This document shows, one piece after another, positions 1-64,000 of a stretch of 64,000 bases of DNA. The translations under genes and the position numbers were made by a program. Below the pieces are notes generated by a model. That model was not told where the DNA came from and ran no database searches. It worked only from the letters and a program-made list of their open reading frames with translations. Numbering within the stretch: the stretch's first letter is position 1; the number at the start of each line of letters is the position of its first letter. Source of the DNA: Erysipelotrichia bacterium (lineage in GTDB: Bacteria; Bacillota_I; Bacilli_A; Erysipelotrichales; Erysipelotrichaceae); assembly GCA_018333955.1 (NCBI GenBank), contig JAGXSD010000011.1, forward strand, positions 1-64,000, written 5' to 3'.

Positions 1-222
1 AGGCATAGTGTTTCATATCAAGGAAGTTGTGTCGATAATGTGCCGATTGAATCGTGGTTTTCACTACTAAAGTGTGAATCTTTAAAACTCCACCACATCA
101 GCACGAGAAACCAGGCTAAACAACTTGTATCTGAGTATGTTATTTATTACAATCAGCATAGATTACAAGAACAATTAAAAGAGCTAACACCGATTCAATA
201 TCGTGCATTAGCTCTCTATTAA
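1..222 (+). CDS. IS3-family transposase (OrfB), C-terminal part, cut by the window start
   Basis: The frame is open from base 1, so the gene starts before the window. The visible 73 residues match the end of IS3/IS150-type integrase-core transposases: the segment DNVPIESWFSLLK carries the glutamate of the DDE catalytic triad (in PIES), and the tail YYNQHRLQ...LTPIQYR is the usual C-terminal signature. The stop is at 220-222. No terminal inverted repeat is obvious in the few bases before the convergent yibE/F gene, so I cannot say whether the element is intact. It marks a possible insertion boundary at the left edge of the window. Confidence 0.85.
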   Translation, partial: RHSVSYQGSCVDNVPIESWFSLLKCESLKLHHISTRNQAKQLVSEYVIYYNQHRLQEQLKELTPIQYRALALY

Positions 223-231
223 GCCTTTTAT

Positions 232-1404
232 TTATTGTGTCCGTTTTAAGGGATTATCTTCATGAAGACTTATCTGTTTTTTAAACCATGTTGAGATGAC
301 AAACATTAAAGTTGTTGCGGGTAAGGTTAGAATGAGTCCTAATGAACCAATGATTCCCATCATCACTTCAAATGCATAAAACTCAGCATTAAAGATAAAG
401 TGAGTGGGTTGACCATAAACCGCCATCAAGACTAACATGCTTAGTGATGCCCCAACATAGGCTAGAATAAGTGTATTGGTCATCGTTGCAATCATATCAG
501 CACTCATGGCAATAGCGGAAGCGACATAATCTTTGATAGTTTTTGTGGGAGACTTTAATTCATGAAGCGCACTTGCTAAGGACATACTCACATCCATAAT
601 GGCTCCGAGAGAACCCACAGTGATACTTGTGAAAAGAATTCCTCGCAAATCGATATCTAATCCTTGAATATTGAGAAGGAAGAATGATTGTTCATCAAGG
701 ATACCTGTCATTTTTAAAGTGTTTAAAAAGAATAAAGCTAATAAAGATGATACGGTGATGCCGATTAAAGATCCTAGCGTCGCATGCAATGTCTTACTTG
801 AGAATCCTCCAATAATTATGAATGATCCAATTAAGATATATAGACTCATGAAGAAAGCAGGAGTAATAATTGAACTATTGATGAGAATGGCTGGAATAAG
901 AAGTCTTAATATCACATGAATACTAAATCCTAATGCGAGTAAGGCCCGAATTCCTTTAAATCGACCTATGATGACCACCATCACCACAAATAGTGCCATC
1001 AGCCATAATAGTCCACCTTCGCGCTGATATGTGACCACACTAAAGAAAATCTCTCCTTCAATATCTAACATATTAATTAGAAGTTTATCTCCCACATTGA
1101 TGGGATAAATCTCTGTTTCAACATCATGGACTTGAACTTCAATCACAAGCATGTCATTTTTATATGGAGCAGAGGTCACCTCAACTTGCATACGAATATT
1201 AATCACTTCTCCCCCAAAACCATCATCCACCAAACTTTCTTCCATGACTTCAATGACAGTCACTTTAAGAAAATCATCATTCGTTAAAACATGATTGAGA
1301 TTAAGTTGTGATACTTTATCTTGGTAAAACTGATCGAGTGAAAATGAAATCACTCCTAGAATAAGACATGTGAGTATCCATAGTATGTTCCTAGTCTGTT
1401 TCAT
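232..1404 (-). CDS. YibE/F family multi-pass membrane protein
   Basis: This 390-residue protein has an N-terminal membrane anchor, an extracytoplasmic beta-rich segment (about residues 35-125), then about seven to eight membrane helices, which is the YibE/F family layout. The function of the family is not firmly established; a transport role has been proposed. I chose the ATG at 1404 because AAAGGAG sits just before it; an upstream ATG at 1419 is in frame but has a poorer site. The start lies inside the end of the acetyltransferase gene, so the two are translationally coupled. It converges on the transposase fragment. Confidence 0.8.
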   Translation of the reverse strand: MKQTRNILWILTCLILGVISFSLDQFYQDKVSQLNLNHVLTNDDFLKVTVIEVMEESLVDDGFGGEVINIRMQVEVTSAPYKNDMLVIEVQVHDVETEIYPINVGDKLLINMLDIEGEIFFSVVTYQREGGLLWLMALFVVMVVIIGRFKGIRALLALGFSIHVILRLLIPAILINSSIITPAFFMSLYILIGSFIIIGGFSSKTLHATLGSLIGITVSSLLALFFLNTLKMTGILDEQSFFLLNIQGLDIDLRGILFTSITVGSLGAIMDVSMSLASALHELKSPTKTIKDYVASAIAMSADMIATMTNTLILAYVGASLSMLVLMAVYGQPTHFIFNAEFYAFEVMMGIIGSLGLILTLPATTLMFVISTWFKKQISLHEDNPLKRTQ

Positions 1405-1906
1405 GACTACTCCTTTCATATCCTAACCTTAATGCATGATTCGCAACATAGACTTTCCCACACAGTTTAAACCCATGCTTTAGAATTAATCCTTGCATTA
1501 AAACATTGTGAGGATGAGTATCGATACGACATCCATTCATGTGATGTTCTTGACATAATTTTAATGCATAAGAAAGAAGCTTTGATGCGATTCCTTGATG
1601 AGGAAAATCAGGATGAACACACAAGCGGTGCACCACACCATAAGGCGAATTAAATGACCACTGTCCTTCTTCAATGACTTCATAATAAGGATCATCTTCA
1701 AATAAACAAGCCATCGTTCCTAAAACGAGATCATCATCCACTAAAACATAAGATCCATGTTTATTCATGTCTTCGTTTAAACTTGTTTCATTTGGATAGT
1801 GGTTTTGCCACTGATCGATGCCTTGGTGTTGTAAGAAAAGACTAGCCCTGTGATAAAGGGCTAATACTTGAGGAATATGGTGAGATTGAGTTTGAATGAT
1901 TTTCAT
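1391..1906 (-). CDS. GNAT family N-acetyltransferase
   Basis: This 171-residue protein has the GNAT fold signature. The motif A region VHRLCVHPDFPHQGIASKLL (about residues 91-110) matches the acetyl-CoA pyrophosphate loop (Q-x-x-G-I/x-A), and IDTHPHNVLMQGLILKHGF is the usual C-terminal motif of the family. It probably transfers an acetyl group from acetyl-CoA to an amine, but the substrate cannot be read from the sequence. It overlaps the start of the yibE/F gene by 14 bases, so the two probably form a small operon. Confidence 0.85.
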   Translation of the reverse strand: MKIIQTQSHHIPQVLALYHRASLFLQHQGIDQWQNHYPNETSLNEDMNKHGSYVLVDDDLVLGTMACLFEDDPYYEVIEEGQWSFNSPYGVVHRLCVHPDFPHQGIASKLLSYALKLCQEHHMNGCRIDTHPHNVLMQGLILKHGFKLCGKVYVANHALRLGYERSSHETD

Positions 1907-1926
1907 AGTCTCTATTATATGTTAAA

Positions 1927-1956
1927 AAAGAAAAAACGTGAACAAAGATGTTCACG
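1927..1956 (-). terminator. Rho-independent terminator of metNIQ
   Basis: On the minus strand an 8-bp perfect stem (CGTGAACA/TGTTCACG, 1937-1956) with a 4-base loop is followed by a run of T. It lies directly after the metQ stop codon. Confidence 0.85.
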
Positions 1957-1963
1957 CTCACAT

Positions 1964-2773
1964 TTAATCTAAGACACTCAAGACGGTAGGAGTATATGAA
2001 TCCACAATGAATTGTTTGACTTTTGCGGAGTTGAGCACTTGAATAAGGGCTAATGTTTTAGGATCGTTTTCTTTTCCTTCTTTAACCACAAGTCCATTCG
2101 CAAAGGTTTGAGCAGATAATGATTCTTTAGATTCGGTAGTTAATACAGTGGAAGCAATATTTGCACTTAACGCATAGTTACCATTAATAATCGCGAAGTC
2201 AACATCTTGAAGAAGGGTTGTAAGTAATGCACTCTCAACTTCCACAAAGGAGATGTTATAAGGGTTATTGACGATATCAAGGGGTGTTGCAAGTTCCTCT
2301 TTGCCTGCTGCAATAGTGATGTATCCTAAATCCGCAAGTAAGCGAAGTGCGCGAGCTTCATTAGTTGGATCATTAGGAATCGCAACAGATGCTCCACCTT
2401 TGGTGATTCCATCGAGTGAACTCTCTTTACCAGGGTATAAACCAAGTGGCTCAAAATGGATAGCTAAGACAAACGATAATTTAGTTCCTTTTTCAGCATT
2501 GAATTTGTTAAGGTAAGGACGATGTTGGAAGTAATTCGCATCAAGATCTCCAGCATCAAGTGCAGTGTTAGGTAATACATAATCTGTGAATTCTACGATT
2601 TCTAAGGTATATCCTAAAGCAGCTAAGTCATCTTTGATGACATTTAGGATTTGTGCATGTGGAGTCGGGGATGCACCTACACGAATGGTTTTATCATCCG
2701 TGGTGGAAGGTGCACATCCAAGTAGGGAAAAGACAAGAACAAGTAGAAGTAAAGAAGTAAGGATTTTTTTCAT
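1964..2773 (-). CDS. metQ: Methionine ABC transporter substrate-binding lipoprotein MetQ
   Basis: This 269-residue lipoprotein binds methionine outside the membrane and delivers it to MetI/MetN. A signal peptide ends in the lipobox LLGC (Cys20). The mature part has the NlpA/MetQ family features: an early VGASPTPHAQIL segment, then ANYFQHRPYLNKFN, and the domain-linking region near NPYNISFVEVE. The start is the ATG at 2773 (MKKILTSLL); a longer reading adds 26 residues inside metI and would spoil the signal peptide. It is the last gene of metN-metI-metQ, 13 bases after metI. The upstream T-box with a Met specifier supports methionine as the substrate. Confidence 0.92.
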   Translation of the reverse strand: MKKILTSLLLLVLVFSLLGCAPSTTDDKTIRVGASPTPHAQILNVIKDDLAALGYTLEIVEFTDYVLPNTALDAGDLDANYFQHRPYLNKFNAEKGTKLSFVLAIHFEPLGLYPGKESSLDGITKGGASVAIPNDPTNEARALRLLADLGYITIAAGKEELATPLDIVNNPYNISFVEVESALLTTLLQDVDFAIINGNYALSANIASTVLTTESKESLSAQTFANGLVVKEGKENDPKTLALIQVLNSAKVKQFIVDSYTPTVLSVLD

Positions 2774-2786
2774 AGTGATTTTCTTT

Positions 2787-3428
2787 CTAGCGATGATCCA
2801 TCGCATGGGATAGAGCATTAAAAGCCCATTGAATAAGTTGGACAAGCACAACTAAGATAACAATCGTCATTAACATGACATCAGTTTGATAACGGTGTAG
2901 CCCATAACGAATGGCCACATCGCCTAAACCACCACCGCCTACAGCTCCAGCCATTGCAGAATATCCCACAAGTGTAATCATGGTTAATGCAATGTTATGG
3001 ATCAGGGAAGGCATCGCCTCAACGAGCACCACTTTTAGGATAATTTGAAGTGGATTGGCTCCCATAGTTTGAGTGGCTTTAATAAGCTGAGGGTCAACCC
3101 CATTAAATGAAGTCTCGATAAGTCGAGCGACAAATGGGAATGCTCCAATCACTAAAGCTACAATGGAGGCATTCACGCCATAGGAGCGACCTACGATTAA
3201 GCGGGTAAGTGGAAATAGTGCAATGATTAAGATCATAAACGGAACAGATCTTAGAGTGTTAATCAAAGTTGATAAGGTATGATAGAGCGGTTTATGTTTA
3301 AGTAAGCCTTGATCTTGAGTTAAATATAAGAGGATTCCAAGTGGAAAACCTAGCACAAACGCAAATAAGGTTCCAAACCCAATCATGCGTAAGGTATCAA
3401 GCGTGGCTTGTATAAGTAATGTGTTCAT
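2787..3428 (-). CDS. metI: Methionine ABC transporter permease MetI
   Basis: This is a 213-residue inner-membrane permease with five predicted helices. The EAA loop that docks to the ATPase is visible as IKATQTMGANPLQIILKVVLVEAMPS with its central G (about residues 138-163). It forms the translocation channel with MetN and MetQ. The start codon overlaps the metN stop (3425-3428), typical translational coupling. Its length matches the family. Confidence 0.92.
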   Translation of the reverse strand: MNTLLIQATLDTLRMIGFGTLFAFVLGFPLGILLYLTQDQGLLKHKPLYHTLSTLINTLRSVPFMILIIALFPLTRLIVGRSYGVNASIVALVIGAFPFVARLIETSFNGVDPQLIKATQTMGANPLQIILKVVLVEAMPSLIHNIALTMITLVGYSAMAGAVGGGGLGDVAIRYGLHRYQTDVMLMTIVILVVLVQLIQWAFNALSHAMDHR

Positions 3429-4168
3429 AGTCCCTCATGTGCGCTTAATATTAAGCGAGTGTGTGGGTGTTGAGGATTTGAGAAAACCTCGGATACAAGA
3501 CCATCTTCAATAAAGGTACCTTCATGCATGACAATCACGCGATCACATAGTTTTTGAACGACGTGCATATCATGAGTAATAATCACTAAAGTGACTTGAG
3601 TTTTCGCATGAACATCCTCTAAACAAGACAAGATGGATTGGGTAGTCAGTGGATCTAAAGCACTGGTAGGCTCATCACATAATAAGACTTCAGGCTGTGT
3701 AATCAAGGCACGAGCAATGCCGACACGTTGTTTCTGTCCTCCTGAAAGGGTATTAGGATAAGCATTGGCTTTATCACTTAAACCAACTAAATTTAAGACG
3801 TGATCAACCTTGGAACTGATATCTTTTGGAATTGAACGATCTAACAACAATGGAAATGCGACATTGTCTTTGACTTTCTTTTGAAGAAGTAAGTGAACTC
3901 CTTGAAATACAAATCCAAGGCGCTTACGCATTCGAAGCAAATCCTTGCCTTTTAACGTCAATAAATCGACATCATCAATAAACAACGATCCACTATCTGG
4001 GCGATCTTGCATTGAAAGTAGACGCAGTAGCGTTGATTTCCCTGCGCCACTAAGGCCAATAATGCCAACCTTTTCACCTTTTTGGATGGTTGCACTTACA
4101 GAGGACACAGCCACAAGCGTAGACTTGTCTTGTGTAAATGATTTTGATAAAGATTCTAATTTAAACAT
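3425..4168 (-). CDS. metN: Methionine ABC transporter ATP-binding protein MetN (short form)
   Basis: This 247-residue ATPase drives methionine import. Walker A is GLSGAGKS, the signature is LSGGQKQR, Walker B is VLLCDEPTSAL, and the switch histidine follows in VIITHDMHVV. The start at 4168 follows AAAGGAGG; an in-frame extension to 4237 would run back into the T-box leader and is not translated. Canonical MetN proteins are about 340 residues with a C-terminal NIL domain that senses methionine. This one stops after the nucleotide-binding domain, so trans-inhibition by internal methionine is probably absent and control may rest on the T-box. Confidence 0.9.
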   Translation of the reverse strand: MFKLESLSKSFTQDKSTLVAVSSVSATIQKGEKVGIIGLSGAGKSTLLRLLSMQDRPDSGSLFIDDVDLLTLKGKDLLRMRKRLGFVFQGVHLLLQKKVKDNVAFPLLLDRSIPKDISSKVDHVLNLVGLSDKANAYPNTLSGGQKQRVGIARALITQPEVLLCDEPTSALDPLTTQSILSCLEDVHAKTQVTLVIITHDMHVVQKLCDRVIVMHEGTFIEDGLVSEVFSNPQHPHTRLILSAHEGL

Positions 4169-4191
4169 GACTTCCTCCTTTGTGACATAAA

Positions 4192-4440
4192 AAAATACAC
4201 CTATCCCTGATAAGGACGAGCGTGCTCGTGGTACCACCTTTGTTCATCTGAAAAGATATCAGACCTTGTTAGGCTTACAGCGGGGTGTAAGCTTTCAATG
4301 AGGTAACGATCATTACTCGTTTGTGCTTACTAAGATTTCAGCACAACTCTTCAAGGCCATTAGATTAACTACACTTGGTTTGTTTACACCATCCACAAAC
4401 TCTCTTGACTGGTAGCTTAATCCTCTTCTTGTCATCGATT
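4192..4440 (-). promoter_or_regulatory. T-box riboswitch leader, probable methionine specifier
   Basis: The minus strand carries the core T-box sequence AAAGGTGGTACCACG (4227-4241), which base-pairs with uncharged tRNA. Upstream are stem I hallmarks: AAGAAGAGGATTAAG, AGAGAG and GGATGGTGTAAAC. The bulge before GGCC contains ATG at 4358-4360, which would be a Met codon and fits the metNIQ genes downstream. The competing 3' hairpin (about 4194-4225) ends in a T-run just before metN. Expected action: uncharged tRNA-Met stabilises the antiterminator and switches transport on. The specifier is read by eye, not modelled. Confidence 0.85.
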
Positions 4441-4453
4441 TTCAACGAAATGA

Positions 4454-4481
4454 ATTTTATCATAAATATGAGAGGTGTCAA
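4454..4481 (-). promoter_or_regulatory. Sigma-A promoter of the T-box/metNIQ transcript
   Basis: On the minus strand a perfect -35 TTGACA (4476-4481) is separated by 16 bases from TAAAAT (4454-4459). The T-box leader begins a few bases downstream. Confidence 0.75.
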
Positions 4482-4762
4482 TAGTTTTTGTAATATTTTA
4501 TTAATTTTTTTGTTTAGTAATACTAAACTAATGAAAGATGTTAAAAATAGTCACTATTTAAGCAGGTTTAAGGTGTTTGATCACTCAAATATAGAAACAG
4601 TTTTTGTTGAGTTCTCATCAATTCTAAGTAAAGAATATCGTGTTTACCTTAATATATCTTCAAAATAATAATGATTACCTTTTAAACTATTTCACGATGT
4701 TAAAGTAATCGACTTGTGTTACAGTATTCATATGAAATGATTGATCTAAAGTTGAGGTGGAT
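4482..4762. other. Intergenic region between the metN promoter and the nuclease gene
   Basis: About 280 AT-rich bases with no convincing gene. It holds one perfect palindrome (4512-4528, GTTTAGTA-A-TACTAAAC) 31 bases upstream of the metN -35 box, which could be an operator for either divergent gene. A reading frame running from the T-box region through this stretch (to 4668) lacks a ribosome binding site and family resemblance and is not called. Confidence 0.5.
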
Positions 4763-5209
4763 ATGATAAAGAAACTTATTATTCTTTGTTTTGGATTAGT
4801 CATGGTATTAGGATGTGTTCAAAACGATGAAAAAGAAAAAATTACTTTAACTCAATGTGTTGATGGGGATACCGCCAGATTTGAAAATCTTGGTCGAGTT
4901 CGATTTCTTTATATTGATACTCCTGAACTCAATCCAACACCCCAACCCTATGCTCAAGAAGCAGCTAACTTCACATGTGATTTGTTGCAAAATGCTACTC
5001 ATATCTACATAGAGTATGATGGTCGTAAGGAAGATGATTATGGGCGAGTCTTAGGCTGGATTTGGGTGGATGATAAACTACTTCAAGAAGAGATTGTTAA
5101 GGCAGGTTATGTGAATCGCTTCTACAACTATAATCATGTAAAGTATAAAGCGCGGATTGATAAGGCATATGAAGAAGCAAAACAGAATAAAGTAGGAATG
5201 TTTGAATAG
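4763..5209 (+). CDS. Secreted lipoprotein thermonuclease (SNase family)
   Basis: This 148-residue protein has a signal peptide ending in a lipobox (VLGC) and a single staphylococcal-nuclease domain. Key residues are visible: DGDTARF near the start of the domain, the catalytic arginine in RVRFLYIDTPE with the following glutamate, and DDYGRVLGWIWV with the second arginine. It should cut DNA or RNA outside the cell using calcium, anchored to the membrane by its lipid. ATG 4763 is preferred to the upstream GTG 4757 because GAGG lies at proper distance. It stands alone between divergent metN and a convergent SDR gene, and fits a nucleic-acid scavenging role. Confidence 0.9.
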   Translation: MIKKLIILCFGLVMVLGCVQNDEKEKITLTQCVDGDTARFENLGRVRFLYIDTPELNPTPQPYAQEAANFTCDLLQNATHIYIEYDGRKEDDYGRVLGWIWVDDKLLQEEIVKAGYVNRFYNYNHVKYKARIDKAYEEAKQNKVGMFE

Positions 5210-5211
5210 AA

Positions 5212-5239
5212 AAAGAACCAGCCGCAAATCTGGTTCTTT
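5212..5239. terminator. Bidirectional terminator between nuclease and SDR genes
   Basis: A 10-bp perfect stem AAAGAACCAG/CTGGTTCTTT encloses an 8-base loop, with A and T tracts on both sides, between two convergent genes. Confidence 0.8.
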
Positions 5240-5255
5240 GTATATTTATATGGTT

Positions 5256-6062
5256 TTATCCAAGGAGTGATTTAAGTTGTTCCGCAATAATCTTGGCGGC
5301 ACGACGTGGACTAATACGAGTAAACATATTCAACATCTTTGAATCACTTCCGGCATATACATGATATTGATTTGTTTCCATCCCATTCACAATAAGTTCT
5401 GCCGCTTGTGCTGGGGTCAGTGTTTTAACCTTTGAGGATGACTGAGACACTTTTTCCATCATCTTTGTGGTATCAACGCCTGAGTTACCGGTGATATTGG
5501 TGCTGACTCCACCAGGAAAAACCACGGTGACTCCTACGCGAGTATCGCTAAGTTCAGAATGTAATCCTTCACTTAGTAACTTAACTGCAGCTTTAGAAGC
5601 TCCATATAAGGTTTGTCCAGGAACAGGAATAAATCCTCCCATCGATGATACATTTAAGATATGAGCTTCAGGTCTTTTGAGTAAATGAGGTAAGAATGTT
5701 TTAACCATATATAAGGTTCCGTTAAAATTCACTTGAAATACACGATCAATCGTATCATAGTCAAGTTCACTCACTTTAGTGAAAGGATGAATAATACCTG
5801 CCACATTAAAGATTCCATCGACTTGCCCAAAAGCATTTAAAACTTGTTCTGGAAGTGTTTCAACTCGACTACGATCAGCGACATTAATTGAAGCATATTT
5901 AAATGATCCTGGATTTGTAAGAAAAGCTGTTTCTTGTAGGCGTTCTTCACTTAAATCCACCCCAAATACTTTAGCTCCTTTTGAAATCAAATCCAAGGTG
6001 ACAGCTCGTCCAATCCCATTTCCGGCACCAGTGACCACGATGACTTTGTTTTTAGCTTTCAT
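5256..6062 (-). CDS. Short-chain dehydrogenase/reductase (SDR)
   Basis: This 268-residue NAD(P)-dependent oxidoreductase has the classical SDR motifs: the cofactor-binding TGAGNGIGRA near residue 11, a conserved NVAG (about residue 88), the catalytic serine in LNVSSMGG and the YGASKAAVK active site. An acidic residue (GVDLSEER) after the second strand suggests NAD over NADP preference. The substrate cannot be read from the sequence. It has a good AAAGGAGG ribosome binding site and its own promoter with a cre-like element at 6077-6090, so it may be glucose-repressed. Confidence 0.88.
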   Translation of the reverse strand: MKAKNKVIVVTGAGNGIGRAVTLDLISKGAKVFGVDLSEERLQETAFLTNPGSFKYASINVADRSRVETLPEQVLNAFGQVDGIFNVAGIIHPFTKVSELDYDTIDRVFQVNFNGTLYMVKTFLPHLLKRPEAHILNVSSMGGFIPVPGQTLYGASKAAVKLLSEGLHSELSDTRVGVTVVFPGGVSTNITGNSGVDTTKMMEKVSQSSSKVKTLTPAQAAELIVNGMETNQYHVYAGSDSKMLNMFTRISPRRAAKIIAEQLKSLLG

Positions 6063-6076
6063 ATTCCTCCTTTAGC

Positions 6077-6090
6077 TGGTAGCGCTTACT
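6077..6090 (-). promoter_or_regulatory. cre-like catabolite-control site upstream of the SDR gene
   Basis: TGGTAGCGCTTACT on the plus strand resembles the CcpA consensus around the central GCGC. It lies between a TATAGT -10 element and the SDR ribosome binding site, a repressing position. Two consensus positions are off. Confidence 0.45.
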
Positions 6091-6118
6091 TTCAAATACT
6101 ATACCATAATTTACCTAA

Positions 6119-6146
6119 CAAAAAAATCTTGGATGCCTCCAAGATT
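6119..6146 (-). terminator. Terminator after the MATE/84-aa operon
   Basis: On the minus strand AATCTTGG-AGGCAT-CCAAGATT is followed by TTTTTT. The stem begins at the stop codon of the 84-residue gene. Confidence 0.8.
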
Positions 6147-6399
6147 ATTGTTTCCATGTATAGAATTCTTGATCTTTATCAAAATCAACCTCTTGATTGA
6201 CATCGTCATAAATTTGAAAAAGGTGATCTTCATAAAGAGTAGTAAAATCATCCCAAGAGAGTTTACTATGCCATTGATCTTGAACACAAATCACAAGTTC
6301 ACCTTTTAAACGAATTAATGTGATGGGTTTCGCCACTGTCACTAACACCATCCCTTCTTGAAGGTAACTTAAAATTTGATGAATGGTGTATTGATTCAT
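6145..6399 (-). CDS. Hypothetical 84-residue protein
   Basis: This is a small acidic soluble protein with no signal peptide or membrane helix. Its predicted order is a short helix, a beta-rich centre (MVLVTVAKPITLIRLKGELVICV) and a tail rich in aspartate and tryptophan. I do not recognise a family. Its start overlaps the stop of the MATE exporter by one base and a terminator follows, so it is the second gene of a two-gene operon. The clean ribosomal coupling and lack of overlapping alternatives make it a likely real gene. Function unknown. Confidence 0.65.
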   Translation of the reverse strand: MNQYTIHQILSYLQEGMVLVTVAKPITLIRLKGELVICVQDQWHSKLSWDDFTTLYEDHLFQIYDDVNQEVDFDKDQEFYTWKQ

Positions 6400-7793
6400 T
6401 AACTCGCATCACCTAATGCATCAGGAATGGGTGATGACCGTTCTTTAAGTACATATGTATCAAGATGCTTCATGGCAAGAATAAAGAAGATCCCAGTGAG
6501 AATACTCGAAATCACATCCGCAAAAGGTGCCGCATAAAGTAATCCTTGTAAGCCAAAGTATTGAGGGAATATAAGCACTGCAGGAAGTAAAATAATGACT
6601 TGACGAGTTAAAGTAAGAAACATGGCAGTCTTAGCTCTTCCAATGGCTTGGAAGAAATTTGAAGCGATAATCTGGAATCCAACAAGTGGCAGTAATAGAA
6701 ACCAAGAGCGAATAGCCATGATCCCAAAGGTCATGAGAGCTTCCTCTCGGTTAAAGATTCCCACTAAAACACCTGGTACAAAACGTGTCATGACATAACC
6801 CACTGTTACAATGATTGTCGCATAGGTGATGGCGAGTTTTACAGTCTCTCTTACACGATCAAATTGCTTCGCACCAAAGTTATATGAAATGATGGGTTGA
6901 ATTCCTTGATTCAATCCAATAATAGGTAAAATCATGAATGTTTGAATCGAGTTTATTATTCCCATGCCTGAGACCGCAATATCTCCGCCATACAAATATA
7001 GAGTTCGATTAATGAATGCATTAAGGACACTTGCTGCAAGTTGTAAACTAAAGCCTGGTAATCCTAATGTGATGATGGTTAAGATGATGGCAGGGTGTGG
7101 TTTTATGTCTCGTGCTTTAAATTGTATATTCGACTTACCTTGAACAAAGTAAGATGCTACCCAAAGAGCAGAAACAGTTTGAGCAATGATGGTAGCATAA
7201 GCTGCACCCGCAATACCCATATCAAGCCCGAAGATAAAGATAGGATCAAGAATAATGTTGATGCCAGCACCGATTAGCATTGTCATCATCGCCATTTTAG
7301 GTCGACCATCCGCACGAATAAAGTTATTCATCGCTAAAGCAATCATTTGAAACGTGGTTCCATAAAATATGATGCCCATGTAGTCTTTAGCATAAGGAAG
7401 AATAAGTTCGCTTGCTCCAAAGATGAGTAAGATATCTTCTAGAAATAATAAGCCAATCCCAGAAATCAATAATCCAACCACAATAATGAGAAAGAATGAA
7501 GTCCCTAATGCTTCTTTCGCATCATTAACTTTGTTTTGGCCAAGACGAATTGAAAATAATGTTGCACCACCTATCCCAAATAACACCCCGACTGCTAGAA
7601 CAATCAGCATGATTGGAAAGGCAATGGTTAAGGCTGCTAAACCATTGGCTCCAAGGGCTGGAGCATTTCCAATATAGATTCGATCAACAATATTATAAAG
7701 GGCATTAATAATCATCCCGACCATGGCAGGAAGTGAAAAACGCCAAATAAGTGTACTAATTTTTTGATCTTTGAGTTGATGAATTTGATCCAT
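6399..7793 (-). CDS. MATE family multidrug/metabolite efflux transporter
   Basis: This 464-residue protein has about 12 membrane helices in two homologous halves, the layout of DinF/NorM-type exporters. The first half opens with LPAMVGMIINALYNIVDRIYIG, and the second half shows the matching IIGLNQGIQPIISYNFGA motif typical of the MepA-like subgroup. It would export cationic drugs or metabolites using a Na+ or H+ gradient. It leads a two-gene operon with a small unknown protein. The frame at 7712-7906 that overlaps its start is a shadow. Confidence 0.9.
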   Translation of the reverse strand: MDQIHQLKDQKISTLIWRFSLPAMVGMIINALYNIVDRIYIGNAPALGANGLAALTIAFPIMLIVLAVGVLFGIGGATLFSIRLGQNKVNDAKEALGTSFFLIIVVGLLISGIGLLFLEDILLIFGASELILPYAKDYMGIIFYGTTFQMIALAMNNFIRADGRPKMAMMTMLIGAGINIILDPIFIFGLDMGIAGAAYATIIAQTVSALWVASYFVQGKSNIQFKARDIKPHPAIILTIITLGLPGFSLQLAASVLNAFINRTLYLYGGDIAVSGMGIINSIQTFMILPIIGLNQGIQPIISYNFGAKQFDRVRETVKLAITYATIIVTVGYVMTRFVPGVLVGIFNREEALMTFGIMAIRSWFLLLPLVGFQIIASNFFQAIGRAKTAMFLTLTRQVIILLPAVLIFPQYFGLQGLLYAAPFADVISSILTGIFFILAMKHLDTYVLKERSSPIPDALGDAS

Positions 7794-7920
7794 ACTAAAC
7801 CTACCTTACATATTTGATTATTATACACCTTGATGTAGTTGATATCTATGAAAAAACAAGAATAAGATGATGGGATGTTAAAAGTAATGGAAATATGCAC
7901 AACCATATTTCAAATCTTAA

Positions 7921-7944
7921 GTGAAAAAAGGGGAGTTCCCCTTT
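7921..7944 (-). terminator. Terminator after the MarR gene
   Basis: On the minus strand AAAGGGG-AACT-CCCCTTT runs into a six-base T tract directly at the MarR stop codon. Confidence 0.8.
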
Positions 7945-8353
7945 AATCAAGTCCTATTTTTTTAAGTAGATGTTGAAGTAATAATTCTTCATGGTCAGTT
8001 AATCGATTTAAGCGAATTCTTTGCCGTGCAACATGTTTTTCATACACATCACTCATGAGTTCTTGACCTGAAGCTGTAAGTGAACACATTCTTTTTCGCT
8101 TATCATGAGTATCACTTATAATGGTGATATATCCTTTTTGAGCCAATTGATCAATGACATAACTGAGTGATGAGTTCGCGATGAGGACTTTACTTTGTAA
8201 AGATGCAACACTCATGGCTCCTTTGTGATACAAAGCCTCTAGAGCCATAAATGATGAAAGTGATAACCCTAATTCATTAACTTGCTGTTGAATGTCATTT
8301 GAAAGCGTATTGGTAGCTCTAAACAGAATTGTGATTGTTTTTAAATCATTCAT
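7943..8353 (-). CDS. MarR family transcriptional regulator, MhqR-like by context
   Basis: This 136-residue winged-helix repressor has the MarR core: VASLQSKVLIANSSLSYVIDQLAQKGYI is the recognition-helix region and ISDTHDKRKRMCSLTASG is the wing. ATG 8353 starts just inside the end of the dioxygenase gene (8-base overlap); the 14-residue longer reading is discarded. Ring-cleaving dioxygenase genes of the MhqA/MhqO type are controlled by MhqR in Bacillus. The divergence region upstream of the operon holds a 26-bp palindrome whose TCGAATTCGA core resembles the MhqR operator. I infer quinone or electrophile sensing and autoregulation. Confidence 0.85.
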   Translation of the reverse strand: MNDLKTITILFRATNTLSNDIQQQVNELGLSLSSFMALEALYHKGAMSVASLQSKVLIANSSLSYVIDQLAQKGYITIISDTHDKRKRMCSLTASGQELMSDVYEKHVARQRIRLNRLTDHEELLLQHLLKKIGLD

Positions 8354-9335
8354 AATACTCTTTCTCAAAGTGTTTATTACTGCGAGTAGTATCAAAATGT
8401 CTCACTTGACGCTCAATGAGTTCGCGTTGATGTCTAAAGCGTGGAGGAAGTGCTAGTGTTTCTCCTAAGATTTCCACATCTTCTTCATCATCAATAAAGC
8501 CAGGCCCTTCAGTCGCAAATTCAAATAGAATATTTGGATATAAACGAGTATACAGTGATTTGAAGTAGAATCGATCAACATACCCAGAATGTCCTGCTTT
8601 AAAACTATTTAAACGATCAATCCATGCTTCTAGATGATCTTTGTCTTCAATTCTAAAGGCAACATGATGAACAGCCCCAAAGCCTTGATACGCTTGGCGT
8701 AATAATGGTTGGAAATCAAGAATCACAGATGCTCCGTTGCCACCTTCTCCCATTTCAAAGAGGGTATATTGATCTTCTTTACTAACAAACCTCATCATCA
8801 TAACCTCTTCAAGAATACGTTTCATTCTCTCAACATCGCTGACTCTAAAGAAAATAGGTCCAAGTCCTGTAATGGCGAATTCATTAGGAACAGGACCTTT
8901 AAGCCATGGGGTTCCACTTCCGATCCCTTGATTGTGTTCGTCGGAAAATAATGCATAGTCTTGATCATCGAAGTCTGAGAAAAACAATACTTTCTTGCCA
9001 AACATGGTTTTTATTTCTTCATGCTTAACTTTGTAATGATTAAAGCGTTTGATCCAGTATTCTAAAGCAGCATCACTAGGAACTCTAAATCCTGTACGTG
9101 AGATTTCGTTGGTGCCTTTTACCCCTTTGTTCATTCCTGGAAAATCAAAGAATGTCATGTCTGTGCCAGCACTACCTTCATTGTCCGCAAAGAATAAGTG
9201 ATACGTATGGATATCATCTTGGTTAATGGTTTTCTTTACTAATCGCATGCCTAAAACGTAAGTGAAGAATTCATAATTTCTTTCTGCACTGCTTGTAATC
9301 GCAGTCACATGGTGTATGCCTAATAGTTGTTTCAT
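8346..9335 (-). CDS. Ring-cleaving dioxygenase, VOC/glyoxalase superfamily (MhqA/MhqO-like)
   Basis: This 329-residue protein has two vicinal-oxygen-chelate modules. The first begins LLGIHHVTAITSSAERNYEFF with the metal-binding histidine; the second has FGAVHHVAFRIEDKD. Near the end, LYPNILFEFATEGPGF supplies the metal-binding glutamate. Family members (MhqA, MhqE, MhqO, LinE-like) open hydroquinone or catechol rings or detoxify quinones using Fe2+. It is co-transcribed with the MarR gene, which supports a stress-induced quinone-detoxification role. Its ATG at 9335 follows AAGGAGAC. Confidence 0.88.
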   Translation of the reverse strand: MKQLLGIHHVTAITSSAERNYEFFTYVLGMRLVKKTINQDDIHTYHLFFADNEGSAGTDMTFFDFPGMNKGVKGTNEISRTGFRVPSDAALEYWIKRFNHYKVKHEEIKTMFGKKVLFFSDFDDQDYALFSDEHNQGIGSGTPWLKGPVPNEFAITGLGPIFFRVSDVERMKRILEEVMMMRFVSKEDQYTLFEMGEGGNGASVILDFQPLLRQAYQGFGAVHHVAFRIEDKDHLEAWIDRLNSFKAGHSGYVDRFYFKSLYTRLYPNILFEFATEGPGFIDDEEDVEILGETLALPPRFRHQRELIERQVRHFDTTRSNKHFEKEYYE

Positions 9336-9361
9336 AAGGTCTCCTTGTGGTTTATGTTCCT

Positions 9362-9387
9362 ATTTTATTTCGAATTCGAAATAAAAT
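9362..9387. promoter_or_regulatory. Perfect 26-bp palindrome, probable MarR/MhqR-type operator
   Basis: The sequence reads as two perfect 13-base arms, ATTTTATTTCGAA and its complement, with no spacer. It lies 27 bases upstream of the dioxygenase start and 60 bases upstream of the divergent TRAP gene. MarR proteins bind such dimeric inverted repeats; the TCGAATTCGA core is like the MhqR box. Confidence 0.75.
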
Positions 9388-9447
9388 CAAACCATATGCT
9401 TTGTGAGTGGTTTGTGATTGTGTTAGTGCTAAAACCTTGGTAAAATT

Positions 9448-11352
9448 GTGAAAAATGAGACAAATATGGTTAAATATACAACACTAGAAAATTGGTCTAA
9501 AGGAAGAAAAAGAAAACTAAGTGATTCAGCTCGAAAAATCAAAATTTTTTCAACGTGGATCATTTCTTTAGTCGTAATCTTAGCAATCTTCATCTTCCCA
9601 GACTCCTTAATATATCGTCCAGCAGTATTTAGTTTGTATTTTGCATTAGTATTTCTTATGTATGCTCCAACCCAATCAAGTCATGATAAGCCATCGTGGG
9701 TTGATATCGTGTTGATTATCTTAACATTAGGTGTTGGAGTGTATTATATCCTTAATGGGTCAGAATTAATGGCTCGTCGTCCTTACATTCATCCTCTAAA
9801 AATCGAACATCAGTTTGTAGCATTACTTGCGACACTTATTCTCAATGAAGGAGTACGACGTGTAGTAGGTAGTTGGATTGTTGGTATAAATCTAGTATTT
9901 GTGTTGTATGCACTGTTTGGACATTTGATTCCAGGTCGATTTGGAGTTAAAGGATTGAATTTGGAACTAATGTTAGATGGTTTATACTTCACGCGCACGG
10001 GGGTGTGGGGTGTAACAGTGGCAGTTGCTTTTAGTTCACTCATTATGATCATCCTTTTTTCAAGCTTTGTCCTTGCGAGTGGACTTGATCAAGTGATTCT
10101 AAAAATGTTTCAGAAATGGTCATTTAAAGGAAGTGGTGGATCTGGGATGCTTGCAGTCATCGCTTCAGCATTCTTTGGAATGATATCTGGAGGGGGTACA
10201 TCCAATGTGACAACTACTGGGACACTCACCATTCCACTCATGAAAAAACAAGGTTATTCACCGATTATGGCTGCTGCGATTGAAAGCAGTGCCTCAATGG
10301 CTTCGACATTCACACCTCCCATTATGGGTTCTGTAGCCTTCCTCATGGCTGAACTGCTTGGGTTACCCTATGGGCGTGTGATGGTTATGGCCACCATTCC
10401 AGCCTTGTTATATTATGGATCTTTACTTGTCCTAGTGAAATCATATGCAATAACTCACCACATTGACCAATTAGAGAAAACCTCATCAATTGGATTTCCA
10501 CTTAAATCATTATGGTTATTTCTTCCGATGATTTACTTCATCATTGCTGCGACCATGCAACAAAGTATCACTCGCTCGGCTTTAGAAGCAATAGTTTTAA
10601 CCATTGGACTTCATTTTATTCTTAATCTAAAAGTTGATTTAAAATTTATAGTATCCACCATTGAGAAAGGAATTGATCGGACTATTCCCATTGTGATTTC
10701 CATGGCAGGAGCGGGATTATTTATTGGAATTATAAACCTTACAGGGTTTGCTACAAAACTTAGTGTATTCTTTAGAACCATTCAAGCTTGGCCTATAGCG
10801 ATTATCATTGTGATGGTGGCACTCATGGTTATATTCTTAGGGCTTGCATTAAATACCATCTCAACTTATTTAATTGCCGTGGTATTATTTGCCCCAACAT
10901 TAGTTAGATTTGGGTTTGATTTGAATGCAGTGCATATGTTTATTGTAATTTTTGCAGCTTTAGGCAGTATTACACCACCTGTGGCTTTGACTTCACTTAC
11001 AGCCGCAACCATTGCCCAAGCACCTATTGATGCGGTCGGATGGAAAGCTATGACATTAAGTATTCCTGCTTATGTGATTGGAGTCTTACTCTTGTTTCAG
11101 CCACAACTGATGTCGCCAAGTTTATCATTAGATTTCGTCCTACTAGCACTTAATAGCCTAACACTGTCCGCATTGTGGATTGTGCTTATTGTTTTAGGTA
11201 AACCTAGTTTGAAGGTGATATACTTTCAACTTGCAATCTTAGTTTTAATTGAATGTTTATGGTTTGGATTATCATTTTGGTGGGGTAGTATCATATCAGC
11301 CTTTGCATGGCTAATTATTCCACAATGGATAAGAAAGAAAGTGACTCTATGA
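9448..11352 (+). CDS. TRAP transporter fused permease (DctQM-type), TAXI class
   Basis: This 634-residue membrane protein has about 15-18 helices. The N-terminal part corresponds to the small (DctQ) subunit. The rest is the large DctM channel: FGMISGGGTSNVTTTGTLTIPLMKK and the SSASMASTFTPPIMGSVAF stretch are the typical signatures, repeated in the second half as ALGSITPPVALTSL. It imports an organic anion using the sodium gradient together with the TAXI receptor encoded next. The start (GTG 9448, or ATG 9466) is uncertain because neither has a strong ribosome binding site. It overlaps the receptor gene by ATGA. Confidence 0.9.
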   Translation: MKNETNMVKYTTLENWSKGRKRKLSDSARKIKIFSTWIISLVVILAIFIFPDSLIYRPAVFSLYFALVFLMYAPTQSSHDKPSWVDIVLIILTLGVGVYYILNGSELMARRPYIHPLKIEHQFVALLATLILNEGVRRVVGSWIVGINLVFVLYALFGHLIPGRFGVKGLNLELMLDGLYFTRTGVWGVTVAVAFSSLIMIILFSSFVLASGLDQVILKMFQKWSFKGSGGSGMLAVIASAFFGMISGGGTSNVTTTGTLTIPLMKKQGYSPIMAAAIESSASMASTFTPPIMGSVAFLMAELLGLPYGRVMVMATIPALLYYGSLLVLVKSYAITHHIDQLEKTSSIGFPLKSLWLFLPMIYFIIAATMQQSITRSALEAIVLTIGLHFILNLKVDLKFIVSTIEKGIDRTIPIVISMAGAGLFIGIINLTGFATKLSVFFRTIQAWPIAIIIVMVALMVIFLGLALNTISTYLIAVVLFAPTLVRFGFDLNAVHMFIVIFAALGSITPPVALTSLTAATIAQAPIDAVGWKAMTLSIPAYVIGVLLLFQPQLMSPSLSLDFVLLALNSLTLSALWIVLIVLGKPSLKVIYFQLAILVLIECLWFGLSFWWGSIISAFAWLIIPQWIRKKVTL

Positions 11353-12317
11353 AAAAATTCGTCTTACTAAGTTTAGCATTACTTCTAATTGCGTGTGCCC
11401 CTGCACCAGTTAATGATGTCGAACCTATTGATTTCACATTAGTTGAAGGTAGTGGAGGGACAGCACTCAGTGTTGTGGCTGGGGCGATTGCGGGAGCAGT
11501 AGAAACTTCGTTCCCAGGATCAACTGTCACAACATTATTAGGACGTCCTGATGACAATCCTTTACGAGTAAGTAGTAAGCAAGTTGATTTTGGCTTATCA
11601 TCAAATGCCGCCATTAAAATGAATTTTGATGGTGGTTTGGGTGTGAAAAATGATAATTTGCGTGTGATTGCGACATTTAATGCTTCAACACTACAGTTTG
11701 CGATTCATAAGCGTTTTAACATTACAAGCTTTGAACAACTTATTGCGCAAAAGCCAAAAATCAGAATTCGCTTAACGGGTCCAGAGACACAATTAGGGGT
11801 TCTTTTTGATCAAATGTTAGCTTATTATGGTGAAACACGTGAAAGTATGACTGCAGCAGGAGTAGAGTTTGTTAGTGTTGAACAAGCAGCCATTTCTGAA
11901 ATGGTGAATAGTGGTGCACTCGATGCATACTTTACAACATCTTCACTTCCCGCTAAAGTTGTAAGTGAAACCTTTGCTTCTGGAAACCTTGTGTTCATGA
12001 CTTATCCGACTGAATTACTCAATGCCATGAATACGCTACATGGACACAGCATTGCGCCAATTAAAAAAGAAGCTTACAGTTTTTTAACTGAAGATGTATT
12101 ATCTTTTGCGACATACACGATGTTATTTACCCATAAAGATATTGACGATGAGATTGTAAGAAAAGTTGTCAAAGCGCTTGTTGATAACATTGATTTAGTC
12201 AGTTCAAGCATGGCTGACCTTAATGGTATTACACCAGAATATTACTTGTTAGGTGTTAATATTCCACTCCATCCAGCGGCAGAGGCCTATTATAAAGAAA
12301 TTGGGATTCTTGATTAA
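11349..12317 (+). CDS. TAXI family TRAP transporter solute-binding lipoprotein
   Basis: This 322-residue protein has a signal peptide with lipobox (LLLIACAP), then the TAXI family pattern: LVEGSGGTALSVVAGAIAGAV near the start, FGLSSNAAIKM, and the C-terminal helix with LHPAAEAYYKEIG that is a hallmark of TAXI receptors. It captures the substrate outside the membrane and passes it to the fused permease. The start is ATG 11349 overlapping the permease stop; a reading from 11307 lies inside the permease gene and hides the signal peptide. Substrate unknown; the family includes glutamate and 2-oxoglutarate binders. Confidence 0.9.
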   Translation: MKKFVLLSLALLLIACAPAPVNDVEPIDFTLVEGSGGTALSVVAGAIAGAVETSFPGSTVTTLLGRPDDNPLRVSSKQVDFGLSSNAAIKMNFDGGLGVKNDNLRVIATFNASTLQFAIHKRFNITSFEQLIAQKPKIRIRLTGPETQLGVLFDQMLAYYGETRESMTAAGVEFVSVEQAAISEMVNSGALDAYFTTSSLPAKVVSETFASGNLVFMTYPTELLNAMNTLHGHSIAPIKKEAYSFLTEDVLSFATYTMLFTHKDIDDEIVRKVVKALVDNIDLVSSSMADLNGITPEYYLLGVNIPLHPAAEAYYKEIGILD

Positions 12318-14836
12318 TGAAACGTGATTTTTTCCTACAATCGCTTCACCATTTAGCATTAACTCGTCCAAATGATGTAGCTTTTAACTATAAAGGTACA
12401 TCGACTTGGACCTATGGTGAGTTTTATCAAAGTGCCATTGCTTTTGATCAAGCCATCAAACAACTTAACATTTCAGAAAGTGATCGAATTGGGATTGTGT
12501 TTTCATCGCGTCCAAACTATGTACTCATGATGAGTGCACTTTATGCGAATGTGATTTCAATTGTGCTTAAAGGAACTCTTGATGAAACATCTTTAATTAC
12601 ACAAGCTCTTGAAAGAGGTGTACATGCAATCATTACAGATCGTGTTACACCATCTTTAATTGATGCCTGCACGATTAATCACCTTGGACTTATCGAAATG
12701 TTGAATGAACCAAGTCCTTCTTGTTTAATGCTTGTTGATTACAAACGATCTTGTGTAGAAGAAGATGATGATCCTATCATATTTATTAACACCAGTTCTG
12801 GGACCACAGGGAAAGCAAAAACATTCCCTAGACGATTAAGTGAAGTGCTCGCGATCATTAATCAAGAAGTTAAATCATTTAATCTCAATGGCACCACAAG
12901 ATTACTCACAGCCTATGTCGATAATAGTTCAAATATCAACAATATGCTCAAAGCCATTTATAGTGGAGCAAGTATAGTATCAAGTGATGGGGTTGATCCA
13001 AGGCATATCTATGATTTGTGTCATCGTCTTCCAATTCATCACATGCGTATTGCTCCTGCTACGATGATAAGTATATTTGAATATGCAAAAAGCCGTAATA
13101 TTGATTTCAAATCGTGTACTTTAAAAGAAGTTATTGTCACGGGGGCATCCATTCAACCTTCTTTTGTCTCAATGTTTAATGAGTTGTTTAACGCACGACT
13201 TATTCATACTTATGGAAGTACTGAAACATCAAATGTGGCTTCTAATGTGAATGCTCCTTTAGGATATAAAGAAGGTAGTGTAGGGATAGTGGAACATCAT
13301 GAGATCAAAATCATTGATGGTGAAGTGTGTGTAAAAGCACCCATGGTGTTTAAAGGATATGAAAATACGGATAATTCATCATTTTTCATTGATGGATTCT
13401 TTAGAACTGGAGATCATGGATCACTTGATTCTCAAGGGTACTTAACTATTCATGGTCGATTTAAAGAGCTTATCAATCGCGGTGGTGAGAAAGTTTCACC
13501 AATCAAAATAGAGAATCTTATTGATCAACTCCATTGGTTTAAGGAGTGTGCTGTTTTTTCAATCCTTAATGATCAAGGTTTTGAAGATATCGTATGTGTT
13601 GTCGTGAAAAAACATCGATCCTACAACATCAAAGAATTACGAGAAGCTTTAATGCAATCTTTGCCCTCCTATCATTGTCCTAATTATTTGATAGAGGTGA
13701 ATGATATTGAAAAAACGGTTGATGGAAAAATATCACGAAAATTACTTTCAGAACAATATCAATCACGTTTAAGTCATCATGAAAAATCATTTGATGATAT
13801 GGAAGCTATTCTTAAATCGTGTTTAAATCAAAAAGAAATTAATCTGCAAGATTCATTTGTGATGTGGGGTGGGGATTCTATTAAATATGCAACGTTAATG
13901 TCTCTTATTCAACATCATCTTCATAAGCATGTTGCGCTCAATGAACTTATGGCATGTAAGAATATGCAAGCGATGATTGAACTTGTCAATCAATTACCTC
14001 TTGATCAACGTCGATATACTTTAACTTGGTTAAGAAAGACTCAATCCTCACACCCCACGCTAATTTTTATCCATCCAAAAAGTGGAGATGTTGTGACCTA
14101 TCGATATGTCATTCAAGCGATGGATGAACATCATAGTATCGCAGGGCTTACATTTGATCCACGATTGTTTGACTCAACACCCCCATATCACGTCAATGAG
14201 ATTATTCACGTGTACGTGAATGCTATCCTTGAAGAAGGACTTAAAGATATAGTGCTGTGTGGTTTAAGTGTTGGAGGAAAAATTGCTTTACTTCTTGCGA
14301 AAGCATGTGAAGCTTATGATATCACAGTCCATCATGTGATGATGTTTGACACAACAACACTTAAAGAAACCTATCATCGTAAGTGGGATCTTGTGCGTAG
14401 TCTTAGACTCATGAAATTTGACATTCAAACTCGTCGCTTTGGTTCACTTCCTAACTATGTCATGACCAAGATTAAGAAACTAGTACTTAATCGAGTCTTT
14501 AGAAGTAAGACCCTATATAATGTCAAAGAAAGTGTTGAGCAAAAACTAATTAATCATGATTCTAACTTTACACCACTTGAGATAGAACATCTTGTGACAC
14601 AAACATTTAATGTTCCAATCCCAGATTATGTTGATGTTTCGCTCACATATTTATGGGCTAGTAAAGAGCGAGATGATCATCATGCGAAAGCATTACTTCA
14701 CAGAGTAAAATCACTGAACATCATTAAAACCCCATTATTCCATAGTGATTTTGTGGATATTGATGCCGCATTAACTGCTTCAATCTTAAATGATTGTTTA
14801 GCTACAATCCATCAAAGAAAACATAAAAAGAAATGA
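12317..14836 (+). CDS. NRPS-like adenylation-carrier-thioesterase protein
   Basis: This 839-residue enzyme has three domains. An ANL adenylation domain (1-480) shows SSGTTGKAKT (A3), YGSTETSNVA (A5), RTGDHG (A7), GRFKELINRGGEKVSP (A8) and VDGKISRKLL with the late lysine (A10). A carrier domain (about 490-560) has the phosphopantetheine serine in GGDSIK (Ser521). A thioesterase (about 575-835) has GLSVGG (Ser651). It should activate a carboxylic acid with ATP, load it on its own carrier, and release it. No condensation domain is present, so it would make a simple ester, amide or dimer. It begins in the last base of the TRAP receptor stop codon, tying its substrate or product to that transporter. 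Confidence 0.88.
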   Translation: MKRDFFLQSLHHLALTRPNDVAFNYKGTSTWTYGEFYQSAIAFDQAIKQLNISESDRIGIVFSSRPNYVLMMSALYANVISIVLKGTLDETSLITQALERGVHAIITDRVTPSLIDACTINHLGLIEMLNEPSPSCLMLVDYKRSCVEEDDDPIIFINTSSGTTGKAKTFPRRLSEVLAIINQEVKSFNLNGTTRLLTAYVDNSSNINNMLKAIYSGASIVSSDGVDPRHIYDLCHRLPIHHMRIAPATMISIFEYAKSRNIDFKSCTLKEVIVTGASIQPSFVSMFNELFNARLIHTYGSTETSNVASNVNAPLGYKEGSVGIVEHHEIKIIDGEVCVKAPMVFKGYENTDNSSFFIDGFFRTGDHGSLDSQGYLTIHGRFKELINRGGEKVSPIKIENLIDQLHWFKECAVFSILNDQGFEDIVCVVVKKHRSYNIKELREALMQSLPSYHCPNYLIEVNDIEKTVDGKISRKLLSEQYQSRLSHHEKSFDDMEAILKSCLNQKEINLQDSFVMWGGDSIKYATLMSLIQHHLHKHVALNELMACKNMQAMIELVNQLPLDQRRYTLTWLRKTQSSHPTLIFIHPKSGDVVTYRYVIQAMDEHHSIAGLTFDPRLFDSTPPYHVNEIIHVYVNAILEEGLKDIVLCGLSVGGKIALLLAKACEAYDITVHHVMMFDTTTLKETYHRKWDLVRSLRLMKFDIQTRRFGSLPNYVMTKIKKLVLNRVFRSKTLYNVKESVEQKLINHDSNFTPLEIEHLVTQTFNVPIPDYVDVSLTYLWASKERDDHHAKALLHRVKSLNIIKTPLFHSDFVDIDAALTASILNDCLATIHQRKHKKK

Positions 14837-14853
14837 CAAATGTCATTTCTTTT
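14826..14853. terminator. Bidirectional terminator between the NRPS-like gene and murE
   Basis: AAAAGAAATGACA and its complement TGTCATTTCTTTT flank a two-base centre (practically a 7-10 bp stem), with A and T tracts on both sides, between convergent stop codons. Confidence 0.8.
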
Positions 14854-16288
14854 CATGATGTTTGATTTTCATCAGTGGATGAGTGGCAATAGCTTCATAA
14901 GCTTGTTCTAGATCATTAAAAGGAATACGTTGATCTTTAACAACCTGATAGTTTTCTTCGCCTTTGCCAAGGATCAATACACAATCATCATGGCTTGCCA
15001 TATGAATGGCTCGTTCAATTGCTTTTGCTCGATCAATGATGACTTCAATATTATGGCGCGTGACATCCCGCATCATCATCTTCACAATATCCATTGGATC
15101 TTCAAAGCGTGGATCTTCACTTGTTAAAACGACAACATCGGCTTCATCACTCAGTATTTTCCCCATTGCAGGTCGTTTATCATGATCTCGACCTCCTGCA
15201 CTGGCTGCTACCACAATTAATCGTTTCATCTTTAAGGCTTTAATATACTTGAATAAACTCATATATCCATTAGGTGTATGAGCATAATCCACAAGCACTT
15301 TAAAGGGTTGACCTTTTTCAATGCGTTGTAAACGTCCTGAAACATGAAGGTTATGGAGTTTTGAAAAGACACAGCGATAATCAACACCATAGGCATAAAT
15401 CGCCGCAAAGGTAGCTGCTAGATTATAAGCGTTAAATTCACCAAGTAAGTTAGTGGTTAAATCATAAGTCTTATGATTGTGACGGAACTTAAATGCAGTA
15501 TGATCCCCGTGAACTTGGATGTCACTAATTCTAAAGTCACTTGATTCATGTTGACCATAGGTAAGAACCTTTGCCTTCGTCACATTGATGAATTGTTGTG
15601 CATAAGGATCATCGATGTTTATGATGGCTGTTCCGGTAGATTTTGTTTGTTTAAAGAGAATTGCCTTCGCATTAAAGTAGTTTTCCATCGTTTTATGGGT
15701 ATTTAAATGCTCTGGAGTAAGATTTGAAAATATCGCAATATCAAATTCTAATCCTTCAGTACGCCCATAATATAGTCCTTCAGAACCAGCTTCCATAATC
15801 ACAACACTATCACCTTTAGATTGAAAAGTATGAAGTAAGCGATAGAGATGTTCGATGGCAGGAGTAGTATTCTTAGTGGCTTCAGTATAATTAGGACTAA
15901 AAGCTCCATTCGTCCCAATGACTGCTGCTGAAGTTACATGATTTAAAAACGCCCCAAGAATTGTAGAGATGGTGGTTTTGCCATCCGTACCCGTCACTCC
16001 AATAAGCTTAATGTGATCATGCGGATAAGCTTGTTTGACTAAAGAGACTAATGCATCTTGAGTATTTTCAACACGATATGTAGGCAATGATGTAGTAACA
16101 TCCTTGGAAATAATGGCACCAGCTGCATTTGCTAATGCAGCCTGTGGCAAGTATTCATGACGATCCACACTTATGCCTTGAATACAGACAAATAAATCAT
16201 GAGGTTGAATCTCATTTGAATTTGTCTTCACGTCCACAAATTCAATATTTGGAGCATCAGGGAAGTAATCAGAGAGACGTCGTGTCAT
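14843..16288 (-). CDS. murE: UDP-N-acetylmuramyl-tripeptide synthetase MurE (or MurE-like)
   Basis: This 481-residue Mur ligase has the three-domain order: N-terminal UDP-binding part, central ATPase with GVTGTDGKTT (about residues 97-106) and the HLNTHKT region with carbamylated-lysine site downstream, and a C-terminal domain with HVSGRLQRI and DYAHTPNGY. It adds the third amino acid to UDP-MurNAc-L-Ala-D-Glu. The DAP-specific motif DNPR reads EDPR here (in TSEDPRFEDP), so the amino acid added is uncertain. It is separated from any division/cell-wall cluster and overlaps the arginase gene by 20 bases, which suggests a special supply link or a second MurE. Confidence 0.85.
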   Translation of the reverse strand: MTRRLSDYFPDAPNIEFVDVKTNSNEIQPHDLFVCIQGISVDRHEYLPQAALANAAGAIISKDVTTSLPTYRVENTQDALVSLVKQAYPHDHIKLIGVTGTDGKTTISTILGAFLNHVTSAAVIGTNGAFSPNYTEATKNTTPAIEHLYRLLHTFQSKGDSVVIMEAGSEGLYYGRTEGLEFDIAIFSNLTPEHLNTHKTMENYFNAKAILFKQTKSTGTAIINIDDPYAQQFINVTKAKVLTYGQHESSDFRISDIQVHGDHTAFKFRHNHKTYDLTTNLLGEFNAYNLAATFAAIYAYGVDYRCVFSKLHNLHVSGRLQRIEKGQPFKVLVDYAHTPNGYMSLFKYIKALKMKRLIVVAASAGGRDHDKRPAMGKILSDEADVVVLTSEDPRFEDPMDIVKMMMRDVTRHNIEVIIDRAKAIERAIHMASHDDCVLILGKGEENYQVVKDQRIPFNDLEQAYEAIATHPLMKIKHHEKK

Positions 16289-17162
16289 AGGGGTTCTCCT
16301 TTATGAGGGAAACAAGATGATCTAGTGTAATGAGCACCTTTTTAAAATCATGTTGATGAGTATCTAATGTTGGATTATATTCGACGACATCACATCCAAC
16401 ACATTGAAATGTTTTAAATAAATGAGTCATGATATGGAGTACTTCTTGTAGTTTTAGTCCTTGACCACTTGTATATTTTGAGTTCTTATTCACATTCACG
16501 GCAAAGAATTCATTTGGATGACATACATCAAAATCAAAACTAAGATAAATATACTTTGTTTTAATGTTTTCACTTATCCAATCCAAAGATGCTTGAAGTC
16601 CCATGGATTGAATATCTGCTAAAGGTAGGTGTGCAATATGATGCTCTTGAATATGCTTAATCTCACTCGTTTCATAGGAGTTAAGCCCGATATACACTAA
16701 ACGATTTGAAGAAAGAGGAGTGACATGATTAAGTCTTAGTGGTTCATCACATAAACCTTGTAGGATAGCACAGGGCATACCATGAATATGCTTTGATGGT
16801 GATGAAAATTGGGTATGACTATCTGCGTGAGCATCAAGCCATACGATGGTCACATCATCTTGAAACGTTGAAAGGGAAGCACTGCTTCCTCCGACGCCAC
16901 ACGTGTGATCACCACCATACGATAATGGGAAATGATGATTCTTATACACTTCCTTAACAATGTCTTGATGATACAAAATCGCATTCATGATGGTTTGATC
17001 ATGTTCAAGATGTAAATCAGGATAGGAGTTAACAGGCACATGATGCACGTGAGATGTATGATGGGTACACCACTCACTTTCTTGGAGTGGAAGAAATGAT
17101 TGATCTGCTCCTTCTGTGTGACACCCTAACTTCATTGGAAAATTTATCAGTTGAATATTCAT
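16269..17162 (-). CDS. Arginase/agmatinase/formiminoglutamase family hydrolase
   Basis: This 297-residue ureohydrolase keeps the binuclear manganese ligands: GGDHTCG, DAHADSHT and SFDFDVCHP. The last motif has CHP where most arginases have DP, but both metal aspartates remain. A conserved C-terminal glutamate (VEYNP) is present. Likely reactions are arginine to ornithine plus urea, or hydrolysis of a related guanidino compound. The distant similarity at the substrate loop does not decide which. It overlaps murE by 20 bases, an unusual pairing, so ornithine supply for peptidoglycan is one possibility. A TGTCGGA-type box lies 57 bases upstream. Confidence 0.85.
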   Translation of the reverse strand: MNIQLINFPMKLGCHTEGADQSFLPLQESEWCTHHTSHVHHVPVNSYPDLHLEHDQTIMNAILYHQDIVKEVYKNHHFPLSYGGDHTCGVGGSSASLSTFQDDVTIVWLDAHADSHTQFSSPSKHIHGMPCAILQGLCDEPLRLNHVTPLSSNRLVYIGLNSYETSEIKHIQEHHIAHLPLADIQSMGLQASLDWISENIKTKYIYLSFDFDVCHPNEFFAVNVNKNSKYTSGQGLKLQEVLHIMTHLFKTFQCVGCDVVEYNPTLDTHQHDFKKVLITLDHLVSLIKENPYDTTSL

Positions 17163-17218
17163 AAATACCTCGACACTATTTTACCATGAATTTATCTCAT
17201 CATCGTATTCTTTTCATA

Positions 17219-17225
17219 TCCGACA
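17219..17225 (-). promoter_or_regulatory. Single TGTCGGA box (Spo0A-box-like) upstream of the arginase gene
   Basis: The minus strand reads ATATTGTCGGATA (around 17217-17229), the same core as the boxes at 51098-51114 and 55727-55743. It lies between the divergent arginase and PfpI genes. A second box one turn away is only weakly matched here. Confidence 0.35.
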
Positions 17226-17301
17226 ATATTCAACTCAAAGAGCAAGCAATCATGTTCAACAAGTGTGTTTGTGATACAATGAAACATATGGAGGTTCACC
17301 G

Positions 17302-17811
17302 ATGAGTAAGCGAATATTAACATTAGTTTCTGCAGATTACGATGATTTAGAGTGCCACTATCCGATACTACGACTTACTGAAGAAGGATATACCATTCAT
17401 GTGGCTGCCGCGTCTTTGGCAAAAGTGCCAGGAAAGTATGGATTATCCATTCAACCTGATTTAACATTTGATCAAGTTGATATTCAAAGTTATGATGCCT
17501 TATTAATCCCGGGGGGTTGGGCTCCAGATCAATTACGTCGATTTGATCAAGTGCTTAACTTTGTCAAGTTTATGAATGAAAAGCAACGTGTAATTGGTCA
17601 GATTTGTCATGCGGGTTGGGTATGTTCATCCGCAGATATCCTCAAAGGGAGAACGGTCACATCCACACCCGGTATCAAACATGATTTAATGCATGCCGGA
17701 GCAACATGGGTTGATCAACCTGTGGTGGTGGATGGTCATCTTGTCTCAGGCCGTCGCCCAGCAGACTTACCGTATTATGTTAAAGCGATTATTGAGGTAT
17801 TAGAGAAGTAA
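17302..17811 (+). CDS. DJ-1/PfpI family protein
   Basis: This 169-residue protein is a complete single DJ-1/PfpI domain. LIPGGWAPDQLRR gives the conserved glutamine-amidotransferase-like turn, and IGQICHAGWV contains the nucleophilic cysteine (Cys102) with the adjacent histidine. Members act as stress-related hydrolases, glyoxalase-type deglycases or chaperones; YfkM-type proteins of Bacillus are general stress proteins. The ATG follows TGGAGG at good spacing. It is monocistronic with its own terminator. Confidence 0.88.
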   Translation: MSKRILTLVSADYDDLECHYPILRLTEEGYTIHVAAASLAKVPGKYGLSIQPDLTFDQVDIQSYDALLIPGGWAPDQLRRFDQVLNFVKFMNEKQRVIGQICHAGWVCSSADILKGRTVTSTPGIKHDLMHAGATWVDQPVVVDGHLVSGRRPADLPYYVKAIIEVLEK

Positions 17812-17825
17812 AAAAACGATTCAAG

Positions 17826-17862
17826 AAAAGCATCTTTGAAACAAATTCAACGATGCTTTTTT
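17826..17862 (+). terminator. Terminator after the PfpI-like gene
   Basis: AAAAGCATC pairs with GATGCTTTT around an inner TTGAA/TTCAA stem, followed by more T. Confidence 0.8.
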
Positions 17863-17981
17863 ATGTGGAGTTAGTCTTTTCCTTGTTAATGTGGAAAAAA
17901 ATGTGACAATGTAAATGGTTTGATGAAAGATTACTTTGATACAATGATGATGATCAAGGACGTGACAACACGAGGATGGCC

Positions 17982-19937
17982 ATGAATCGTAAAGAAGAAA
18001 TAGTTAAAATCATCTTACAAGCGAATGATTTTGTGAGTGTTGAAAGTATCGCAAAACAACTTAAAACCTCCACTAAAACCATTCGTAATGATTTAATCAC
18101 GCTTGAAAACCTCATGAATGATCACTCTTTAGTGTTGCTTCGTAAACCAGGGGTGGGAGTCAGTATAGAAGGCGATTTTTTTGATAAACAACAACTTCTT
18201 AACACCCTAAAACAAAACACCACCCATTCCTATCTCACTCCTGAAGAGCGAAGATCACAACTGTTGCACGCTTTGCTACTTAATCGATCCTCTAAACGTA
18301 TGAAAGATTTAGAACTAGACTATTACGTTTCGCGTGCTACTATTCATGCGGATATTGCAGCTCTTAACGAATCATTAAAGCCGTTTCAATGTGAAATCAT
18401 ATTTGATAAACAACAAGGCTTATCTCTTCGTGGTGAAGAAGCTCAACAGCGTCAAGTTATGGCCCATTTTGGTCCTCTTGAACCACTTGTTGAATATGTG
18501 ATGGATGGCAGTACCAAAAGTAAATCAACCTTTATTAAACGATTTAATGATGTTCTTAACTTAGATTTTAATAAGATTGAATCCATTGTGAACGATGCGC
18601 AAAATCAGCTTGGATATACGTTTTCCATTGAAGCATCACTGAATTTGATTGTTCATATTGCGATCGCAATTCAACGCTCTAAACAAGGATTTGATGTGAC
18701 CTTAAGTCATGATTTAGTCACGACACTTTCGCAACAAAGCGAATATACTATCGCAAAAGATATTGCGAAACGTATTGAAAAAGACTTTGATGTTTCATTA
18801 TCTTCCTCTGAGTCGATTTATCTTTGCTTACATTTCCTTGGCGCAAAACGAATTAAGGAACTTCAATTGAAGCATATGTCAATTTCTTCGGATACTCAAG
18901 ATCTTGAAAATACAATTCTAAAATTCATTCGTAAAGTTCAATCATCAATGGGACTTTTCCTAGAGAATGATTCTGAGTTATTTAATAGCCTATTACTTCA
19001 TTTAAAGCCAACCATTAATCGACTCACGTATGGATTATCTTTACAAAATCCATTGTATGAAGAAATCCGCTTTAATTACTCCAGTATATATGATGCGGTA
19101 GAAAGACATATTCAACTCTTTAATGAAACCTATCATATTCATATTCCACCCAATGAAATTGCCTATTTAGTCCTTCACTTTGCGGCCGCAAAAGAGCGTA
19201 ATGTCACCATGATCAGAACGCTTGTGATGTGTGCAAGTGGGCTAGGAACATCACAACTCATTGTTTCAAAACTTAAACGAACCTTTAATAACTTACAGAT
19301 TGTGGATGTGGTGGCATCTTTTGAAGGAGCATTCTATCAATCTAAAGATATTGATCTTATTATCTCGACCATTGCTTTGGATTCACCAATTAAAACCATC
19401 ATAATTAGTCCACTATTAAGTGATTATGATATCTCGATGATCAAGCATTCACTTCATGATGTTGAAAACCCAATTGTAAATACACTCAGATTCTTACCAC
19501 ATCATGTATGGATTCAAGAAAGTGAAGAAGATAAGGAAACTCTTCTTAAGCACATGTGTGACCAACTTGTGAGTGAAGGATATGTGAGTGAAGAATTCTT
19601 TGAATCAATCCTTGCACGGGAAGCATTAGGACCAACCCTAGTGTCACCTACACTTGCCATTCCTCATGGTGAGCCACATTGGGTGATGCAATCTGTCACA
19701 ATGTGGATCTCATTGTCGAAACCTATCTTATGGGCTCTGGGAGAAAGAGTTGAACACATTCTACTCATCGCCAGTCAAGAAGCAGATGCCTCACAACACA
19801 AAGCCCTTATGCACGCTTTAATGAGTCAACTTGATAATCATCATTGGGAAACACACATCAAGCAAATATCGGATACGCTAACACTCACACATCGACTTAA
19901 TCAAGATCTATGTGGGGTAAAACCAAGTAAGGAGTAA
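17982..19937 (+). CDS. PRD-containing PTS transcription activator/antiterminator (BglG/MtlR/LicR type)
   Basis: This 651-residue regulator has, in order, an HTH (KQLKTSTKTIRNDL, about 20-45), a second Mga-type HTH (about 85-130), two PTS-regulation domains (about 170-400, with histidines in IVHIAIAI, LCLHFLGAK and LVLHFAAAK), a galactitol-type EIIB domain (VMCASGLGTSQL, about 410), and a C-terminal EIIA domain (LAIPHGEPHW). Phosphorylation by HPr and EII components should switch on the downstream PTS genes. ATG 17982 is preferred because GAGG sits 6 bases before it; ATG 17976 is too close. It lies 3 bases from the IIA gene and is co-transcribed. Confidence 0.9.
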   Translation: MNRKEEIVKIILQANDFVSVESIAKQLKTSTKTIRNDLITLENLMNDHSLVLLRKPGVGVSIEGDFFDKQQLLNTLKQNTTHSYLTPEERRSQLLHALLLNRSSKRMKDLELDYYVSRATIHADIAALNESLKPFQCEIIFDKQQGLSLRGEEAQQRQVMAHFGPLEPLVEYVMDGSTKSKSTFIKRFNDVLNLDFNKIESIVNDAQNQLGYTFSIEASLNLIVHIAIAIQRSKQGFDVTLSHDLVTTLSQQSEYTIAKDIAKRIEKDFDVSLSSSESIYLCLHFLGAKRIKELQLKHMSISSDTQDLENTILKFIRKVQSSMGLFLENDSELFNSLLLHLKPTINRLTYGLSLQNPLYEEIRFNYSSIYDAVERHIQLFNETYHIHIPPNEIAYLVLHFAAAKERNVTMIRTLVMCASGLGTSQLIVSKLKRTFNNLQIVDVVASFEGAFYQSKDIDLIISTIALDSPIKTIIISPLLSDYDISMIKHSLHDVENPIVNTLRFLPHHVWIQESEEDKETLLKHMCDQLVSEGYVSEEFFESILAREALGPTLVSPTLAIPHGEPHWVMQSVTMWISLSKPILWALGERVEHILLIASQEADASQHKALMHALMSQLDNHHWETHIKQISDTLTLTHRLNQDLCGVKPSKE

Positions 19938-19940
19938 TGT

Positions 19941-20399
19941 ATGGAACAATTATTTCATGAATCACTTATTCTCACAAACCTTAATTTGAATCACTCACAT
20001 GAAGCTTTAAAAGTGTTAGCTCAAGCTCTTCAAAGTCAGGGGTATGTGAAAGAAACATACTATGATGCTCTGATTGAACGAGAAGAAAACTATGCAACTG
20101 GACTTCCAGGAGAGGGCATCAATGTCGCGATTCCCCATGCGGATCCGATTCACGTCAACACCAATGCGATTGCGATTGGGATTTGCCAAAACCCAGTGGA
20201 TTTCAAAATGATGGGAAATCATGATGAGACATTGGGAGTAGAAATTATCTTTATGCTTGCGCTTAAGGATGGCCACGCGCATATTAATGTGCTTAGTCAA
20301 CTGATGGGAGTGCTTCAAAATGAAGCATTACTACACAAGCTTAAATCAATTAGGTCCAAATCAGAACTATATCAAGTTCTGACTGAACATATCCATTAG
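19941..20399 (+). CDS. PTS sugar transporter subunit IIA, galactitol/fructose type
   Basis: This 152-residue EIIA has the active histidine (His66) in VAIPHADPIHV, preceded by LPGEGINVAI, the pattern of galactitol and mannitol/fructose-family EIIA proteins. It accepts phosphate from HPr-His~P and passes it to the IIB subunit. It lies between the PRD regulator and IIB. Its TAG stop (20397-20399) is in the same frame as the IIB gene, with no standard start codon in between; see the IIB entry. Confidence 0.9.
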   Translation: MEQLFHESLILTNLNLNHSHEALKVLAQALQSQGYVKETYYDALIEREENYATGLPGEGINVAIPHADPIHVNTNAIAIGICQNPVDFKMMGNHDETLGVEIIFMLALKDGHAHINVLSQLMGVLQNEALLHKLKSIRSKSELYQVLTEHIH

Positions 20400-20414
20400 A
20401 TAGGAGGTGATGGT

Positions 20415-20708
20415 ATAAAGAAGCGAATACTCGTCGCGTGCGGTACTGGAGTGGCCACTTCAGTCGCAGTCGCAAAGAAGTTAGAAACGATTTTTAAGGA
20501 TAGAGGGTACGGGGATAAAGTTGAATTATCAACTTGTACTGTAGCTGAAATGGAGTCCAAAGCTCGTAATTACGATTTAATCGTGACGACAGCACAGGTG
20601 AACAAACCTATGCCAGTCAAGGTGATTATGGGAATTGCATTCCTCATCGGTCGTGGTACAGAACCTGTGATCAAAGAAATCTTTGAATCACTTGGATTTG
20701 ACTCATAA
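20415..20708 (+). CDS. PTS sugar transporter subunit IIB, galactitol type, with apparent AUA start
   Basis: This EIIB carries the phosphocysteine loop VACGTGVATS, with Cys9 if translation begins at ATA 20415. A strong AGGAGG (20402-20407) lies 7 bases before that ATA, and the product would begin like family members (KKRILVACGTG). No ATG, GTG or TTG in this frame exists between the IIA stop and the loop; the first GTG (20451) would remove the catalytic cysteine. The options are AUA initiation, readthrough of the IIA TAG to give a IIA-IIB fusion (same frame), a dead gene, or a sequencing error at one base. The rest of the protein is intact, which argues against decay. Confidence 0.8.
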   Translation: MKKRILVACGTGVATSVAVAKKLETIFKDRGYGDKVELSTCTVAEMESKARNYDLIVTTAQVNKPMPVKVIMGIAFLIGRGTEPVIKEIFESLGFDS

Positions 20709-20723
20709 AAGGAGAAGAACTCT

Positions 20724-22055
20724 ATGGAAATTATTAATTTTATCGTCGGATTGGGACCATCAGTCATGATGCCAATCATCATTACACTTATTGGATTAGT
20801 CATGGGAGCAGGATTTGGTAAAGCTTTACGTGCAGGTTTAACTGTCGGGGTAGGATTTATCGGTCTGAACTTAGTTATTGGTTTACTCGGTGGTAATCTT
20901 GGACCTGCAGTTCAACAAATGGTCACTAACTTTGGCTTAAGCCTAACAGTTATTGACGTGGGTTGGCCAGCAGCCGCTGCGATTGCTTTCGCATCACGTG
21001 TTGGAGCAGTCATTATTCCAATCGCATTAGCTGTAAACGTAGTTATGATTTTGACTAAAACAACCCAAACCGTTAATATCGACGTATGGAACTTCTGGCA
21101 CTATGCATTTACGGGTGCATTAGTCACATTCGCTACTGATAGTTTTGTATTTGGGGTTGTGGCTGCGATTATTCAAGCCGTTATGACTTTAGTCTTAGCA
21201 GACTGGACTGCAAAAGGTGTGGAAGATCAACTAGGTCTTAAAGGGGTTTCTATTCCTCATGGACTATCAGTTGCCTTCGTACCTGTTGCATTAGTCATTA
21301 ATAAAATCTTAGACTATATCCCTGGTGTTAATAACATTAAAATTGATGCGGATATGGTTCAAAAACGCTTTGGATTATTCGGTGAACCAATTCTAGTCGG
21401 TACTGTATTAGGAGCTATCATTGGTTTCGCAGCAGGTTATGATGTAGGTGGTTCATTAAACTTAGCCATTACAATGGGTGCAGCGCTAGTGCTCATTCCT
21501 CGTATGGCTGGACTTCTTATGGAAGGATTACTTCCTATTTCTGATGCTGCAAGTGAGTTTGTTGATAAACGTCTCAAAACAAACACTAAGATCTACATTG
21601 GTCTTGATGCAGCTGTAGGTATTGGACATCCTACTACACTTGCGGTTTCCTTGATCTTAGTCCCGCTTTCAGTTCTTATTGCTGTGGTACTTCCAGGAAA
21701 TAACTTCCTACCTTTCGCTGATTTAGCGGTATTACCATTCCTATTTGTTCTCGTTGTTCCTATTACTAAAGGTGACTTATTTAGAACATTAGTGGTTGGT
21801 TTATTCATCGTCGTCACAGGTTTATGGATTGCTTCTGACATTGCACCTCTACTGACTGCAGCTGCCATTGATGCGCAATTCACAATGCCAGTGGGTGCAA
21901 CACTAATTTCATCCATTGCGGATGGAGCTTCACCATTAAGCTGGGCCTTTGTTAAGCTCTTTGAACTTCGTTATGTTGGAATCGCAGTACTTGGTGTTAT
22001 CGCAGCAGGTATGGCTTATCTAAACCGCGTTCGTATTCTTAAAGGGGAAAAATAA
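20724..22055 (+). CDS. PTS sugar transporter subunit IIC, galactitol type
   Basis: This 443-residue integral membrane permease of the EIIC-Gat family has about 10-12 helices. Hallmarks are the N-terminal LGPSVMMPIIITLIGLVMGAGFGKALRAGLTVGVGFIGL, the early DVGWPAAAAIAF loop, and the GHPTTLAVSL and GDLFRT motifs of the second half. It transports a hexitol or related sugar while IIB phosphorylates it. No tagatose-phosphate or hexitol dehydrogenase genes sit nearby, so the true substrate is open. RBS AAAGGAGAAG precedes the ATG. Confidence 0.92.
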   Translation: MEIINFIVGLGPSVMMPIIITLIGLVMGAGFGKALRAGLTVGVGFIGLNLVIGLLGGNLGPAVQQMVTNFGLSLTVIDVGWPAAAAIAFASRVGAVIIPIALAVNVVMILTKTTQTVNIDVWNFWHYAFTGALVTFATDSFVFGVVAAIIQAVMTLVLADWTAKGVEDQLGLKGVSIPHGLSVAFVPVALVINKILDYIPGVNNIKIDADMVQKRFGLFGEPILVGTVLGAIIGFAAGYDVGGSLNLAITMGAALVLIPRMAGLLMEGLLPISDAASEFVDKRLKTNTKIYIGLDAAVGIGHPTTLAVSLILVPLSVLIAVVLPGNNFLPFADLAVLPFLFVLVVPITKGDLFRTLVVGLFIVVTGLWIASDIAPLLTAAAIDAQFTMPVGATLISSIADGASPLSWAFVKLFELRYVGIAVLGVIAAGMAYLNRVRILKGEK

Positions 22056-22060
22056 TCGAC

Positions 22061-22537
22061 ATGAATCATCACTTTATTGTGAACAAGGCTCATGCACTCC
22101 TTTCAATCATCGTTCCCACCGGGGTGTTCGCCATCACCTCATTATATGGACTTTATGGACTTTTGGTTAGTAATGATGCCTCTTGGTATGGAGCCGTATT
22201 TGTTTTAGGATTGGTGTTATTTTTAGATCATGGAGTTGCTCTATCACACCCGACTTCAGTGATACTTGAAGAGACATCCGTTCAGTTTCATGCCTTTAAA
22301 CATCATCATACCTTTAATCTAGAAGACATCACCCGAATTAATGTAAGAAAAGTATCACGAGGACGAAGACTTTATGTCCGTCTTAATGATGCATCACTAT
22401 TGAAGGGACGATATTGGTTGCATCTTGATCATATGAGTGATGCCCAACTGTGTTTAGATTTCTTTGAAAGACTCATGAATGAGCGTCATCCTAAATATAA
22501 AAATATGGAAGCTCACTCATTTAAACGAGTTAAATAA
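22061..22537 (+). CDS. Hypothetical membrane protein with PH-like domain
   Basis: This 158-residue protein has two hydrophobic segments (about 12-32 and 40-58) followed by a soluble domain with beta-strand pattern (VILEETSVQFHAFKHHHTFNLEDITRINV) that resembles a PH-like or bPH fold. I do not recognise a named family. It begins 5 bases after the IIC stop and is followed by a terminator, so it is the last gene of the PTS operon. A role linked to the transporter is possible but unproven. Confidence 0.65.
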   Translation: MNHHFIVNKAHALLSIIVPTGVFAITSLYGLYGLLVSNDASWYGAVFVLGLVLFLDHGVALSHPTSVILEETSVQFHAFKHHHTFNLEDITRINVRKVSRGRRLYVRLNDASLLKGRYWLHLDHMSDAQLCLDFFERLMNERHPKYKNMEAHSFKRVK

Positions 22538-22541
22538 AACT

Positions 22542-22568
22542 AAAAACCGAGTTGTATACTCGGTTTTT
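22542..22568 (+). terminator. Terminator of the galactitol-type PTS operon
   Basis: AAAAACCGAG-TTGTATA-CTCGGTTTTT is a perfect 10-bp stem ending in a T-run directly after the 158-residue gene. Confidence 0.88.
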
Positions 22569-22629
22569 AAATGTCATCAATCCAGGATTATGTTATAATA
22601 TTCACAATTACAGACTGGAGATTTCTATT

Positions 22630-22803
22630 TTGAAACGGTTTTTTGAAATTCTGATTGCGGGATTGTTGTTGATAATCGTACCTTTGATTGCTTCTGAACT
22701 TATTTCAACAATCATTATGTCCAATAACATTCAAGTCGTATCCTATGTTGTTGTGAGTATTCAATGTTGTGTTCTGTTTGTTTTATACTACCAAAACAGG
22801 TAA
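22630..22803 (+). CDS. Small membrane protein, 57 residues, TTG start
   Basis: After the PTS terminator a TATAAT element (about 22594) is followed by GGAG and a TTG start at 22630. The product is almost wholly hydrophobic, with two predicted helices (FEILIAGLLLIIVPLIA and VVSYVVVSIQCCVLFVLYY) and a basic end. I do not recognise it. A longer in-frame reading back to 22552 would start inside the terminator and is rejected. The gene is flanked by terminators on both sides, which supports an independent transcript. Confidence 0.45.
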   Translation: MKRFFEILIAGLLLIIVPLIASELISTIIMSNNIQVVSYVVVSIQCCVLFVLYYQNR

Positions 22804-22812
22804 ACATTAAGA

Positions 22813-22847
22813 AAGCCTTAGAGACGTTCACTCTAAGGCTTATTTTT
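22813..22847. terminator. Bidirectional terminator between the small membrane protein and the esterase
   Basis: AAGCCTTAGAG-ACGTTCA-CTCTAAGGCTT is an 11-bp perfect stem with a T tract on the plus strand, between convergent genes. Confidence 0.85.
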
Positions 22848-23646
22848 ATCTAAAGAAAGTTTCAAAGGCTTCTTTAAGCTTTAACTCCCAAAATTCCCAT
22901 GTATGTCCATATCCTTCAATCTCTTCATAAAGAAGAGGATATTGATAGGACTCATATTTTTCTTTCGCATAGCGGCAACGCTCCAGTAAGTAGTCTTGAC
23001 TCCCTACTGTCATATAGGTTGTAGGTAGTTCTTTATTCTCTTCAACATTCTTTTTCATCATATAATATGCATCTTCAATCGTTTGCTTATAACGAAGTTC
23101 ATTACCCATGACTGCTCCACTGTAGGCATCAGGAGAAGATCCAAACCAGTTCACCATATGTGTTCTTCCTGAGATTTCCATGGCACAACCTGACATAAGC
23201 AACACTTTAGAGAATAAGTGGGGGAATGCTAAAGAGATTTTCATAGCTCCTAGAGCTCCCATTGATAATCCCCCTATGAAGTTATCTTCTCTTAATTCAC
23301 TGAGTGGAAACAAGAAACGAGCGACTTCAATCATTTCCTTACTTACAAAACTAAAATGCTTTGCGCCATTAGGATCATCACTATAGCCTTGATTGCATGC
23401 AGGGGGCATGATAACCGCAATCTGATGCTTCTGAGCATATAGAGCGACATTCGTGTAATTAAGATAATCATGTTCATCCCCAGAAAACCCATGAAGTAAC
23501 CAAAGTGTTTTAAACTTCTTTGTTTGTTTATAGACATCATTGTTTTGTTTGAATGCATCTTCAACGGAATAGGTTGGAATAATCGCATTAAAACTCACTT
23601 GACGTCCTAATGATTTTGATAAAAAGTTCGTGTGTATAACAGCCAT
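22846..23646 (-). CDS. Alpha/beta hydrolase esterase (esterase D / tributyrin esterase type)
   Basis: This 266-residue hydrolase has the nucleophile elbow GGLSMGALGAMK (GxSxG), an early oxyanion loop LLHGFSGDEHDYLNY, and a C-terminal catalytic histidine in YGHTWEFWE. The family includes S-formylglutathione hydrolases, EstA acetylesterases and tributyrin esterases, which cut short acyl esters. No signal peptide, so cytoplasmic. A strong TGGAGG precedes ATG 23646. It is transcribed alone and the physiological ester is unknown. Confidence 0.88.
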   Translation of the reverse strand: MAVIHTNFLSKSLGRQVSFNAIIPTYSVEDAFKQNNDVYKQTKKFKTLWLLHGFSGDEHDYLNYTNVALYAQKHQIAVIMPPACNQGYSDDPNGAKHFSFVSKEMIEVARFLFPLSELREDNFIGGLSMGALGAMKISLAFPHLFSKVLLMSGCAMEISGRTHMVNWFGSSPDAYSGAVMGNELRYKQTIEDAYYMMKKNVEENKELPTTYMTVGSQDYLLERCRYAKEKYESYQYPLLYEEIEGYGHTWEFWELKLKEAFETFFR

Positions 23647-23904
23647 AAAACCTCCACATGCTTAAGTAGTGTCTTAACTATTCTATCATAAACCGTTTTG
23701 ATTATGCTTTTACCTTAGAAAAATGGTTAAAATTCATAAAGAATGGATGTGATATACCGTTTGGTGAACTAAATGATAAAACTAGTTAAATTAACACGAA
23801 AATTAGATAGTATTTTTACACTTTGCGATTGATTTATTGTATAATCCCAACTAAGACCGAAGTACATAAATAACTAATAATGTTATGTTGGTCCATGAGG
23901 GGTT

Positions 23905-25140
23905 ATGCCACTATTTATTGTTCTTGATATACTTTCAAATTTCGTCTTCTTTTATCCCCTTGTGATGTCCTTAGTGTGGATCAGTGGGGCTCTTTTATTT
24001 CGCTCTCGATTAGAAAAGAAAACTCATCAATCATTTAGAACACAAGAATGGCCTAAAGTGAGTGTGCTTATTCCATGTTACAACGAAGCAGAAACCATTG
24101 AAGAAACCATAACCATGATGGATCGATTACCCTATCCTGATTTTGAAATCATTGCAGTGAATGATGGAAGCAAAGATCAAACCGCGGAGATATTACATCA
24201 ACTTGTTAAGAAAGTGGATCGGCTGCGCTTTATCGACATCAAGCAAAATAGAGGAAAAGCGAATGCACTAAAAGTAGCGGCCTTTGCTTCGAAATCAGAA
24301 TATTTAGTCTGTGTTGATTCTGATGCGGTTTTAGATGATTATGCGATTCATTACCTCATTGATAATTTCTTTTTTCACGGCGAACGTTTAGGGGCAGTGA
24401 CAGGTAATCCAAGAATTCGCAATCGTGATACATTGCTCGCAAAACTTCAAATTCTTGAATATGCTTCCATCATTGGGGCCATCAAACGTGCGCAAAGAAT
24501 TCTTGGAAAGATTATGACCGTTTCAGGAGTGGTTGTGGCCTTTAGAAAGAAAGCGTTACTCAGTGTAAACTTGTGGGATACCGACATGATTACGGAAGAT
24601 ATTTCGGTGTCATGGAAACTTCAAGAGAAGTTTTGGGATATCCGCTATGAACCTAAAGCACTATGTTGGATGTTAGTGCCTGAAACGATTTCAGGAATAT
24701 GGAAACAACGTATTCGTTGGGCTCAAGGAGGTCAAGAAGTCTTGATGCGCCATTCAAATATCATGCTCAGTTGGAAACATCGTCGTTTATGGCCAATATA
24801 TCTTGAACAGTTCCTCAGTATTCTATGGTCATTCTCATGGATCTTTGTCACGGTATTTTACCTCATCTTTGCGAACACCTGGTTTGATCGCCTTATATGG
24901 ATGACGTTCGCATCATTCTTCTTAGTGTTACTTTCGATGATTCAACTTAGAGTTTCCCTGGATATTGACGCACAATATGATGATGTGCGCTCATTATTCT
25001 TTTTTGGGGCATGGTATCCCTTCATTTATTGGTTACTGAATGCACTCATCGTTTTATTTGCCTTTCCAAAAGCTATTCGTAGTCGACTTCAAGGAGGTGA
25101 TGCTTTATGGACCAGTCCAGATCGCGGGTTTCGCAAATAG
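23905..25140 (+). CDS. pgaC: Poly-beta-1,6-N-acetyl-D-glucosamine synthase PgaC/IcaA-like glycosyltransferase
   Basis: This 411-residue processive GT2 enzyme has an N-terminal membrane helix, a cytosolic catalytic domain and C-terminal helices. The motifs are SVLIPCYNEAETIEET, VNDGSKDQT, the metal-binding CVDSDAVLDD, TGNPRIRNRDTLL, the catalytic TEDISVSW and the processivity QRIRWAQGGQEV. It polymerises UDP-GlcNAc into the biofilm exopolysaccharide PNAG and threads it through the membrane. It overlaps a pgaD-like gene by 34 bases. No deacetylase (PgaB/IcaB) is visible in the window, so surface retention may differ. Confidence 0.88.
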   Translation: MPLFIVLDILSNFVFFYPLVMSLVWISGALLFRSRLEKKTHQSFRTQEWPKVSVLIPCYNEAETIEETITMMDRLPYPDFEIIAVNDGSKDQTAEILHQLVKKVDRLRFIDIKQNRGKANALKVAAFASKSEYLVCVDSDAVLDDYAIHYLIDNFFFHGERLGAVTGNPRIRNRDTLLAKLQILEYASIIGAIKRAQRILGKIMTVSGVVVAFRKKALLSVNLWDTDMITEDISVSWKLQEKFWDIRYEPKALCWMLVPETISGIWKQRIRWAQGGQEVLMRHSNIMLSWKHRRLWPIYLEQFLSILWSFSWIFVTVFYLIFANTWFDRLIWMTFASFFLVLLSMIQLRVSLDIDAQYDDVRSLFFFGAWYPFIYWLLNALIVLFAFPKAIRSRLQGGDALWTSPDRGFRK

Positions 25141-25556
25141 AGCGAAATAAACAATTCATTGTCAAGTCAAAGCGACACATCGCACGAGATGTGGTGGTTG
25201 TATTTGCTTCTTTAATCGTATGGACCTATACACTTGTGGTGATTTACTTTTTTGTGGATGCGATTTTATCACTGAATCATCCCGTTCCAACCATGATAAA
25301 ATCATGGTTTAAAATGACGAATCAAGATGTCGTTATGTTCTTGTTCTATGTGGTTATTAGCTTTGGGGTCATTTTTATGATGTTATGGACATGGAGTCAG
25401 TACAACCGACTCAAATATGGAAAACTTCGTCGCCGAAAATACCCTGAACCAAGTCAAAGCATTGATTTCATTAAGCTTGGGATGATTGATGTTGAAATGT
25501 ATGAAAAACTTCAAAATGCGAAGGAAATCACACTGGAAAAGAATCCAATGAAATAG
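25107..25556 (+). CDS. pgaD: PgaD/IcaD-like accessory membrane protein
   Basis: This 149-residue protein has two membrane helices (about 30-55 and 72-92) and a basic motif YNRLKYGKLRRRKYP just after the second helix, the hallmark of PgaD. In E. coli PgaD forms a complex with PgaC and is stabilised by cyclic di-GMP. Its start lies within the end of pgaC, so the two are coupled. No diguanylate cyclase is seen in the window. Identification rests on topology, the basic motif and neighbourhood. Confidence 0.75.
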   Translation: MDQSRSRVSQIERNKQFIVKSKRHIARDVVVVFASLIVWTYTLVVIYFFVDAILSLNHPVPTMIKSWFKMTNQDVVMFLFYVVISFGVIFMMLWTWSQYNRLKYGKLRRRKYPEPSQSIDFIKLGMIDVEMYEKLQNAKEITLEKNPMK

Positions 25557-25624
25557 CATGATAATCTCAAACATTGATCAATGAGAAACCTTATTTCTTA
25601 TGATATGATTCTATAGAGGTTTAT

Positions 25625-25963
25625 ATGGCAAAATTTGAAAAGACAATCATTGGTTCACACCCACATCTTATCAATCAACTTGAAGAAGATATCTTACATA
25701 GTGGAATTTCTATGCGTGTGGTGGAAGAAAGTATCTATGTTACCCCAGCTTTACGGGTCATCACTAAAGTGTATGATAAGTACTTTATGAGAAATAGTTC
25801 TAGAGCAAGCTTAAGTCTAACCATTATTGAAGATGGTAGAAATACTCATGTGATTGCTATGGCGGCTGGGGGTAGTCAAGGAGTCATCTTCAACTTTTCT
25901 TGGGGTGCAGAATCTGAACTTGTGGATACTGTGAGAATGACGTTAGAGAAATTAGGATACTAA
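25625..25963 (+). CDS. DUF6054-like small protein
   Basis: This 112-residue soluble protein has no signal peptide. Its pattern (MAKFEKTIIGSHPHLINQLEEDIL at the start, VYDKYFMRNSSRASLSLTI, then MAAGGSQGVIFNFSWGAE) recalls the DUF6054 family as I remember it, whose function is unknown. TAGAGG precedes the ATG and a strong terminator follows, so it is a single-gene unit. The family call is from memory of the fold pattern and is tentative. Confidence 0.6.
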   Translation: MAKFEKTIIGSHPHLINQLEEDILHSGISMRVVEESIYVTPALRVITKVYDKYFMRNSSRASLSLTIIEDGRNTHVIAMAAGGSQGVIFNFSWGAESELVDTVRMTLEKLGY

Positions 25964-25971
25964 AAAGAAGG

Positions 25972-25996
25972 TTAACCCTTCTTTTTGATTTAAATG
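25972..25996 (+). terminator. Terminator after the DUF6054-like gene
   Basis: AAAAAGAAGG-TTAAC-CCTTCTTTTT is a perfect 10-bp stem ending in T. Confidence 0.85.
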
Positions 25997-26058
25997 AATC
26001 GTGATTTAACGTATGCCAATTTAAGTTTAATCTCAAGTAAAACAAAGGGAATCATTGG

Positions 26059-26979
26059 CTAGTCATTAAAATGAGATAATTCAACCGCAACTTGAGCTGC
26101 AAGATGAGCGTTGTTATAAACAAGTTGAATGTTTGAAGCTAAGCTGTCTCCTCCAGTGAGTTCCTTCACTTTAGAGAGTAAGAATGGAGTGCTTTCTTTA
26201 CCTTTAATGCCTAAGGCTTCTTGTTCACTAAGCGCGGTTGCAATCGCAGCAGTAATCGCATCATAATCCATTTCATAGGCTTTAGGAATAGGATTCGCAA
26301 TGACCACTCCACCTTGAAGTCCTAAATCCCATTTTGTTTTTAGTGCAGATGCTATTTCTTTCGGGGAATCAAGACGATAATCAACCCCAAAACCACTCTT
26401 AGATGTATAGAATGCTGGAAGTTCACTGGTTTGATAACCCACCACAGGAACTCCATGAGTCTCTAAATATTCAAGGGTTAATCCAATATCAAGAATTGAT
26501 TTAGCCCCAGCACAAATTACGGCCACATTGGTTTGTGCAAGTTCGAGTAAATCCGCAGAAATATCAAATGATGTTTCTGCACCACGATGTACACCTCCAA
26601 TACCTCCAGTCGCAAACACTTTAATCCCTGCTAGGGCTGCAATAATCATGGTGGAAGCCACGGTGGTGGCTCCATGTTTTTGTTGCGAAACAAGAAAGCC
26701 TAAATCACGACGTGAGGCCTTCACGATATCTTGTGACGTCGCAAGAAGTTCAAGTTCTTCATTGGTTAATCCTACTTTGAGTTTTCCATGTAAGATGGCG
26801 ATGGTTGCAGGGACTGCACCATACGAGCGAATAATGCTCTCAACTTCTTTGGCCATGGCGACATTATGTGGATAAGGCATTCCATGTGAGATAATGGTCG
26901 ATTCTAAAGCTACGACAGGTTTGTTGGTGTTGAGTGCTACAAGCACTTCTGGATGAATGTCAAGATGTTGATTAAACAT
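26059..26979 (-). CDS. psuG: Pseudouridine-5'-phosphate glycosidase PsuG
   Basis: This 306-residue enzyme splits pseudouridine 5'-phosphate into uracil and ribose 5-phosphate, breaking a C-C glycosidic bond. The sequence has the family's near-invariant blocks: [16 protein letters not shown] near residue 25, [31 protein letters not shown] (about 103-133), and [10 protein letters not shown] near 235. It is translated together with psuK (8-base overlap) and uses that kinase's product. Length matches E. coli PsuG. Confidence 0.95.
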
Positions 26980-28051
26980 GATAGGTCTCCTTCATGGTGG
27001 TTAAACACGTTTCTTCGCTGAGTTGATCTGAGATGGTCGCTTCACTTTGTAGAGCAATGCGTGCAGCACTCATGGCCATGGTTGCACATTGAGTGGGATT
27101 AAATTGATTAAGATATCCATAGACAAGTCCGGCCATAAATGCATCTCCAGCCCCTGTTGCATTCGCAACTTCAATAGGAGGTGTACTTAAATGAGTGAGC
27201 GAGTCATGATCTTTGATAAGCACTCCTGCACTCCCTAAAGAGATATAAGCATAAGGACAAGGTAGAAGCTTTGCGGCATGATGTAAGTCTAGGGTATGAT
27301 TTGGATCTACCAAAGCATATAACTCAGCTTTATTTGGTTTAATCGTGTGAATTTTTGAAAGATATGGTTTTATTTTGAGTGCTTTGGTGGAAGATACGGT
27401 ATCAATGAAAAGTGGAATATCTTTCGCAATCTGAATGATGGTTTCAAGAACATCTTCATTAAGATTGGTATCACATACAATGAGCTGAGCATGTTCGAGT
27501 AGTTTTTTTTTGCTTAGGATGAACTCCTTTGTGAGTGAATTCATGATCTCCATATCATTGATCGCCAATGCAAGATCATGATGTTCATCTAAAATACTAA
27601 GGTATGTAGAAGTCTTATGATGATTTAGAATAAGCGAGTCATTCATATGCAATCCAATGCTTTTGGCATGTGCGAGCATACTTTGGCCATAGAGGTCTTG
27701 TCCAATCACGCTAATCAAACGTGTAGGAATATTTAATCGGGTACAGTTCTCGGCAATATTACGTCCAACTCCACCATGTGAAATACTGACATGACCAATA
27801 TTGGAATCTTTTTGAATAAGAGCATGATGTGGTATGCCTTGAATATCAATGTTTGAACCACCAATCACTACAATATAAGGTTCTTCATTCACAATATAAC
27901 CTTTACCAAGAATGATTCCCTTCTTAATCAAATTTGTGATATGAACCGCAACTGAAGATCGTGTAATATTCAATCGCTGAGCTAGATCGTCTTGAGAGAT
28001 GGTCGGTTCTTCTTTTAAGATAGCTACGATTTCTTTTTCTCGTTGTGTCAT
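26972..28051 (-). CDS. psuK: Pseudouridine kinase PsuK with N-terminal helix-turn-helix
   Basis: This 359-residue protein joins a winged-helix segment (1-55; [24 protein letters not shown]) to a PfkB-type sugar kinase. The kinase shows the N-terminal [10 protein letters not shown], the glycine-rich [11 protein letters not shown], and the catalytic [13 protein letters not shown] near residue 302. It phosphorylates pseudouridine using ATP. The HTH probably makes it a self-regulator: three TGCTTA half-sites sit next to its own -10 box (28071-28096). The operon psuK-psuG is divergent from the murR operon. Confidence 0.92.
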
Positions 28052-28070
28052 ACAGTCCTTTCCTTATAAA

Positions 28071-28096
28071 TGCTTAATATATAAGCATATGCTTAT
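28071..28096. promoter_or_regulatory. Overlapping inverted repeats, probable PsuK operator
   Basis: TGCTTA-ATATA-TAAGCA (28071-28087) overlaps the perfect palindrome ATAAGCATATGCTTAT (28081-28096). Three half-sites thus alternate in orientation immediately downstream of the psuK -10 element, a typical repressor position. Confidence 0.65.
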
Positions 28097-28122
28097 TATA
28101 CCACGTTATTGATGAGATGCAA
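28095..28122 (-). promoter_or_regulatory. psuKG promoter
   Basis: On the minus strand TTGCAT (28117-28122), 16-base spacer, TATAAT (28095-28100). The -10 box touches the inverted repeat. Confidence 0.65.
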
Positions 28123-28188
28123 CCTCCTAGACCAAAAATGTCAAATTGATGTTTAATCCCTCTCAAAAACTATGAATTTAAGTCAACC

Positions 28189-28207
28189 TATGAAATAATA
28201 TTTCATA
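28189..28207. promoter_or_regulatory. Inverted repeat upstream of the murR promoter
   Basis: TATGAAAT-AAT-ATTTCATA is a perfect 8-bp repeat with 3-base spacer, 14 bases upstream of the murR -35 box. It is a plausible site for the RpiR-type regulator encoded next. Confidence 0.5.
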
Positions 28208-28220
28208 AATAGAAATCTTG

Positions 28221-28250
28221 TTGAAAACAATTGTGTCAAATAACTATAAT
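28221..28250 (+). promoter_or_regulatory. murR operon promoter
   Basis: TTGAAA (28221-28226), 18-base spacer, perfect TATAAT (28245-28250). A cre-like site starts 9 bases after it. Confidence 0.65.
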
Positions 28251-28258
28251 GAAGCCAA

Positions 28259-28272
28259 GTAAAGCGGTTACA
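28259..28272 (+). promoter_or_regulatory. cre-like site in the murR operon leader
   Basis: GTAAAGCGGTTACA matches the CcpA consensus in the central AAAGCG-T--CA and lies at the predicted transcription start. Confidence 0.5.
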
Positions 28273-28306
28273 TGACCTATTGTTTCTCAACACAAAGGAG
28301 AAGCTC

Positions 28307-29158
28307 ATGAAAAATGTCATTGTAAGATTAAATGAATATGTAACTCATGCGAGTGGAGCAGAGAAGGGCATTATTGAATTTATCCTTCATGATCCGAAAA
28401 TTATGGTTGGAATGACCATCCATGAATGTGCCCAACGCTCATACACCTCACCTTCAAGTGTCGTAAGACTATGTCGAAAACTTGGGTTTGAGGGGTTCAA
28501 AGAGTTTCATCAATCCTTAGTGTATGAGTTAGCCCTCTTGGATTCAGATTTGAAAGAAAAAAGTAAGGAAATCACTTACCAAGACTCCTTGCACGATATT
28601 ATTGAAAAAGTGACTTCAAAGAATATCTTGTCCCTTGAAAATACCGCCAAACTTATGGATGATGCAACGCTTCAAGCTTGTGTGAATCAGATGATGAAAT
28701 GTCGTAGTATTTGCTTATTTGGCATGGGAGCATCACTCTTAGTTGCGAAAGATGCTTACCTCAAATTCTTAAGAATAAACAAACCTTGCATAATCAACGA
28801 TGATTGGCATGCGCAACTTTTACAAGCACGTAACATGATGAGTGATGATTTAGCTATCGCATTAAGTTATTCAGGCATGACGAAAGAAGTCATTGAATGT
28901 ATCAAAGCTGCTAAGGAAAAAGGAGCGACTGTCATTGCAATTACTCGGTTTGAAGATAATCCTCTTGCGAAGCTTGCGGATTACAATTTGTCTGTCTCTG
29001 CAACTGAATTCATCTTTAGAAGTGGAGCGATGTCATCACGCATTGCCCAGTTGAATATCATTGATATTCTCTATGCTGCCTATGTGAATCAAAAATATGA
29101 TGATAGTTTAAAACAATTAAAACTAACTCATATTGATAAAACCCCTAATGAACAATAA
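28307..29158 (+). CDS. murR: MurR/RpiR family transcriptional regulator
   Basis: This 283-residue protein has an N-terminal RpiR helix-turn-helix (IHECAQRSYTSPSSVVRLCRKLGFEGFKEF, about residues 38-67) and a C-terminal SIS sugar-phosphate domain (ICLFGMGASLLVAKDAYLKF and AIALSYSGMTKEVIECIKAAK). It should sense MurNAc 6-phosphate or a related ligand and control the murQ-murP-mupG-EIIA genes that follow. ATG 28307 follows AAAGGAG; the longer reading from 28280 starts at TTG without a site. Confidence 0.9.
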   Translation: MKNVIVRLNEYVTHASGAEKGIIEFILHDPKIMVGMTIHECAQRSYTSPSSVVRLCRKLGFEGFKEFHQSLVYELALLDSDLKEKSKEITYQDSLHDIIEKVTSKNILSLENTAKLMDDATLQACVNQMMKCRSICLFGMGASLLVAKDAYLKFLRINKPCIINDDWHAQLLQARNMMSDDLAIALSYSGMTKEVIECIKAAKEKGATVIAITRFEDNPLAKLADYNLSVSATEFIFRSGAMSSRIAQLNIIDILYAAYVNQKYDDSLKQLKLTHIDKTPNEQ

Positions 29159-29168
29159 CGAGGCCCTT

Positions 29169-30065
29169 ATGATCGATTTAAAGAAATTAACCACTGAACA
29201 ACGACATCCTGACACCTTGCTTCTTGATACGATGTCTCCTCTTGAAATCATTACGATTATGAATCAGGAAGATGCAAAGGTCATCCAAGCCATCAAAGAG
29301 GAATTACCTAAGATTGCGCAAGTGATTGAATGGTGTACTCATGCACTTAAAGTTAAAGGAAGAATTATCTATCTTGGTGCTGGAACAAGTGGTCGCTTAG
29401 GACTTCTTGATGCAGCCGAATGCCCTCCAACTTTCGGAGTTGATCATAACACGGTGGTTGGTCTATTAGCGGGTGGAGTGGATGCTTTTGTGAAAGCGAT
29501 TGAAGGTGCTGAAGATAGTCACACCTTAGCTCAAGAAGAGATGAAAGCTATTCAAGTGAATGCGAATGATGTCATTATTGGAATAGCTGCTAGTGGGCGA
29601 ACACCGTATGTCATTCATGGATTAAAATATGCCAAAACACTTGGATGCAAAACGGTATCCATGAGCAATAACAAAGATTCAGAGATGGCTCAAGTAGCCG
29701 ATCTTGCGATTGAAGTAGTCACTGGTCCAGAAGTCCTTACTGGTTCTACTCGTTTAAAAGCAGGAACATCCCAGAAGTTAGTCTTAAATATGATCTCTAC
29801 CGCAAGCATGATTGGGGTAGGGAAAGTGTATGAGAATCTTATGGTGGATGTGATGCAAACCAATCAAAAGTTAATTACACGAGCAGAGAATATCGTCATG
29901 AGTGCAACTCAATGTGATCGCGAAAGCGCTAAAACAACACTCCAACAAGCGCATGGTAGTGTAAAAGTTGCAATTACGATGATTCTAATGCAGTGTGATG
30001 AACCTCAAGCATTAAAAATGCTTGAACAAGCACAAGGGCATATTCGCCACTGTGTGAAGCAATAG
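29169..30065 (+). CDS. murQ: N-acetylmuramic acid 6-phosphate etherase MurQ
   Basis: This 298-residue lyase cuts the lactyl ether of MurNAc 6-phosphate to give GlcNAc 6-phosphate and D-lactate in the cytoplasm. The SIS domain is clear: IYLGAGTSGRLGLLDAAECPPTFG near residue 56, VIGIAASGRTPYVIHGLKYAK near 137 and TGSTRLKAGTSQKLVLNMISTASM near 195. ATG 29169 follows CGAGG; an in-frame upstream ATG lies inside murR. It is the second gene of the murR operon. Confidence 0.96.
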   Translation: MIDLKKLTTEQRHPDTLLLDTMSPLEIITIMNQEDAKVIQAIKEELPKIAQVIEWCTHALKVKGRIIYLGAGTSGRLGLLDAAECPPTFGVDHNTVVGLLAGGVDAFVKAIEGAEDSHTLAQEEMKAIQVNANDVIIGIAASGRTPYVIHGLKYAKTLGCKTVSMSNNKDSEMAQVADLAIEVVTGPEVLTGSTRLKAGTSQKLVLNMISTASMIGVGKVYENLMVDVMQTNQKLITRAENIVMSATQCDRESAKTTLQQAHGSVKVAITMILMQCDEPQALKMLEQAQGHIRHCVKQ

Positions 30066-30085
30066 TCATGAGCGTAGGAGGTAAC

Positions 30086-31510
30086 ATGAACAATCTAGAG
30101 CTTGCTTCTCGTCTGATTGACCTTGTCGGTGGAAAAGACAACGTCGTCAAAATTACCAATTGTATGACTCGTATGAGAGTCACTCTTAAGGATACATCCA
30201 AGGTTCAATTGGATGCCCTTAAACAAACTGAAGGTGTCTTAGGTGTTGTGGAAGATGGCCCGACATTACAAGTCGTATTAGGTCCAGGCAAAGCTAAGAA
30301 AGTCACTGATGAAGCAGTCGATGCATTCTCATTGCCACGTGTTGCGCTTGAAGCAGGAGAGTGGGAAGAAAACAAAGAAGCGGTAAAGGCCCTTCAAAAA
30401 CAAAGTCCTTTAAAAACAGCAGTTAGAAATATTGCGGAAATCTTTATTCCTCTTATTCCTGCCATTATCGCAGCGGGATTATTTAATGGATTTGGATCAC
30501 TTATTCAAACTATGCAAGGTCAAGGTGTTTTACCTGCTGCTGGTTTCTGGTTAGTGACTCGTTTATTATTCCAACTTATTGGTGGTGCATTCCTTGCATA
30601 CTTTGCGGTTTATACAGGGATTAATGCTGCGAAGCAATTTGGTGCAACTGAAGGTTTAGGTGGAATGATTGGGGGGATCTCAATTGGCGCAAACGTTGTT
30701 GAAATCTCTAAAATCTTTAACTTATTTAATGCGGATATCCCACTTCGTTCAATCTTAACCACAGGTAAAGGTGGAATCATTGGGGTTATCGTTGGGGTTT
30801 GGATCTTATCAAAAGTTGAAAAATTTGTTCGTAAGAACACTCCAGATGTATTAGATCTAATCGTGACTCCATTTGTGACCATGCTTGTGATGGCAATCCT
30901 ATTTGTCTTTATCATCATGCCTGCCACTGGATTAATTTCTGATGGTTTAGTGAATGCTTTAGGTGTCATCATTAATTCACCAATTCCATTTGTGAATGTG
31001 CTAAGTGGATATATCTTGTCTGCATTATTCTTACCAATGGTGCTCTTAGGACTCCATCATGGACTCATTCCTATTTATGCCATTCAACTTGAAGCCTTAG
31101 GTGGAGTATCATTATTCCCAGTTCTAGCCATGGCTGGTGCAGGTCAAGTTGGAGCGGCCATCGCAATCTATCTTAAAGCAAAACGTGTTGGCAATGTCCG
31201 TATGCAAAAAGTTATTACTGGAGCGCTTCCAGCTGGATTCTTAGGGGTAGGAGAACCATTAATTTACGGGGTTACCTTACCAATGTTTACACCATTCATT
31301 ACTGCTGGTTTAGGTGCAGGATTTGGTGGAGCGTATGTCATGCTTATGAAAGTTATGGCGAATGCTTGGGGTCCTTCAGGACTAGTCGCACTACCACTTA
31401 TGCAACCACAAAGTGTCATTCATTACTTCTTCGGTTTAGTGATCTCATATGTCGCAGGGTTCTTGATTACTGCGGTAGTCATTAAGGATAAAGCTGTTGC
31501 TGAAGTCTAA
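30086..31510 (+). CDS. murP: MurNAc-type PTS transporter subunit IIBC (MurP-like)
   Basis: This 474-residue protein has an N-terminal glucose-type EIIB domain (1-85; ITNCMTRMRVTLKD with the phosphocysteine) and a 10-helix EIIC domain. It has no EIIA domain, as in MurP of E. coli and Staphylococcus, and the operon supplies a separate EIIA. It imports MurNAc or MurNAc-GlcNAc with 6-phosphorylation. ATG 30086 follows TAGGAGG. The mupG neighbour favours the disaccharide as substrate. Confidence 0.9.
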   Translation: MNNLELASRLIDLVGGKDNVVKITNCMTRMRVTLKDTSKVQLDALKQTEGVLGVVEDGPTLQVVLGPGKAKKVTDEAVDAFSLPRVALEAGEWEENKEAVKALQKQSPLKTAVRNIAEIFIPLIPAIIAAGLFNGFGSLIQTMQGQGVLPAAGFWLVTRLLFQLIGGAFLAYFAVYTGINAAKQFGATEGLGGMIGGISIGANVVEISKIFNLFNADIPLRSILTTGKGGIIGVIVGVWILSKVEKFVRKNTPDVLDLIVTPFVTMLVMAILFVFIIMPATGLISDGLVNALGVIINSPIPFVNVLSGYILSALFLPMVLLGLHHGLIPIYAIQLEALGGVSLFPVLAMAGAGQVGAAIAIYLKAKRVGNVRMQKVITGALPAGFLGVGEPLIYGVTLPMFTPFITAGLGAGFGGAYVMLMKVMANAWGPSGLVALPLMQPQSVIHYFFGLVISYVAGFLITAVVIKDKAVAEV

Positions 31511-32552
31511 TTCATTAGGATATTCCGTGTATGTGAGTACATGGGAGAAACTAAAAGAAGAACTTTCCTCACGTTTCTGTGAGGGAAGTTTTGTCTTTAC
31601 ATCACTTCATATCGAAGAAGAAATAAAATCAGATCACTATGCTCAAGAAGTTGAGAACATGCTTCAATCATTAAAAACAATGGGGTATAAATTACTTGTG
31701 GATGTGTCCCCAAGAACTTTACAAGCATTATCATTGAACTCATTTGAGCAGTTAGTTCATACGTATCACATTGATGTTTTAAGAGCAGATTTTGGATTCA
31801 CATTAGAAGATTTAATCAAGCTTAGTCAAAGTGTCTCATTATGTGTTAATGCATCAATGAATGAAGCAGGACTACAAACGCTAATTAAAAAAGCAAAGTT
31901 TCCTATTGTGGCTATGCATAATTTCTACCCACGAGTTGAAACAGGTCTTGACTTAAGTCAATTTAATGAAAAGAACAAACCATATAATGCAATGAATATT
32001 CCTGTTTTTGCGTTTATCCCTTCAGACATTATGAAACGTGGTCCAATCCATGAAGGCTTACCAACATGTGAAGTTCATCGTGATGGATCACTCTTAAAAG
32101 CAGTCGTTGAACTCAAACAAAACGGTGTTGATGGTGTGGTTGTTGGCGATGGAGTATGTTCTGAAAAGATGACCCAATTATGTCAAACTTTTCTTCAAGA
32201 TGAAGTTTTATCACTACCCATTCAAGTTGATTCAAAGTTTGAATTTCTATACAATCAAGTCATGACGATACGAAGTGATTCCCCAAGTGCAGTATGTCGC
32301 TGTCTAGAGTCAAGACTTTATGCCACTGCAGGACAAACCATAGAACCATTTAACTGTATATCACGACATAAAGGATCGATCACCATGGATAATAAGAAAT
32401 ATCTTCGATATTCGGGTGAGATTCAAATTTTGAAACAAGATTTCAAAGCGGATGAGCGAGTGAATGTGATTGGAAAAATCCTTGATCACACACTTCTTGA
32501 TTTAATATCCCCAGGCATGAAAGTTAAATTTACCCGAGGAGAACAAGAATGA
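31497..32552 (+). CDS. mupG: MupG-like 6-phospho-N-acetylmuramidase (DUF871 family)
   Basis: This 351-residue protein belongs to the DUF871/outer-surface-protein family: LGYSVYVSTWE at the start of a TIM barrel, KLLVDVSPRTLQAL, LRADFGFTLEDL, the conserved AMHNFYPRVETGLDL, and a C-terminal beta domain. MupG of Staphylococcus aureus hydrolyses MurNAc 6-phosphate-GlcNAc inside the cell. The TTG start at 31497 overlaps the end of murP and has AAGGA upstream; no better start exists. Its place between murP and EIIA fits the same pathway. Confidence 0.85.
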   Translation: MLKSNSLGYSVYVSTWEKLKEELSSRFCEGSFVFTSLHIEEEIKSDHYAQEVENMLQSLKTMGYKLLVDVSPRTLQALSLNSFEQLVHTYHIDVLRADFGFTLEDLIKLSQSVSLCVNASMNEAGLQTLIKKAKFPIVAMHNFYPRVETGLDLSQFNEKNKPYNAMNIPVFAFIPSDIMKRGPIHEGLPTCEVHRDGSLLKAVVELKQNGVDGVVVGDGVCSEKMTQLCQTFLQDEVLSLPIQVDSKFEFLYNQVMTIRSDSPSAVCRCLESRLYATAGQTIEPFNCISRHKGSITMDNKKYLRYSGEIQILKQDFKADERVNVIGKILDHTLLDLISPGMKVKFTRGEQE

Positions 32553-33004
32553 AAAAGCAACTAACCTCATGTGCTCAAGGCCGTGTTAAACCTTTATCAC
32601 ATGTTAATGATCCTGTTTTCTCATCAAAAATGATTGGAGATGGAGTGGCCATCACACCAACCCATCCTGAGATTGTTTCCCCATGTGATGGGATTGTGAG
32701 TATGGTTTTTCCTACTCAACATGCCTTTGGTATTTCAAGTGAAGGCATTGATATTCTCATCCATATTGGGATTGATACTGTCAGTTTGCAAGGAAAGCAC
32801 TTTAAAGCGCTGATTAAAGAAGGAGATCATGTTCAAGCTCATCAAGTCTGTGTTGTGTGTGATTTCAAAGAAATTCAAGAGGCAGGTTTAAGCATAGATA
32901 CAATGATGATTATCTCAAATAAACCTGAAGATGTTGAGATTGTTATCCATGATGAAACCCGTGATGTATCCATTCATGATACACTCATCACTTGGTCAAA
33001 ATAA
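32549..33004 (+). CDS. PTS glucose-type EIIA protein (Crr-like)
   Basis: This 151-residue EIIA has the glucose-family fold with the two histidine sites: HAFGISSEGIDILIHIGIDTV (about residues 61-81). It phosphorylates the EIIB domain of MurP, which lacks its own. It overlaps mupG by ATGA and is the last gene of the operon, followed by a terminator. A dedicated EIIA is unusual, since MurP normally uses the general glucose EIIA. Confidence 0.92.
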   Translation: MKKQLTSCAQGRVKPLSHVNDPVFSSKMIGDGVAITPTHPEIVSPCDGIVSMVFPTQHAFGISSEGIDILIHIGIDTVSLQGKHFKALIKEGDHVQAHQVCVVCDFKEIQEAGLSIDTMMIISNKPEDVEIVIHDETRDVSIHDTLITWSK

Positions 33005-33010
33005 TCAAAG

Positions 33011-33034
33011 AAAGAGGGAAACCTCTTTTTTTAT
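33011..33034 (+). terminator. Terminator of the mur operon
   Basis: AAAGAGG-GAAA-CCTCTTT with a following T-run, 7 bases after the EIIA stop. Confidence 0.8.
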
Positions 33035-33051
33035 TGTATGAAAGTGATAAA

Positions 33052-33065
33052 AGAAAGCGCTAACT
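33052..33065 (+). promoter_or_regulatory. cre-like site upstream of the ureide operon
   Basis: AGAAAGCGCTAACT has the full AAAGCGCT core of a cre site. It lies 70 bases upstream of the DUF2877 start; the outer bases deviate from consensus. Confidence 0.4.
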
Positions 33066-33134
33066 ATCGTAAAGTCTTGATAATGACCAGGTGTAATTAT
33101 GAGTGTTACACTAAACATGTAGAGGTGGAACCCT

Positions 33135-33977
33135 GTGATACATGTGATATGGGCAGATCAACAAATTAATTATCTTTTCAACCAAGGACCTTGGTGGGTT
33201 CATAGTATTTATGATCATGCGATCAATATTGCGAATACGCATGGATTTTGGACACTTGTAACCCGTTTGAAACCAAAGGCTCCTTTAACATGTGTGTGTA
33301 ACCTCCAATCCTTTTCAACGCATCATCTTCGTGTTGGAATGCCTTGTATTACGATGAATAATCAAATCAAAATTGGTTCACTCATCCTCGATCTATCTCA
33401 GGTTTCCATCTTGCCATATCATCATGATTTCTCGATTGAAAACATGAATGAAATAGAAGAAGGATTTCACACCTTACTTCGATGGTGCTTGAATCAACCC
33501 ATCAATGAAGGGGCAATGGCCCTGTTTAATCCAACTCACAATGTATTTAGCCAAGAAGTGGTGCGTCGAATTCATTCAATTCTAAATGGAGAGTTGTTGG
33601 ATATAAAACATCTCATTGGATGTGGTTTAGGTCAAACCCCCAGTGGTGATGATGTGCTTGTGGGCATGATGGCTTTAGCTCATGCTATGAAGCATTTTGG
33701 TTTTATACAAGTGATCACTCATGATTGTGAATCATCTTTAAAAACGACCACTTCTGTGAGTCAGATGATGTTAAGACAAGCATTTAAAGGTCAATATAGT
33801 GAAGCGGTGACTCAACTCATTGCAGCACTCAAAACCCCTCATCACATTCATGAGGCCGCAAGCGCTTGTTCAAAGTTAGGACATACATCAGGTTTTGACA
33901 CAATGGTTGGTATTTTAGTCTATGGTATGTTAATGAAAAAAGGAGCAATGTATGCACAAACAAACCCAAATATTTAA
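33135..33977 (+). CDS. DUF2877 protein, AllH-like
   Basis: This 280-residue protein matches the DUF2877 family, whose E. coli member YlbF (AllH) is needed with AllF and AllG for oxamate transcarbamylase activity. The conserved LIGCGLGQTPSGDDVLVGMMAL block (about residues 157-178) and the SACSKLGHTSGFDTMVGIL end are visible. The GTG start follows GAGGTGG. It overlaps fdrA by 26 bases and opens the carbamoyl operon. No membrane helix or signal peptide. Confidence 0.85.
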   Translation: MIHVIWADQQINYLFNQGPWWVHSIYDHAINIANTHGFWTLVTRLKPKAPLTCVCNLQSFSTHHLRVGMPCITMNNQIKIGSLILDLSQVSILPYHHDFSIENMNEIEEGFHTLLRWCLNQPINEGAMALFNPTHNVFSQEVVRRIHSILNGELLDIKHLIGCGLGQTPSGDDVLVGMMALAHAMKHFGFIQVITHDCESSLKTTTSVSQMMLRQAFKGQYSEAVTQLIAALKTPHHIHEAASACSKLGHTSGFDTMVGILVYGMLMKKGAMYAQTNPNI

Positions 33978-35472
33978 GAATCGTTATATTGATTCAGTGA
34001 GTTTAATGTCTTTAGCCGCAAAAGTTAAAAAGCAAGATGGGATTGATGAAGTTGTGATTGCCATGGCGACAGACATGAATAAAGCCATCATTAATCAAGT
34101 GGGTTTAGGTGTACCCACACTAGAGCAAACTGGGGTTAATGATTTAGTGATTGGAGTGATTGCGCAATCAGATGAGCGAGTGAGTGAAGCCTTTGATTTC
34201 ATTCAAGAACAACTTTCAGGCAAAACTAAGAAGAATACGGCTTCCACAAGTGAAAAGGTGTACTCATCCATTGATGATGTGCTTGAAGATGGGGTACAAC
34301 CTACAGTGGCTCTGATTTCAATTCCAGGTCAATTCGCAGCACGAGAAGCGATGCAAGCTTTAAAAAATAACATGGATGTCATGATCTTTTCCGATAACAT
34401 GACACTTGAAGAAGAAGTTGCCTTAAAACAATATGCCTTTGAACATCAAAGACTTGTTATGGGTCCAGATTGTGGCACAGCGGTTTTAAATGGTGTTGGA
34501 TTGTGCTTTGCGAATGAAGTAAGACGTGGTGATATTGGGATTGTGGCGGCCAGTGGAACGGGAAGTCAGGAAGTCATGGTTCAAATCGATCGCCTTGGAG
34601 GTGGGATTACGGATGCGATAGGTACTGGTGGGCGTGATTTATCACTTGCAGTGAATGGTCTGATGATGCGAGAAGGACTACGTCGCTTAGCAGAAGATGA
34701 TCACACTAAAGTTATTGTTTGTGTCTCTAAACCACCAGCCCCCCAAGTCAAAGCTTTAATGCTTGAAACATGTCGAGCTATCGCAAAACCAATTGTAATT
34801 TGCTTTTTAGGAAATAAAGAGAAACAAGAGGATGAAGGTCATCTTCACTTTGCGAGTAGTTTGTATGAAGCTGCCTATAAAGCAGTTTCATATTCAACCC
34901 AACCAACAAAACCACTTCCTCCTTTCAAGACTCCTCAAATACAAGGTTTAAAATCAATACCAAATCAATTCATAGTTGGTTTATATTGTGGTGGAACACT
35001 ATGTTATGAAGCTTTAGATCAATGTTCACCACTGGGACTGATTAAGAGCAATCTTCATCATAATGAACATGCATCGCATGATGTGGATGGACTCAGTCAT
35101 GTCTTACTGGATTTAGGGGATGATGAATTCACAAATGGTCGACCTCATCCAATGATTGAACCTTCACTACGACATGATTGGATCCTTAAGGCCGCATCAC
35201 AAGAAACCACTCGCGTGATTCTTCTTGATTTCGTCCTAGGATATGGAGCTCATCCTCAAGCGGTAGAAGAGAGTATTGAAACATTAAAAGAAGCCTTTGT
35301 GTTAGCACAACAACGACCTTTTGATATTGTGGCGTATGTTTGTGCCACCGAAAATGATAAACAAGGCCTAGAATCGAGTGTTCAAGCATTAGAAGCGATT
35401 GGCGTTAAAGTTGCGCATAGTAATTTAGAAGCATGTGCTATGGTTGCATCCATGGTCAGTGAAGGAGTTTAA
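33952..35472 (+). CDS. fdrA: FdrA/AllF-like acyl-CoA-synthetase-fold protein (transcarbamylase subunit)
   Basis: This 506-residue protein has two nucleotide-binding-like lobes resembling succinyl-CoA synthetase alpha. Visible blocks are PTVALISIPGQFAAREAMQAL, VMGPDCGTAVLNGVGLCFAN and IVAASGTGSQEVMVQIDRLGGGITDAIGTGGRDLS (about 197-230), all FdrA signatures. E. coli FdrA (AllF) acts with AllG and AllH in the carbamoyl-transfer step of allantoin fermentation, giving carbamoyl phosphate. The next genes here (AllG-like, carbamate kinase) fit this. ATG 33952 follows AAAGGAG. Confidence 0.9.
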   Translation: MHKQTQIFKNRYIDSVSLMSLAAKVKKQDGIDEVVIAMATDMNKAIINQVGLGVPTLEQTGVNDLVIGVIAQSDERVSEAFDFIQEQLSGKTKKNTASTSEKVYSSIDDVLEDGVQPTVALISIPGQFAAREAMQALKNNMDVMIFSDNMTLEEEVALKQYAFEHQRLVMGPDCGTAVLNGVGLCFANEVRRGDIGIVAASGTGSQEVMVQIDRLGGGITDAIGTGGRDLSLAVNGLMMREGLRRLAEDDHTKVIVCVSKPPAPQVKALMLETCRAIAKPIVICFLGNKEKQEDEGHLHFASSLYEAAYKAVSYSTQPTKPLPPFKTPQIQGLKSIPNQFIVGLYCGGTLCYEALDQCSPLGLIKSNLHHNEHASHDVDGLSHVLLDLGDDEFTNGRPHPMIEPSLRHDWILKAASQETTRVILLDFVLGYGAHPQAVEESIETLKEAFVLAQQRPFDIVAYVCATENDKQGLESSVQALEAIGVKVAHSNLEACAMVASMVSEGV

Positions 35473-35473
35473 T

Positions 35474-36880
35474 ATGACACACCATTTTTTAAACATCGGA
35501 ACATCAATATTCTATGATGATCTAAAACTTCAAAATCAAGAAGTGACTCAAGTGAATTGGGCTCCTTTAGCAGGAGGAAATAAAGCTTTAGTTCAAGCCC
35601 TTGATGAACTGAGTGAAGATTTAAGAGTTCAAGAAGCGAATGAGAAAGCAGTGAATATTGTATTATCAGGTCATCCATATTTAGTCGATATTGGCCTTGC
35701 GAAAGAGATGATTGAAGGGTTTCATGATGACTTAATTCTTCATGCGGGACCTCCGATATCTTGGGATCGGATGTGTGGGCCAATGCAAGGAGCAGTGATT
35801 GGAGCACTCCTTTTTGAAAAGAAAGCCCACAGTGTTGAAGAAGCACAAGCACTTGCGGCGAGTGGAAGAATTAAGTTTGCGTCTGCCCATGAATATCATG
35901 CGGTAGGACCTATGGCAGGGGTGATTTCACCATCGATGCCAGTGCATGTCGTGATCAATAAAACCTATGGGAATAAAGCGTACTGCACAGTTAATGAAGG
36001 ATTAGGAAAAGTACTACGATTTGGTGCTTATGATGAAAGCGTGATTACTCGACTCACTTGGATCAAAGAAGAGTTCATGCCTGTATTAAAGGCCACACTA
36101 TTTTTCTACCCTGAAGGATTGGACCTAAAGAATCTTATTGCGCAAGCACTTCAAATGGGAGATGAATGCCATAATCGCAATAAAGCTGCCACTTCATTAT
36201 TCTTTAAAGAAATCATTCCTGCCATTCTCAAAACTCCGTTTGAGCGCGAGAAATTACAACGAGTGATTTCGTTTATTCAAAACAATGATCACTATTTCTT
36301 GAATTTATCCATGCCAGCCACTAAATCAATCATGGAAGCAGCTCATGGAATACCGTATTCAACACTCGTCACCACGATGGCCCGCAATGGCGTAGATTTT
36401 GGATTAAGAGTCAGTGGTGCTGATACAAAATCATGGTTTGTTTCAAAGGCCAACTTTGTTGAGGGGTTATTATTTGCGGGATACAGTGATGAGGATGCGA
36501 ATCCAGATTTAGGGGATTCAACCATTACAGAAACATGTGGCATTGGAGGATTTGCCATGGGAGCATCTCCTGCCATCACCCAGTTTGTAGGGGGGAATGT
36601 CGAAGATGCGATTGGGTATACCCATAGTATGTTTAAGATTACCTTAAAAGAGAACAAATCCTTTGCGCTTCCGACACTTAACTTTATGGGAACTCCAACA
36701 GGAATTGATGTTTTAAAGGTTGTGAGAAAAGGAGTGTTACCCATTATTAACACAGGAATTGCGCATAAAGATGCAGGAGTTGGACAAATTGGTGCAGGGG
36801 TTGTTACTCCACCAATGGAATGCTTCACAATAGCTTTATCAGAGTTATACAAACAATTTAAGGAGAAAAACCATGGCTAA
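35474..36880 (+). CDS. DUF1116 protein, AllG-like (YlbE)
   Basis: This 468-residue protein is a DUF1116 (YlbE/AllG) family member: VNWAPLAGGNKALVQAL near the start, HAGPPISWDRMCGPMQGAVIGALLFE (about 92-117), a conserved TVNEGLGKVLRFGAY, and a C-terminal GQIGAGVVTPPMECF. In E. coli it is the partner of FdrA. ATG 35474 follows GAAGGAG; a reading starting 39 bases upstream lies inside fdrA. It overlaps arcC by 8 bases. Confidence 0.88.
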   Translation: MTHHFLNIGTSIFYDDLKLQNQEVTQVNWAPLAGGNKALVQALDELSEDLRVQEANEKAVNIVLSGHPYLVDIGLAKEMIEGFHDDLILHAGPPISWDRMCGPMQGAVIGALLFEKKAHSVEEAQALAASGRIKFASAHEYHAVGPMAGVISPSMPVHVVINKTYGNKAYCTVNEGLGKVLRFGAYDESVITRLTWIKEEFMPVLKATLFFYPEGLDLKNLIAQALQMGDECHNRNKAATSLFFKEIIPAILKTPFEREKLQRVISFIQNNDHYFLNLSMPATKSIMEAAHGIPYSTLVTTMARNGVDFGLRVSGADTKSWFVSKANFVEGLLFAGYSDEDANPDLGDSTITETCGIGGFAMGASPAITQFVGGNVEDAIGYTHSMFKITLKENKSFALPTLNFMGTPTGIDVLKVVRKGVLPIINTGIAHKDAGVGQIGAGVVTPPMECFTIALSELYKQFKEKNHG

Positions 36881-37787
36881 GATTGTTATTGCTTTAGGGG
36901 GAAATGCCCTAGGAAATGATTTAAAGGAACAAGATAGTGCACTCACACATAGTGCACAGATTATTGCATCGCTTGTGAAAGATGGCCATGATGTCATTAT
37001 TACCCATGGTAATGGTCCACAAGTGGGAAAGATTCATCAAGTGATGAACACGCAACTTGAAATTCCACTTCATGTGAGTGTAGCAATGAGCCAAGGTTAC
37101 ATCGGCTTTGATTTGGTGCGCAAACTTGAACATGCATTACACTTAGAAGGAGTTCATGTCCCTGTAGATTATGTCCTGACCATGGTCGAAGTTGATCCTC
37201 ATGACAAGGCATTTTCTCATCCTACAAAACCCATTGGTGGATTTATGAATGAAGCCTTGGCATTAGAACTTGTGAAACAAGGGGTTCCTGTGGTTGAAGA
37301 TTCAGGGCGTGGATATCGACGAGTAGTAGCATCCCCAAAACCTAAACACATTACCAACCTTAAATCTATTCAAGATGCGATGCAAAAGCATCATGTGGTC
37401 GTGTGTGCAGGTGGGGGTGGTATACCTGTAGTTCATACTCCTCATGGATACGAAGGAGTTGAAGCGGTCATTGATAAAGATAGTGCTAGTGCACTGCTTG
37501 CGAAAGAACTTGATGTGGATGTGCTCTTCATTTTAACGGCCGTTGAAAAAGTGGCTGTCTATTATGGCACACCTAAGCAACGCTGGTTATCCACCATGAG
37601 TATTTCAGAAACGCATCAATTTATCAAAGAAGGGCATTTTGCTCCTGGTTCCATGCTTCCAAAAGTAGAAGCAGCGCTAACATTTGTAAGTGGTGCGAAA
37701 AACAAAACAACCATTATTACTTTACTTGATAAAGCAAGTGAAGCTCTTAAAGGTGAAACTGGAACCCGCATTGTGAGTGAAGTATGA
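36873..37787 (+). CDS. arcC: Carbamate kinase
   Basis: This 304-residue amino-acid-kinase-family enzyme turns carbamoyl phosphate plus ADP into ATP, CO2 and ammonia. The signatures are IALGGNALGN, ITHGNGPQVG (about 49-58), GGFM and the C-terminal CAGGGGIPVV with APGSMLPKVEAAL. It captures energy from the carbamoyl phosphate made by the preceding FdrA/AllG/AllH-like proteins. No arginine deiminase or ornithine carbamoyltransferase gene accompanies it. AAGGAG lies before the ATG, and its end overlaps the ndk start. Confidence 0.93.
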   Translation: MAKIVIALGGNALGNDLKEQDSALTHSAQIIASLVKDGHDVIITHGNGPQVGKIHQVMNTQLEIPLHVSVAMSQGYIGFDLVRKLEHALHLEGVHVPVDYVLTMVEVDPHDKAFSHPTKPIGGFMNEALALELVKQGVPVVEDSGRGYRRVVASPKPKHITNLKSIQDAMQKHHVVVCAGGGGIPVVHTPHGYEGVEAVIDKDSASALLAKELDVDVLFILTAVEKVAVYYGTPKQRWLSTMSISETHQFIKEGHFAPGSMLPKVEAALTFVSGAKNKTTIITLLDKASEALKGETGTRIVSEV

Positions 37788-38227
37788 AAACCTTTGTCTT
37801 AATTAAACCCGATGCGATGAAGCGCAAGCTTGAACACGTCATACTGAATGAATTAAAATCATTACCATGTGACATTACTCGAATTGAGGAAGTCATTGTA
37901 AAGGAAGATGTTATTTTAAAACATTATCACGAAGTGATTGTTCGTCTTAATCTTCCTGGATTTAAAGACATTATTCTCAACGAATTTAAAGATGAGAAGG
38001 TATTAATCCTTGAATGTGAATCAGATCAAGATGATTTGATTGCACGTGTACGTGAAAAGATTGGAGCTACTGATCCTTCTTTAGCTCATCATAGTAGTAT
38101 TCGTGGTCGTTATGGTGAAGATTCCCTCACTTTAGCGAAAGCATCATCACGAATGATTCGCAATCTCATCCATGCTTCTGATTCAATTGAAGCCGCAGCG
38201 TTTGAAATAGACTTGTGGTTTCAATAA
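37784..38227 (+). CDS. ndk: Nucleoside diphosphate kinase-like protein
   Basis: This 147-residue protein has the NDK core: TFVLIKPDAMKRKL at the start, GATDPSLAHHSSIRGRYG, and the active-site histidine in NLIHASDS (His130). The canonical NxxHGSDS reads NLIHASDS. The middle (about 45-75) is more diverged than in housekeeping NDKs. It transfers phosphate from ATP to other NDPs. Being last in the carbamate-kinase operon (overlap ATGA), it may spread the ATP made there or belong to a specialised NDK set. Confidence 0.88.
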   Translation: MKTFVLIKPDAMKRKLEHVILNELKSLPCDITRIEEVIVKEDVILKHYHEVIVRLNLPGFKDIILNEFKDEKVLILECESDQDDLIARVREKIGATDPSLAHHSSIRGRYGEDSLTLAKASSRMIRNLIHASDSIEAAAFEIDLWFQ

Positions 38228-38230
38228 AAA

Positions 38231-38252
38231 CAAACACAGCTGAGTGTGTTTG
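38231..38252 (+). terminator. Weak terminator after ndk
   Basis: CAAACACA-GCTGAG-TGTGTTTG is a perfect 8-bp hairpin directly after the stop, but with little T-run. Confidence 0.5.
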
Positions 38253-38280
38253 CATATGATGAGAAGTCAGATCTAATGGA

Positions 38281-38457
38281 TTATGATTTTTCAGAGGATT
38301 CAATGATGTGATCATAGTCTTGGTAAAGGTCTTTACCAAAGAAAACATGAAGGAAGTTTCCAAGGAAGCTTCTTTTTTTAGTTTTAAAATATCGAATTCG
38401 CACCAAAATGGTAAGAGTCAATAAAATGATGAATAGAATAATTTCACGCAGTAACAT
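38281..38457 (-). CDS. Small single-pass membrane protein, 58 residues
   Basis: A strong ribosome binding site (GAGGGAGG) precedes ATG 38457. The product begins LLREIILFIILLTLTILVR, a single hydrophobic helix, followed by a basic stretch (YFKTKKRS) and an acidic tail with DLYQDYDHIIESSEK. It ends at 38281. It lies between ndk and pucR on the pucR strand, 56 bases downstream of pucR. I recognise no family. The ideal ribosome binding site and membrane topology support a real gene. Confidence 0.6.
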   Translation of the reverse strand: MLLREIILFIILLTLTILVRIRYFKTKKRSFLGNFLHVFFGKDLYQDYDHIIESSEKS

Positions 38458-38512
38458 ACATCCCTCCCTCTTTAAACCTTAAAGTATTTATATCATAAAG
38501 TCAAACTTTGAA

Positions 38513-40075
38513 CTAATCTTTTTGTTTGAAGAAATACAAGTAAATGGTTAAGGCAAAATATACTTCAAAGTGAGATTCTTTGGTATTAAAGATAGGATAA
38601 CCACATGATTCAATGACATTGAGTCGATAGCGAAGGGAATTATAATGGATAAAAAGCTTTGTGGCCGCTTCTTTCGCATTGAACTGACATTCAATATAAT
38701 GATAGTAGGTGTTAATGAGAGGTAAATCATGACTTTTTTCATACTCAATGAGTGGTTTAAGTATGGAGTGGGCATATTCCATTAACATGGCAGTATCAAG
38801 CTTTTTCAAAACATTCACCATCCGCACATGATGATCATGGATGAGGGTGCTGCTGAGTTGATTTTTGGTGGCATGATTTAGAGTCTCAAACAATGACGTA
38901 TAGGTGGTTGGGATGTCGGAAGCTTCATGAACTGGTGTAGAATAGGCTGCTCGAATAAATGCCTCTTGAAAATGGGTTTTAAGCGTATCATGAAGTTTAA
39001 TCATCATGGTTTTATATTGAGTCGGTTGTTTAAGGTTCGCAATAATAAGAACATGATGATTAAGAATAATGAGTCGTAACTCACTTTCGTGAATATGGCA
39101 TGCATTAACCACTTCATGTTTGATTTGTGAAAGAATCATGGGTTGATGAGCTTTAATCATATGTTCTTTTAAATCAATCATCATGAGCATAATTGGAAAA
39201 GTAATATTCCAATTGAATATTTTTCCAGCTTCCTTCACTTGCATGTTGGATTGATAATTAGAGGTCATGTTAGTGACAAAGTCCATTAAGAACTGATTTT
39301 GCTTGAGGGCGTTTTCTTGTTTCTTTTGGTAAATGAGGATAATCATTAATTTAATGATTTCGATGTAGTTATAGATGATATGACGTTGTTCATAGGGGGT
39401 CATGACCATCAGTCGATAGACATCTAAACCATCGTACTTAATCACTTCATTAATAATAAGTTGATCATTAAGAATATGGTATGACGATTGTGCTAAGGGA
39501 TGATCATTATAAATGGTTTGAATTTTTTCACTGGTCGCATGAATGTTTTGATTAAACAAGTTCACAATAAGGACATCGATATCGGGAATAGATTGTAATG
39601 CGGAAATTAAAGCTTTTGTGGAAGGCTTTGTGACGATGTCTTGAAGAAGTGTACTATATAAAGCATTAAAATTATGAGTACTATACTGAGCATAATGAAC
39701 TTCCGCAATAATTGAATCAAAAAGCAGTGATAAGTTCGCATCATACTCTAGGGTAATGATAGGAAACTCCAGTTGCTTTGCTTTGTCGATAATGACTTCA
39801 GGAATTAGATCGATATAGCGTTTGACCTTGACAATAAGGCCGGAAGCCTGTTTTTCATGAAGTGAATCAAGTAAACTTAAAAAACGATCCACATCATTTT
39901 TAATGGGATAAAGTGTAGTCAATACTAACGTTTTCTCTAGGATATACTTATCAAAATCAGGCGTTTCCATGATAGAAACACTCTTGACAATACGATGAAG
40001 TTGATTCGCACCAGAATGAATCTCAATTTTTTCAAAAACGTTACGCTCGATGAGATGCTTTAATGTGATTTCCAT
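38513..40075 (-). CDS. PucR family transcriptional regulator
   Basis: This 520-residue regulator has an N-terminal PucR domain (about 1-125, opening LKHLIERNVFEKIEIHSG), a middle GGDEF-like CdaR segment (about 280-410) and a C-terminal PucR-type helix-turn-helix (AAKLFIHYNSLRYRLNVIES, near 465-490). PucR proteins often control purine and ureide catabolism in Bacillota. It is encoded divergently from the permease-cysteine hydrolase operon and convergent to the AllH-FdrA-AllG operon, so it probably controls both. Confidence 0.88.
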   Translation of the reverse strand: MEITLKHLIERNVFEKIEIHSGANQLHRIVKSVSIMETPDFDKYILEKTLVLTTLYPIKNDVDRFLSLLDSLHEKQASGLIVKVKRYIDLIPEVIIDKAKQLEFPIITLEYDANLSLLFDSIIAEVHYAQYSTHNFNALYSTLLQDIVTKPSTKALISALQSIPDIDVLIVNLFNQNIHATSEKIQTIYNDHPLAQSSYHILNDQLIINEVIKYDGLDVYRLMVMTPYEQRHIIYNYIEIIKLMIILIYQKKQENALKQNQFLMDFVTNMTSNYQSNMQVKEAGKIFNWNITFPIMLMMIDLKEHMIKAHQPMILSQIKHEVVNACHIHESELRLIILNHHVLIIANLKQPTQYKTMMIKLHDTLKTHFQEAFIRAAYSTPVHEASDIPTTYTSLFETLNHATKNQLSSTLIHDHHVRMVNVLKKLDTAMLMEYAHSILKPLIEYEKSHDLPLINTYYHYIECQFNAKEAATKLFIHYNSLRYRLNVIESCGYPIFNTKESHFEVYFALTIYLYFFKQKD

Positions 40076-40120
40076 GTGATTTCTCCCATATTGTGGCTTA
40101 TAATTGTAATAAAATACAAA

Positions 40121-40134
40121 TGTAACCGCTATAT
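40121..40134 (+). promoter_or_regulatory. cre-like site between pucR and the permease operon
   Basis: TGTAACCGCTATAT has the TGTAA-CG-T core of a CcpA site in the 130-base divergent region; the last bases are off consensus. Confidence 0.4.
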
Positions 40135-40205
40135 TTTGTGAAGTGTTGATGAATACAATTATACATCATTGCATTAAACTGTACATATAAATGATAGGAG
40201 GAGAC

Positions 40206-41711
40206 ATGAAATATTGGGTAAAAAGTGACTGGAATGGTTTTTTTGGACTATTTAGTAACAACCTTACGAATCTTTTGGTCATGGCAAGTTTACTCTCGGT
40301 GGTGGTGGGATTACCGTTTGATCTTGTTTATGGTCGAATTCTTCCCGCAGTGGGGTTATCCATTTTCTTAGCTAGTGCATACTATACTAAAATGGCAGTG
40401 GCACTCGCGAAAAAGACACAACGAACTGATGTAACTGCATTACCTTCAGGAGCAAGTGTCCCCCATATGTTCCTAATTGTATTTCTCATTATTGGACCAG
40501 TGTATTGGAGTACAGGTAATGCAATCTTAGCTTGGAGTGCAGGTCTTGTGTGGTCTTTGGCTGAGGGACTTATTGAATTACTTGGAGCTCTTATTGGGGC
40601 AAAAATGCGTCAGTGGATTCCAAGAGCAGCCATGCTTGGATCTCTTGCTGGGGTATCATTAACCTTCATTGCGTTAAATCCAGCGTTTAGTATCTTTGCC
40701 TTACCTTATATAGGGTTAGTATCCTTAGCCATTGTGTTATTAGGCTTTATTGGAAAAGTAAGAATGCCATTTAATATTCCAACGGGTCTTGTAGCGATAG
40801 TGGTGGCGATTATTCTAGGATGGACTACAGGAGTCATGAAGCTTGATGTGCTTATTGCTTCCTTTGATGGTTTAGCATTCTCATTCCCACTTCCATCGTT
40901 TATGAGATGGGTTGATGGATTCACGAGTGCAGCTCCATTTCTCATTGCGGCGATTCCATTAGGGATATATAACTTCATTGAAACCATTGATAACTGTGAA
41001 AGTGCTGCAGCTGCCGGGGATGAATATAATACGCAAGAAGCACTCGTTGCGGATGGCTTAACCTCCATCATTGGTAGTTTCTTTGGTAGCCCATTTCCAA
41101 CTGCGATCTTTATAGGACATCCGGGATGGAAAGAAGCTGGTGCCCGCATTGGCTATTCCTTCGCCTCAGGTCTTGGGGTATTAACGTTAACTTCACTTGG
41201 AATCATTTCAGTGTTATTGAATATTATTCCAGTAGTGGGGGTCTTACCAATCCTGCTCTATATCGGTTTAGTTATCACATCACAAGCTTTTAGTGCAAAC
41301 GAACATAAATATGCACCGGCAGTGGTCATGGCCATTGTCCCTTCGCTAGCTGATTGGACACGTAATGCCGTTGATATCGCATTATCTTCCGCCAATACAA
41401 GTGCATTAACGGTTGGATATCAGCTTCTTAATATAAATGGACTAAACTATGAAGGCATGTTTACTTTAGGACAGGGAGCCATCATTGTTGGAATGGTGTT
41501 AGGAAGCTTAACAGTCTTCATCATTGATCATCAGTTTGTCCATGCGAGTGTGACATCATTACTTGCCTGTGTCTTGAGTTTCTTTGGCATTATTCATAGT
41601 GCAGGAGTTGGACTTAACATGCATCCAACCATGAGTTTAGGATATTTAGGAGTAAGTATTGTGCTTATTCTCTATTATCAATTTATATATAAAAAGGAGA
41701 ACATCACATGA
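40206..41711 (+). CDS. NCS2-like purine/ureide permease
   Basis: This 501-residue membrane protein has about 12-14 helices and the nucleobase-transporter (NCS2/AzgA-related) layout. It opens with YWVKSDWNGFFGLFSNNLTN, carries a QSALPSG-type motif TDVTALPSGASVPHMF, and has the central IPLGIYNFIETIDNCESAAAAGDEYN segment with conserved E and N. It should bring a ring compound or ureide into the cell. It leads an operon with the cysteine hydrolase (overlap ATGA) and a paralogous permease. ATG 40206 follows AGGAGGAG. Confidence 0.8.
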   Translation: MKYWVKSDWNGFFGLFSNNLTNLLVMASLLSVVVGLPFDLVYGRILPAVGLSIFLASAYYTKMAVALAKKTQRTDVTALPSGASVPHMFLIVFLIIGPVYWSTGNAILAWSAGLVWSLAEGLIELLGALIGAKMRQWIPRAAMLGSLAGVSLTFIALNPAFSIFALPYIGLVSLAIVLLGFIGKVRMPFNIPTGLVAIVVAIILGWTTGVMKLDVLIASFDGLAFSFPLPSFMRWVDGFTSAAPFLIAAIPLGIYNFIETIDNCESAAAAGDEYNTQEALVADGLTSIIGSFFGSPFPTAIFIGHPGWKEAGARIGYSFASGLGVLTLTSLGIISVLLNIIPVVGVLPILLYIGLVITSQAFSANEHKYAPAVVMAIVPSLADWTRNAVDIALSSANTSALTVGYQLLNINGLNYEGMFTLGQGAIIVGMVLGSLTVFIIDHQFVHASVTSLLACVLSFFGIIHSAGVGLNMHPTMSLGYLGVSIVLILYYQFIYKKENIT

Positions 41712-42367
41712 GAAAGTATGTCGTGGATGCGAAACCATTCGCATTTGATTTCGATTTAGACAAGACGGCTTTGTTGATTATTGATATGCAAAGAGATTTC
41801 TGTGCCCGTGGAGGATTTGGAGAAGCATTAGGCAATGATGTGACACCAACGATGAGTATCATTCCTACAGTAAAGACGATCTTAGAAGCCGCACGCAAGA
41901 AAGGAATGTTTGTCATTCATACCCGAGAAGGTCATCGTGCAGATATGAGTGATTGTCCACCTTCAAAACTTCGCCGCTCAAAAGCGATTGGTGAAGATGG
42001 CCCTATGGGACGCATTCTCATTCGTGGTGAAGTTGGGCACGATATTGTGGAAGAGTTAAAACCACTTCCTGGAGAACCTGTCATTGATAAACCAGGAAAA
42101 GGCTCATTTTATAAAACCGATTTAGAGCTTATCTTACAAAATAGAGGGATTGAAAGTTTAATTGTATGTGGCGTTACAACTCATGTATGTGTCCATACGA
42201 CCATTCGTGAAGCCAATGATCGTGGTTATGAGTGTTTAATGATGGAAGATGGTACAGCCGCTTTTGATCCTGCGGATCAAGAAGCTGCTATTCGTATGAT
42301 TAATCAACAAGGTGGAATCTTTGGTTGGACAACCACCTCCAACTATTTACTTACTGTTCTAAAATAA
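41708..42367 (+). CDS. Isochorismatase-fold cysteine hydrolase, biuret-hydrolase-like
   Basis: This 219-residue amidase has the Asp-Lys-Cys triad of the family: LLIIDMQRDFC, DKPGKGSFYKTDLE and CGVTTHVCVHTT (Cys161). The stretch HTREGHRADMSDCPPSKLRR and GRILIRGEVGHDIVEEL closely resembles biuret and triuret hydrolases and related ureidoacrylate/carbamoylsarcosine amidases as I remember them. It should release ammonia from a small amide or ureide. The two flanking permeases and the nearby carbamoyl operon suggest it processes what they import. Confidence 0.85.
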   Translation: MRKYVVDAKPFAFDFDLDKTALLIIDMQRDFCARGGFGEALGNDVTPTMSIIPTVKTILEAARKKGMFVIHTREGHRADMSDCPPSKLRRSKAIGEDGPMGRILIRGEVGHDIVEELKPLPGEPVIDKPGKGSFYKTDLELILQNRGIESLIVCGVTTHVCVHTTIREANDRGYECLMMEDGTAAFDPADQEAAIRMINQQGGIFGWTTTSNYLLTVLK

Positions 42368-42381
42368 AAGAGGAAAGAAAC

Positions 42382-43890
42382 ATGAACTATAAATCAGGAG
42401 CAAAATGGTGGGTCAAAGGGGATCTAAACGGATTCTTTGGCTTATTCTCCAACGTCTTAACTAACTTCCTAGCCGCAATTGGGTTATTACTCCTTATCGG
42501 CATGCCAGGCAATACCGTATTTCAAAGTGTCGTACCAGCAACGGCTGTGATTGTTGGATTTGGGGGTATCTTACTAGCATTTCAAGCAAAACGTTTATCG
42601 ATTCGTACAGGAAACATGGAAGTCACTGCGATGCCTTATGGGCTTAGTGTTCCACATTACTTTGCGGTAGCCTTTGGTGTTATTGCGGTCGTGTATGGCG
42701 CAACTCAAGACTGGACCGTGGCCTTTGCGACAGGTTTAGCTTGGAATATGGTTCAAGGTATTATTATGACAGTGGGAGCTGTCATTGGTCCTTGGATCAA
42801 CAAATACATCCCACGTAGTGCCATGTTAGGATCATTAGCAGGTTTAGCAATCACTTACATTGCAATGAATCCAATTGGTGCAGTATTCACAACTCCTTAT
42901 ATTGGTATGTTATCATTTGCGATTATTCTAGTTGGATGGTTAGCTCTGAAGAAAATGCCATTCAATGTTCCTGCAGGGGCCTTTGCGATTATGGTGGGTA
43001 CACTCTTAGCTTGGCTTACAGGATATATGAATCCTGAAAGTGTAACAAACTCACTATCAGGAGTAGGATTAGCACTTCCTGGTTTCTTTGGTGGCTTAAT
43101 GGTCACAGGATTCGCAACCATTGCCCCATTCTTACCAGCAGCCATTCCACTTGCGATCTATGACTTCTTAGAATCACTTGATAACTTAGAATCAGCAGCT
43201 GCAGCGGGAGAACATTACAATATTACACGTGCTATGCTTATTCCTGGGGTACTTACCATGGTGGGTTCTGTTTTAGGAACACCATTCCCTACAATTATTT
43301 ATATTGGACATCCTGGATGGAAGAGCACAGGAGCTCGTATTGGTTACTCATGGGTGACTGGGGTTGCGGTATTAGTATTAGCATTCACAGGACTTATGCA
43401 GTTTATCTTAAGTATTATTCCACTTGTCGCCTTACTTCCAATCTTAGTGTATATCGGTATGGTGATTACTGCCCAAGCCTTCTCAGTCACTGAGAAACGT
43501 CATATGCCAGCTGTCGCATTATCATTCTTACCACTTATTGCAGGATTTGTTGTGTTAAAGATTAATTCAACCATTGGAGCATTGGGTGCTGTAAAAGATT
43601 ATGCAGCTCTTGAAGCCAGTGGAGTCCCACTATTAGGTTGGGAAAGACTTGCTGGTGGAGATATCTTAGTGGGTATGCTCATATGTTCGATTGCGATTTA
43701 TGTGATTGATCGTAAGTTTATGAGAGCTGCCGTGTATTCACTCATTACAGGTGGACTTGCTTACTTTGGATTTGTCCATGCCTTAGAAATCAAAGTTGGA
43801 GCAGCTCCTGAAGTTGCTTTAGGATATGGAGTGATGGCACTAGTCTTTATCCTCATGAATTATCTTAAAGATCCTAAAGAAGTCGCTTAA
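42382..43890 (+). CDS. Second NCS2-like purine/ureide permease
   Basis: This 502-residue paralog of the permease at 40206 shares the WWVKGDLNGFFGLFSNVLTN opening, VTAMPYGLSVPHYF and AIPLAIYDFLESLDNLESAAAAGEHYN blocks. Both have the GHPGWKSTGARIGYSW-type motif. It is separated from the hydrolase by 14 bases and has AAAGAGGAAAG before the ATG. Having two copies around one hydrolase suggests substrate and by-product transport, or two related substrates. Confidence 0.8.
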   Translation: MNYKSGAKWWVKGDLNGFFGLFSNVLTNFLAAIGLLLLIGMPGNTVFQSVVPATAVIVGFGGILLAFQAKRLSIRTGNMEVTAMPYGLSVPHYFAVAFGVIAVVYGATQDWTVAFATGLAWNMVQGIIMTVGAVIGPWINKYIPRSAMLGSLAGLAITYIAMNPIGAVFTTPYIGMLSFAIILVGWLALKKMPFNVPAGAFAIMVGTLLAWLTGYMNPESVTNSLSGVGLALPGFFGGLMVTGFATIAPFLPAAIPLAIYDFLESLDNLESAAAAGEHYNITRAMLIPGVLTMVGSVLGTPFPTIIYIGHPGWKSTGARIGYSWVTGVAVLVLAFTGLMQFILSIIPLVALLPILVYIGMVITAQAFSVTEKRHMPAVALSFLPLIAGFVVLKINSTIGALGAVKDYAALEASGVPLLGWERLAGGDILVGMLICSIAIYVIDRKFMRAAVYSLITGGLAYFGFVHALEIKVGAAPEVALGYGVMALVFILMNYLKDPKEVA

Positions 43891-43900
43891 AGAGTAAACT

Positions 43901-43926
43901 AAAAAATGGAGGTCACTCCATTTTTT
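43901..43926 (+). terminator. Terminator of the permease-hydrolase operon
   Basis: AAAAAATGGAG-GTCA-CTCCATTTTTT is an 11-bp perfect hairpin with terminal T-run. Confidence 0.88.
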
Positions 43927-43963
43927 GTTGGTGGTATAATTTGATTAAGAAAAGGAGAACCAT

Positions 43964-44356
43964 ATGATTAAAGAATTCAAAGCGTTTATTATTCGTGGGA
44001 ATGTATTTGACTTAGCAGTTGGGGTTATTATTGGAGGTGCAATGGGTCGACTTGTATCATCCTTAGTGAATGATATTATTATGCCTTTTCTAGGGTTAAT
44101 CCTTGGACGAGTGGATGTGAAAGAAATTAAGCTCATACTTGTGGAAGGCAGTGAAGCCACACCTGAAGTCGCAATATTAGTAGGATCATTTTTGCAGCAT
44201 GTGATTGATTTTATCTTGATTGGATTTGTTATCTTCTTAATTATTAAGTTTATGAATTCCTTTAAGAAGAAACAAGAAGAAGTTAAAGTCACTCCACCGC
44301 AGCCAAGTGAAGAAGTATTATTATTAAGAGAGATTGCCGCATCACTTAAAAAGTAG
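43964..44356 (+). CDS. mscL: Large-conductance mechanosensitive channel MscL
   Basis: This 130-residue channel subunit has the MscL signature near the start (FKAFIIRGNVFDLAVGVIIGGAMGRLVSSLVND), two membrane helices (about 15-40 and 75-98) and a charged C-terminal bundle ending LLREIAASLKK. A pentamer opens under membrane tension and protects against osmotic downshock. AAAGGAG precedes the ATG. It is monocistronic between terminators. Confidence 0.95.
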   Translation: MIKEFKAFIIRGNVFDLAVGVIIGGAMGRLVSSLVNDIIMPFLGLILGRVDVKEIKLILVEGSEATPEVAILVGSFLQHVIDFILIGFVIFLIIKFMNSFKKKQEEVKVTPPQPSEEVLLLREIAASLKK

Positions 44357-44372
44357 TCTAAGACTACTTTTT
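44348..44372. terminator. Bidirectional terminator between mscL and the methyltransferase
   Basis: AAAAAGTAGTC-TAA-GACTACTTTTT is a perfect 11-bp stem with A/T flanks between convergent genes; it overlaps both gene ends. Confidence 0.82.
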
Positions 44373-45083
44373 CTTTGCGACAATAATGAGAGAAGGACTG
44401 TTTTCACGCTCATAGGGTGCCAAAAGCCAAGTTCCATAGGTGTAATGAATTTCAAAGAATGGATTAAGCATGGATACTAACTGTGAATGAAATAATGGAT
44501 ATAGAATGGTTTCATCGAATTCATGAGTGTTTTGATTCTTATCAATAAGCTCAGCTTTAAACTTGAGTTGTGTTGAATCTTCAAAGAACTCATAGAATCT
44601 TTTGAACACCAGTTCATCATTTTCTATGATAGGAAGAGATGTTTTATATTGAGTAAAAATCATGTCATAGTTAACTATTTGAAGCAAAAGAAGCCCATCA
44701 GCACTCAAGAGCCCATGAAAGTCTTTTATTACATCTTGAACTTCTTCAAATGGAATATGAACAAGTGTATTCCCTAAACAGGTGATAACATCAAATGAAG
44801 CCTCTTCAAATGACTCCTTAAGTTTCGTCATGTCACAAACTTTGAACTTAAGATGTTCATTTTCTAAAGTCTTCGCATACTTGATCATAATATCACTTAA
44901 GTCGATTCCAAGCATATTTAATCCTTGTTTTTGAAGCTCTTGAGTTAATATTCCCGTGCCACATCCCACATCCAAACCAGTTTTCATAGACTCAGAGATA
45001 ATACTCTTAAATAAGGTAACATGAGCTTGAGTCAAAGGAAAAATAGTTGAATAATGGTTTGCCAAGGTTGTGTAGAATGCCAT
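44364..45083 (-). CDS. Class I SAM-dependent methyltransferase
   Basis: This 239-residue enzyme has the class I motifs: GLDVGCGTGILTQEL (motif I, about residue 38), MLGIDLSDIMIKYAK (motif II) and FDVITCLGNTLVHI (motif IV). The substrate is unknown. ATG 45083 follows AGGAGG at 5 bases; an in-frame GTG six bases upstream lies within that site and is rejected. It stands alone, divergent from the glycerol regulon. Confidence 0.85.
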   Translation of the reverse strand: MAFYTTLANHYSTIFPLTQAHVTLFKSIISESMKTGLDVGCGTGILTQELQKQGLNMLGIDLSDIMIKYAKTLENEHLKFKVCDMTKLKESFEEASFDVITCLGNTLVHIPFEEVQDVIKDFHGLLSADGLLLLQIVNYDMIFTQYKTSLPIIENDELVFKRFYEFFEDSTQLKFKAELIDKNQNTHEFDETILYPLFHSQLVSMLNPFFEIHYTYGTWLLAPYERENSPSLIIVAKKK

Positions 45084-45157
45084 AAACACCTCCTAAGTAT
45101 AGTATACCTTGAAATGAGATTAGAAAAAGTCTTGTTTTTTCACAAGAATGAGTGGAC

Positions 45158-45189
45158 TGGTTGCGCTTACAGTTTTAGTCATGTACAAT
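45158..45189 (+). promoter_or_regulatory. Promoter with overlapping cre site, first glycerol operon
   Basis: TTGCGC (45161-45166), 17-base spacer, TACAAT (45184-45189). A cre match TGGTTGCGCTTACA (45158-45171) covers the -35 box, so CcpA binding should block the promoter. The short leader that follows contains AAGTTAATAG, shared with the leader at 47083. Confidence 0.7.
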
Positions 45190-45267
45190 GAAATCAAAGT
45201 TAATAGTGGGTGAGAGAAACAGAGAAAACCCTTCTAAGCATTTTTGTCATTGGAAGGAGGATTAATC

Positions 45268-46359
45268 ATGATTGATATTATCGTGATCGGTGCTGGAATC
45301 ATTGGCAGCACAGTTTTTTATGAGTTAACAAAACAAGTGAAGAACGTCCATATCTTTGAAAAGAATAAACAAGCAGGACTAGAGGTCAGTGGTCACAATA
45401 GTGCGATTGTTCATAGTGGGGTTGATCCAGTCCCAAACACTTTAAAAGCTAAGTATAATCTTATGGGTCAAGCCATGTATGAAGAGTATGCCAAAGAGCT
45501 TGAAACACCATTTAAACGCATTGGTGCTTTTGTGGTCGCAAAAAATGATGAAGAATGTAAGCATCTTGATATCTTAGTAGAGCGCGCAAAACTGCGAAAT
45601 ATTCCAGTCAAACGTTATGATGTTCACGATGCTTTGATGTTAGAGCCAAACCTGAATTCAAACATCAAAGAGGTTTTAGATATGCCAACCACAGCCATTG
45701 TGGATCCAACTCATTTATCAGCGCAAGCTGTGAAAAAAGGAGTGAGTCTTGGAGGTCAAGCACACTTTGAAGAACATGTCATTGCGATTCATGAGCGTTT
45801 GAGTCATTTTGAAGTCATAACAAATTTTGGAATGTACCAATGTAAGGTGGTCGTCAATTGTGGTGGGCTATATGCCGATAAGATTGAAGCGTTGGTTGGA
45901 GAACCCACATTCTCATTAGAATACCGCAAAGGAGAGTATATTGTTTTATCTGAAAAGGCTCCACAAACATCAAAGAGAATTATTTACCCTGTTCCTTCAC
46001 CATTAGGAAAAGGAGTTCTTTATGTGCCTACTATAAGTGGACGAAGTTTAGTTGGACCAAATGCCGTGGATGTGGATGATTTTACTCCGCGACCAATCTT
46101 AGATGAAAGTGTTCATGATATGAAAAATAAAATGAATCAACTTTTAGATAATATTGCTTATGAGTATGAGATTGATCGATTTGTTGGATTTAGACCTCGA
46201 GTTGAGACAGATGATTTTGTGATTCATGAACATCCTCATGTGCCATATTTCTTCACTTTAGCAGGGATTGAATCTCCAGGCATTGCCAGTGCACCTGCAA
46301 TTGCTAAAGATGTCAGTACCACAATGTTACTTCCAGCATTGAAAGCACGTCGTTCATAA
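45268..46359 (+). CDS. FAD-dependent oxidoreductase, glycerol-3-phosphate dehydrogenase / LhgO-like
   Basis: This 363-residue DAO-type flavoprotein has the dinucleotide loop IVIGAGIIGSTVFYEL, the GHNSAIVHSGVDPVPNTLKAKYN block and the C-terminal GIESPGIASAPAIAKDV. These blocks are shared with GlpA and with L-2-hydroxyglutarate oxidase, so the substrate is not settled by sequence alone. It lacks the C-terminal [2Fe-2S] domain found in the paralog at 47165. ATG 45268 follows GGAAGGAGG. It is first in an operon with glpP, which favours glycerol 3-phosphate oxidation. Confidence 0.85.
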   Translation: MIDIIVIGAGIIGSTVFYELTKQVKNVHIFEKNKQAGLEVSGHNSAIVHSGVDPVPNTLKAKYNLMGQAMYEEYAKELETPFKRIGAFVVAKNDEECKHLDILVERAKLRNIPVKRYDVHDALMLEPNLNSNIKEVLDMPTTAIVDPTHLSAQAVKKGVSLGGQAHFEEHVIAIHERLSHFEVITNFGMYQCKVVVNCGGLYADKIEALVGEPTFSLEYRKGEYIVLSEKAPQTSKRIIYPVPSPLGKGVLYVPTISGRSLVGPNAVDVDDFTPRPILDESVHDMKNKMNQLLDNIAYEYEIDRFVGFRPRVETDDFVIHEHPHVPYFFTLAGIESPGIASAPAIAKDVSTTMLLPALKARRS

Positions 46360-46370
46360 AAGGAGAAAAG

Positions 46371-46973
46371 ATGTATAATAATGATAACGTAAGAGAGAAC
46401 CATACTATGATTGATATTATTAAAGCGCAATTATGCATCCCAGTTGTTCCAAGTATGAAGCGACTTGAGAAATTCATTGAAACTGATTTAACTGTATGTA
46501 TTCTACAAGATATTCACATATCATTACTTGAACATATGATTAAGATGTTACATGCCCATCATAAACTTGCTCTGGTTCATATTGATATGGTTCATGGGAT
46601 TTCAAGTGATGAACATGGAGCTGAGTTTTTATGTCAGCGTTTACGTGCTGATGGTGTTATCTCAAGTAAAACAAGAATTATTGAAACAACGAAAAAAAAC
46701 AAGAAGATTGCAATTCAACGTATGTTTTTAATTGACAGCAAGTCCATTGAGCGTGGTATTGAAACACTTCAAAAATCTCAACCCGATATCGTAGAAGTCA
46801 TGCCTGCGATTGCGTATAATATCATCCCTTACATTATCTCAAAAATTGATATTCCACTCATTGGTGGGGGATTACTTAAAACTAAAGAAGATATTCTGCA
46901 AGGTCAGAAAGCGGGTTGTATTGGATTTACAGTCAGTGATTTATGTTTATGTGTTTCCATGCATGAAGCTTAA
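46371..46973 (+). CDS. glpP: Glycerol-3-phosphate-responsive antiterminator GlpP
   Basis: This 200-residue TIM-barrel RNA-binding regulator shows family blocks: CIPVVPSMKRLEKFIE near the start, LVHIDMVHGISSDEHGAEFLCQRLRADGVISSK (about 66-98), VEVMPAIAYNIIPYI and IPLIGGGLLKTKEDI. With glycerol 3-phosphate bound, it prevents termination in leaders of glp mRNAs. ATG 46371 has AAAAGGAG at good distance. The next operon begins with a terminator-bearing leader (47105-47146), its obvious target. Confidence 0.92.
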   Translation: MYNNDNVRENHTMIDIIKAQLCIPVVPSMKRLEKFIETDLTVCILQDIHISLLEHMIKMLHAHHKLALVHIDMVHGISSDEHGAEFLCQRLRADGVISSKTRIIETTKKNKKIAIQRMFLIDSKSIERGIETLQKSQPDIVEVMPAIAYNIIPYIISKIDIPLIGGGLLKTKEDILQGQKAGCIGFTVSDLCLCVSMHEA

Positions 46974-46987
46974 GAAAATGTTACAAA

Positions 46988-46995
46988 TTGTCGAA
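46988..46995 (+). promoter_or_regulatory. Canonical Spo0A-type box upstream of the glpA-like promoter
   Basis: TTGTCGAA contains the exact 7-base 0A box TGTCGAA (46989-46995), 52 bases upstream of the -35 box at 47047. A partial second match lies 10 bases before it. A Spo0A-like regulator is encoded as the fourth gene of the operon that this promoter drives. Confidence 0.5.
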
Positions 46996-47015
46996 TTTAG
47001 TAACAAATGTGAAAA

Positions 47016-47029
47016 AGTAAGCGCTTTAC
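47016..47029 (+). promoter_or_regulatory. cre-like site upstream of the glpA-like promoter
   Basis: AGTAAGCGCTTTAC has the TAAGCGCTTTA core of a CcpA site, 18 bases upstream of the -35 box. Confidence 0.55.
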
Positions 47030-47046
47030 AATCTTTAAGAAAAGCA

Positions 47047-47075
47047 TTGCATGAACATATGTCATGCGCTATAAT
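47047..47075 (+). promoter_or_regulatory. Promoter of the glpA-like operon
   Basis: TTGCAT (47047-47052), exactly 17 bases, perfect TATAAT (47070-47075). The transcript begins shortly before the terminator-bearing leader. Confidence 0.8.
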
Positions 47076-47104
47076 GTAGTTACAAGTTAATAGACACACA
47101 AGAG

Positions 47105-47146
47105 ACACCAGAGTAGATGTATTCCAAATCTATTTTGGTGTTTTTA
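47105..47146 (+). terminator. Leader terminator, probable GlpP antitermination target
   Basis: A 14-pair stem (47105-47118 with 47128-47141, two or three G-U pairs), 9-base loop and T-run lies between the promoter and the first gene. A terminator in a 90-base leader just after glpP matches the GlpP control known from Bacillus glpD. The leader shares AAGTTAATAG with the glpP operon leader. Confidence 0.75.
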
Positions 47147-47164
47147 TTTGAAGGAGGAGCACAC

Positions 47165-48604
47165 ATGTACGATGTTGTGATTGTCGGAGCCGGGATCAAT
47201 GGTGGACTATTAGCACAACGCTTGTCAAAGTTTGACTTAAGAGTTGCTCTGTTAGAAAAAGATAATGATGTTGCGAATGAAGCAACAGCCGCTAACAGTG
47301 CAATTATTCACTCTGGTCATGACCCAAAAACAGGCACATTGAAGGCTAAACTAAATGTTAGAGGAAATGCACTTTGGGAAGATCTTTGTAAAGAATTGAA
47401 AGTTGATTTTATTCGTAATGGCGCATTTGTGGTGGCGGTTAACGAAGAAGAGAGAGCAAAACTAAGTGAGCTATATCATCAAGCTCAAGAACGTGGTGTA
47501 CCAAGTCGATTGATTAATCGTGAGGAAGCCATTCAACTCGAACCTAATTTAAGTGATGCGGTTGTGGAAGCCCTAGATTTGCCATCCACAGGAATCGTAT
47601 CTCCTTGGGAAGTCACCATTGCAGCCATTGAAGATGCAATGAATCATGGACTTCATTTATTCCTCAATCATAAAGTTGTGAGTATAGATAAAAAAGAAGG
47701 ATATTTTGAAATCACAACCCCTAAATCCGTATTTCAAACTAAGGTGGTTATTAATGCGGCCGGAGTATATTCAGACGAGATTTATGCGATGGTTTCAAAA
47801 CAAACCCACTACAAAATTACTCCTCGTCGTGGTGAATACTATGTCTTAGATCGTGCTGTAAAACCTGTTGTGTCACGCACCATTTATCCACTGCCTTCTG
47901 AAAAAGGAAAAGGGGTTCTTGTGGTACCAACGATTCATGACAATATCTTAATTGGACCTAACTCCGATATTATTTCGGATAAAGAAGGTAAAGATAATAC
48001 TGCAGAAGCATTGGCTTATGTGAAGGAACAAGTTGCAAAAACGGTTAAAAATATCCCAATGCATACGATCATTCGTACTTACGTTGGATTACGTCCTTCA
48101 CATTTAGATTATGATTTTGTGATTGAAGAAGCACCGGATGTCAAAAACTTTATCAACTTAATTGGAGTTGATTCTCCAGGGCTAGCATCTGCTCCTGCCA
48201 TTGCAGAATATGTTGAGAACATCCTTTCAGATATATTGCCTCTTAGACATAAAACAGAACCTAGAACACCTCGACGTCCTTGGATTATTTTAAATCGTAT
48301 GAGCGTTGAAGAAAAACAAGCGATGTTTGAACAAGATGCTAAGTTTGGCCAAATGGTGTGTCGTTGTGAACTCGTGAGTGAAGGTGAAATCATCGATGTC
48401 ATTCATCGTAATGCGGGAGCACGTACTGTGAAAGCTGTGAAACGTCGTGTTCGAGCAGGTGCAGGGCGTTGTCAAGGTGGTTTCTGTGAACCTCGTGTCA
48501 TTGCCATTTTAGCTCGTGAACTACGTATTAAACCTACACAAGTCCTCTTGGATTCTGATGAATCAACGATACTTGTTGGTGAAACAAAGGAGAACCTAGC
48601 ATGA
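47165..48604 (+). CDS. Anaerobic glycerol-3-phosphate dehydrogenase-like flavoprotein with C-terminal [2Fe-2S] domain
   Basis: This 479-residue protein has a DAO FAD domain (IVGAGINGGLLAQRL; TAANSAIIHSGHDPKTGTLKAKLN) and, after residue 395, a BFD-type [2Fe-2S] domain with cysteines in VCRCELVSEGEI and GRCQGGFC. This is the GlpA-like layout of Bacillota. It works with the two genes downstream, an FAD/NAD(P) oxidoreductase and a DUF1667 protein, as a GlpABC-like complex that oxidises glycerol 3-phosphate to DHAP. ATG 47165 follows GAAGGAGGAG; the longer reading runs back into the leader terminator. Confidence 0.9.
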   Translation: MYDVVIVGAGINGGLLAQRLSKFDLRVALLEKDNDVANEATAANSAIIHSGHDPKTGTLKAKLNVRGNALWEDLCKELKVDFIRNGAFVVAVNEEERAKLSELYHQAQERGVPSRLINREEAIQLEPNLSDAVVEALDLPSTGIVSPWEVTIAAIEDAMNHGLHLFLNHKVVSIDKKEGYFEITTPKSVFQTKVVINAAGVYSDEIYAMVSKQTHYKITPRRGEYYVLDRAVKPVVSRTIYPLPSEKGKGVLVVPTIHDNILIGPNSDIISDKEGKDNTAEALAYVKEQVAKTVKNIPMHTIIRTYVGLRPSHLDYDFVIEEAPDVKNFINLIGVDSPGLASAPAIAEYVENILSDILPLRHKTEPRTPRRPWIILNRMSVEEKQAMFEQDAKFGQMVCRCELVSEGEIIDVIHRNAGARTVKAVKRRVRAGAGRCQGGFCEPRVIAILARELRIKPTQVLLDSDESTILVGETKENLA

Positions 48605-49860
48605 AACACTTTGATTTAATCATCATTGGCGGGGGTAGTGCTGGTCTTGCGGCAGCAGTCAGTGCTTATGAGAACGGTGTAAGAGATATTCTTATTTTAG
48701 AACGTGACAAAGAACTTGGCGGTATTTTGCAACAATGCATTCATAATGGATTTGGAGTTCATACTTTTAAAGAAGAACTATCAGGCCCAGGATTTGCAGA
48801 GCGCTTTATTAACTTAGTCAATCAAAATCATATTACTTATAAACTCAATGCCATGGTCATTCATATGAATGATAATAAAACATTAGAATATGTTAGTCCT
48901 GAAGAAGGATACGTCGTTGTGAAGGGTGGTGCCATTATCTTAGCAATGGGATGTCGTGAACGTACCCGTGGTGCGATTGCGGTTCCAGGATATCGTCCTT
49001 CAGGCGTTTGGAGTGCTGGTACAGCCCAACGTTACCTCAACATGGAAGGTTTCATGGTTGGGAAAAAGATTTTTATCTTAGGCAGTGGAGATATTGGTTT
49101 AATTATGGCTCGTCGCTTAACCCTTGAAGGTGCTGAAGTGAAGGGTGTTGCGGAAATCATGCCTTATTCAAATGGACTTCCTCGAAACATTAAACAATGT
49201 CTTGAAGATTTCGACATTCCATTATTCTTAAGCCACACCATCACTAAAATTGATGGACTAGATCGAGTGAGTGGTGTCACGATTGCTCAAGTTGATGAGA
49301 AGATGCAACCGATTGCAGGAACTGAAAAGACCTTTGATGTTGATACAGTTTTATTCTCGATTGGTCTTATTCCAGAAAATGCTTTGACTGAGGAAGCCAA
49401 TATTGAAATGGATCCAAAAACACGAGGTCCAAAAGTTGATGAGTCTTATCAAACCTCACTAGATGGTGTATTTGCTTGTGGTAACGTTTTACATGTTCAT
49501 GATTTAGTAGATTTTGTGGCGGAAGAAGGTCGTAAAGCTGGTATTGCAGCTGCGAAATACATTAATGAACAGTTACAAACAGGAGCGGTAGTTGCGACTA
49601 TGGCTAAAGAAGGGATTGGATACATTGTTCCTCAGTTTATTCATCCAGTCAATCTAGACAAAACCGTTGAACTTATGTTTAGAGTAAGAAAACAATATCG
49701 TAATGTGGAACTTGTCATTAAAAAAGATAATGAAGTTTTACGTGTGATTAAGAAAAAACACTTAGCCCCAGCAGAAATGGAAAAAGTGATTTTGAAAGCT
49801 TCAGATGTTGCAGCGTGTGAACACACATTAAGTATTGAAGTTGTGGAGGTGGTTGCATGA
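48601..49860 (+). CDS. NAD(P)/FAD-dependent oxidoreductase, accessory to GlpA-like protein
   Basis: This 419-residue pyridine-nucleotide-disulfide-like flavoprotein has the FAD loop IIGGGSAGLAAAVSAYENG, LGGILQQCIHNGFG near residue 40, a second dinucleotide loop IFILGSGDIGLIMARRL (about 158-174) and the C-terminal GVFACGNVLHVHDLVDFVAEEG. It takes the place of GlpB, passing electrons from the GlpA-like subunit to NAD(P) or the membrane. It overlaps both neighbours by ATGA. Confidence 0.88.
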   Translation: MKHFDLIIIGGGSAGLAAAVSAYENGVRDILILERDKELGGILQQCIHNGFGVHTFKEELSGPGFAERFINLVNQNHITYKLNAMVIHMNDNKTLEYVSPEEGYVVVKGGAIILAMGCRERTRGAIAVPGYRPSGVWSAGTAQRYLNMEGFMVGKKIFILGSGDIGLIMARRLTLEGAEVKGVAEIMPYSNGLPRNIKQCLEDFDIPLFLSHTITKIDGLDRVSGVTIAQVDEKMQPIAGTEKTFDVDTVLFSIGLIPENALTEEANIEMDPKTRGPKVDESYQTSLDGVFACGNVLHVHDLVDFVAEEGRKAGIAAAKYINEQLQTGAVVATMAKEGIGYIVPQFIHPVNLDKTVELMFRVRKQYRNVELVIKKDNEVLRVIKKKHLAPAEMEKVILKASDVAACEHTLSIEVVEVVA

Positions 49861-50228
49861 AAAAGCATGAAATGATTTGCATTGTTTGTCCTATGAGTTG
49901 TCATCTTGAAGTAGATCTTGATGATCAAGGACAAGTCCTTAATGTGGCAGGTAATGCATGTAATCGTGGGGATGTCTATGCACGCAAAGAACTTACAAAT
50001 CCAACACGTATGTTAACTAGTACTGTGAAGATATTAGGTGCTATGTATGAGCGTCTACCAGTCATTACGTCATCCGATATTCCTAAAGGGATGATGTTTG
50101 AAGTGATGAAAGCCTTAGCTCATGTGGAAGTCGTTGCGCCAATCAAGATGAATGAAGTGATCATAAAAAATGTTTGTGGATTAGATGTTGACATCATTGC
50201 CTCAAGAAGCATGGAGCGTACACATTAA
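49857..50228 (+). CDS. DUF1667 protein, GlpA-associated cysteine-rich subunit
   Basis: This 123-residue protein has four near-N-terminal cysteines of the DUF1667 family: CIVCPMSCHLEV and the later GNACNRGDVYARKELTNPTRMLTSTVKI. It probably binds a metal cluster and links the GlpA-like dehydrogenase with its electron acceptor. DUF1667 genes follow GlpA-like/oxidoreductase pairs in many Bacillota. It overlaps the upstream gene by ATGA and abuts the response regulator gene. Confidence 0.88.
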   Translation: MKKHEMICIVCPMSCHLEVDLDDQGQVLNVAGNACNRGDVYARKELTNPTRMLTSTVKILGAMYERLPVITSSDIPKGMMFEVMKALAHVEVVAPIKMNEVIIKNVCGLDVDIIASRSMERTH

Positions 50229-50263
50229 TGTCAATTCAAGCTCGTTCAAAAGAAGTTGTTACG

Positions 50264-51028
50264 ATGAGTAAAAACATTAAACACGTCATGGTCGTTGATG
50301 ATAGTCATTTTGGTTTGAAAAAAATGGTTGAAATGTTAGATCATGTTGCGGATTTTAGTGTTGTAGCAAAAGCAAAAGATGGTTATGAAGCATTAGCAAT
50401 TATGAAACGTCAACACATTGATGTTATCTTACTTGACCTTTTCATGCCAAAATGTGATGGACTAGCATTTCTTAAACAAGCTCATTTTGACAAGCTATTA
50501 ACACGCACTAAGGTGATTGTTTTATCAGAAATTCAAGATGACAATGTCATTGAACAAGCTTTAGAATGGGGAGCAAATTTCGTCTTATTTAAGCCTTTTA
50601 CTTCCCAAACATTAGTTGAGCGTTTACGAATACTTACAGCTGAAAAAAACAATGATGGTCAAGAACAAAGTAGTCTTAACTCGTTAATTATTAAAAATCT
50701 AATGGATAGTGGCTTGCCATCACACACCTTTGGGTATCAATATTTTAGACTAGCTGTTGAGCATGTTCTAAAAGATTCAATTGGTGTATTTTCCATCACT
50801 AAAACTATTTATCCCTATGTGGCTGAAATGTTTAAAACAAGTAGTGGAAACGTTGATAAAGCCATGCGTCATAGTTTGTCATTAGCTTTCGAGCATAATA
50901 AGGATCGACTTAAACAATTCTTGATTTCTATGAACTATAAAGATCCAAGTCGTAAACCTTCTAACTCGGAATACATGGGTATGATATTAGAAAAAATCAA
51001 AGAAGATATGTATCGATCTCACTCATAG
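50264..51028 (+). CDS. Spo0A-like response regulator in the glycerol operon
   Basis: This 254-residue protein has an N-terminal receiver (HVMVVDDSHFGLKK, acidic pocket; phospho-Asp58 in ILLDLFMPKCDG; KVIVLSE; lysine in FVLFKPF) and a C-terminal Spo0A DNA-binding domain (about 145-250). The latter aligns by eye with Spo0A: GYQYFRLAVEHV, SITKTIYPYVAEMF, the recognition helix VDKAMRHSLSLAF (Bacillus: VERAIRHAIEVAW) and KPSNSEYMGMI. It is fourth in the glpA-like operon, with no histidine kinase nearby. The start could also be ATG 50228, coupled to the DUF1667 stop. It is likely a paralog controlling glycerol genes rather than sporulation. Confidence 0.88.
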   Translation: MSKNIKHVMVVDDSHFGLKKMVEMLDHVADFSVVAKAKDGYEALAIMKRQHIDVILLDLFMPKCDGLAFLKQAHFDKLLTRTKVIVLSEIQDDNVIEQALEWGANFVLFKPFTSQTLVERLRILTAEKNNDGQEQSSLNSLIIKNLMDSGLPSHTFGYQYFRLAVEHVLKDSIGVFSITKTIYPYVAEMFKTSSGNVDKAMRHSLSLAFEHNKDRLKQFLISMNYKDPSRKPSNSEYMGMILEKIKEDMYRSHS

Positions 51029-51055
51029 TGTCAAATGTGAGATAAAAATTTCCCT

Positions 51056-51114
51056 CGCGACAATATCACAAGGTTGGTTTCATCAATCTTTCACACCAGT
51101 CGGATATTGTCGCT
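51056..51114. promoter_or_regulatory. Cluster of Spo0A-like boxes upstream of the glycerol transporter operon
   Basis: AGTCGGA (51098-51104) and TGTCGCT (51108-51114) are tandem with 10-base spacing. An inverted TGTCGCG box lies at 51056-51062. The 11-base arms GCGACAATATC (51057-51067) and GATATTGTCGC (51103-51113) are perfect complements 35 bases apart. The 15-mer AGTCGGATATTGTCG is repeated exactly upstream of dhaK. Confidence 0.6.
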
Positions 51115-51130
51115 CCCCTTAGGGTTTAAA

Positions 51131-51144
51131 TGTAAGCGCTTTTA
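51131..51144 (+). promoter_or_regulatory. cre site upstream of the glycerol transporter operon
   Basis: TGTAAGCGCTTTTA matches the CcpA consensus except near the end; it follows the Spo0A-like boxes. Confidence 0.6.
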
Positions 51145-51195
51145 ATTTAAAATTAAAGGTAAGGGCAGATAAAAAACCCTAAACATTCACAAGGA

Positions 51196-51275
51196 TTGAA
51201 CTTTGAAGTTTTAGATTCACAACCTCATCCATTGTGGTTCAAAAGCTTCAAGTCAACATAGATAGCGAAAGCTAT
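51196..51275 (+). ncRNA. Structured 5' leader of the glycerol transporter operon
   Basis: A long imperfect hairpin (51196-51208 with 51246-51256, inner CACAA/TTGTG stem with loop CCTCATCCA) is followed by a compact ATAGC-GAAA-GCTAT tetraloop stem (51262-51275) just before the ribosome binding site. No T-run follows, so it is not an ordinary terminator. It could bind a regulator or control translation. I know no named riboswitch of this form. Confidence 0.4.
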
Positions 51276-51294
51276 GGAAAGGAAAGAGGTTATT

Positions 51295-51654
51295 ATGAAG
51301 TTTCTTAGAAGTGTTCTAGGATACGCCATCGCAGGTATGTTCGTTATGTCTGTATGGGGTCCAATGGCGTCTTTAGAATCGTTTGGAATTATCGGTGGTT
51401 GGTTTGCTGCATTCGCAATCATTGGTCCAATGTGGTTCTTAAATCATTATGTAGGAGTTATTCCACATGAAGCAGATTCTGGATTTGTCGACATGGCTAC
51501 TGGTATTGGTATTGCTGGGGTTATGCGTGATGTATTCGGAGCTGGTTCAATCGATCCACTTATTGCTACATTACCAACTTTAGGTTTAGTGATTTTAGGA
51601 GGCGTTATCGGGGGATACCTCGCCGCTAAAGTCGAAGAAAGCATGGAGGGCTAA
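51295..51654 (+). CDS. Lin0368-type small membrane protein, putative glycerol transporter subunit
   Basis: This 119-residue protein has three or four hydrophobic helices with conserved features MSVWGPMASLESFGIIGGWFAAFAIIGPMWFLNHYVGVI and a C-terminal GGVIGGYLAAK. It resembles the Lin0368 family of Listeria as I recall it, described as a putative glycerol transporter subunit. It is paired with a sister gene 5 bases downstream and with glpK, while no GlpF gene appears. The ATG follows AAAGAGG; an upstream ATG (51274) would extend into the leader stem. Confidence 0.75.
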   Translation: MKFLRSVLGYAIAGMFVMSVWGPMASLESFGIIGGWFAAFAIIGPMWFLNHYVGVIPHEADSGFVDMATGIGIAGVMRDVFGAGSIDPLIATLPTLGLVILGGVIGGYLAAKVEESMEG

Positions 51655-51659
51655 GAATT

Positions 51660-52001
51660 ATGACAATTCAACAAGCAATTGCGACCGTAGTTGGCGCAGC
51701 AATATTCCCATTCTTAATCCGTTTACTTTGGGGAAAATTAGTTGATAATTTTGGAACGTTTGGTGGTTGGATGGCTGCTGCGTTCATCGTTGGTACTACT
51801 TGGGCTCTTAACCATGGTACTGGTATGATTACTCAATCAGCAGGCGGCGCTTGGGTTGATATGGCGTTTGCTGCTTCTGCAGGTTTATTAGTGGCTTCAG
51901 TTGTTCGTGGTGGAAGTTTCTCAAAAGCTGTTCCTAATTTAGTTGCTGCATTAGTTGGTGGCGTATTAGGCGGATTATTCTTATCATTCTATTTATTCTA
52001 A
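51660..52001 (+). CDS. Second Lin0368-type membrane protein, putative glycerol transporter subunit
   Basis: This 113-residue protein is a distant sister of its neighbour: FGTFGGWMAAAFIVGTTWALNHGTGMI parallels the GIIGGWFAAFAIIGPMWFLNHYVGVI segment, followed by a proposed WVDMAFA helix and a glycine-rich last helix (VGGVLGGLFLSFYLF). Two related small subunits suggest a hetero-oligomeric channel or carrier. It lies just before glpK in the same operon. Confidence 0.75.
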   Translation: MTIQQAIATVVGAAIFPFLIRLLWGKLVDNFGTFGGWMAAAFIVGTTWALNHGTGMITQSAGGAWVDMAFAASAGLLVASVVRGGSFSKAVPNLVAALVGGVLGGLFLSFYLF

Positions 52002-52041
52002 TCTAGGTATTATTGTGGCTACCATGGTCACAAAAACATAA

Positions 52042-53553
<1,512 letters not shown>

Positions 53554-53572
53554 ACTTTCCCTCATCTTGGAT

Positions 53573-53607
53573 GAAAAAACGTATGGAGTCAAATCCTGCG
53601 TTTTTTC
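53573..53607 (+). terminator. Terminator or attenuator between glpK and dhaM
   Basis: GAAAAAACG pairs with CGTTTTTTC around an inner GGA/TCC stem. dhaM follows on the same strand 28 bases later with no clear promoter, so readthrough is likely. Confidence 0.65.
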
Positions 53608-53634
53608 AATTCAAGAACAATACAAGGAGACTTT

Positions 53635-54033
53635 ATGATCACTTTTATCTTAGTTTCTCATAGTCAAAAAATTAGTGATGGAATTGTGGACATGATTACT
53701 CAAATGGTGCCTTCTCAAGACGTTAAAGTTATTTCTGCAGGAGGGACTGAGGATGGTGGCATTGGTACCGATCCAATGCGTATTCAAGCTTATATTGAAG
53801 ACAATGCTATGAGTGAGCGAATTTACTTATTCGCAGATATTGGAAGTTCAATTATGAGTATTGAAATGGTACTCGAACTCATCGATGAATCCTTAAAACA
53901 AAAATGCGTCTATCTTGACGCACCGATAGTGGAAGGAGCATTCATTGCTGCAGTTCAAGCCATGGTTGATCCAAGCCATGATTCAATTCTAAGAGAAGTA
54001 AATAAACTAAAAAGCGATCAAGTTGAATCTTGA
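53635..54033 (+). CDS. dhaM: PTS-dependent dihydroxyacetone kinase phosphotransferase subunit DhaM
   Basis: This 132-residue mannose-type EIIA domain has the active histidine (His9) in FILVSHSQKISDG and a conserved GGTEDGGIGTDPMRI segment (about 39-53). It takes phosphate from HPr and passes it to ADP bound in DhaL. It lacks the HPr and EI-like domains of E. coli DhaM, the usual short form in Bacillota. It is convergent to dhaL, an unusual split of the dhaKLM set. Confidence 0.92.
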   Translation: MITFILVSHSQKISDGIVDMITQMVPSQDVKVISAGGTEDGGIGTDPMRIQAYIEDNAMSERIYLFADIGSSIMSIEMVLELIDESLKQKCVYLDAPIVEGAFIAAVQAMVDPSHDSILREVNKLKSDQVES

Positions 54034-54047
54034 TCGCTTGTTTTTTA
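54012..54047. terminator. Bidirectional terminator between dhaM and dhaL
   Basis: AAGCGATCAAG-TTGAAT-CTTGATCGCTT is a perfect 11-bp stem followed by GTTTTTT; it spans the end of dhaM and serves both convergent genes. Confidence 0.88.
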
Positions 54048-54635
54048 TAACACTTGTAGTAATGCTTTGAATAGTAAACCGGAAGAGAATGAACCTGGAT
54101 CAATGTGACCGATTGAGCGGTCGCCTAAATATGAAGCACGACCTTTAGTCGCTTTTAAAGGCGCAGTATCATTCACAAATTGATCAACGAGAGCTTCATT
54201 TAATTCATGACGTTTTAATGCTTCAATCGCTGGTAACCACACATCAATCATTGTTTTTTCATGACGTGTTGCTTTACCTCTAAGCATTATTGAATCAACA
54301 CCAGCTTGTAATGCACTCACAAGTTGATCGTGGTCTATTTCTGGAGCATCTTGAATTGCTTTGGCCATGGCTAAGAAAGCTGAGCCATATAGCGGGCCAG
54401 AAGCACCACCAACTTTACTTAATAAAGTCATACCTAAGAGTTTGCATTCTTCACTGATGGATAATTCTTGTTTTGCTTGACGAGCCTCTTTATAGAAAGT
54501 TGCTCCTTTAGCCATATTGAATCCATGATCACCATCGCCAATCGCATTATCAAGATCACTCATGTATTCTTTATATGTCTGAATGTCTTTTGACCACACT
54601 TCAAACCATTGGGTAAATGCGAGTGGAGTCATCAT
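54045..54635 (-). CDS. dhaL: Dihydroxyacetone kinase subunit DhaL
   Basis: This 196-residue ADP-binding subunit has the DhaL signatures: LDNAIGDGDHGFNMAKGA (metal-binding aspartates, near residue 30), a conserved GGASGPLYGSAFLAMA (about 75-90), and the C-terminal GRASYLGDRSIGHIDPGSFSSGLL. DhaM phosphorylates its bound ADP, and it then phosphorylates dihydroxyacetone held by DhaK. Its start lies one base from the dhaK stop, so they are coupled. Confidence 0.95.
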   Translation of the reverse strand: MMTPLAFTQWFEVWSKDIQTYKEYMSDLDNAIGDGDHGFNMAKGATFYKEARQAKQELSISEECKLLGMTLLSKVGGASGPLYGSAFLAMAKAIQDAPEIDHDQLVSALQAGVDSIMLRGKATRHEKTMIDVWLPAIEALKRHELNEALVDQFVNDTAPLKATKGRASYLGDRSIGHIDPGSFSSGLLFKALLQVL

Positions 54636-54636
54636 T

Positions 54637-55629
54637 TTACCACGCAGCCACTTTCACTTCTTGGTCAAGATATTCTACCCAACGAGGATCCTTAACTCTT
54701 AGTAGAGTTAATGAGATACCTTGCATTTCAATAGAAGTCATCTTATTACCAATAAGTTTACGAGACACTTCAATCTTATGTTCGCCTAAAATATTAAGTA
54801 CATCATTCATGAATACATATTGTTCCATAAGTGGAGTTCCACCAAGACCATTCACGAATGCGACTACTTTTTCACCAGCAGTAAGTTTTAGTTCCGCAAC
54901 AATCTTATCGATAAATTCTTTAGCCATCACTTTGGAAGGTTGTAGTTTAGCACGACGATAGCCTGGTTCACCATGGATACCGAGTCCGAATTCAATTTCA
55001 TCTTCTCCAAGTTCGAAGCCAGGTTTTCCAGCTTGTGGAACGATTGCAGGAGTTAATGCTAGGCCTAAAGTTGCCATTTGAGTAATAAGGACTTCTGATT
55101 CAGCTTTAATTTCTTCTAGTGTTGCGCCATTTTCCGCAAGAGCACCTAAGATTTTGTGAACTAGTACAGTTCCCGCAACCCCACGACGTCCTTCAGTCCA
55201 TGTGGATCCTTCAACCGCGATATCATCATTTGTAATGACAAAATCAACTTTAATGTTGTCCATCTCTTCTGCCATTTCTTTCGCCATGGTGAAGTTAATG
55301 ACGTCACCAGTATAATTCTTAATGACTAAGAAAACACCGGCTCCTTTATCAGCGGCTTTAATTCCTTCATAAACTTGATCAACAGTTGGAGATGTGAATA
55401 CATCACCACAGACGGCAGTACTTAACATACCTTTCCCTACAAATCCAGCGTGAGATGGTTCATGTCCACTACCACCTCCAGAAACTAATCCTACTTTACC
55501 TTTGCCTTCGTAGTTACGAGCGACTACACGAGTGTCGCCGACGCGGTGCACGATATCTTCGTGAGTGGCAACTAGGCCATTAATCATTTCTTCTACGACG
55601 TCTTCTGGTCTGTTCAGAATCTTTTTCAT
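54637..55629 (-). CDS. dhaK: Dihydroxyacetone kinase subunit DhaK
   Basis: This 330-residue subunit binds dihydroxyacetone covalently through a histidine (His219, in FGLGIHGEPGYR). Other blocks are VSGGGSGHEPSHAGFVGKGML (about 50-70) and the C-terminal AFVNGLGGTPLMEQYV. With DhaL and DhaM it converts dihydroxyacetone to DHAP at the expense of PEP. AAAGGAGG precedes the ATG. It has its own promoter with a cre site and tandem Spo0A-like boxes. Confidence 0.95.
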   Translation of the reverse strand: MKKILNRPEDVVEEMINGLVATHEDIVHRVGDTRVVARNYEGKGKVGLVSGGGSGHEPSHAGFVGKGMLSTAVCGDVFTSPTVDQVYEGIKAADKGAGVFLVIKNYTGDVINFTMAKEMAEEMDNIKVDFVITNDDIAVEGSTWTEGRRGVAGTVLVHKILGALAENGATLEEIKAESEVLITQMATLGLALTPAIVPQAGKPGFELGEDEIEFGLGIHGEPGYRRAKLQPSKVMAKEFIDKIVAELKLTAGEKVVAFVNGLGGTPLMEQYVFMNDVLNILGEHKIEVSRKLIGNKMTSIEMQGISLTLLRVKDPRWVEYLDQEVKVAAW

Positions 55630-55668
55630 GGTTCCTCCTTTTGATCAACAGAACATGATACACATAGG

Positions 55669-55682
55669 TGTATACGCTTACA
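55669..55682 (-). promoter_or_regulatory. cre site at the dhaK transcription start
   Basis: TGTATACGCTTACA is a near-perfect CcpA site placed immediately downstream of the -10 box, a strong repressing position. Confidence 0.75.
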
Positions 55683-55711
55683 TTGTAGTCCTTTTTTTAG
55701 GTTAAATGCAA
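55682..55711 (-). promoter_or_regulatory. dhaKL promoter
   Basis: On the minus strand TTGCAT (55706-55711), 18-base spacer, TACAAT (55682-55687). Confidence 0.7.
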
Positions 55712-55725
55712 AAGAAAAACCTTGC

Positions 55726-55745
55726 GAGTCGGATATTGTCGGATA
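55726..55745. promoter_or_regulatory. Tandem Spo0A-like boxes upstream of the dhaKL promoter
   Basis: AGTCGGA (55727-55733) and TGTCGGA (55737-55743) form an exact GTCGGATA direct repeat with 10-base spacing. They end 16 bases upstream of the -35 box, a typical activator position. Each differs from the 0A box TGTCGAA by one or two bases. Confidence 0.6.
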
Positions 55746-55950
55746 AATATTCTAAAGAATCCATAACGTTTAGAAAGACTTTAAAGTTATCTCAATTGAT
55801 TTGGAATTGTGCAGATAAGTATCAAAACACTAAACATGATTAGCTTCAATATCGACATTATCAACTCTTTAAATGCATTAATGAGTAGAGATGTGGTCAA
55901 TTTTTAGATTTAAATATGAGGATTAATATAGTCTATGCTATGATATCGCT

Positions 55951-57123
55951 ATGAAAAAACTAGTTATTATCGGGGGTGGTCCTGCTGGATGCATGGCCGC
56001 AATCAGTGCAAAAACACATCATCCTGAAATGGAAGTCATCTTGATTGAGCGAAATGCTCGCTTAGGCGAAAAGCTTCGCTTAAGTGGGGGAGGACGTTGT
56101 AATATCAGTGCCAATGTCACAAATCAAGTTGTCATCGAACAAACTCCCCGACATGGACGTTTTCTTTATGCATCATTAGAATCAATGAATCCACCATTAA
56201 TCAAGAAATTCTTTAGTGAAAGAGGATGTCCCTTAGTGGAAGAGGACCATCAACGATTATTTCCACAGTCACACAAAGCAAGTGATGTCATGGATGTTCT
56301 TGTTAGAGAAATGAATAAACTCGGTGTGAAAATCATACTTCATACCAAAGTAGAACACGTGGACCTTAAGAAAAATCACATTCAAACTTCAGAAACAGTT
56401 TATAAGTTTGATCATTGTATCATTGCAGTGGGGGGACTTAGCTATCCTCATACAGGCAGCGATGGTGAACTTTTACTCAAAATGAAATCATATCTTGAAA
56501 TAAGTGAACTATATCCTGCTGAGACGCCATTAGTAAGCCATGAGGCCTTTATTCAATCAAAATGTATTCAAGGGATATCATTAAAAGATGTGTCTTTAAC
56601 GCTCTATATTGAAGGCAAAAAGAAGAAACAAGTGATTCATGATTTGTTATTTACGCATTTTGGTCTTTCTGGACCTGCTGCACTACAGTGTAGCAGTGTG
56701 TGTCGTGATTGCTTTGTAAAGAAGCAAAAAGTGATGTGTAAACTGGATATGTTACCTCAATTCAAATACCATGAGGTTGAAAATATGCTCAAAACACATT
56801 CACTCAAAGAAGTATGTTTAAAGTATCAATTACCCGCTCGCTTAATCAAAGCCTATGAAATGCTTTCAATTGACTTAAGTGAAATCGAATTCTTAAAAGC
56901 ATGGCCAATTCATATTCATGATATGCGAGGTTTTAATCAAGCCTTTGTGACCAGTGGAGGAGTCAGCGTTAAAGAGATTGATCCTAAAACTATGAAATCG
57001 AAATCATTTCCTCTACTCAGTGTTTGTGGAGAAGCGCTTGATGTGCATTCTCATACAGGGGGATTTAATATCACCATCGCCATGAGCACAGGATATCATG
57101 CTGGGAAGAATTTCAAAGACTAA
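55951..57123 (+). CDS. HI0933/BaiN-family NAD(P)/FAD-dependent flavoprotein
   Basis: This 390-residue flavoprotein has the Rossmann loop IIGGGPAGCMAAISAKTHHP, then IERNARLGEKLRLSGGGRCNISAN (about 31-54), FPQSHKASDVMDVL, VGGLSYPHTGSDGELL and the C-terminal SGGVSVKEIDPKTMKSK with LLSVCGEALDVHSHTGGFNI. All are hallmarks of the HI0933 family, which includes BaiN; most members have no proven role. It is monocistronic with its own terminator. Confidence 0.9.
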   Translation: MKKLVIIGGGPAGCMAAISAKTHHPEMEVILIERNARLGEKLRLSGGGRCNISANVTNQVVIEQTPRHGRFLYASLESMNPPLIKKFFSERGCPLVEEDHQRLFPQSHKASDVMDVLVREMNKLGVKIILHTKVEHVDLKKNHIQTSETVYKFDHCIIAVGGLSYPHTGSDGELLLKMKSYLEISELYPAETPLVSHEAFIQSKCIQGISLKDVSLTLYIEGKKKKQVIHDLLFTHFGLSGPAALQCSSVCRDCFVKKQKVMCKLDMLPQFKYHEVENMLKTHSLKEVCLKYQLPARLIKAYEMLSIDLSEIEFLKAWPIHIHDMRGFNQAFVTSGGVSVKEIDPKTMKSKSFPLLSVCGEALDVHSHTGGFNITIAMSTGYHAGKNFKD

Positions 57124-57124
57124 A

Positions 57125-57148
57125 AAAGAGAATCGTGAGATTCTCTTT
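57125..57148. terminator. Bidirectional terminator between the flavoprotein and the ascorbate-type IIC
   Basis: AAAGAGAATC-GTGA-GATTCTCTTT is a perfect 10-bp stem between convergent genes. Confidence 0.82.
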
Positions 57149-57154
57149 ATCATT

Positions 57155-58441
57155 TTATGCAAGTAATCGAGCAAATAAACCTTGGATAATCGCCCAAAGT
57201 GAGAAGTCATTTCCACCAAAGATGACAATCCAGTCAGCAACAGTTGTTTGTAGGAATGGAATTGAGAAGGCCACAAGTAGGACCATGACAACCCCAGCCA
57301 CAGCGGAACCTAAGATAGCTCCACGACGACCACCCGTTGCATTACCAATGATTGATGCAGTACCAATTTCAAAGAAACATGTAATCGTAAGTGGGGCAAT
57401 CACATAAGGGAATACTCCAAATACCGCAAGAAGTACGATTGCTGCAGTGGAACTAATCATAGACACGACAAACCCAATAATTAATGCATTAGGAGCATAT
57501 GGGAATAATAATGGGCAGTCAAGTGCAGGAATAGCATCTGGAATAAGTTTCTCTTGGAATCCAGTGAATGCTGGAACGATTTCCGCAATCATCATGCGTA
57601 CACCAAGGAGTAGCACAGTTAAACCAGCACCGAAAGCTAAACCTTGAGTGAGTAAGAAACGGAATACTTGAGCTGTAGAAGCAACTCCAAATACTTCAAG
57701 TGCATTTTGTCCACTAAAGGTTAAGACAAGCATGAGGATACCATATACGAGTACGATAACGATTGATGAAGTAATGGAAATTTCTTTTAAGAATGATAAG
57801 TTTTTAGAGAATTTAAGATCTTCTGTCGATTTACTCTTATCACCAAACCATTTGCCAATATAACCAGCAATGAGTGATAAACCAACTGTTGGATGCCCTA
57901 AAGTGAATGAATCATCCTTCGTCACTTCTTTAACAAATGGGCGAATAATATTAGGTGTAATGACCATGTATGCGGCAGTAAATAATGTCGCGACTAAGAC
58001 TAAGGTTACACCTGATAATCCAGCATCAACCCCAGCTGCAACGAAGATAAATGGGAACCAATATAACATGTGTCCTGTTAAGAAAACAGCTTTCCATTTA
58101 GTGAAACGCGCAACAAGTAAGTTGATGGCGAATGCTGAGACCATAGCAATCCCAATTGAAGAACCATATTGGTTCATGAAGGCTGCGGAACCCATAGAGA
58201 CGATGGCTTCACCACCATCACCACTAAAGACACCAAAGGCACCAAGTAGAGGTAAGATAGCACCGATAATGATATCAACCCCTTTAGTTAGAATAACAAC
58301 ACCTAATGCAGTTTTGAAAGTCCCTGATAACACTTCAGGAAATGACTTGCGTTGCAAGAGCAATCCTAAAAAGGCAATCAAAGATAGGAAGATTGGAGCA
58401 CTACCGAAAATTTCGTTAATGATAAAATCTAATACAGCCAT
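57155..58441 (-). CDS. PTS transporter subunit IIC, ascorbate type (UlaA/SgaT family)
   Basis: This 428-residue permease has about 11 helices and the UlaA-like blocks FKTALGVVILTKGVDIIIG, AINLLVARFTKWKAVFLTGHMLYW and VTKDDSFTLGHPTVGLSLIAGYIG. It forms the membrane channel for the IIA and IIB subunits encoded upstream. Ascorbate itself is not certain: the operon has a SIS-domain protein and none of the ascorbate catabolic genes. A 20-bp palindrome (58458-58477) lies just before its ribosome binding site. Confidence 0.88.
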   Translation of the reverse strand: MAVLDFIINEIFGSAPIFLSLIAFLGLLLQRKSFPEVLSGTFKTALGVVILTKGVDIIIGAILPLLGAFGVFSGDGGEAIVSMGSAAFMNQYGSSIGIAMVSAFAINLLVARFTKWKAVFLTGHMLYWFPFIFVAAGVDAGLSGVTLVLVATLFTAAYMVITPNIIRPFVKEVTKDDSFTLGHPTVGLSLIAGYIGKWFGDKSKSTEDLKFSKNLSFLKEISITSSIVIVLVYGILMLVLTFSGQNALEVFGVASTAQVFRFLLTQGLAFGAGLTVLLLGVRMMIAEIVPAFTGFQEKLIPDAIPALDCPLLFPYAPNALIIGFVVSMISSTAAIVLLAVFGVFPYVIAPLTITCFFEIGTASIIGNATGGRRGAILGSAVAGVVMVLLVAFSIPFLQTTVADWIVIFGGNDFSLWAIIQGLFARLLA

Positions 58442-58457
58442 AATTTCCTCCTTTATT

Positions 58458-58477
58458 AAACAAGTTTAAACTTGTTT
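58458..58477. repeat. Perfect 20-bp palindrome between the SIS gene and IIC
   Basis: AAACAAGTTT followed by its complement AAACTTGTTT lies 60 bases after the SIS gene stop and 17 bases before the IIC start. In RNA it would be an AT-rich hairpin that could stabilise ends or regulate IIC translation; as DNA it could be an operator. Confidence 0.5.
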
Positions 58478-58500
58478 GGGCTACATTTTTTCCCCGCCCT

Positions 58501-59244
58501 TTATAGAAAACGGATCTTAGAAGCATATTTTTTCACGTATTGCTTATTGATGAGTTCCCCCTTTCCTGATTCAAGATTAGCACTGACCCACACTGGTGGT
58601 TCAATGTTTCTTTCCATACAATTTTCAACCACTTGCGCAACAAGCGCATTGATGATTGCAAGTCCTAATACACTTGAAGTTGGAGCAAACTTACTCTCTA
58701 ATCCTTCAATTGAACATGTCGCATCGCCTAAAGGACATTTCAAATCAATAAGGATATCGGCCAAGTCTTTTAGTTTTAAACCACTCGAATGACGTGAAGG
58801 CACTTCATTGGAGTAGGCTAACGAGGTTAAGGCAATAATCTTACAACCTCGTTTCTTGGCTGCTAAAGCCATGTCAACCACGGAACCATTACGCCCTGAA
58901 ACAGAAGAAAGAATAAAGACATCATGATTTGAAATGGTTTCAAACTCTAAGGCTTGATCAGCCCATCCTTCAAGACGCTCAAAGGTGGATGATAATAATG
59001 CATGAGGGACAACACTCATCTGTGGATACAGTAAGGCATTGACTGGGACTAAGCCCCCTGAGCGATAAAACATCTCTAAACCAAACATTTGAGAGTGACC
59101 ACTTCCAAACACATGAATCAAACCATCATGAAGGATAGCTTCACTCATTAAGGTGGCGGCTTCAAGAATATGAGCATGTTCCTCTTTAAACTGTGTTTCA
59201 AGCTGTTGAGTCACCTGATTGAAATAATCTAGACTTTTCATCAT
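58501..59244 (-). CDS. SIS-domain sugar-phosphate binding/isomerase-like protein
   Basis: This 247-residue protein has a single SIS domain: LIHVFGSGHSQMFGLEMFYRSGGLVPVNALLYP (about 40-73), FILSSVSGRNGSVVDMALAAKKRGCKIIALTS (about 107-138) and a C-terminal ADILIDLKCPLGDATCSIEG. It resembles UPF0309-type sugar isomerase domain proteins, which act on amino-sugar phosphates. In this PTS operon it probably acts on the phosphorylated product. Its start is 3 bases from IIB. Confidence 0.85.
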   Translation of the reverse strand: MMKSLDYFNQVTQQLETQFKEEHAHILEAATLMSEAILHDGLIHVFGSGHSQMFGLEMFYRSGGLVPVNALLYPQMSVVPHALLSSTFERLEGWADQALEFETISNHDVFILSSVSGRNGSVVDMALAAKKRGCKIIALTSLAYSNEVPSRHSSGLKLKDLADILIDLKCPLGDATCSIEGLESKFAPTSSVLGLAIINALVAQVVENCMERNIEPPVWVSANLESGKGELINKQYVKKYASKIRFL

Positions 59245-59247
59245 TTC

Positions 59248-59535
59248 TTACTGACGACTTTCAACAAAAGCCATGGCTTTTGTTTCAATCTCGACTTTAT
59301 CCACAAAACTATGAATGACGATGACAGGAACTTTAGCTCGATTTTTAAGTGTTTCCGCAAGTTCAAGGGATGTAAAGATGACGTCACATTCAACAGATGA
59401 TGCGGTTGCGACATCCCCCGCAAAGACACTCGCCACAACACCATTTTTCTTGAAAGCTTGATCAAGTTTCATTTTGAGTAATGTTGATGAACCAACTCCA
59501 AATCCACACACAGCTTGTACTTTAAATTCTTTCAT
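59248..59535 (-). CDS. PTS transporter subunit IIB, ascorbate type
   Basis: This 95-residue EIIB has the phosphocysteine (Cys10) in VQAVCGFGVGSSTLLKMKL, the usual opening of Sga/Ula IIB proteins. It passes phosphate from IIA to the sugar carried by IIC. It overlaps the IIA gene by ATGA. A second frame inside it (59241-59465) is a shadow. Confidence 0.92.
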   Translation of the reverse strand: MKEFKVQAVCGFGVGSSTLLKMKLDQAFKKNGVVASVFAGDVATASSVECDVIFTSLELAETLKNRAKVPVIVIHSFVDKVEIETKAMAFVESRQ

Positions 59536-59978
59536 TGGGTTTCTCCTTTTTGGTAGGGTAAGACTAATTCTAAGATGGTATTCACATCTTGAGCATGTTG
59601 AATTTTTTGAATGACGTCGTCATCACTGAGCAACTCGGATAAGGTCATTAACCCATCCATATGGCCATGCGCAGAGTTAGCACATAAACCAAAGACAAGA
59701 TAGACAGGATCATTATGAGAGTTAAAACTTACACTTTGAGGACATACCATGAGGGCTAAATCGTTATGAAGGACACTCTCATCAGGTTTCGCATGGGCAA
59801 TTGCGATACCTGGTGCGATCACAAAGTAAGGACCTAAATCATGATAACTTTGAATCATGTTTTCAATGTATTGCTTCGTGACACTTCCACTTTGATAAAG
59901 CACATTACCAATTAATTGAAGTGCTTGAAGTGGTGAATCCACATCATGATTAATAATGACATTTTCTTTCCTTAACAT
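59532..59978 (-). CDS. PTS transporter subunit IIA, fructose/ascorbate type
   Basis: This 148-residue EIIA has the active histidine in VIAPGIAIAHAKPDESVL and the following PVYLVFGLCANSAHGHMDGLMTLSELL segment, typical of the mannitol/fructose/ascorbate class. It is 5 bases after the PRD regulator gene and receives phosphate from HPr. Confidence 0.92.
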   Translation of the reverse strand: MLRKENVIINHDVDSPLQALQLIGNVLYQSGSVTKQYIENMIQSYHDLGPYFVIAPGIAIAHAKPDESVLHNDLALMVCPQSVSFNSHNDPVYLVFGLCANSAHGHMDGLMTLSELLSDDDVIQKIQHAQDVNTILELVLPYQKGETQ

Positions 59979-59983
59979 GGTTG

Positions 59984-61846
59984 TTATCCTTTCATTGAGA
60001 GTATGTCTTGAATGGAGTTTGAATGAAGTAAGGTGTGCATGTTTTGATTATGCTCACAAAGACGGATTAACTTAACTAAGCCCATATCTTCTTTAGCTTT
60101 GGAGGCAATCACGAAGATGACCTTCACATCAACACTTTTCTTATCCCCAAAGCTAATCGTATCTTTAAGACGTAAGCAACTAATACCATTCTTGATGACC
60201 CCATCATCAGGAGCAGCATGCACAAAGGCAATATAAGGGAGTATCACCATATAAGGACCTAGATGATCCACAGCCCAAATCATTTTTTCAATGTAGGAAG
60301 GTTTGATTCTGCCTTCTTCAAGAAGAGGCTCAGCAGCCTTATGGATGGCTTGTCGCCAAGATAGAGGTTGTTTAATGAGTTGAATATGATGGGGTTGAAT
60401 CATCATGGACAAAGAGAGATGTTCTTGTTGATTCACACGATACGTATGTAAGATTCGCTCACATTGCTTTTGATACGTTTCATTCCATATCAGTTTCTCA
60501 ATGCGATCTTGATCGCTCAGGCTTAAGATTGGATTTACCACAATTTCTCCTTCTAAACCTAGGGATACTGTGGTGATAATGACATCAAAAGGAGTGGTTG
60601 ATTTCATCGTATTAAACTCTGAAATCGAATAAGGTCCATAGAGCTGGTGATGAGGTAAAATATTTTGTATTCGATTGAGGAGTAATCGTGAAGTTGCACT
60701 ACCATGAGGACATACTATGGCGACTTTGAGATGGGCATCCACGAGTCCAGTTGATTGCATCAATACTCCTAAATGCATAACGATGTACGATATCTCATGA
60801 TCATTGAAGCTTAAGTGATGCTTTGTTTCAAAGTTCATAAGGCATTGTTGCGCAAGGTCATAGATGAGCGAGAAGCTAACTCTAACATCCTCCAACATAG
60901 GATTTTCAATCCATGATTGATGTTTAAGTCTTTGACATGTGGCTTTAAGATGCATGAATAAACTTTGAATTTGTGGGTCATTTTCATCACATTGAATGTT
61001 TAAACTGTGACAAAGTTCACTCAAGAGTTCATGTGCTAAATCTTCATGATCCTTTCGTGATTCAAGTGTTCCTTTACTGAGTCGTGATGAAGTCATGAGT
61101 TGTTCTAGTCTTGCTATCGCATCATGATCTAAATCTGGAGGTTTATTTGTTTCGAGTAATGATAGAGGAGTGTTGGATTCAATCGAACTTAATGATGACC
61201 TTTTTGAGAGAATCACCATGGTATTTAAGAGTAATTGCTGTGAATTGGTCTCAAACTCAAAATCATGCATCGTTTGAAATTCCATGAGCCATGATGACAT
61301 TTGCTTCATGACTTCTGGAAATGAATGTTTGAGAAATTCAGTTGAAACATGAATGGGTATATTCATGGCCCAAGACTTGGTTAAGCGATCTCTAAGTAAA
61401 GTCTCTGAACAAGATAACTTGAAACCATGAGTTGTTTGAGTGAACTCTTCTTCAAGTAACCCATAAGTACTCTTCAGTTGTTTCAAATCACGTGTTAACG
61501 TTTGTCTAGACACTTGAAGAGATTGGGCACATTGTTGTACAGAAACTTTTGACTGAGTCAATGCTTTTAGAAATAGAATATGTTGACGAGTATTTTGATC
61601 CACATAACTAATTGAATGAATAAGTTGTTGCCACCCATCGCTATGCTTATCTTGCAACATGATACCTACAGATGGTTTTTTGATCACATGGCATTTCAGT
61701 GATGAGGCAAGACTAGTGATGGTTTGAATTTCCATACGCATCGTCTTATTACTCACTTTAAAGATGCGAGCAAGATCATCAACCCGACTTGGTTGATGTT
61801 GGTGCCAAAGATAATTTAAGATATCACTTTGTCGTTGAGTAAGCAT
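59984..61846 (-). CDS. PRD-containing PTS transcription regulator (BglG/MtlR type)
   Basis: This 620-residue regulator has two HTH motifs (RVDDLARIFKVSNKTMRMEI near 20 and CAQSLQVSRQTLTRDLKQL near 105), two PRDs (about 175-400; IVMHLGVLMQ in the second), a EIIB-like domain (AIVCPHGSATSRLL) and a C-terminal EIIA domain (YIAFVHAAPDDGVIKNG). It heads the IIA-IIB-SIS-IIC operon and controls it through phosphorylation. A TATAAT element lies upstream near 61865. Confidence 0.9.
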   Translation of the reverse strand: MLTQRQSDILNYLWHQHQPSRVDDLARIFKVSNKTMRMEIQTITSLASSLKCHVIKKPSVGIMLQDKHSDGWQQLIHSISYVDQNTRQHILFLKALTQSKVSVQQCAQSLQVSRQTLTRDLKQLKSTYGLLEEEFTQTTHGFKLSCSETLLRDRLTKSWAMNIPIHVSTEFLKHSFPEVMKQMSSWLMEFQTMHDFEFETNSQQLLLNTMVILSKRSSLSSIESNTPLSLLETNKPPDLDHDAIARLEQLMTSSRLSKGTLESRKDHEDLAHELLSELCHSLNIQCDENDPQIQSLFMHLKATCQRLKHQSWIENPMLEDVRVSFSLIYDLAQQCLMNFETKHHLSFNDHEISYIVMHLGVLMQSTGLVDAHLKVAIVCPHGSATSRLLLNRIQNILPHHQLYGPYSISEFNTMKSTTPFDVIITTVSLGLEGEIVVNPILSLSDQDRIEKLIWNETYQKQCERILHTYRVNQQEHLSLSMMIQPHHIQLIKQPLSWRQAIHKAAEPLLEEGRIKPSYIEKMIWAVDHLGPYMVILPYIAFVHAAPDDGVIKNGISCLRLKDTISFGDKKSVDVKVIFVIASKAKEDMGLVKLIRLCEHNQNMHTLLHSNSIQDILSMKG

Positions 61847-62029
61847 ACGTTTTCCTCACTTTCATTATAGGAGATAGATTTTGTCTTGGATGACTCATCA
61901 TTTTGAATGATTGTGGTAATTTATGAGTCAAATAAAGTATACAAGAATTATTGTGGTTGACTCAACTTGTGCGAGGTTAGGTTGACATCAAAGGGGATTG
62001 ATATACAATAATCATGTACGAGGTGAGTT

Positions 62030-63190
62030 ATGTCAAAGGATGTATATAGTCGAGTTCAAGCTTATATAAATTTATGTGCTCATCAACAAGCCACTAAGCA
62101 AGATTATGAATTGATTAAAGATGATATCGCCAAACTTACACCTAAAGAATGTTTTATGTTACTGGATGATCGTCGTGTTCATGGTGAAAGCCATGAACAA
62201 ATCCTAGGCTATCTAGAGCGTGTGCTTATGGCATTTTATCCTCATTTAAAAACATTTGAGATTACTCCAAATAAAGATTCATTTATTGAGCATCTTCATC
62301 AAGAAAATCAAGCCTTCATAAGCCATTTAGAGTCCATTAAGGCATTATTAAAGAAACAATCATTTGATGCTTATCGTCATGAATTAAATGTGCTTTTTAA
62401 AGCATGCGAGGAGTTTGATGTCCATTATTTGAAAAAAGAAAACATCTTATTTCCTATGCTAGAGAAGAAAGATCCTACTTTTAAAGGTTTAACACTCATG
62501 TGGACCCTTCATAATTATGCAAGAGCTACATTAAAGCAAATTCTTGAAGGATTTGATCAAAATCTTTTTTATGAAAGAATGAGTCAATTGATTGGCACGT
62601 ATTTCTTTCAAGTGTACGGTTTAATTCAAAAAGAAACATACATTCTCTTTCCAAGTGCCTCTATTCTTTCGAAGAATGAAGATGAAAGCATGAGAGAACA
62701 AAGTTTTGAATATGGCTTTGCATTTATTCCATCCCCAACCTATCGCCATGTCCAAGCACTTCATTCATTTAGTGATAAAAACTTGTATACTTCAAAAACA
62801 GGAACCCTATCTTTTAATCAACTAACGATGTTTTTAGATTTATTACCTTTGGATTGTACCATTGTGGATGAACATGACCGTGTCATTTATTTCAACAATC
62901 CTAAAGAGCGTTTCTTTCCAAGAAATGAAGCTGTATTAGGTCGAAACGTGGTGGATTGTCATCCAGGGCATAGTGTTAGTGTCGTGCTTGATATATTAAA
63001 TGCATTTAAAGAGAATAGAGAAGATAGTGCAACTTTTTGGATTAACTTTAAAGGGAAGAAACTTTATATTCAATACTTAGCGATACGAGATGAGTTAGGT
63101 CACTATAAAGGAGTATTAGAACTTACTCAAGATATTACTCATTTCATTGGATTAGAAGGAGAACGTCGTTTACTAGATTGGTCGAGATGA
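62030..63190 (+). CDS. DUF438/hemerythrin-like/PAS sensor protein
   Basis: This 386-residue protein has three parts: DUF438 (about 20-85), an HHE hemerythrin-like helical bundle (about 85-220, ligands in HLHQENQAF, HYLKKENILFPML and WTLHNYARATLKQIL), and a C-terminal PAS-type domain (about 265-380; IVDEHDRVIYFN, RNVVDCHPGHSV, LELTQDITHF). It probably binds a di-iron centre and senses oxygen or nitric oxide. No output domain is attached. GAGGTGAG precedes the ATG and a terminator follows. Confidence 0.85.
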   Translation: MSKDVYSRVQAYINLCAHQQATKQDYELIKDDIAKLTPKECFMLLDDRRVHGESHEQILGYLERVLMAFYPHLKTFEITPNKDSFIEHLHQENQAFISHLESIKALLKKQSFDAYRHELNVLFKACEEFDVHYLKKENILFPMLEKKDPTFKGLTLMWTLHNYARATLKQILEGFDQNLFYERMSQLIGTYFFQVYGLIQKETYILFPSASILSKNEDESMREQSFEYGFAFIPSPTYRHVQALHSFSDKNLYTSKTGTLSFNQLTMFLDLLPLDCTIVDEHDRVIYFNNPKERFFPRNEAVLGRNVVDCHPGHSVSVVLDILNAFKENREDSATFWINFKGKKLYIQYLAIRDELGHYKGVLELTQDITHFIGLEGERRLLDWSR

Positions 63191-63200
63191 CCAATTTTTT
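63177..63200 (+). terminator. Terminator after the DUF438/PAS gene
   Basis: ATTGGTC-GAGAT-GACCAAT followed by TTTTT, starting inside the last codons. Confidence 0.85.
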
Positions 63201-63290
63201 AATACTTTGATATGCAAATGACTTTATTTATATATATTTATCAAATAAAATGAAACCAGTCAAAGATGACTTTTAAAAGGAGGAATATAG

Positions 63291-64000
63291 ATGAAGAAGT
63301 TTATCGCATTGTTTATATCGTTGATGCTTATCGCTATGACTTCCGTTGTGGCTTTACCAGAAGATGATATCGTCGATACTGCCATTGGAGCAGGTTTTGA
63401 TACCTTAGTGGCTGCTGTCCAAGCTGCTGCACTTGAAGAGACCCTAAGAGGAGAAGGTCCATTCACAGTGTTTGCTCCAACCGAACAAGCATTTGCGGAT
63501 TTATTAGCTGCTTTAGATGTGACTGCTGAAGAATTATTAGCTCACCCACGTCTAAAAGAAGTGTTACTATACCATGTAGTCCCTGGTCAAGTAGAAGCTG
63601 CTGATGTGCAAGATGCAATCTCTGCAGCTCCAGGTGGTGTTTTCAAAACCACAACCGCATTAGGACTTGGTGAAGAACTATCGTTTGAATTTGGTGATGA
63701 TGGAATCGTGATTAATGGTTCAGCACTCATTACTGGGACTGATGTTTTCGCAACTAATGGTGTGATTCACATTATTGATGCAGTATTAGTTCCTGAAGCA
63801 TTCTTCATTGAATTTGATACTGTTGTTGATATCGCATTATCAAGTGATGATTTCTCAATCTTAGTCGCAGCGCTTCAAACAGCTGGATTAGTTGAAACTC
63901 TTCAAGGAGCGGGACCATTCACCGTATTTGCTCCTACCAATGATGCATTCTTAGCTTTACTTGATGCATTAGATCTTACTGCAGAAGAATTATTAGGACA
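63291..64000 (+). CDS. Secreted fasciclin (FAS1) domain protein, cut by the window end
   Basis: A strong AAAAGGAGG precedes ATG 63291. The protein starts with a signal peptide (MKKFIALFISLMLIAMTS) and then has one complete FAS1 domain (about residues 28-150; GPFTVFAPTEQAF, VLLYHVVPGQ, NGVIHIIDAVL) and the start of a second (GPFTVFAPTNDAFLALL). FAS1 proteins mediate adhesion or matrix contacts. The frame is still open at 64000, so further FAS1 repeats or an anchor may follow. The frame 63260-63466 on the other strand is a shadow. Confidence 0.9.
   Translation, partial: MKKFIALFISLMLIAMTSVVALPEDDIVDTAIGAGFDTLVAAVQAAALEETLRGEGPFTVFAPTEQAFADLLAALDVTAEELLAHPRLKEVLLYHVVPGQVEAADVQDAISAAPGGVFKTTTALGLGEELSFEFGDDGIVINGSALITGTDVFATNGVIHIIDAVLVPEAFFIEFDTVVDIALSSDDFSILVAALQTAGLVETLQGAGPFTVFAPTNDAFLALLDALDLTAEELLG

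Follow-up and report, generated by a model that had tools for sequence, protein, structure and literature searches.

A TAXI-TRAP importer and an A-T-TE enzyme encoded in one apparent operon: a possible uptake-and-activation cassette

The window (the whole 64,000-nucleotide stretch of DNA analyzed here, from an uncultured bacterium) contains a compact unit of three genes on the plus strand at 9448-14836, encoding a TRAP permease, a TAXI-family solute-binding protein (SBP), and an enzyme with adenylation (A), carrier (T) and thioesterase (TE) domains (Table 1). Reading the junctions directly from the sequence, we found that the permease and SBP genes share a 4-nt overlap in an ATGA at 11349-11352, and that the SBP and A-T-TE genes share a 1-nt overlap in a TAATG at 12315-12319. 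From this reading, the three genes appear to form a single operon. The initial annotation described three overlapping genes, and both the family models and the sequence place them at the same positions and on the same strand; the word "fused" in its title does not fit the operon, as the genes overlap yet stay separate. The hairpin between the operon and the convergent murE-like gene was identified in a consensus scan, which returns terminator-like sites in about the number expected from shuffled sequence. Since the composition of the operon matches that of the remaining window and of other contigs of the same genome, neither recent transfer nor contamination is indicated.

Table 1. Coordinates of the three-gene unit, its encoded domains and its flanking features.
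Feature	Position	Strand	Basis or remark
MATE gene	6399-7793	opposite to operon	nearby
Glyoxalase-like gene	8346-9335	-	divergent from three-gene unit
Perfect 18-bp palindrome, TATTTCGAATTCGAAATA	9366-9383		like MhqR operator
Fused TRAP permease (small and large subunits), 634 aa	9448-11352	+	TIGR02123, PF06808
TAXI-family solute-binding lipoprotein, 322 aa	11349-12317	+	TIGR02122, PF16868, lipobox
A-T-TE protein, 839 aa	12317-14836	+	PF00501, PF13193, PF00550; TE by profile and fold
Adenylation domain, residues 1-486	12317-13774	+	nearest solved structure by profile, oxalyl-CoA synthetase (8.8e-65)
Carrier (thiolation) domain	13775-14002	+	PF00550 (3e-7); attachment serine S521 in GGDS
Thioesterase domain	14003-14836	+	triad S651, D678, H809; profile; fold
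Bidirectional terminator-like hairpin	14822-14857	both	consensus scan; between operon and murE-like gene
murE-like gene	14843-16288	-	convergent with three-gene unit

The permease, which starts at a GTG codon or at an in-frame ATG at 9466, scores 376.1 bits against TIGR02123 (cut-off 320.65) and matches DctM (PF06808) with an E-value of 2.5e-57. The SBP scores 96.3 bits against TIGR02122 (cut-off 84.35) and matches NMT1_3 (PF16868) at 3e-29; we place its start at the ATG at 11349, within a longest open frame that begins at 11307, and its N-terminus is of the lipoprotein type (MKKFVLLSLALLLIAC), with the lipobox LIAC. With TIGR02122 and TIGR02123 both above cut-off, the annotated TAXI-TRAP importer is borne out, and its two components pass the same family models as those of VcGluPQM and TtGluBP.

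The TAXI ligands characterized to date are glutamate and its relatives, all carboxylates (PMC11574862, PMC12344293). In VcGluP, mutation of Y45 to alanine (Y45A) reduces affinity 213-fold, and Q93A reduces it 990-fold. The window SBP differs from VcGluP at both sites: the residue equivalent to Y45 is non-aromatic, whereas it is aromatic in 17 other TAXI proteins that we compared, and the residue equivalent to Q93 is serine. Because the SBP thus has neither of the two key residues of the glutamate-binding VcGluP/TtGluBP type, glutamate is unlikely to be its ligand, and we rejected glutamate import as the default reading. Across the 273 genomes of the family, the closest other TAXI protein is no more than ~26% identical, over partial length. 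A TAXI tree gives the window SBP no firm position, joining it on a long branch to two plasmid-encoded relatives with 57/59 support. Both of these relatives lie near Rieske and aldehyde-dehydrogenase genes, and one of them also near pca genes; given that support and the long-branch join, we did not adopt a tie between the window SBP and aromatic catabolism.

The third gene encodes a protein that matches the Pfam AMP-binding (2e-33), AMP-binding_C (5e-7) and PP-binding (3e-7) models. The core adenylation motifs SGTTGKAK, TGD, GRFKELINRGGEKVSP and DGKISR (K471) are present, and the carrier serine S521 is invariant in all four full-length members of the enzyme family that we identified. No Pfam thioesterase model matches above cut-off, with the best relative, an ortholog in genome G003, reaching 0.0041; this domain, too divergent for the Pfam threshold, is instead revealed by comparing profiles and folds. 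A C-terminal profile built from the four members matches, among solved structures, the TE domains of AB3403 (1.7e-6) and Pks13 (1.5e-5) and, more weakly, those of fengycin synthetase and EntF. The TE nucleophile is serine in three members and cysteine in the fourth, which comes from genome G498 (at the site of S651); the aspartate and histidine are invariant. An AlphaFold model built on 13 sequences (mean pLDDT 72.7, pTM 0.48; with only 4 sequences the result was poor, pLDDT 52) finds its best fold matches in the terminal modules EntF, SrfA-C, AB3403 and ObiF1. The initial annotation's assignment of an A-T-TE protein is thus upheld, by Pfam for A and T and by profile, triad and AlphaFold fold for TE, and the protein is presumably catalytically active.

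The enzyme resembles several known systems without coinciding with any of them. EntF, SrfA-C, AB3403 and ObiF1 share its order of A, T and TE folds and its S/D/H triad; unlike these modules, it has no condensation domain, and its A8 motif GRFKELINRGGEKVSP takes the form GR-KELINRGG-K-SP of the acyl/aryl ligase group rather than the NRPS form. By both profile and fold, the adenylation domain alone best matches oxalyl-CoA synthetase and the aryl-acid ligases DhbE, EntE, PchD and CahJ, at just 18-22% identity; unlike these stand-alone enzymes, it is fused to a carrier and a thioesterase. Similar in architecture are fungal and bacterial stand-alone synthetases (the atromentin and polyporic acid synthetases, RalA and EchA), which are likewise A-T-TE proteins of ~840-960 aa without a condensation domain. 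In contrast to these, the window enzyme has its nearest adenylation relatives among oxalyl and aryl-acid ligases, shows in none of three alternative alignments the code-position-1 valine that marks enzymes activating alpha-keto acids, and is paired with an importer, a pairing not found for them in the literature searched.

The A4 region, AYVDNSSN, admits three alignments, which put D202, N203 or S204 in the first code position, and the Stachelhaus code therefore gives no clear reading; none of the three alignments has valine there. For the FDxS/Asp235 signature of amino-acid-activating domains, position 235 of the window enzyme is ambiguous in the alignment and is asparagine in the paralogs. 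Overall, none of the three signatures compared (FDxS for amino acids, FHxxG for acyl-CoA ligases, and the alpha-keto valine) is clearly matched by the pocket. In this region the paralogs have NM, and the G498 member shows yet another form.

These pocket residues bear on a reading in which the protein is a bacterial synthetase of the quinone type, coupling two aromatic alpha-keto acids in the manner of RalA and the fungal atromentin synthetases, with a divergent MhqR-like regulator, a ring-cleaving dioxygenase-like protein and the MATE pump providing protection. Besides the identical A-T-TE order, a quinone-sensor-type operator between the two divergent units speaks for it: the palindrome upstream of the operon resembles the MhqR operator of S. 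aureus (PMC6798810), and lies inside a promoter-like site of the divergent glyoxalase-like gene, 65 nt 5' of the TRAP start. Against this, valine occupies code position 1 in no alignment, and an exact search of the other loci retrieved, those of the paralogs among them, does not find the palindrome core. We consider a quinone-type synthetase very improbable.

The carrier would need activation by a PPTase, and one is very likely encoded in the genome, because a 161-aa open reading frame (G000:C47) carries the Sfp-like motifs GVDIE and WCMKEAYFK. This frame scores 18.3 bits against the Pfam ACPS model, below the cut-off of 25, and no gene in the genus scores above it. We therefore rejected the idea that the carrier is inactive for want of a PPTase, as the weak ACPS match is this Sfp-like frame. 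The genome also encodes an ACP.

Searches for homologs of the enzyme covered 273 genomes of the family, 395 of the class, 392 of the phylum and 396 centered on G498, overlapping sets that amount to about 1400 genome slots. The A-T-TE enzyme family is rare, with four full-length members found: the window gene, a paralog from the window's own genome (G000:C23), the G003 ortholog, which is 52.8% identical to that paralog and shares its glycine-cleavage neighborhood, and the G498 member, from another family. Outside these sets, an IMG/VR scan returned just an oxalyl-CoA-synthetase-like ligase and another fragment, a tblastn search of plasmids returned NRPS modules at 19-24% identity, and a scan of named genomes returned only an ordinary AMP ligase (Sporosarcina).

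In all four cases the gene directly upstream, on the same strand, belongs to an SBP-dependent importer. For the paralog and its G003 ortholog, this neighbor is a PhnD-type SBP gene that overlaps the enzyme gene by 1-4 nt. In the window's own genome, the paralog's contig ends within this SBP gene; the intact G003 protein matches PF12974 at 4e-21 and shares 34% identity with the binding protein of a full PhnDCEE cassette located elsewhere in the G003 genome, and no permease gene is adjacent at the PhnD locus. The G498 enzyme gene begins 10 nt 3' of a PhnE gene (TIGR01097, 225 bits, above cut-off), just 5' of which the contig begins. The other three A-T-TE genes are thus paired with components of PhnCDE-type ABC importers, a different class from the TRAP importer of the window, and the TAXI and PhnD-type SBPs give no BLASTP match to each other.

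By comparison, 0 of 10 control AMP-ligase genes of relatives, not all of them independent, have a recognized importer upstream; their upstream co-directional genes encode CoA-transferases, an electron-transfer flavoprotein, an esterase, VanW, a DNA-glycosylase-like protein and, in two cases, products with no assignment. These counts bear on the view that the enzyme gene merely hitch-hikes behind importer genes, with no common substrate. The independent loci are few, as that view would allow, with the pairing count resting on only three. On the other hand, all three carry the pairing, compared with none of the ten controls, and the gene overlaps and the hairpin right after the enzyme gene also argue against chance neighborhood, which we regard as unlikely. 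Moreover, the pairing is kept although enzyme identity among the three loci is only 22-27%, which supports a coupling of uptake and activation.

We think it nearly an even chance that the operon is an uptake-and-activation cassette, and its two functions are probably linked. The overlapping starts and stops, the hairpin directly after the enzyme gene, and the complete A, T and TE motifs are all consistent with this reading. In such a cassette, the TAXI lipoprotein would capture a small anionic solute, probably a carboxylate, and the fused permease would carry it into the cell. The A-T-TE enzyme would then adenylate the carboxylate and load it onto the phosphopantetheine arm of its own carrier, which the Sfp-like transferase would have converted to the holo form. 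Release by the thioesterase may occur by transfer to a nucleophile, giving an ester or amide, or by joining of two units. The initial annotation had likewise linked import to activation. Its coupling of the two gains support from the importer genes, of two unrelated types, that precede all four members, whereas no recognized importer gene precedes any of the ten controls; that the activated substrate is the imported acid itself is plausible. Weighing against the cassette are the small number of independent loci, the absence of an adjacent permease gene at the PhnD locus, the contig boundary close to PhnE in G498, the departure of the TAXI protein from glutamate binders, and an adenylation pocket that clearly fits none of the three signatures.

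A different division of labor, with the importer delivering an amine or alcohol partner and the TE adding to it an acyl group from the cell's own metabolism, would suit Phn-type SBPs, which bind molecules that need no carboxylate, and TE domains, which are capable of transfer besides hydrolysis. We judge it distinctly improbable, since every TAXI ligand examined to date is a carboxylate (PMC11574862, PMC12344293). The operon could also belong to a retrieval cycle, in which the enzyme makes a secreted small molecule (a metallophore, signal or similar) and the importer brings back the product or its metal complex. The adenylation domain does resemble the siderophore-pathway ligases for salicylate and DHB, and an SBP-dependent importer that is present at all loci while its type varies is what one would expect if a product, and not a common nutrient, were recognized. 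But the three-gene unit contains no exporter, metal-related or tailoring gene (the nearby MATE gene is on the other strand), and we consider retrieval rather unlikely.

Returning to the uptake-and-activation reading, the occurrence of either a PhnD/PhnE-type ABC component or a TAXI-TRAP importer beside one enzyme family suggests that the function was kept while the uptake machinery changed. We tentatively propose an importer-coupled A-T-TE family, in which each SBP-dependent importer has its own enzyme that would make a conjugate of the incoming acid, and in which ABC and TRAP importers replaced one another beside a retained enzyme. A single substrate class for the whole family is not obvious, because TRAP and PhnD importers usually import unlike solutes.

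Each part of the operon belongs to a known family; what is new is the recurrent pairing of the enzyme with exchangeable importers. Our search of the open literature turned up no description of adenylation or NRPS genes paired with TRAP or phosphonate transporters, and the proposed importer-coupled A-T-TE family is apparently small and undescribed. To our knowledge, ligands have been identified for very few TAXI proteins. Should the uptake and the carrier-bound activation of a single acid be co-encoded, knowing what the SBP binds would indicate what an orphan NRPS-like enzyme activates, and vice versa. Such a pairing would therefore offer an uncommon point of entry to orphan transporters as well as orphan A-T-TE enzymes.

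Divergent from the TRAP operon lie genes for a MarR-family regulator and a glyoxalase/ring-cleaving-dioxygenase-like protein. The promoter region of the second gene contains the perfect palindrome TATTTCGAATTCGAAATA. This sequence is close to the S. aureus MhqR operator, TATCTCGAA-aTCGAaATA (PMC6798810), and we identify the two genes as a putative mhq-type quinone-response unit.

Coordinates of features in the window and in fetched loci
Feature	Locus	Position	Strand
Transposase-like (integrase core) frame, tail at edge, read by eye	window	1-222	
MarR regulator and glyoxalase-like genes, including the palindrome	window	7943-9383	
Divergent Sfp-like phosphopantetheinyl transferase (PPTase), score below Pfam cut-off	L014 (G000:C47)	1348-1833	-
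Second PhnD-type binding protein of G003, without its own permease	L011 (G003:C14)	7794-8807	
gltS-like symporter and TAXI genes, overlapping, read by eye	L070 (G107:C55)	1210-3389	
A-T-TE family member	L052 (G498:C65)	847-3330	

By Pfam, all six genomes of the window organism's genus appear PPTase-free. The A-T-TE member from another family (G498) carries Cys (GHCFGG) rather than Ser as thioesterase nucleophile.

Within the window organism's family, the TAXI-GltS-like pair of the relative G107 resembles the arrangement described in Bordetella pertussis. In another relative, G003, the second PhnD-type binding protein is 34% identical to that of the complete PhnDCEE cassette (L066), whose permease may serve both.

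Follow-up and report, generated by a model that had tools for sequence, protein, structure and literature searches.

In Bacillus, the glp genes are controlled by GlpP antitermination and by CcpA. A 3-bp spacer and a 10-bp period between 0A boxes are typical for Spo0A dimers, as at abrB. The core of the Spo0A box is TGTCGAA, with contacts at G2, C4, and G5, and binding by the full-length protein requires phosphorylation-dependent dimerisation (PMC3485338, in part). SpoIVA reportedly occurs in all spore-forming bacilli and clostridia, and the same source lists 30 genomes of Spo0A-bearing non-spore-formers (PMC3533761, in part). Loss of sporulation has been described in Erysipelotrichales and relatives (PMC10868615, in part), and Spo0A of Clostridium touches solvent metabolism (PMC4690370, in part). 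In the open-access literature searched, we found neither a Spo0A dedicated to glycerol genes nor a defined metabolic target set for the Spo0A of a non-spore-former.

Here we describe a gene for a Spo0A-family response regulator in a glycerol operon of an Erysipelotrichaceae genome, located within a stretch of 64,000 nucleotides that we call the window. We consider it probable that this protein and its relatives (glp-type Spo0A) are dedicated to glycerol and dihydroxyacetone use in non-sporulating Erysipelotrichaceae, probably as an activator beside GlpP and CcpA. Like the sporulation Spo0A of Bacillus and Clostridia, the protein has a receiver, a Spo0A_C domain, a full acidic pocket, and predicted 0A boxes with G2, C4, and G5; unlike it, the protein scores below the TIGR02875 cut-off (146 vs 200), has the helix NVDKAMRH, is linked to glp genes, has a very small predicted target set, and occurs in a host with no SpoIVA or SigF match. 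It resembles the Spo0A of non-spore-forming Firmicutes (Macrococcus, Exiguobacterium, and others) in being a Spo0A-type regulator without sporulation machinery, but Macrococcus is said to have ‘a typical Spo0A’ (PMC3533761, in part), whereas the protein here is divergent and tied to defined predicted metabolic operators. With Clostridium Spo0A it would share action on fermentation genes via 0A boxes in an organism that uses glycerol; that protein, however, is a sporulation Spo0A with metabolic side targets (PMC4690370, in part), and for the glp-type protein no sporulation role is visible. The likeness to glp control in Bacillus lies in the adjoining glpP, the leader terminator before glpA, and cre-like sites at three promoters (by eye); the difference is a predicted response-regulator layer added on the glpK and dhaKL promoters.

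The features of the region are listed in Table 1. The gene names glpK (from sequence similarity across relatives) and dhaL (from position) are presumptive, as are the cre-like and promoter motifs in the glpA leader, which were assigned by eye.

Table 1 Features of the glycerol region and other candidate sites in the window (operators, promoters, and target operons are predictions)
Feature	Position	Strand	Remark
Possible third site AGTTGAATATTGTCG before DJ-1/PfpI gene at 17302	17221..17235	-	One mismatch
GlpP-type glycerol-3-phosphate responsive antiterminator	46371..46973	+	PF04309, 165.4 bits
Lone TTGTCGAA upstream of glpA	46988..46995	+	Unconserved, probably no operator
glpA leader	47015..47149	+	By eye: cre-like 47015-47030, -35 TTGCAT 47047-47052, -10 TATAAT 47070-47075
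Terminator-like stem in glpA leader	~47105-47149	+	By eye; probable GlpP target
GlpA-like FAD-dependent oxidoreductase with BFD [2Fe-2S] domain	47162..48604	+	Operon gene 1
Pyridine nucleotide-disulphide oxidoreductase	48601..49860	+	
DUF1667 protein	49857..50228	+	Stop codon overlaps spo0A start
glp-type Spo0A response regulator (receiver + Spo0A_C)	50228..51028	+	Likely start 50228 rather than 50264
Tandem 0A-box operator AGTCGGATATTGTCG before DUF6905ab-glpK	51098..51112	+	Predicted
Putative promoter TTTAAA-17-TAAAAT	51125..51153	+	Inference
cre-like ATGTAAGCGCTTTTAA in putative DUF6905-glpK promoter	51130-51145	+	Inference
Target operon DUF6905a, DUF6905b, glpK	51295..53553	+	Predicted; likely DUF6905a start 51295
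Target operon dhaL + dhaK (dihydroxyacetone kinase)	54045..55629	-	Predicted
Tandem 0A-box operator AGTCGGATATTGTCG before dhaK	55727..55741	+	Predicted; gene on - strand

The gene is an intact open reading frame for a response regulator whose receiver and DNA-binding domains both match Pfam above the cut-offs (Response_reg, 82.6 bits; Spo0A_C, 73.4 bits). It lies directly 3′ of the genes for the GlpA-like protein, the pyridine nucleotide-disulphide oxidoreductase, which is a second flavoprotein, and DUF1667, and the ends of the operon genes overlap. The first-pass annotation had read the same two domains and the same fourth place in the operon, and the Pfam matches and coordinates bear this out. 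The frame that it gave, 50264-51028, is real, but its start has been shifted: ATG 50228 is the more likely translation start, because it overlaps the DUF1667 stop codon (TTAATG), because the resulting 12-residue N-terminal extension (MSIQARSKE...) is kept in five genomes (that of the window and L032-L035), and because L035 has Ile instead of Met at the 50264 position and thus no start codon there.

All eight glp-type proteins compared matched both PF00072 and PF08769 at E up to 0.001, and the receiver pocket (D12, D13, D58, S88, K110) was invariant in all of them. Many canonical Erysipelotrichales Spo0A receivers (L003-L031) have lost the paired acidic residues (e.g., ILEEN vs xxDDx) that the glp-type protein retains. 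In the predicted structure (mean pLDDT 85.3), a linker of low confidence joins two domains. A comparison by fold matched the receiver to Spo0A receivers in the PDB; among the best 50 of 585 fold matches, these receivers were present and no Spo0A DNA-binding domain was found. By sequence comparison with solved structures, the matches were to the Spo0A receivers 5wq0 and 1dz3/1qmp and the DNA-binding domains 1lq1 and 1fc3.

The recognition helix reads NVDKAMRH in 8/8 glp-type proteins and RVERAIRH in 30/30 canonical rows, which are the best-scoring loci in relatives and not a random sample. In its longer form the window helix is SGNVDKAMRH; SRVERAIRH, present in all 30 canonical relatives, occurs in none of the eight glp-type rows. 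The difference between VDKAMRH and VERAIRH was seen in the first-pass annotation and is real, but the count of two changes was wrong: there are three (E to D, R to K, and I to M), and a fourth change (R to N) immediately precedes these seven residues. The helix changes are real and diagnostic for the glp-type protein. Against the NCBIfam Spo0A equivalog TIGR02875 (cut-off 200 bits), the window protein scored 146.3 bits and those of G003, G001, and G012 scored 154.6, 188.5, and 203.8 bits, respectively, compared with 266-358 bits for 7/7 canonical relatives used as controls. By this model, the window protein belongs to the Spo0A family without reaching the level of the curated sporulation Spo0A. 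Members of the glp-type group score on both sides of the cut-off, and because the G012 protein just passes, the cut-off separates the two kinds imperfectly.

Phylogenetic trees were built after removal of the duplicate rows L037-L039 (the same as L032-L034). The glp-type proteins formed a single group, with support of 95/97 in the wide tree and 100/100 in the narrow tree, on a very long branch. An AU test did not reject a grouping of this clade with the canonical Spo0A of the same family (p-AU 0.279); therefore, a rebuilt sporulation Spo0A and an older split are both compatible with the data. Spore-forming relatives (L014-L022, L043-L055) carry further Spo0A_C proteins besides the canonical gene, nine of them with RVEQ(A/S)IRH helices; the others are very divergent, with receiver residues lost or not aligned.

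The distribution of the protein was determined with a profile built from the eight glp-type proteins, which was used to scan 272 genomes of the family and 395 genomes sampled from the class. In the family, 12 genomes (G000, which is that of the window, G001-G004, G648, G012, G066, G652, G653, G655, and G656) had a match at 415-477 bits, and the next best match, at 159 bits, was a canonical Spo0A. The class sample included only the window's own genome from these 12, and its best other match scored 179 bits. Among the matches listed, with at most nine candidates scored per genome, no canonical-type Spo0A above 100 bits was present in the 12 carriers. One carrier, G648, is by coordinates the genome of L035 and has another genus label (g26); relatives with the gene are named Erysipelotrichaceae, ‘Erysipelothrix sp.’, and ‘Bacillota’ MAGs. 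The order oxidoreductase-DUF1667-spo0A with glpK nearby was held in 12/12 carriers, which excludes chance linkage. The glpK gene lies downstream with DUF6905 in G000, G002-G004, and G648 and is convergent in G001 and six genomes of genus g8; because these two arrangements surround a constant core, the core linkage has outlived rearrangement. The original proposal that a Spo0A-family protein is encoded in, and apparently dedicated to, glycerol metabolism is supported.

In the entire window genome (1.81 Mb, 99.3% complete) PF08769 matched only once, and a second Spo0A was therefore rejected; the term paralog, used in the first-pass annotation for a second copy beside a bona fide Spo0A, is not borne out. 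A single Spo0A_C, of the same divergent kind, was likewise found in each of G001-G004 (which share the genus), G012, and G066. SpoIVA was absent in 9/9 genomes searched (six of genus g1, two of g8, and G138), and 4/4 spore-former controls were positive. The SigF model gave at most 112 bits in 13/13 genomes of the glp group vs 274-289 bits in 5/5 spore-former controls, which themselves fall under the curated 321-bit cut-off. The matches in the 13 genomes were mostly frames of 440-461 codons resembling the housekeeping sigma factor. With no SpoIVA and no SigF-like factor found, the glp-type Spo0A can hardly serve classical sporulation, and by these two markers its hosts seem to be non-sporulating. 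Thus, of the earlier caution that this might be the only Spo0A and control sporulation, the first half holds and the second is unlikely.

A different reading of these results is that an old sporulation Spo0A was kept after sporulation was lost and runs a broad stationary-phase programme, its place in the glp operon being incidental. Such a history would agree with the known Spo0A-bearing non-spore-formers (PMC3533761, in part), with the fact that no scanned genome lists both a glp-type and a canonical Spo0A, with the AU test, which allows the same-family canonical grouping (p 0.279), and with the score of the G012 protein (203.8 vs 200). It does not account well for a linkage that persists in 12/12 genomes despite differing downstream arrangements, for a clade cut off by a very long branch (100/100), or for an exact tandem site (see below) that occurs only one to three times per genome, with 19/30 at glycerol or dihydroxyacetone promoters. 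We consider this explanation unlikely, and a dedicated glycerol regulator remains our preferred interpretation.

Comparison of promoters showed that AGTCGGATATTGTCG precedes both DUF6905a and dhaK in the window genome and in relatives. The site consists of two 0A-like boxes with a 3-bp spacer (NGTCGRA-NNT-TGTCG), both of which retain G2, C4, and G5; variation is seen mainly at base 1 and at A6 in the upstream box and, in the other box, at the bases that follow TGTCG. A marked shift in box preference, proposed earlier as an effect of the helix changes, is not supported, since the conserved sites retain these three bases of TGTCGAA in both boxes. Among the three regions suggested at that time as binding sites, 51050-51120 and 55720-55750 each carry a conserved tandem pair of predicted 0A boxes, and 46980-47000 contains a lone box that relatives do not have.

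The dhaK site starts 108-112 bp before the ATG in 12/12 testable close orthologs (≥77% identity), representing 11/12 glp-Spo0A genomes and G005 (in G652 the contig breaks off at 58 bp); because of the relatedness among the genomes, such counts are not independent trials. The dhaK promoters of G653, G655, and G656 carry the site even though they were left out of the motif derivation. In 250 bp upstream of 14 other dhaK homologs (three orthologs with 55-66% identity in G014, G008, and G055, seven paralogs in glp-Spo0A genomes, and four others) the tandem site was found in none, and G014, G008, and G055 have no Spo0A_C match. The site is on opposite strands in g1 and g8 at an equal distance from the gene, which argues for function rather than simple inheritance of a block. 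A matrix made from the dhaK sites alone recovered the DUF6905-glpK site in 6/11 genomes (G000-G004 and G648) at 19.8-25.1 bits. With this tandem matrix, four control DUF6905a promoters gave no like site, although that of G068, a genome with no Spo0A_C match, had a weak hit of 8.0 bits (shuffled level for this promoter, 4.4). In the five g8 genomes that have DUF6905a, the best scores there were 4.4-7.8 bits and did not exceed the shuffled 95% level (7.7-9.3 bits); by eye, these five promoters have instead a pair of perfect, inversely ordered TGTCGAA boxes (TTCGACA...TGTCGAA) at one shared place.

Because the predicted operators rest on sequence and the recognition-helix residues differ from those of canonical Spo0A, the tandem sequence might belong to another regulator, with the co-encoded Spo0A acting elsewhere or not at all; the 65% complete assembly G005, which has the dhaK site and in which no glp-type Spo0A was found, would fit this. 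We think this very unlikely, because the half-sites are 0A boxes with the 3-bp spacer of Spo0A dimers, as at abrB, and the dhaK homologs of the three genomes with no Spo0A_C match (G014, G008, and G055) have no such tandem boxes.

The exact pattern NGTCGRANNTTGTCG occurs at 30 places in 14 genomes vs three for the reversed pattern, which corresponds to one to three exact tandem sites per genome (the tandem pattern was counted, not single boxes). The 19 matches at glycerol or dihydroxyacetone promoters precede dhaK (13) or the DUF6905-glpK operon (6); the others precede a transporter and hydrogenase-like operon in g8 (4) or PfpI (1), lie ~400 bp before one gene that by eye seems to encode a PAS protein (2), or are elsewhere (4, three of them inside reading frames). 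In G003, G004, and G648, the dhaK and glpK-operon sites are the only exact matches. The window has three matches with at most one mismatch; the mean in shuffled sequences was 0.22, and three were reached in 1/100 shuffles. The third exact match in the window genome (on C49) is in a dhaK promoter that seems to come from a second strain. L086, on this short contig, has a dhaK upstream region 89% identical to that of the window and different neighbours, as if two strains or species were present in the assembly. The PfpI site was strong in two of six orthologs (G000, 19.0 bits; G001, 16.1 bits), and the PfpI promoter of G014, which has no Spo0A, gave a weak match (8.9 vs 8.0 shuffled); PfpI is at best a weak candidate for the regulon. 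In the four g8 genomes concerned (G012, where the locus is L094, C41:5755-13840; G652; G653; G655), the tandem 0A boxes precede a lipoprotein gene, which is followed in G012 by genes for an ABC permease and hydrogenase-like proteins (Fe_hyd_lg_C, Complex1_51K, and a 2Fe-2S thioredoxin-like protein).

The lone box upstream of glpA was rejected as an operator, because the 260 bp that precede glpA in L032, L033, L035, G001, G012, and G066 do not contain TTGTCGAA (G066 has TGTCGTA further up, and the L034 contig starts too close to judge). No conserved site was found before glpA in the relatives compared. The box, a perfect one, lies within an unconserved dyad, GTTACAAATTGTCGAATTTAGTAAC, at 46980-47004 that may belong to another regulator.

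The region surrounding the operator before DUF6905ab-glpK can also be drawn as a long hairpin (51060-51115). Its loop, TTTCATCAATCTTTCACA, is conserved, and its inner stem seems to covary among G000, G002, G003, and G004; L035 does not have the hairpin. If this element acted as RNA, in a terminator or leader, the inverted arms and the seemingly covarying stem around the loop (by eye) would have an explanation other than a DNA site. G648/L035 and G001, however, have no 5′ arm yet retain the tandem site, and no matching arm is visible by eye at the dhaK copies, which makes an RNA role highly improbable; we continue to treat the sequence as a predicted DNA operator. No known RNA family (Rfam) was found in 43900-57200 at E up to 1. 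The 5′ leader of DUF6905a-DUF6905b-glpK (51189-51297) has the pattern GGATTGAAC ... GTCAA ... GCGAAAGC ... AAAGGA, present in 11/15 DUF6905a upstream regions. Its stems vary in sequence and are alike in shape; single folds gave z of -1.6 to -3.2 (6 of 11 leaders), and RNAalifold on a plain MAFFT alignment yielded only 2 pairs. The two tandem DUF6905 proteins (51295-52001) are small, hydrophobic, and presumably membrane proteins that occupy the place expected for a glycerol facilitator beside glpK, and the pair may be a glycerol entry route. For DUF6905a, the start at 51295 is more likely than that at 51274.

In the glpA leader the motif ACAAGTTAATA...AGAGACA is conserved in relatives. By eye, cre-like sites are found at all three promoters, and the glpK and dhaKL promoters are without a glpA-type leader. 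A promoter scan gave 25 promoter-like sites vs 25.3 in shuffles and so by itself proves nothing; the -10 and -35 assignments are weak. From these assignments, the predicted operators of DUF6905ab-glpK and dhaKL would centre ~55-65 bp before the points where transcription is presumed to begin. Because they lie upstream of poor presumed -35 elements, at about -55 to -65, an arrangement typical of activation, both operons are most likely activated. The same protein and operators could instead repress glpK and dhaKL: the direction of control is not readable from sequence, canonical Spo0A does both (PMC4690370, in part), and the cre-like sites already suggest repression, by CcpA. Given the position of the sites, we regard repression by Spo0A as rather unlikely and favor activation.

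In the mechanism that we propose, glycerol-3-phosphate would probably induce the whole glpA-...-spo0A operon through GlpP antitermination, as suggested by the conserved leader with its terminator-like stem and by the adjoining glpP of the window genome, and CcpA would repress at the cre site, as the cre-like sites suggest. Spo0A would then dimerise on the two tandem 0A boxes, presumably after phosphorylation of Asp58 (numbered from 50264). If both operons are activated, glycerol and dihydroxyacetone entry would follow the same signal, and a feed-forward loop would result in which glycerol entry raises Spo0A, which in turn raises glpK and dhaKL. The hydrogenase-like operon that is preceded by the tandem site in g8 would suit the disposal of extra glycerol electrons.

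HATPase_c had 14 matches in the window genome, four of which look by eye like GyrB, ParE, MutL, and HtpG; the other ten are kinases, all of which adjoin a response regulator, so that no orphan kinase was found by this domain. Judged by its domains, a multi-PAS hybrid kinase on C22 is our best guess for a phosphate donor. This 1552-residue histidine kinase (L251:321-6069) is found with an HD-domain response regulator, and the genes beside it resemble those for NfnAB. A bolder version of the proposal, which we hold only tentatively and think somewhat doubtful, is that this Spo0A lineage stands wholly outside sporulation, as a dedicated carbon-source regulator with the 0A-box code kept, a changed helix, and no visible kinase of its own. 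The switch for such a protein could be a small phosphodonor or the protein's own abundance as induced by glycerol-3-phosphate, and the protein might have been rebuilt from the sporulation switch or preserve an older metabolic role of Spo0A.

Spo0A is a marker gene for spore formation, and the reason for its retention in non-spore-formers has been unclear. For the glp-Spo0A group, likely targets can now be named at two promoters, and the sequences suggest that the switch now serves carbon metabolism instead of sporulation. The changed helices with a retained box provide a natural set for studying Spo0A specificity. The group warns that sporulation is not predictable from spo0A alone, and it would illustrate how a master switch of development can turn into a local regulator of metabolism.
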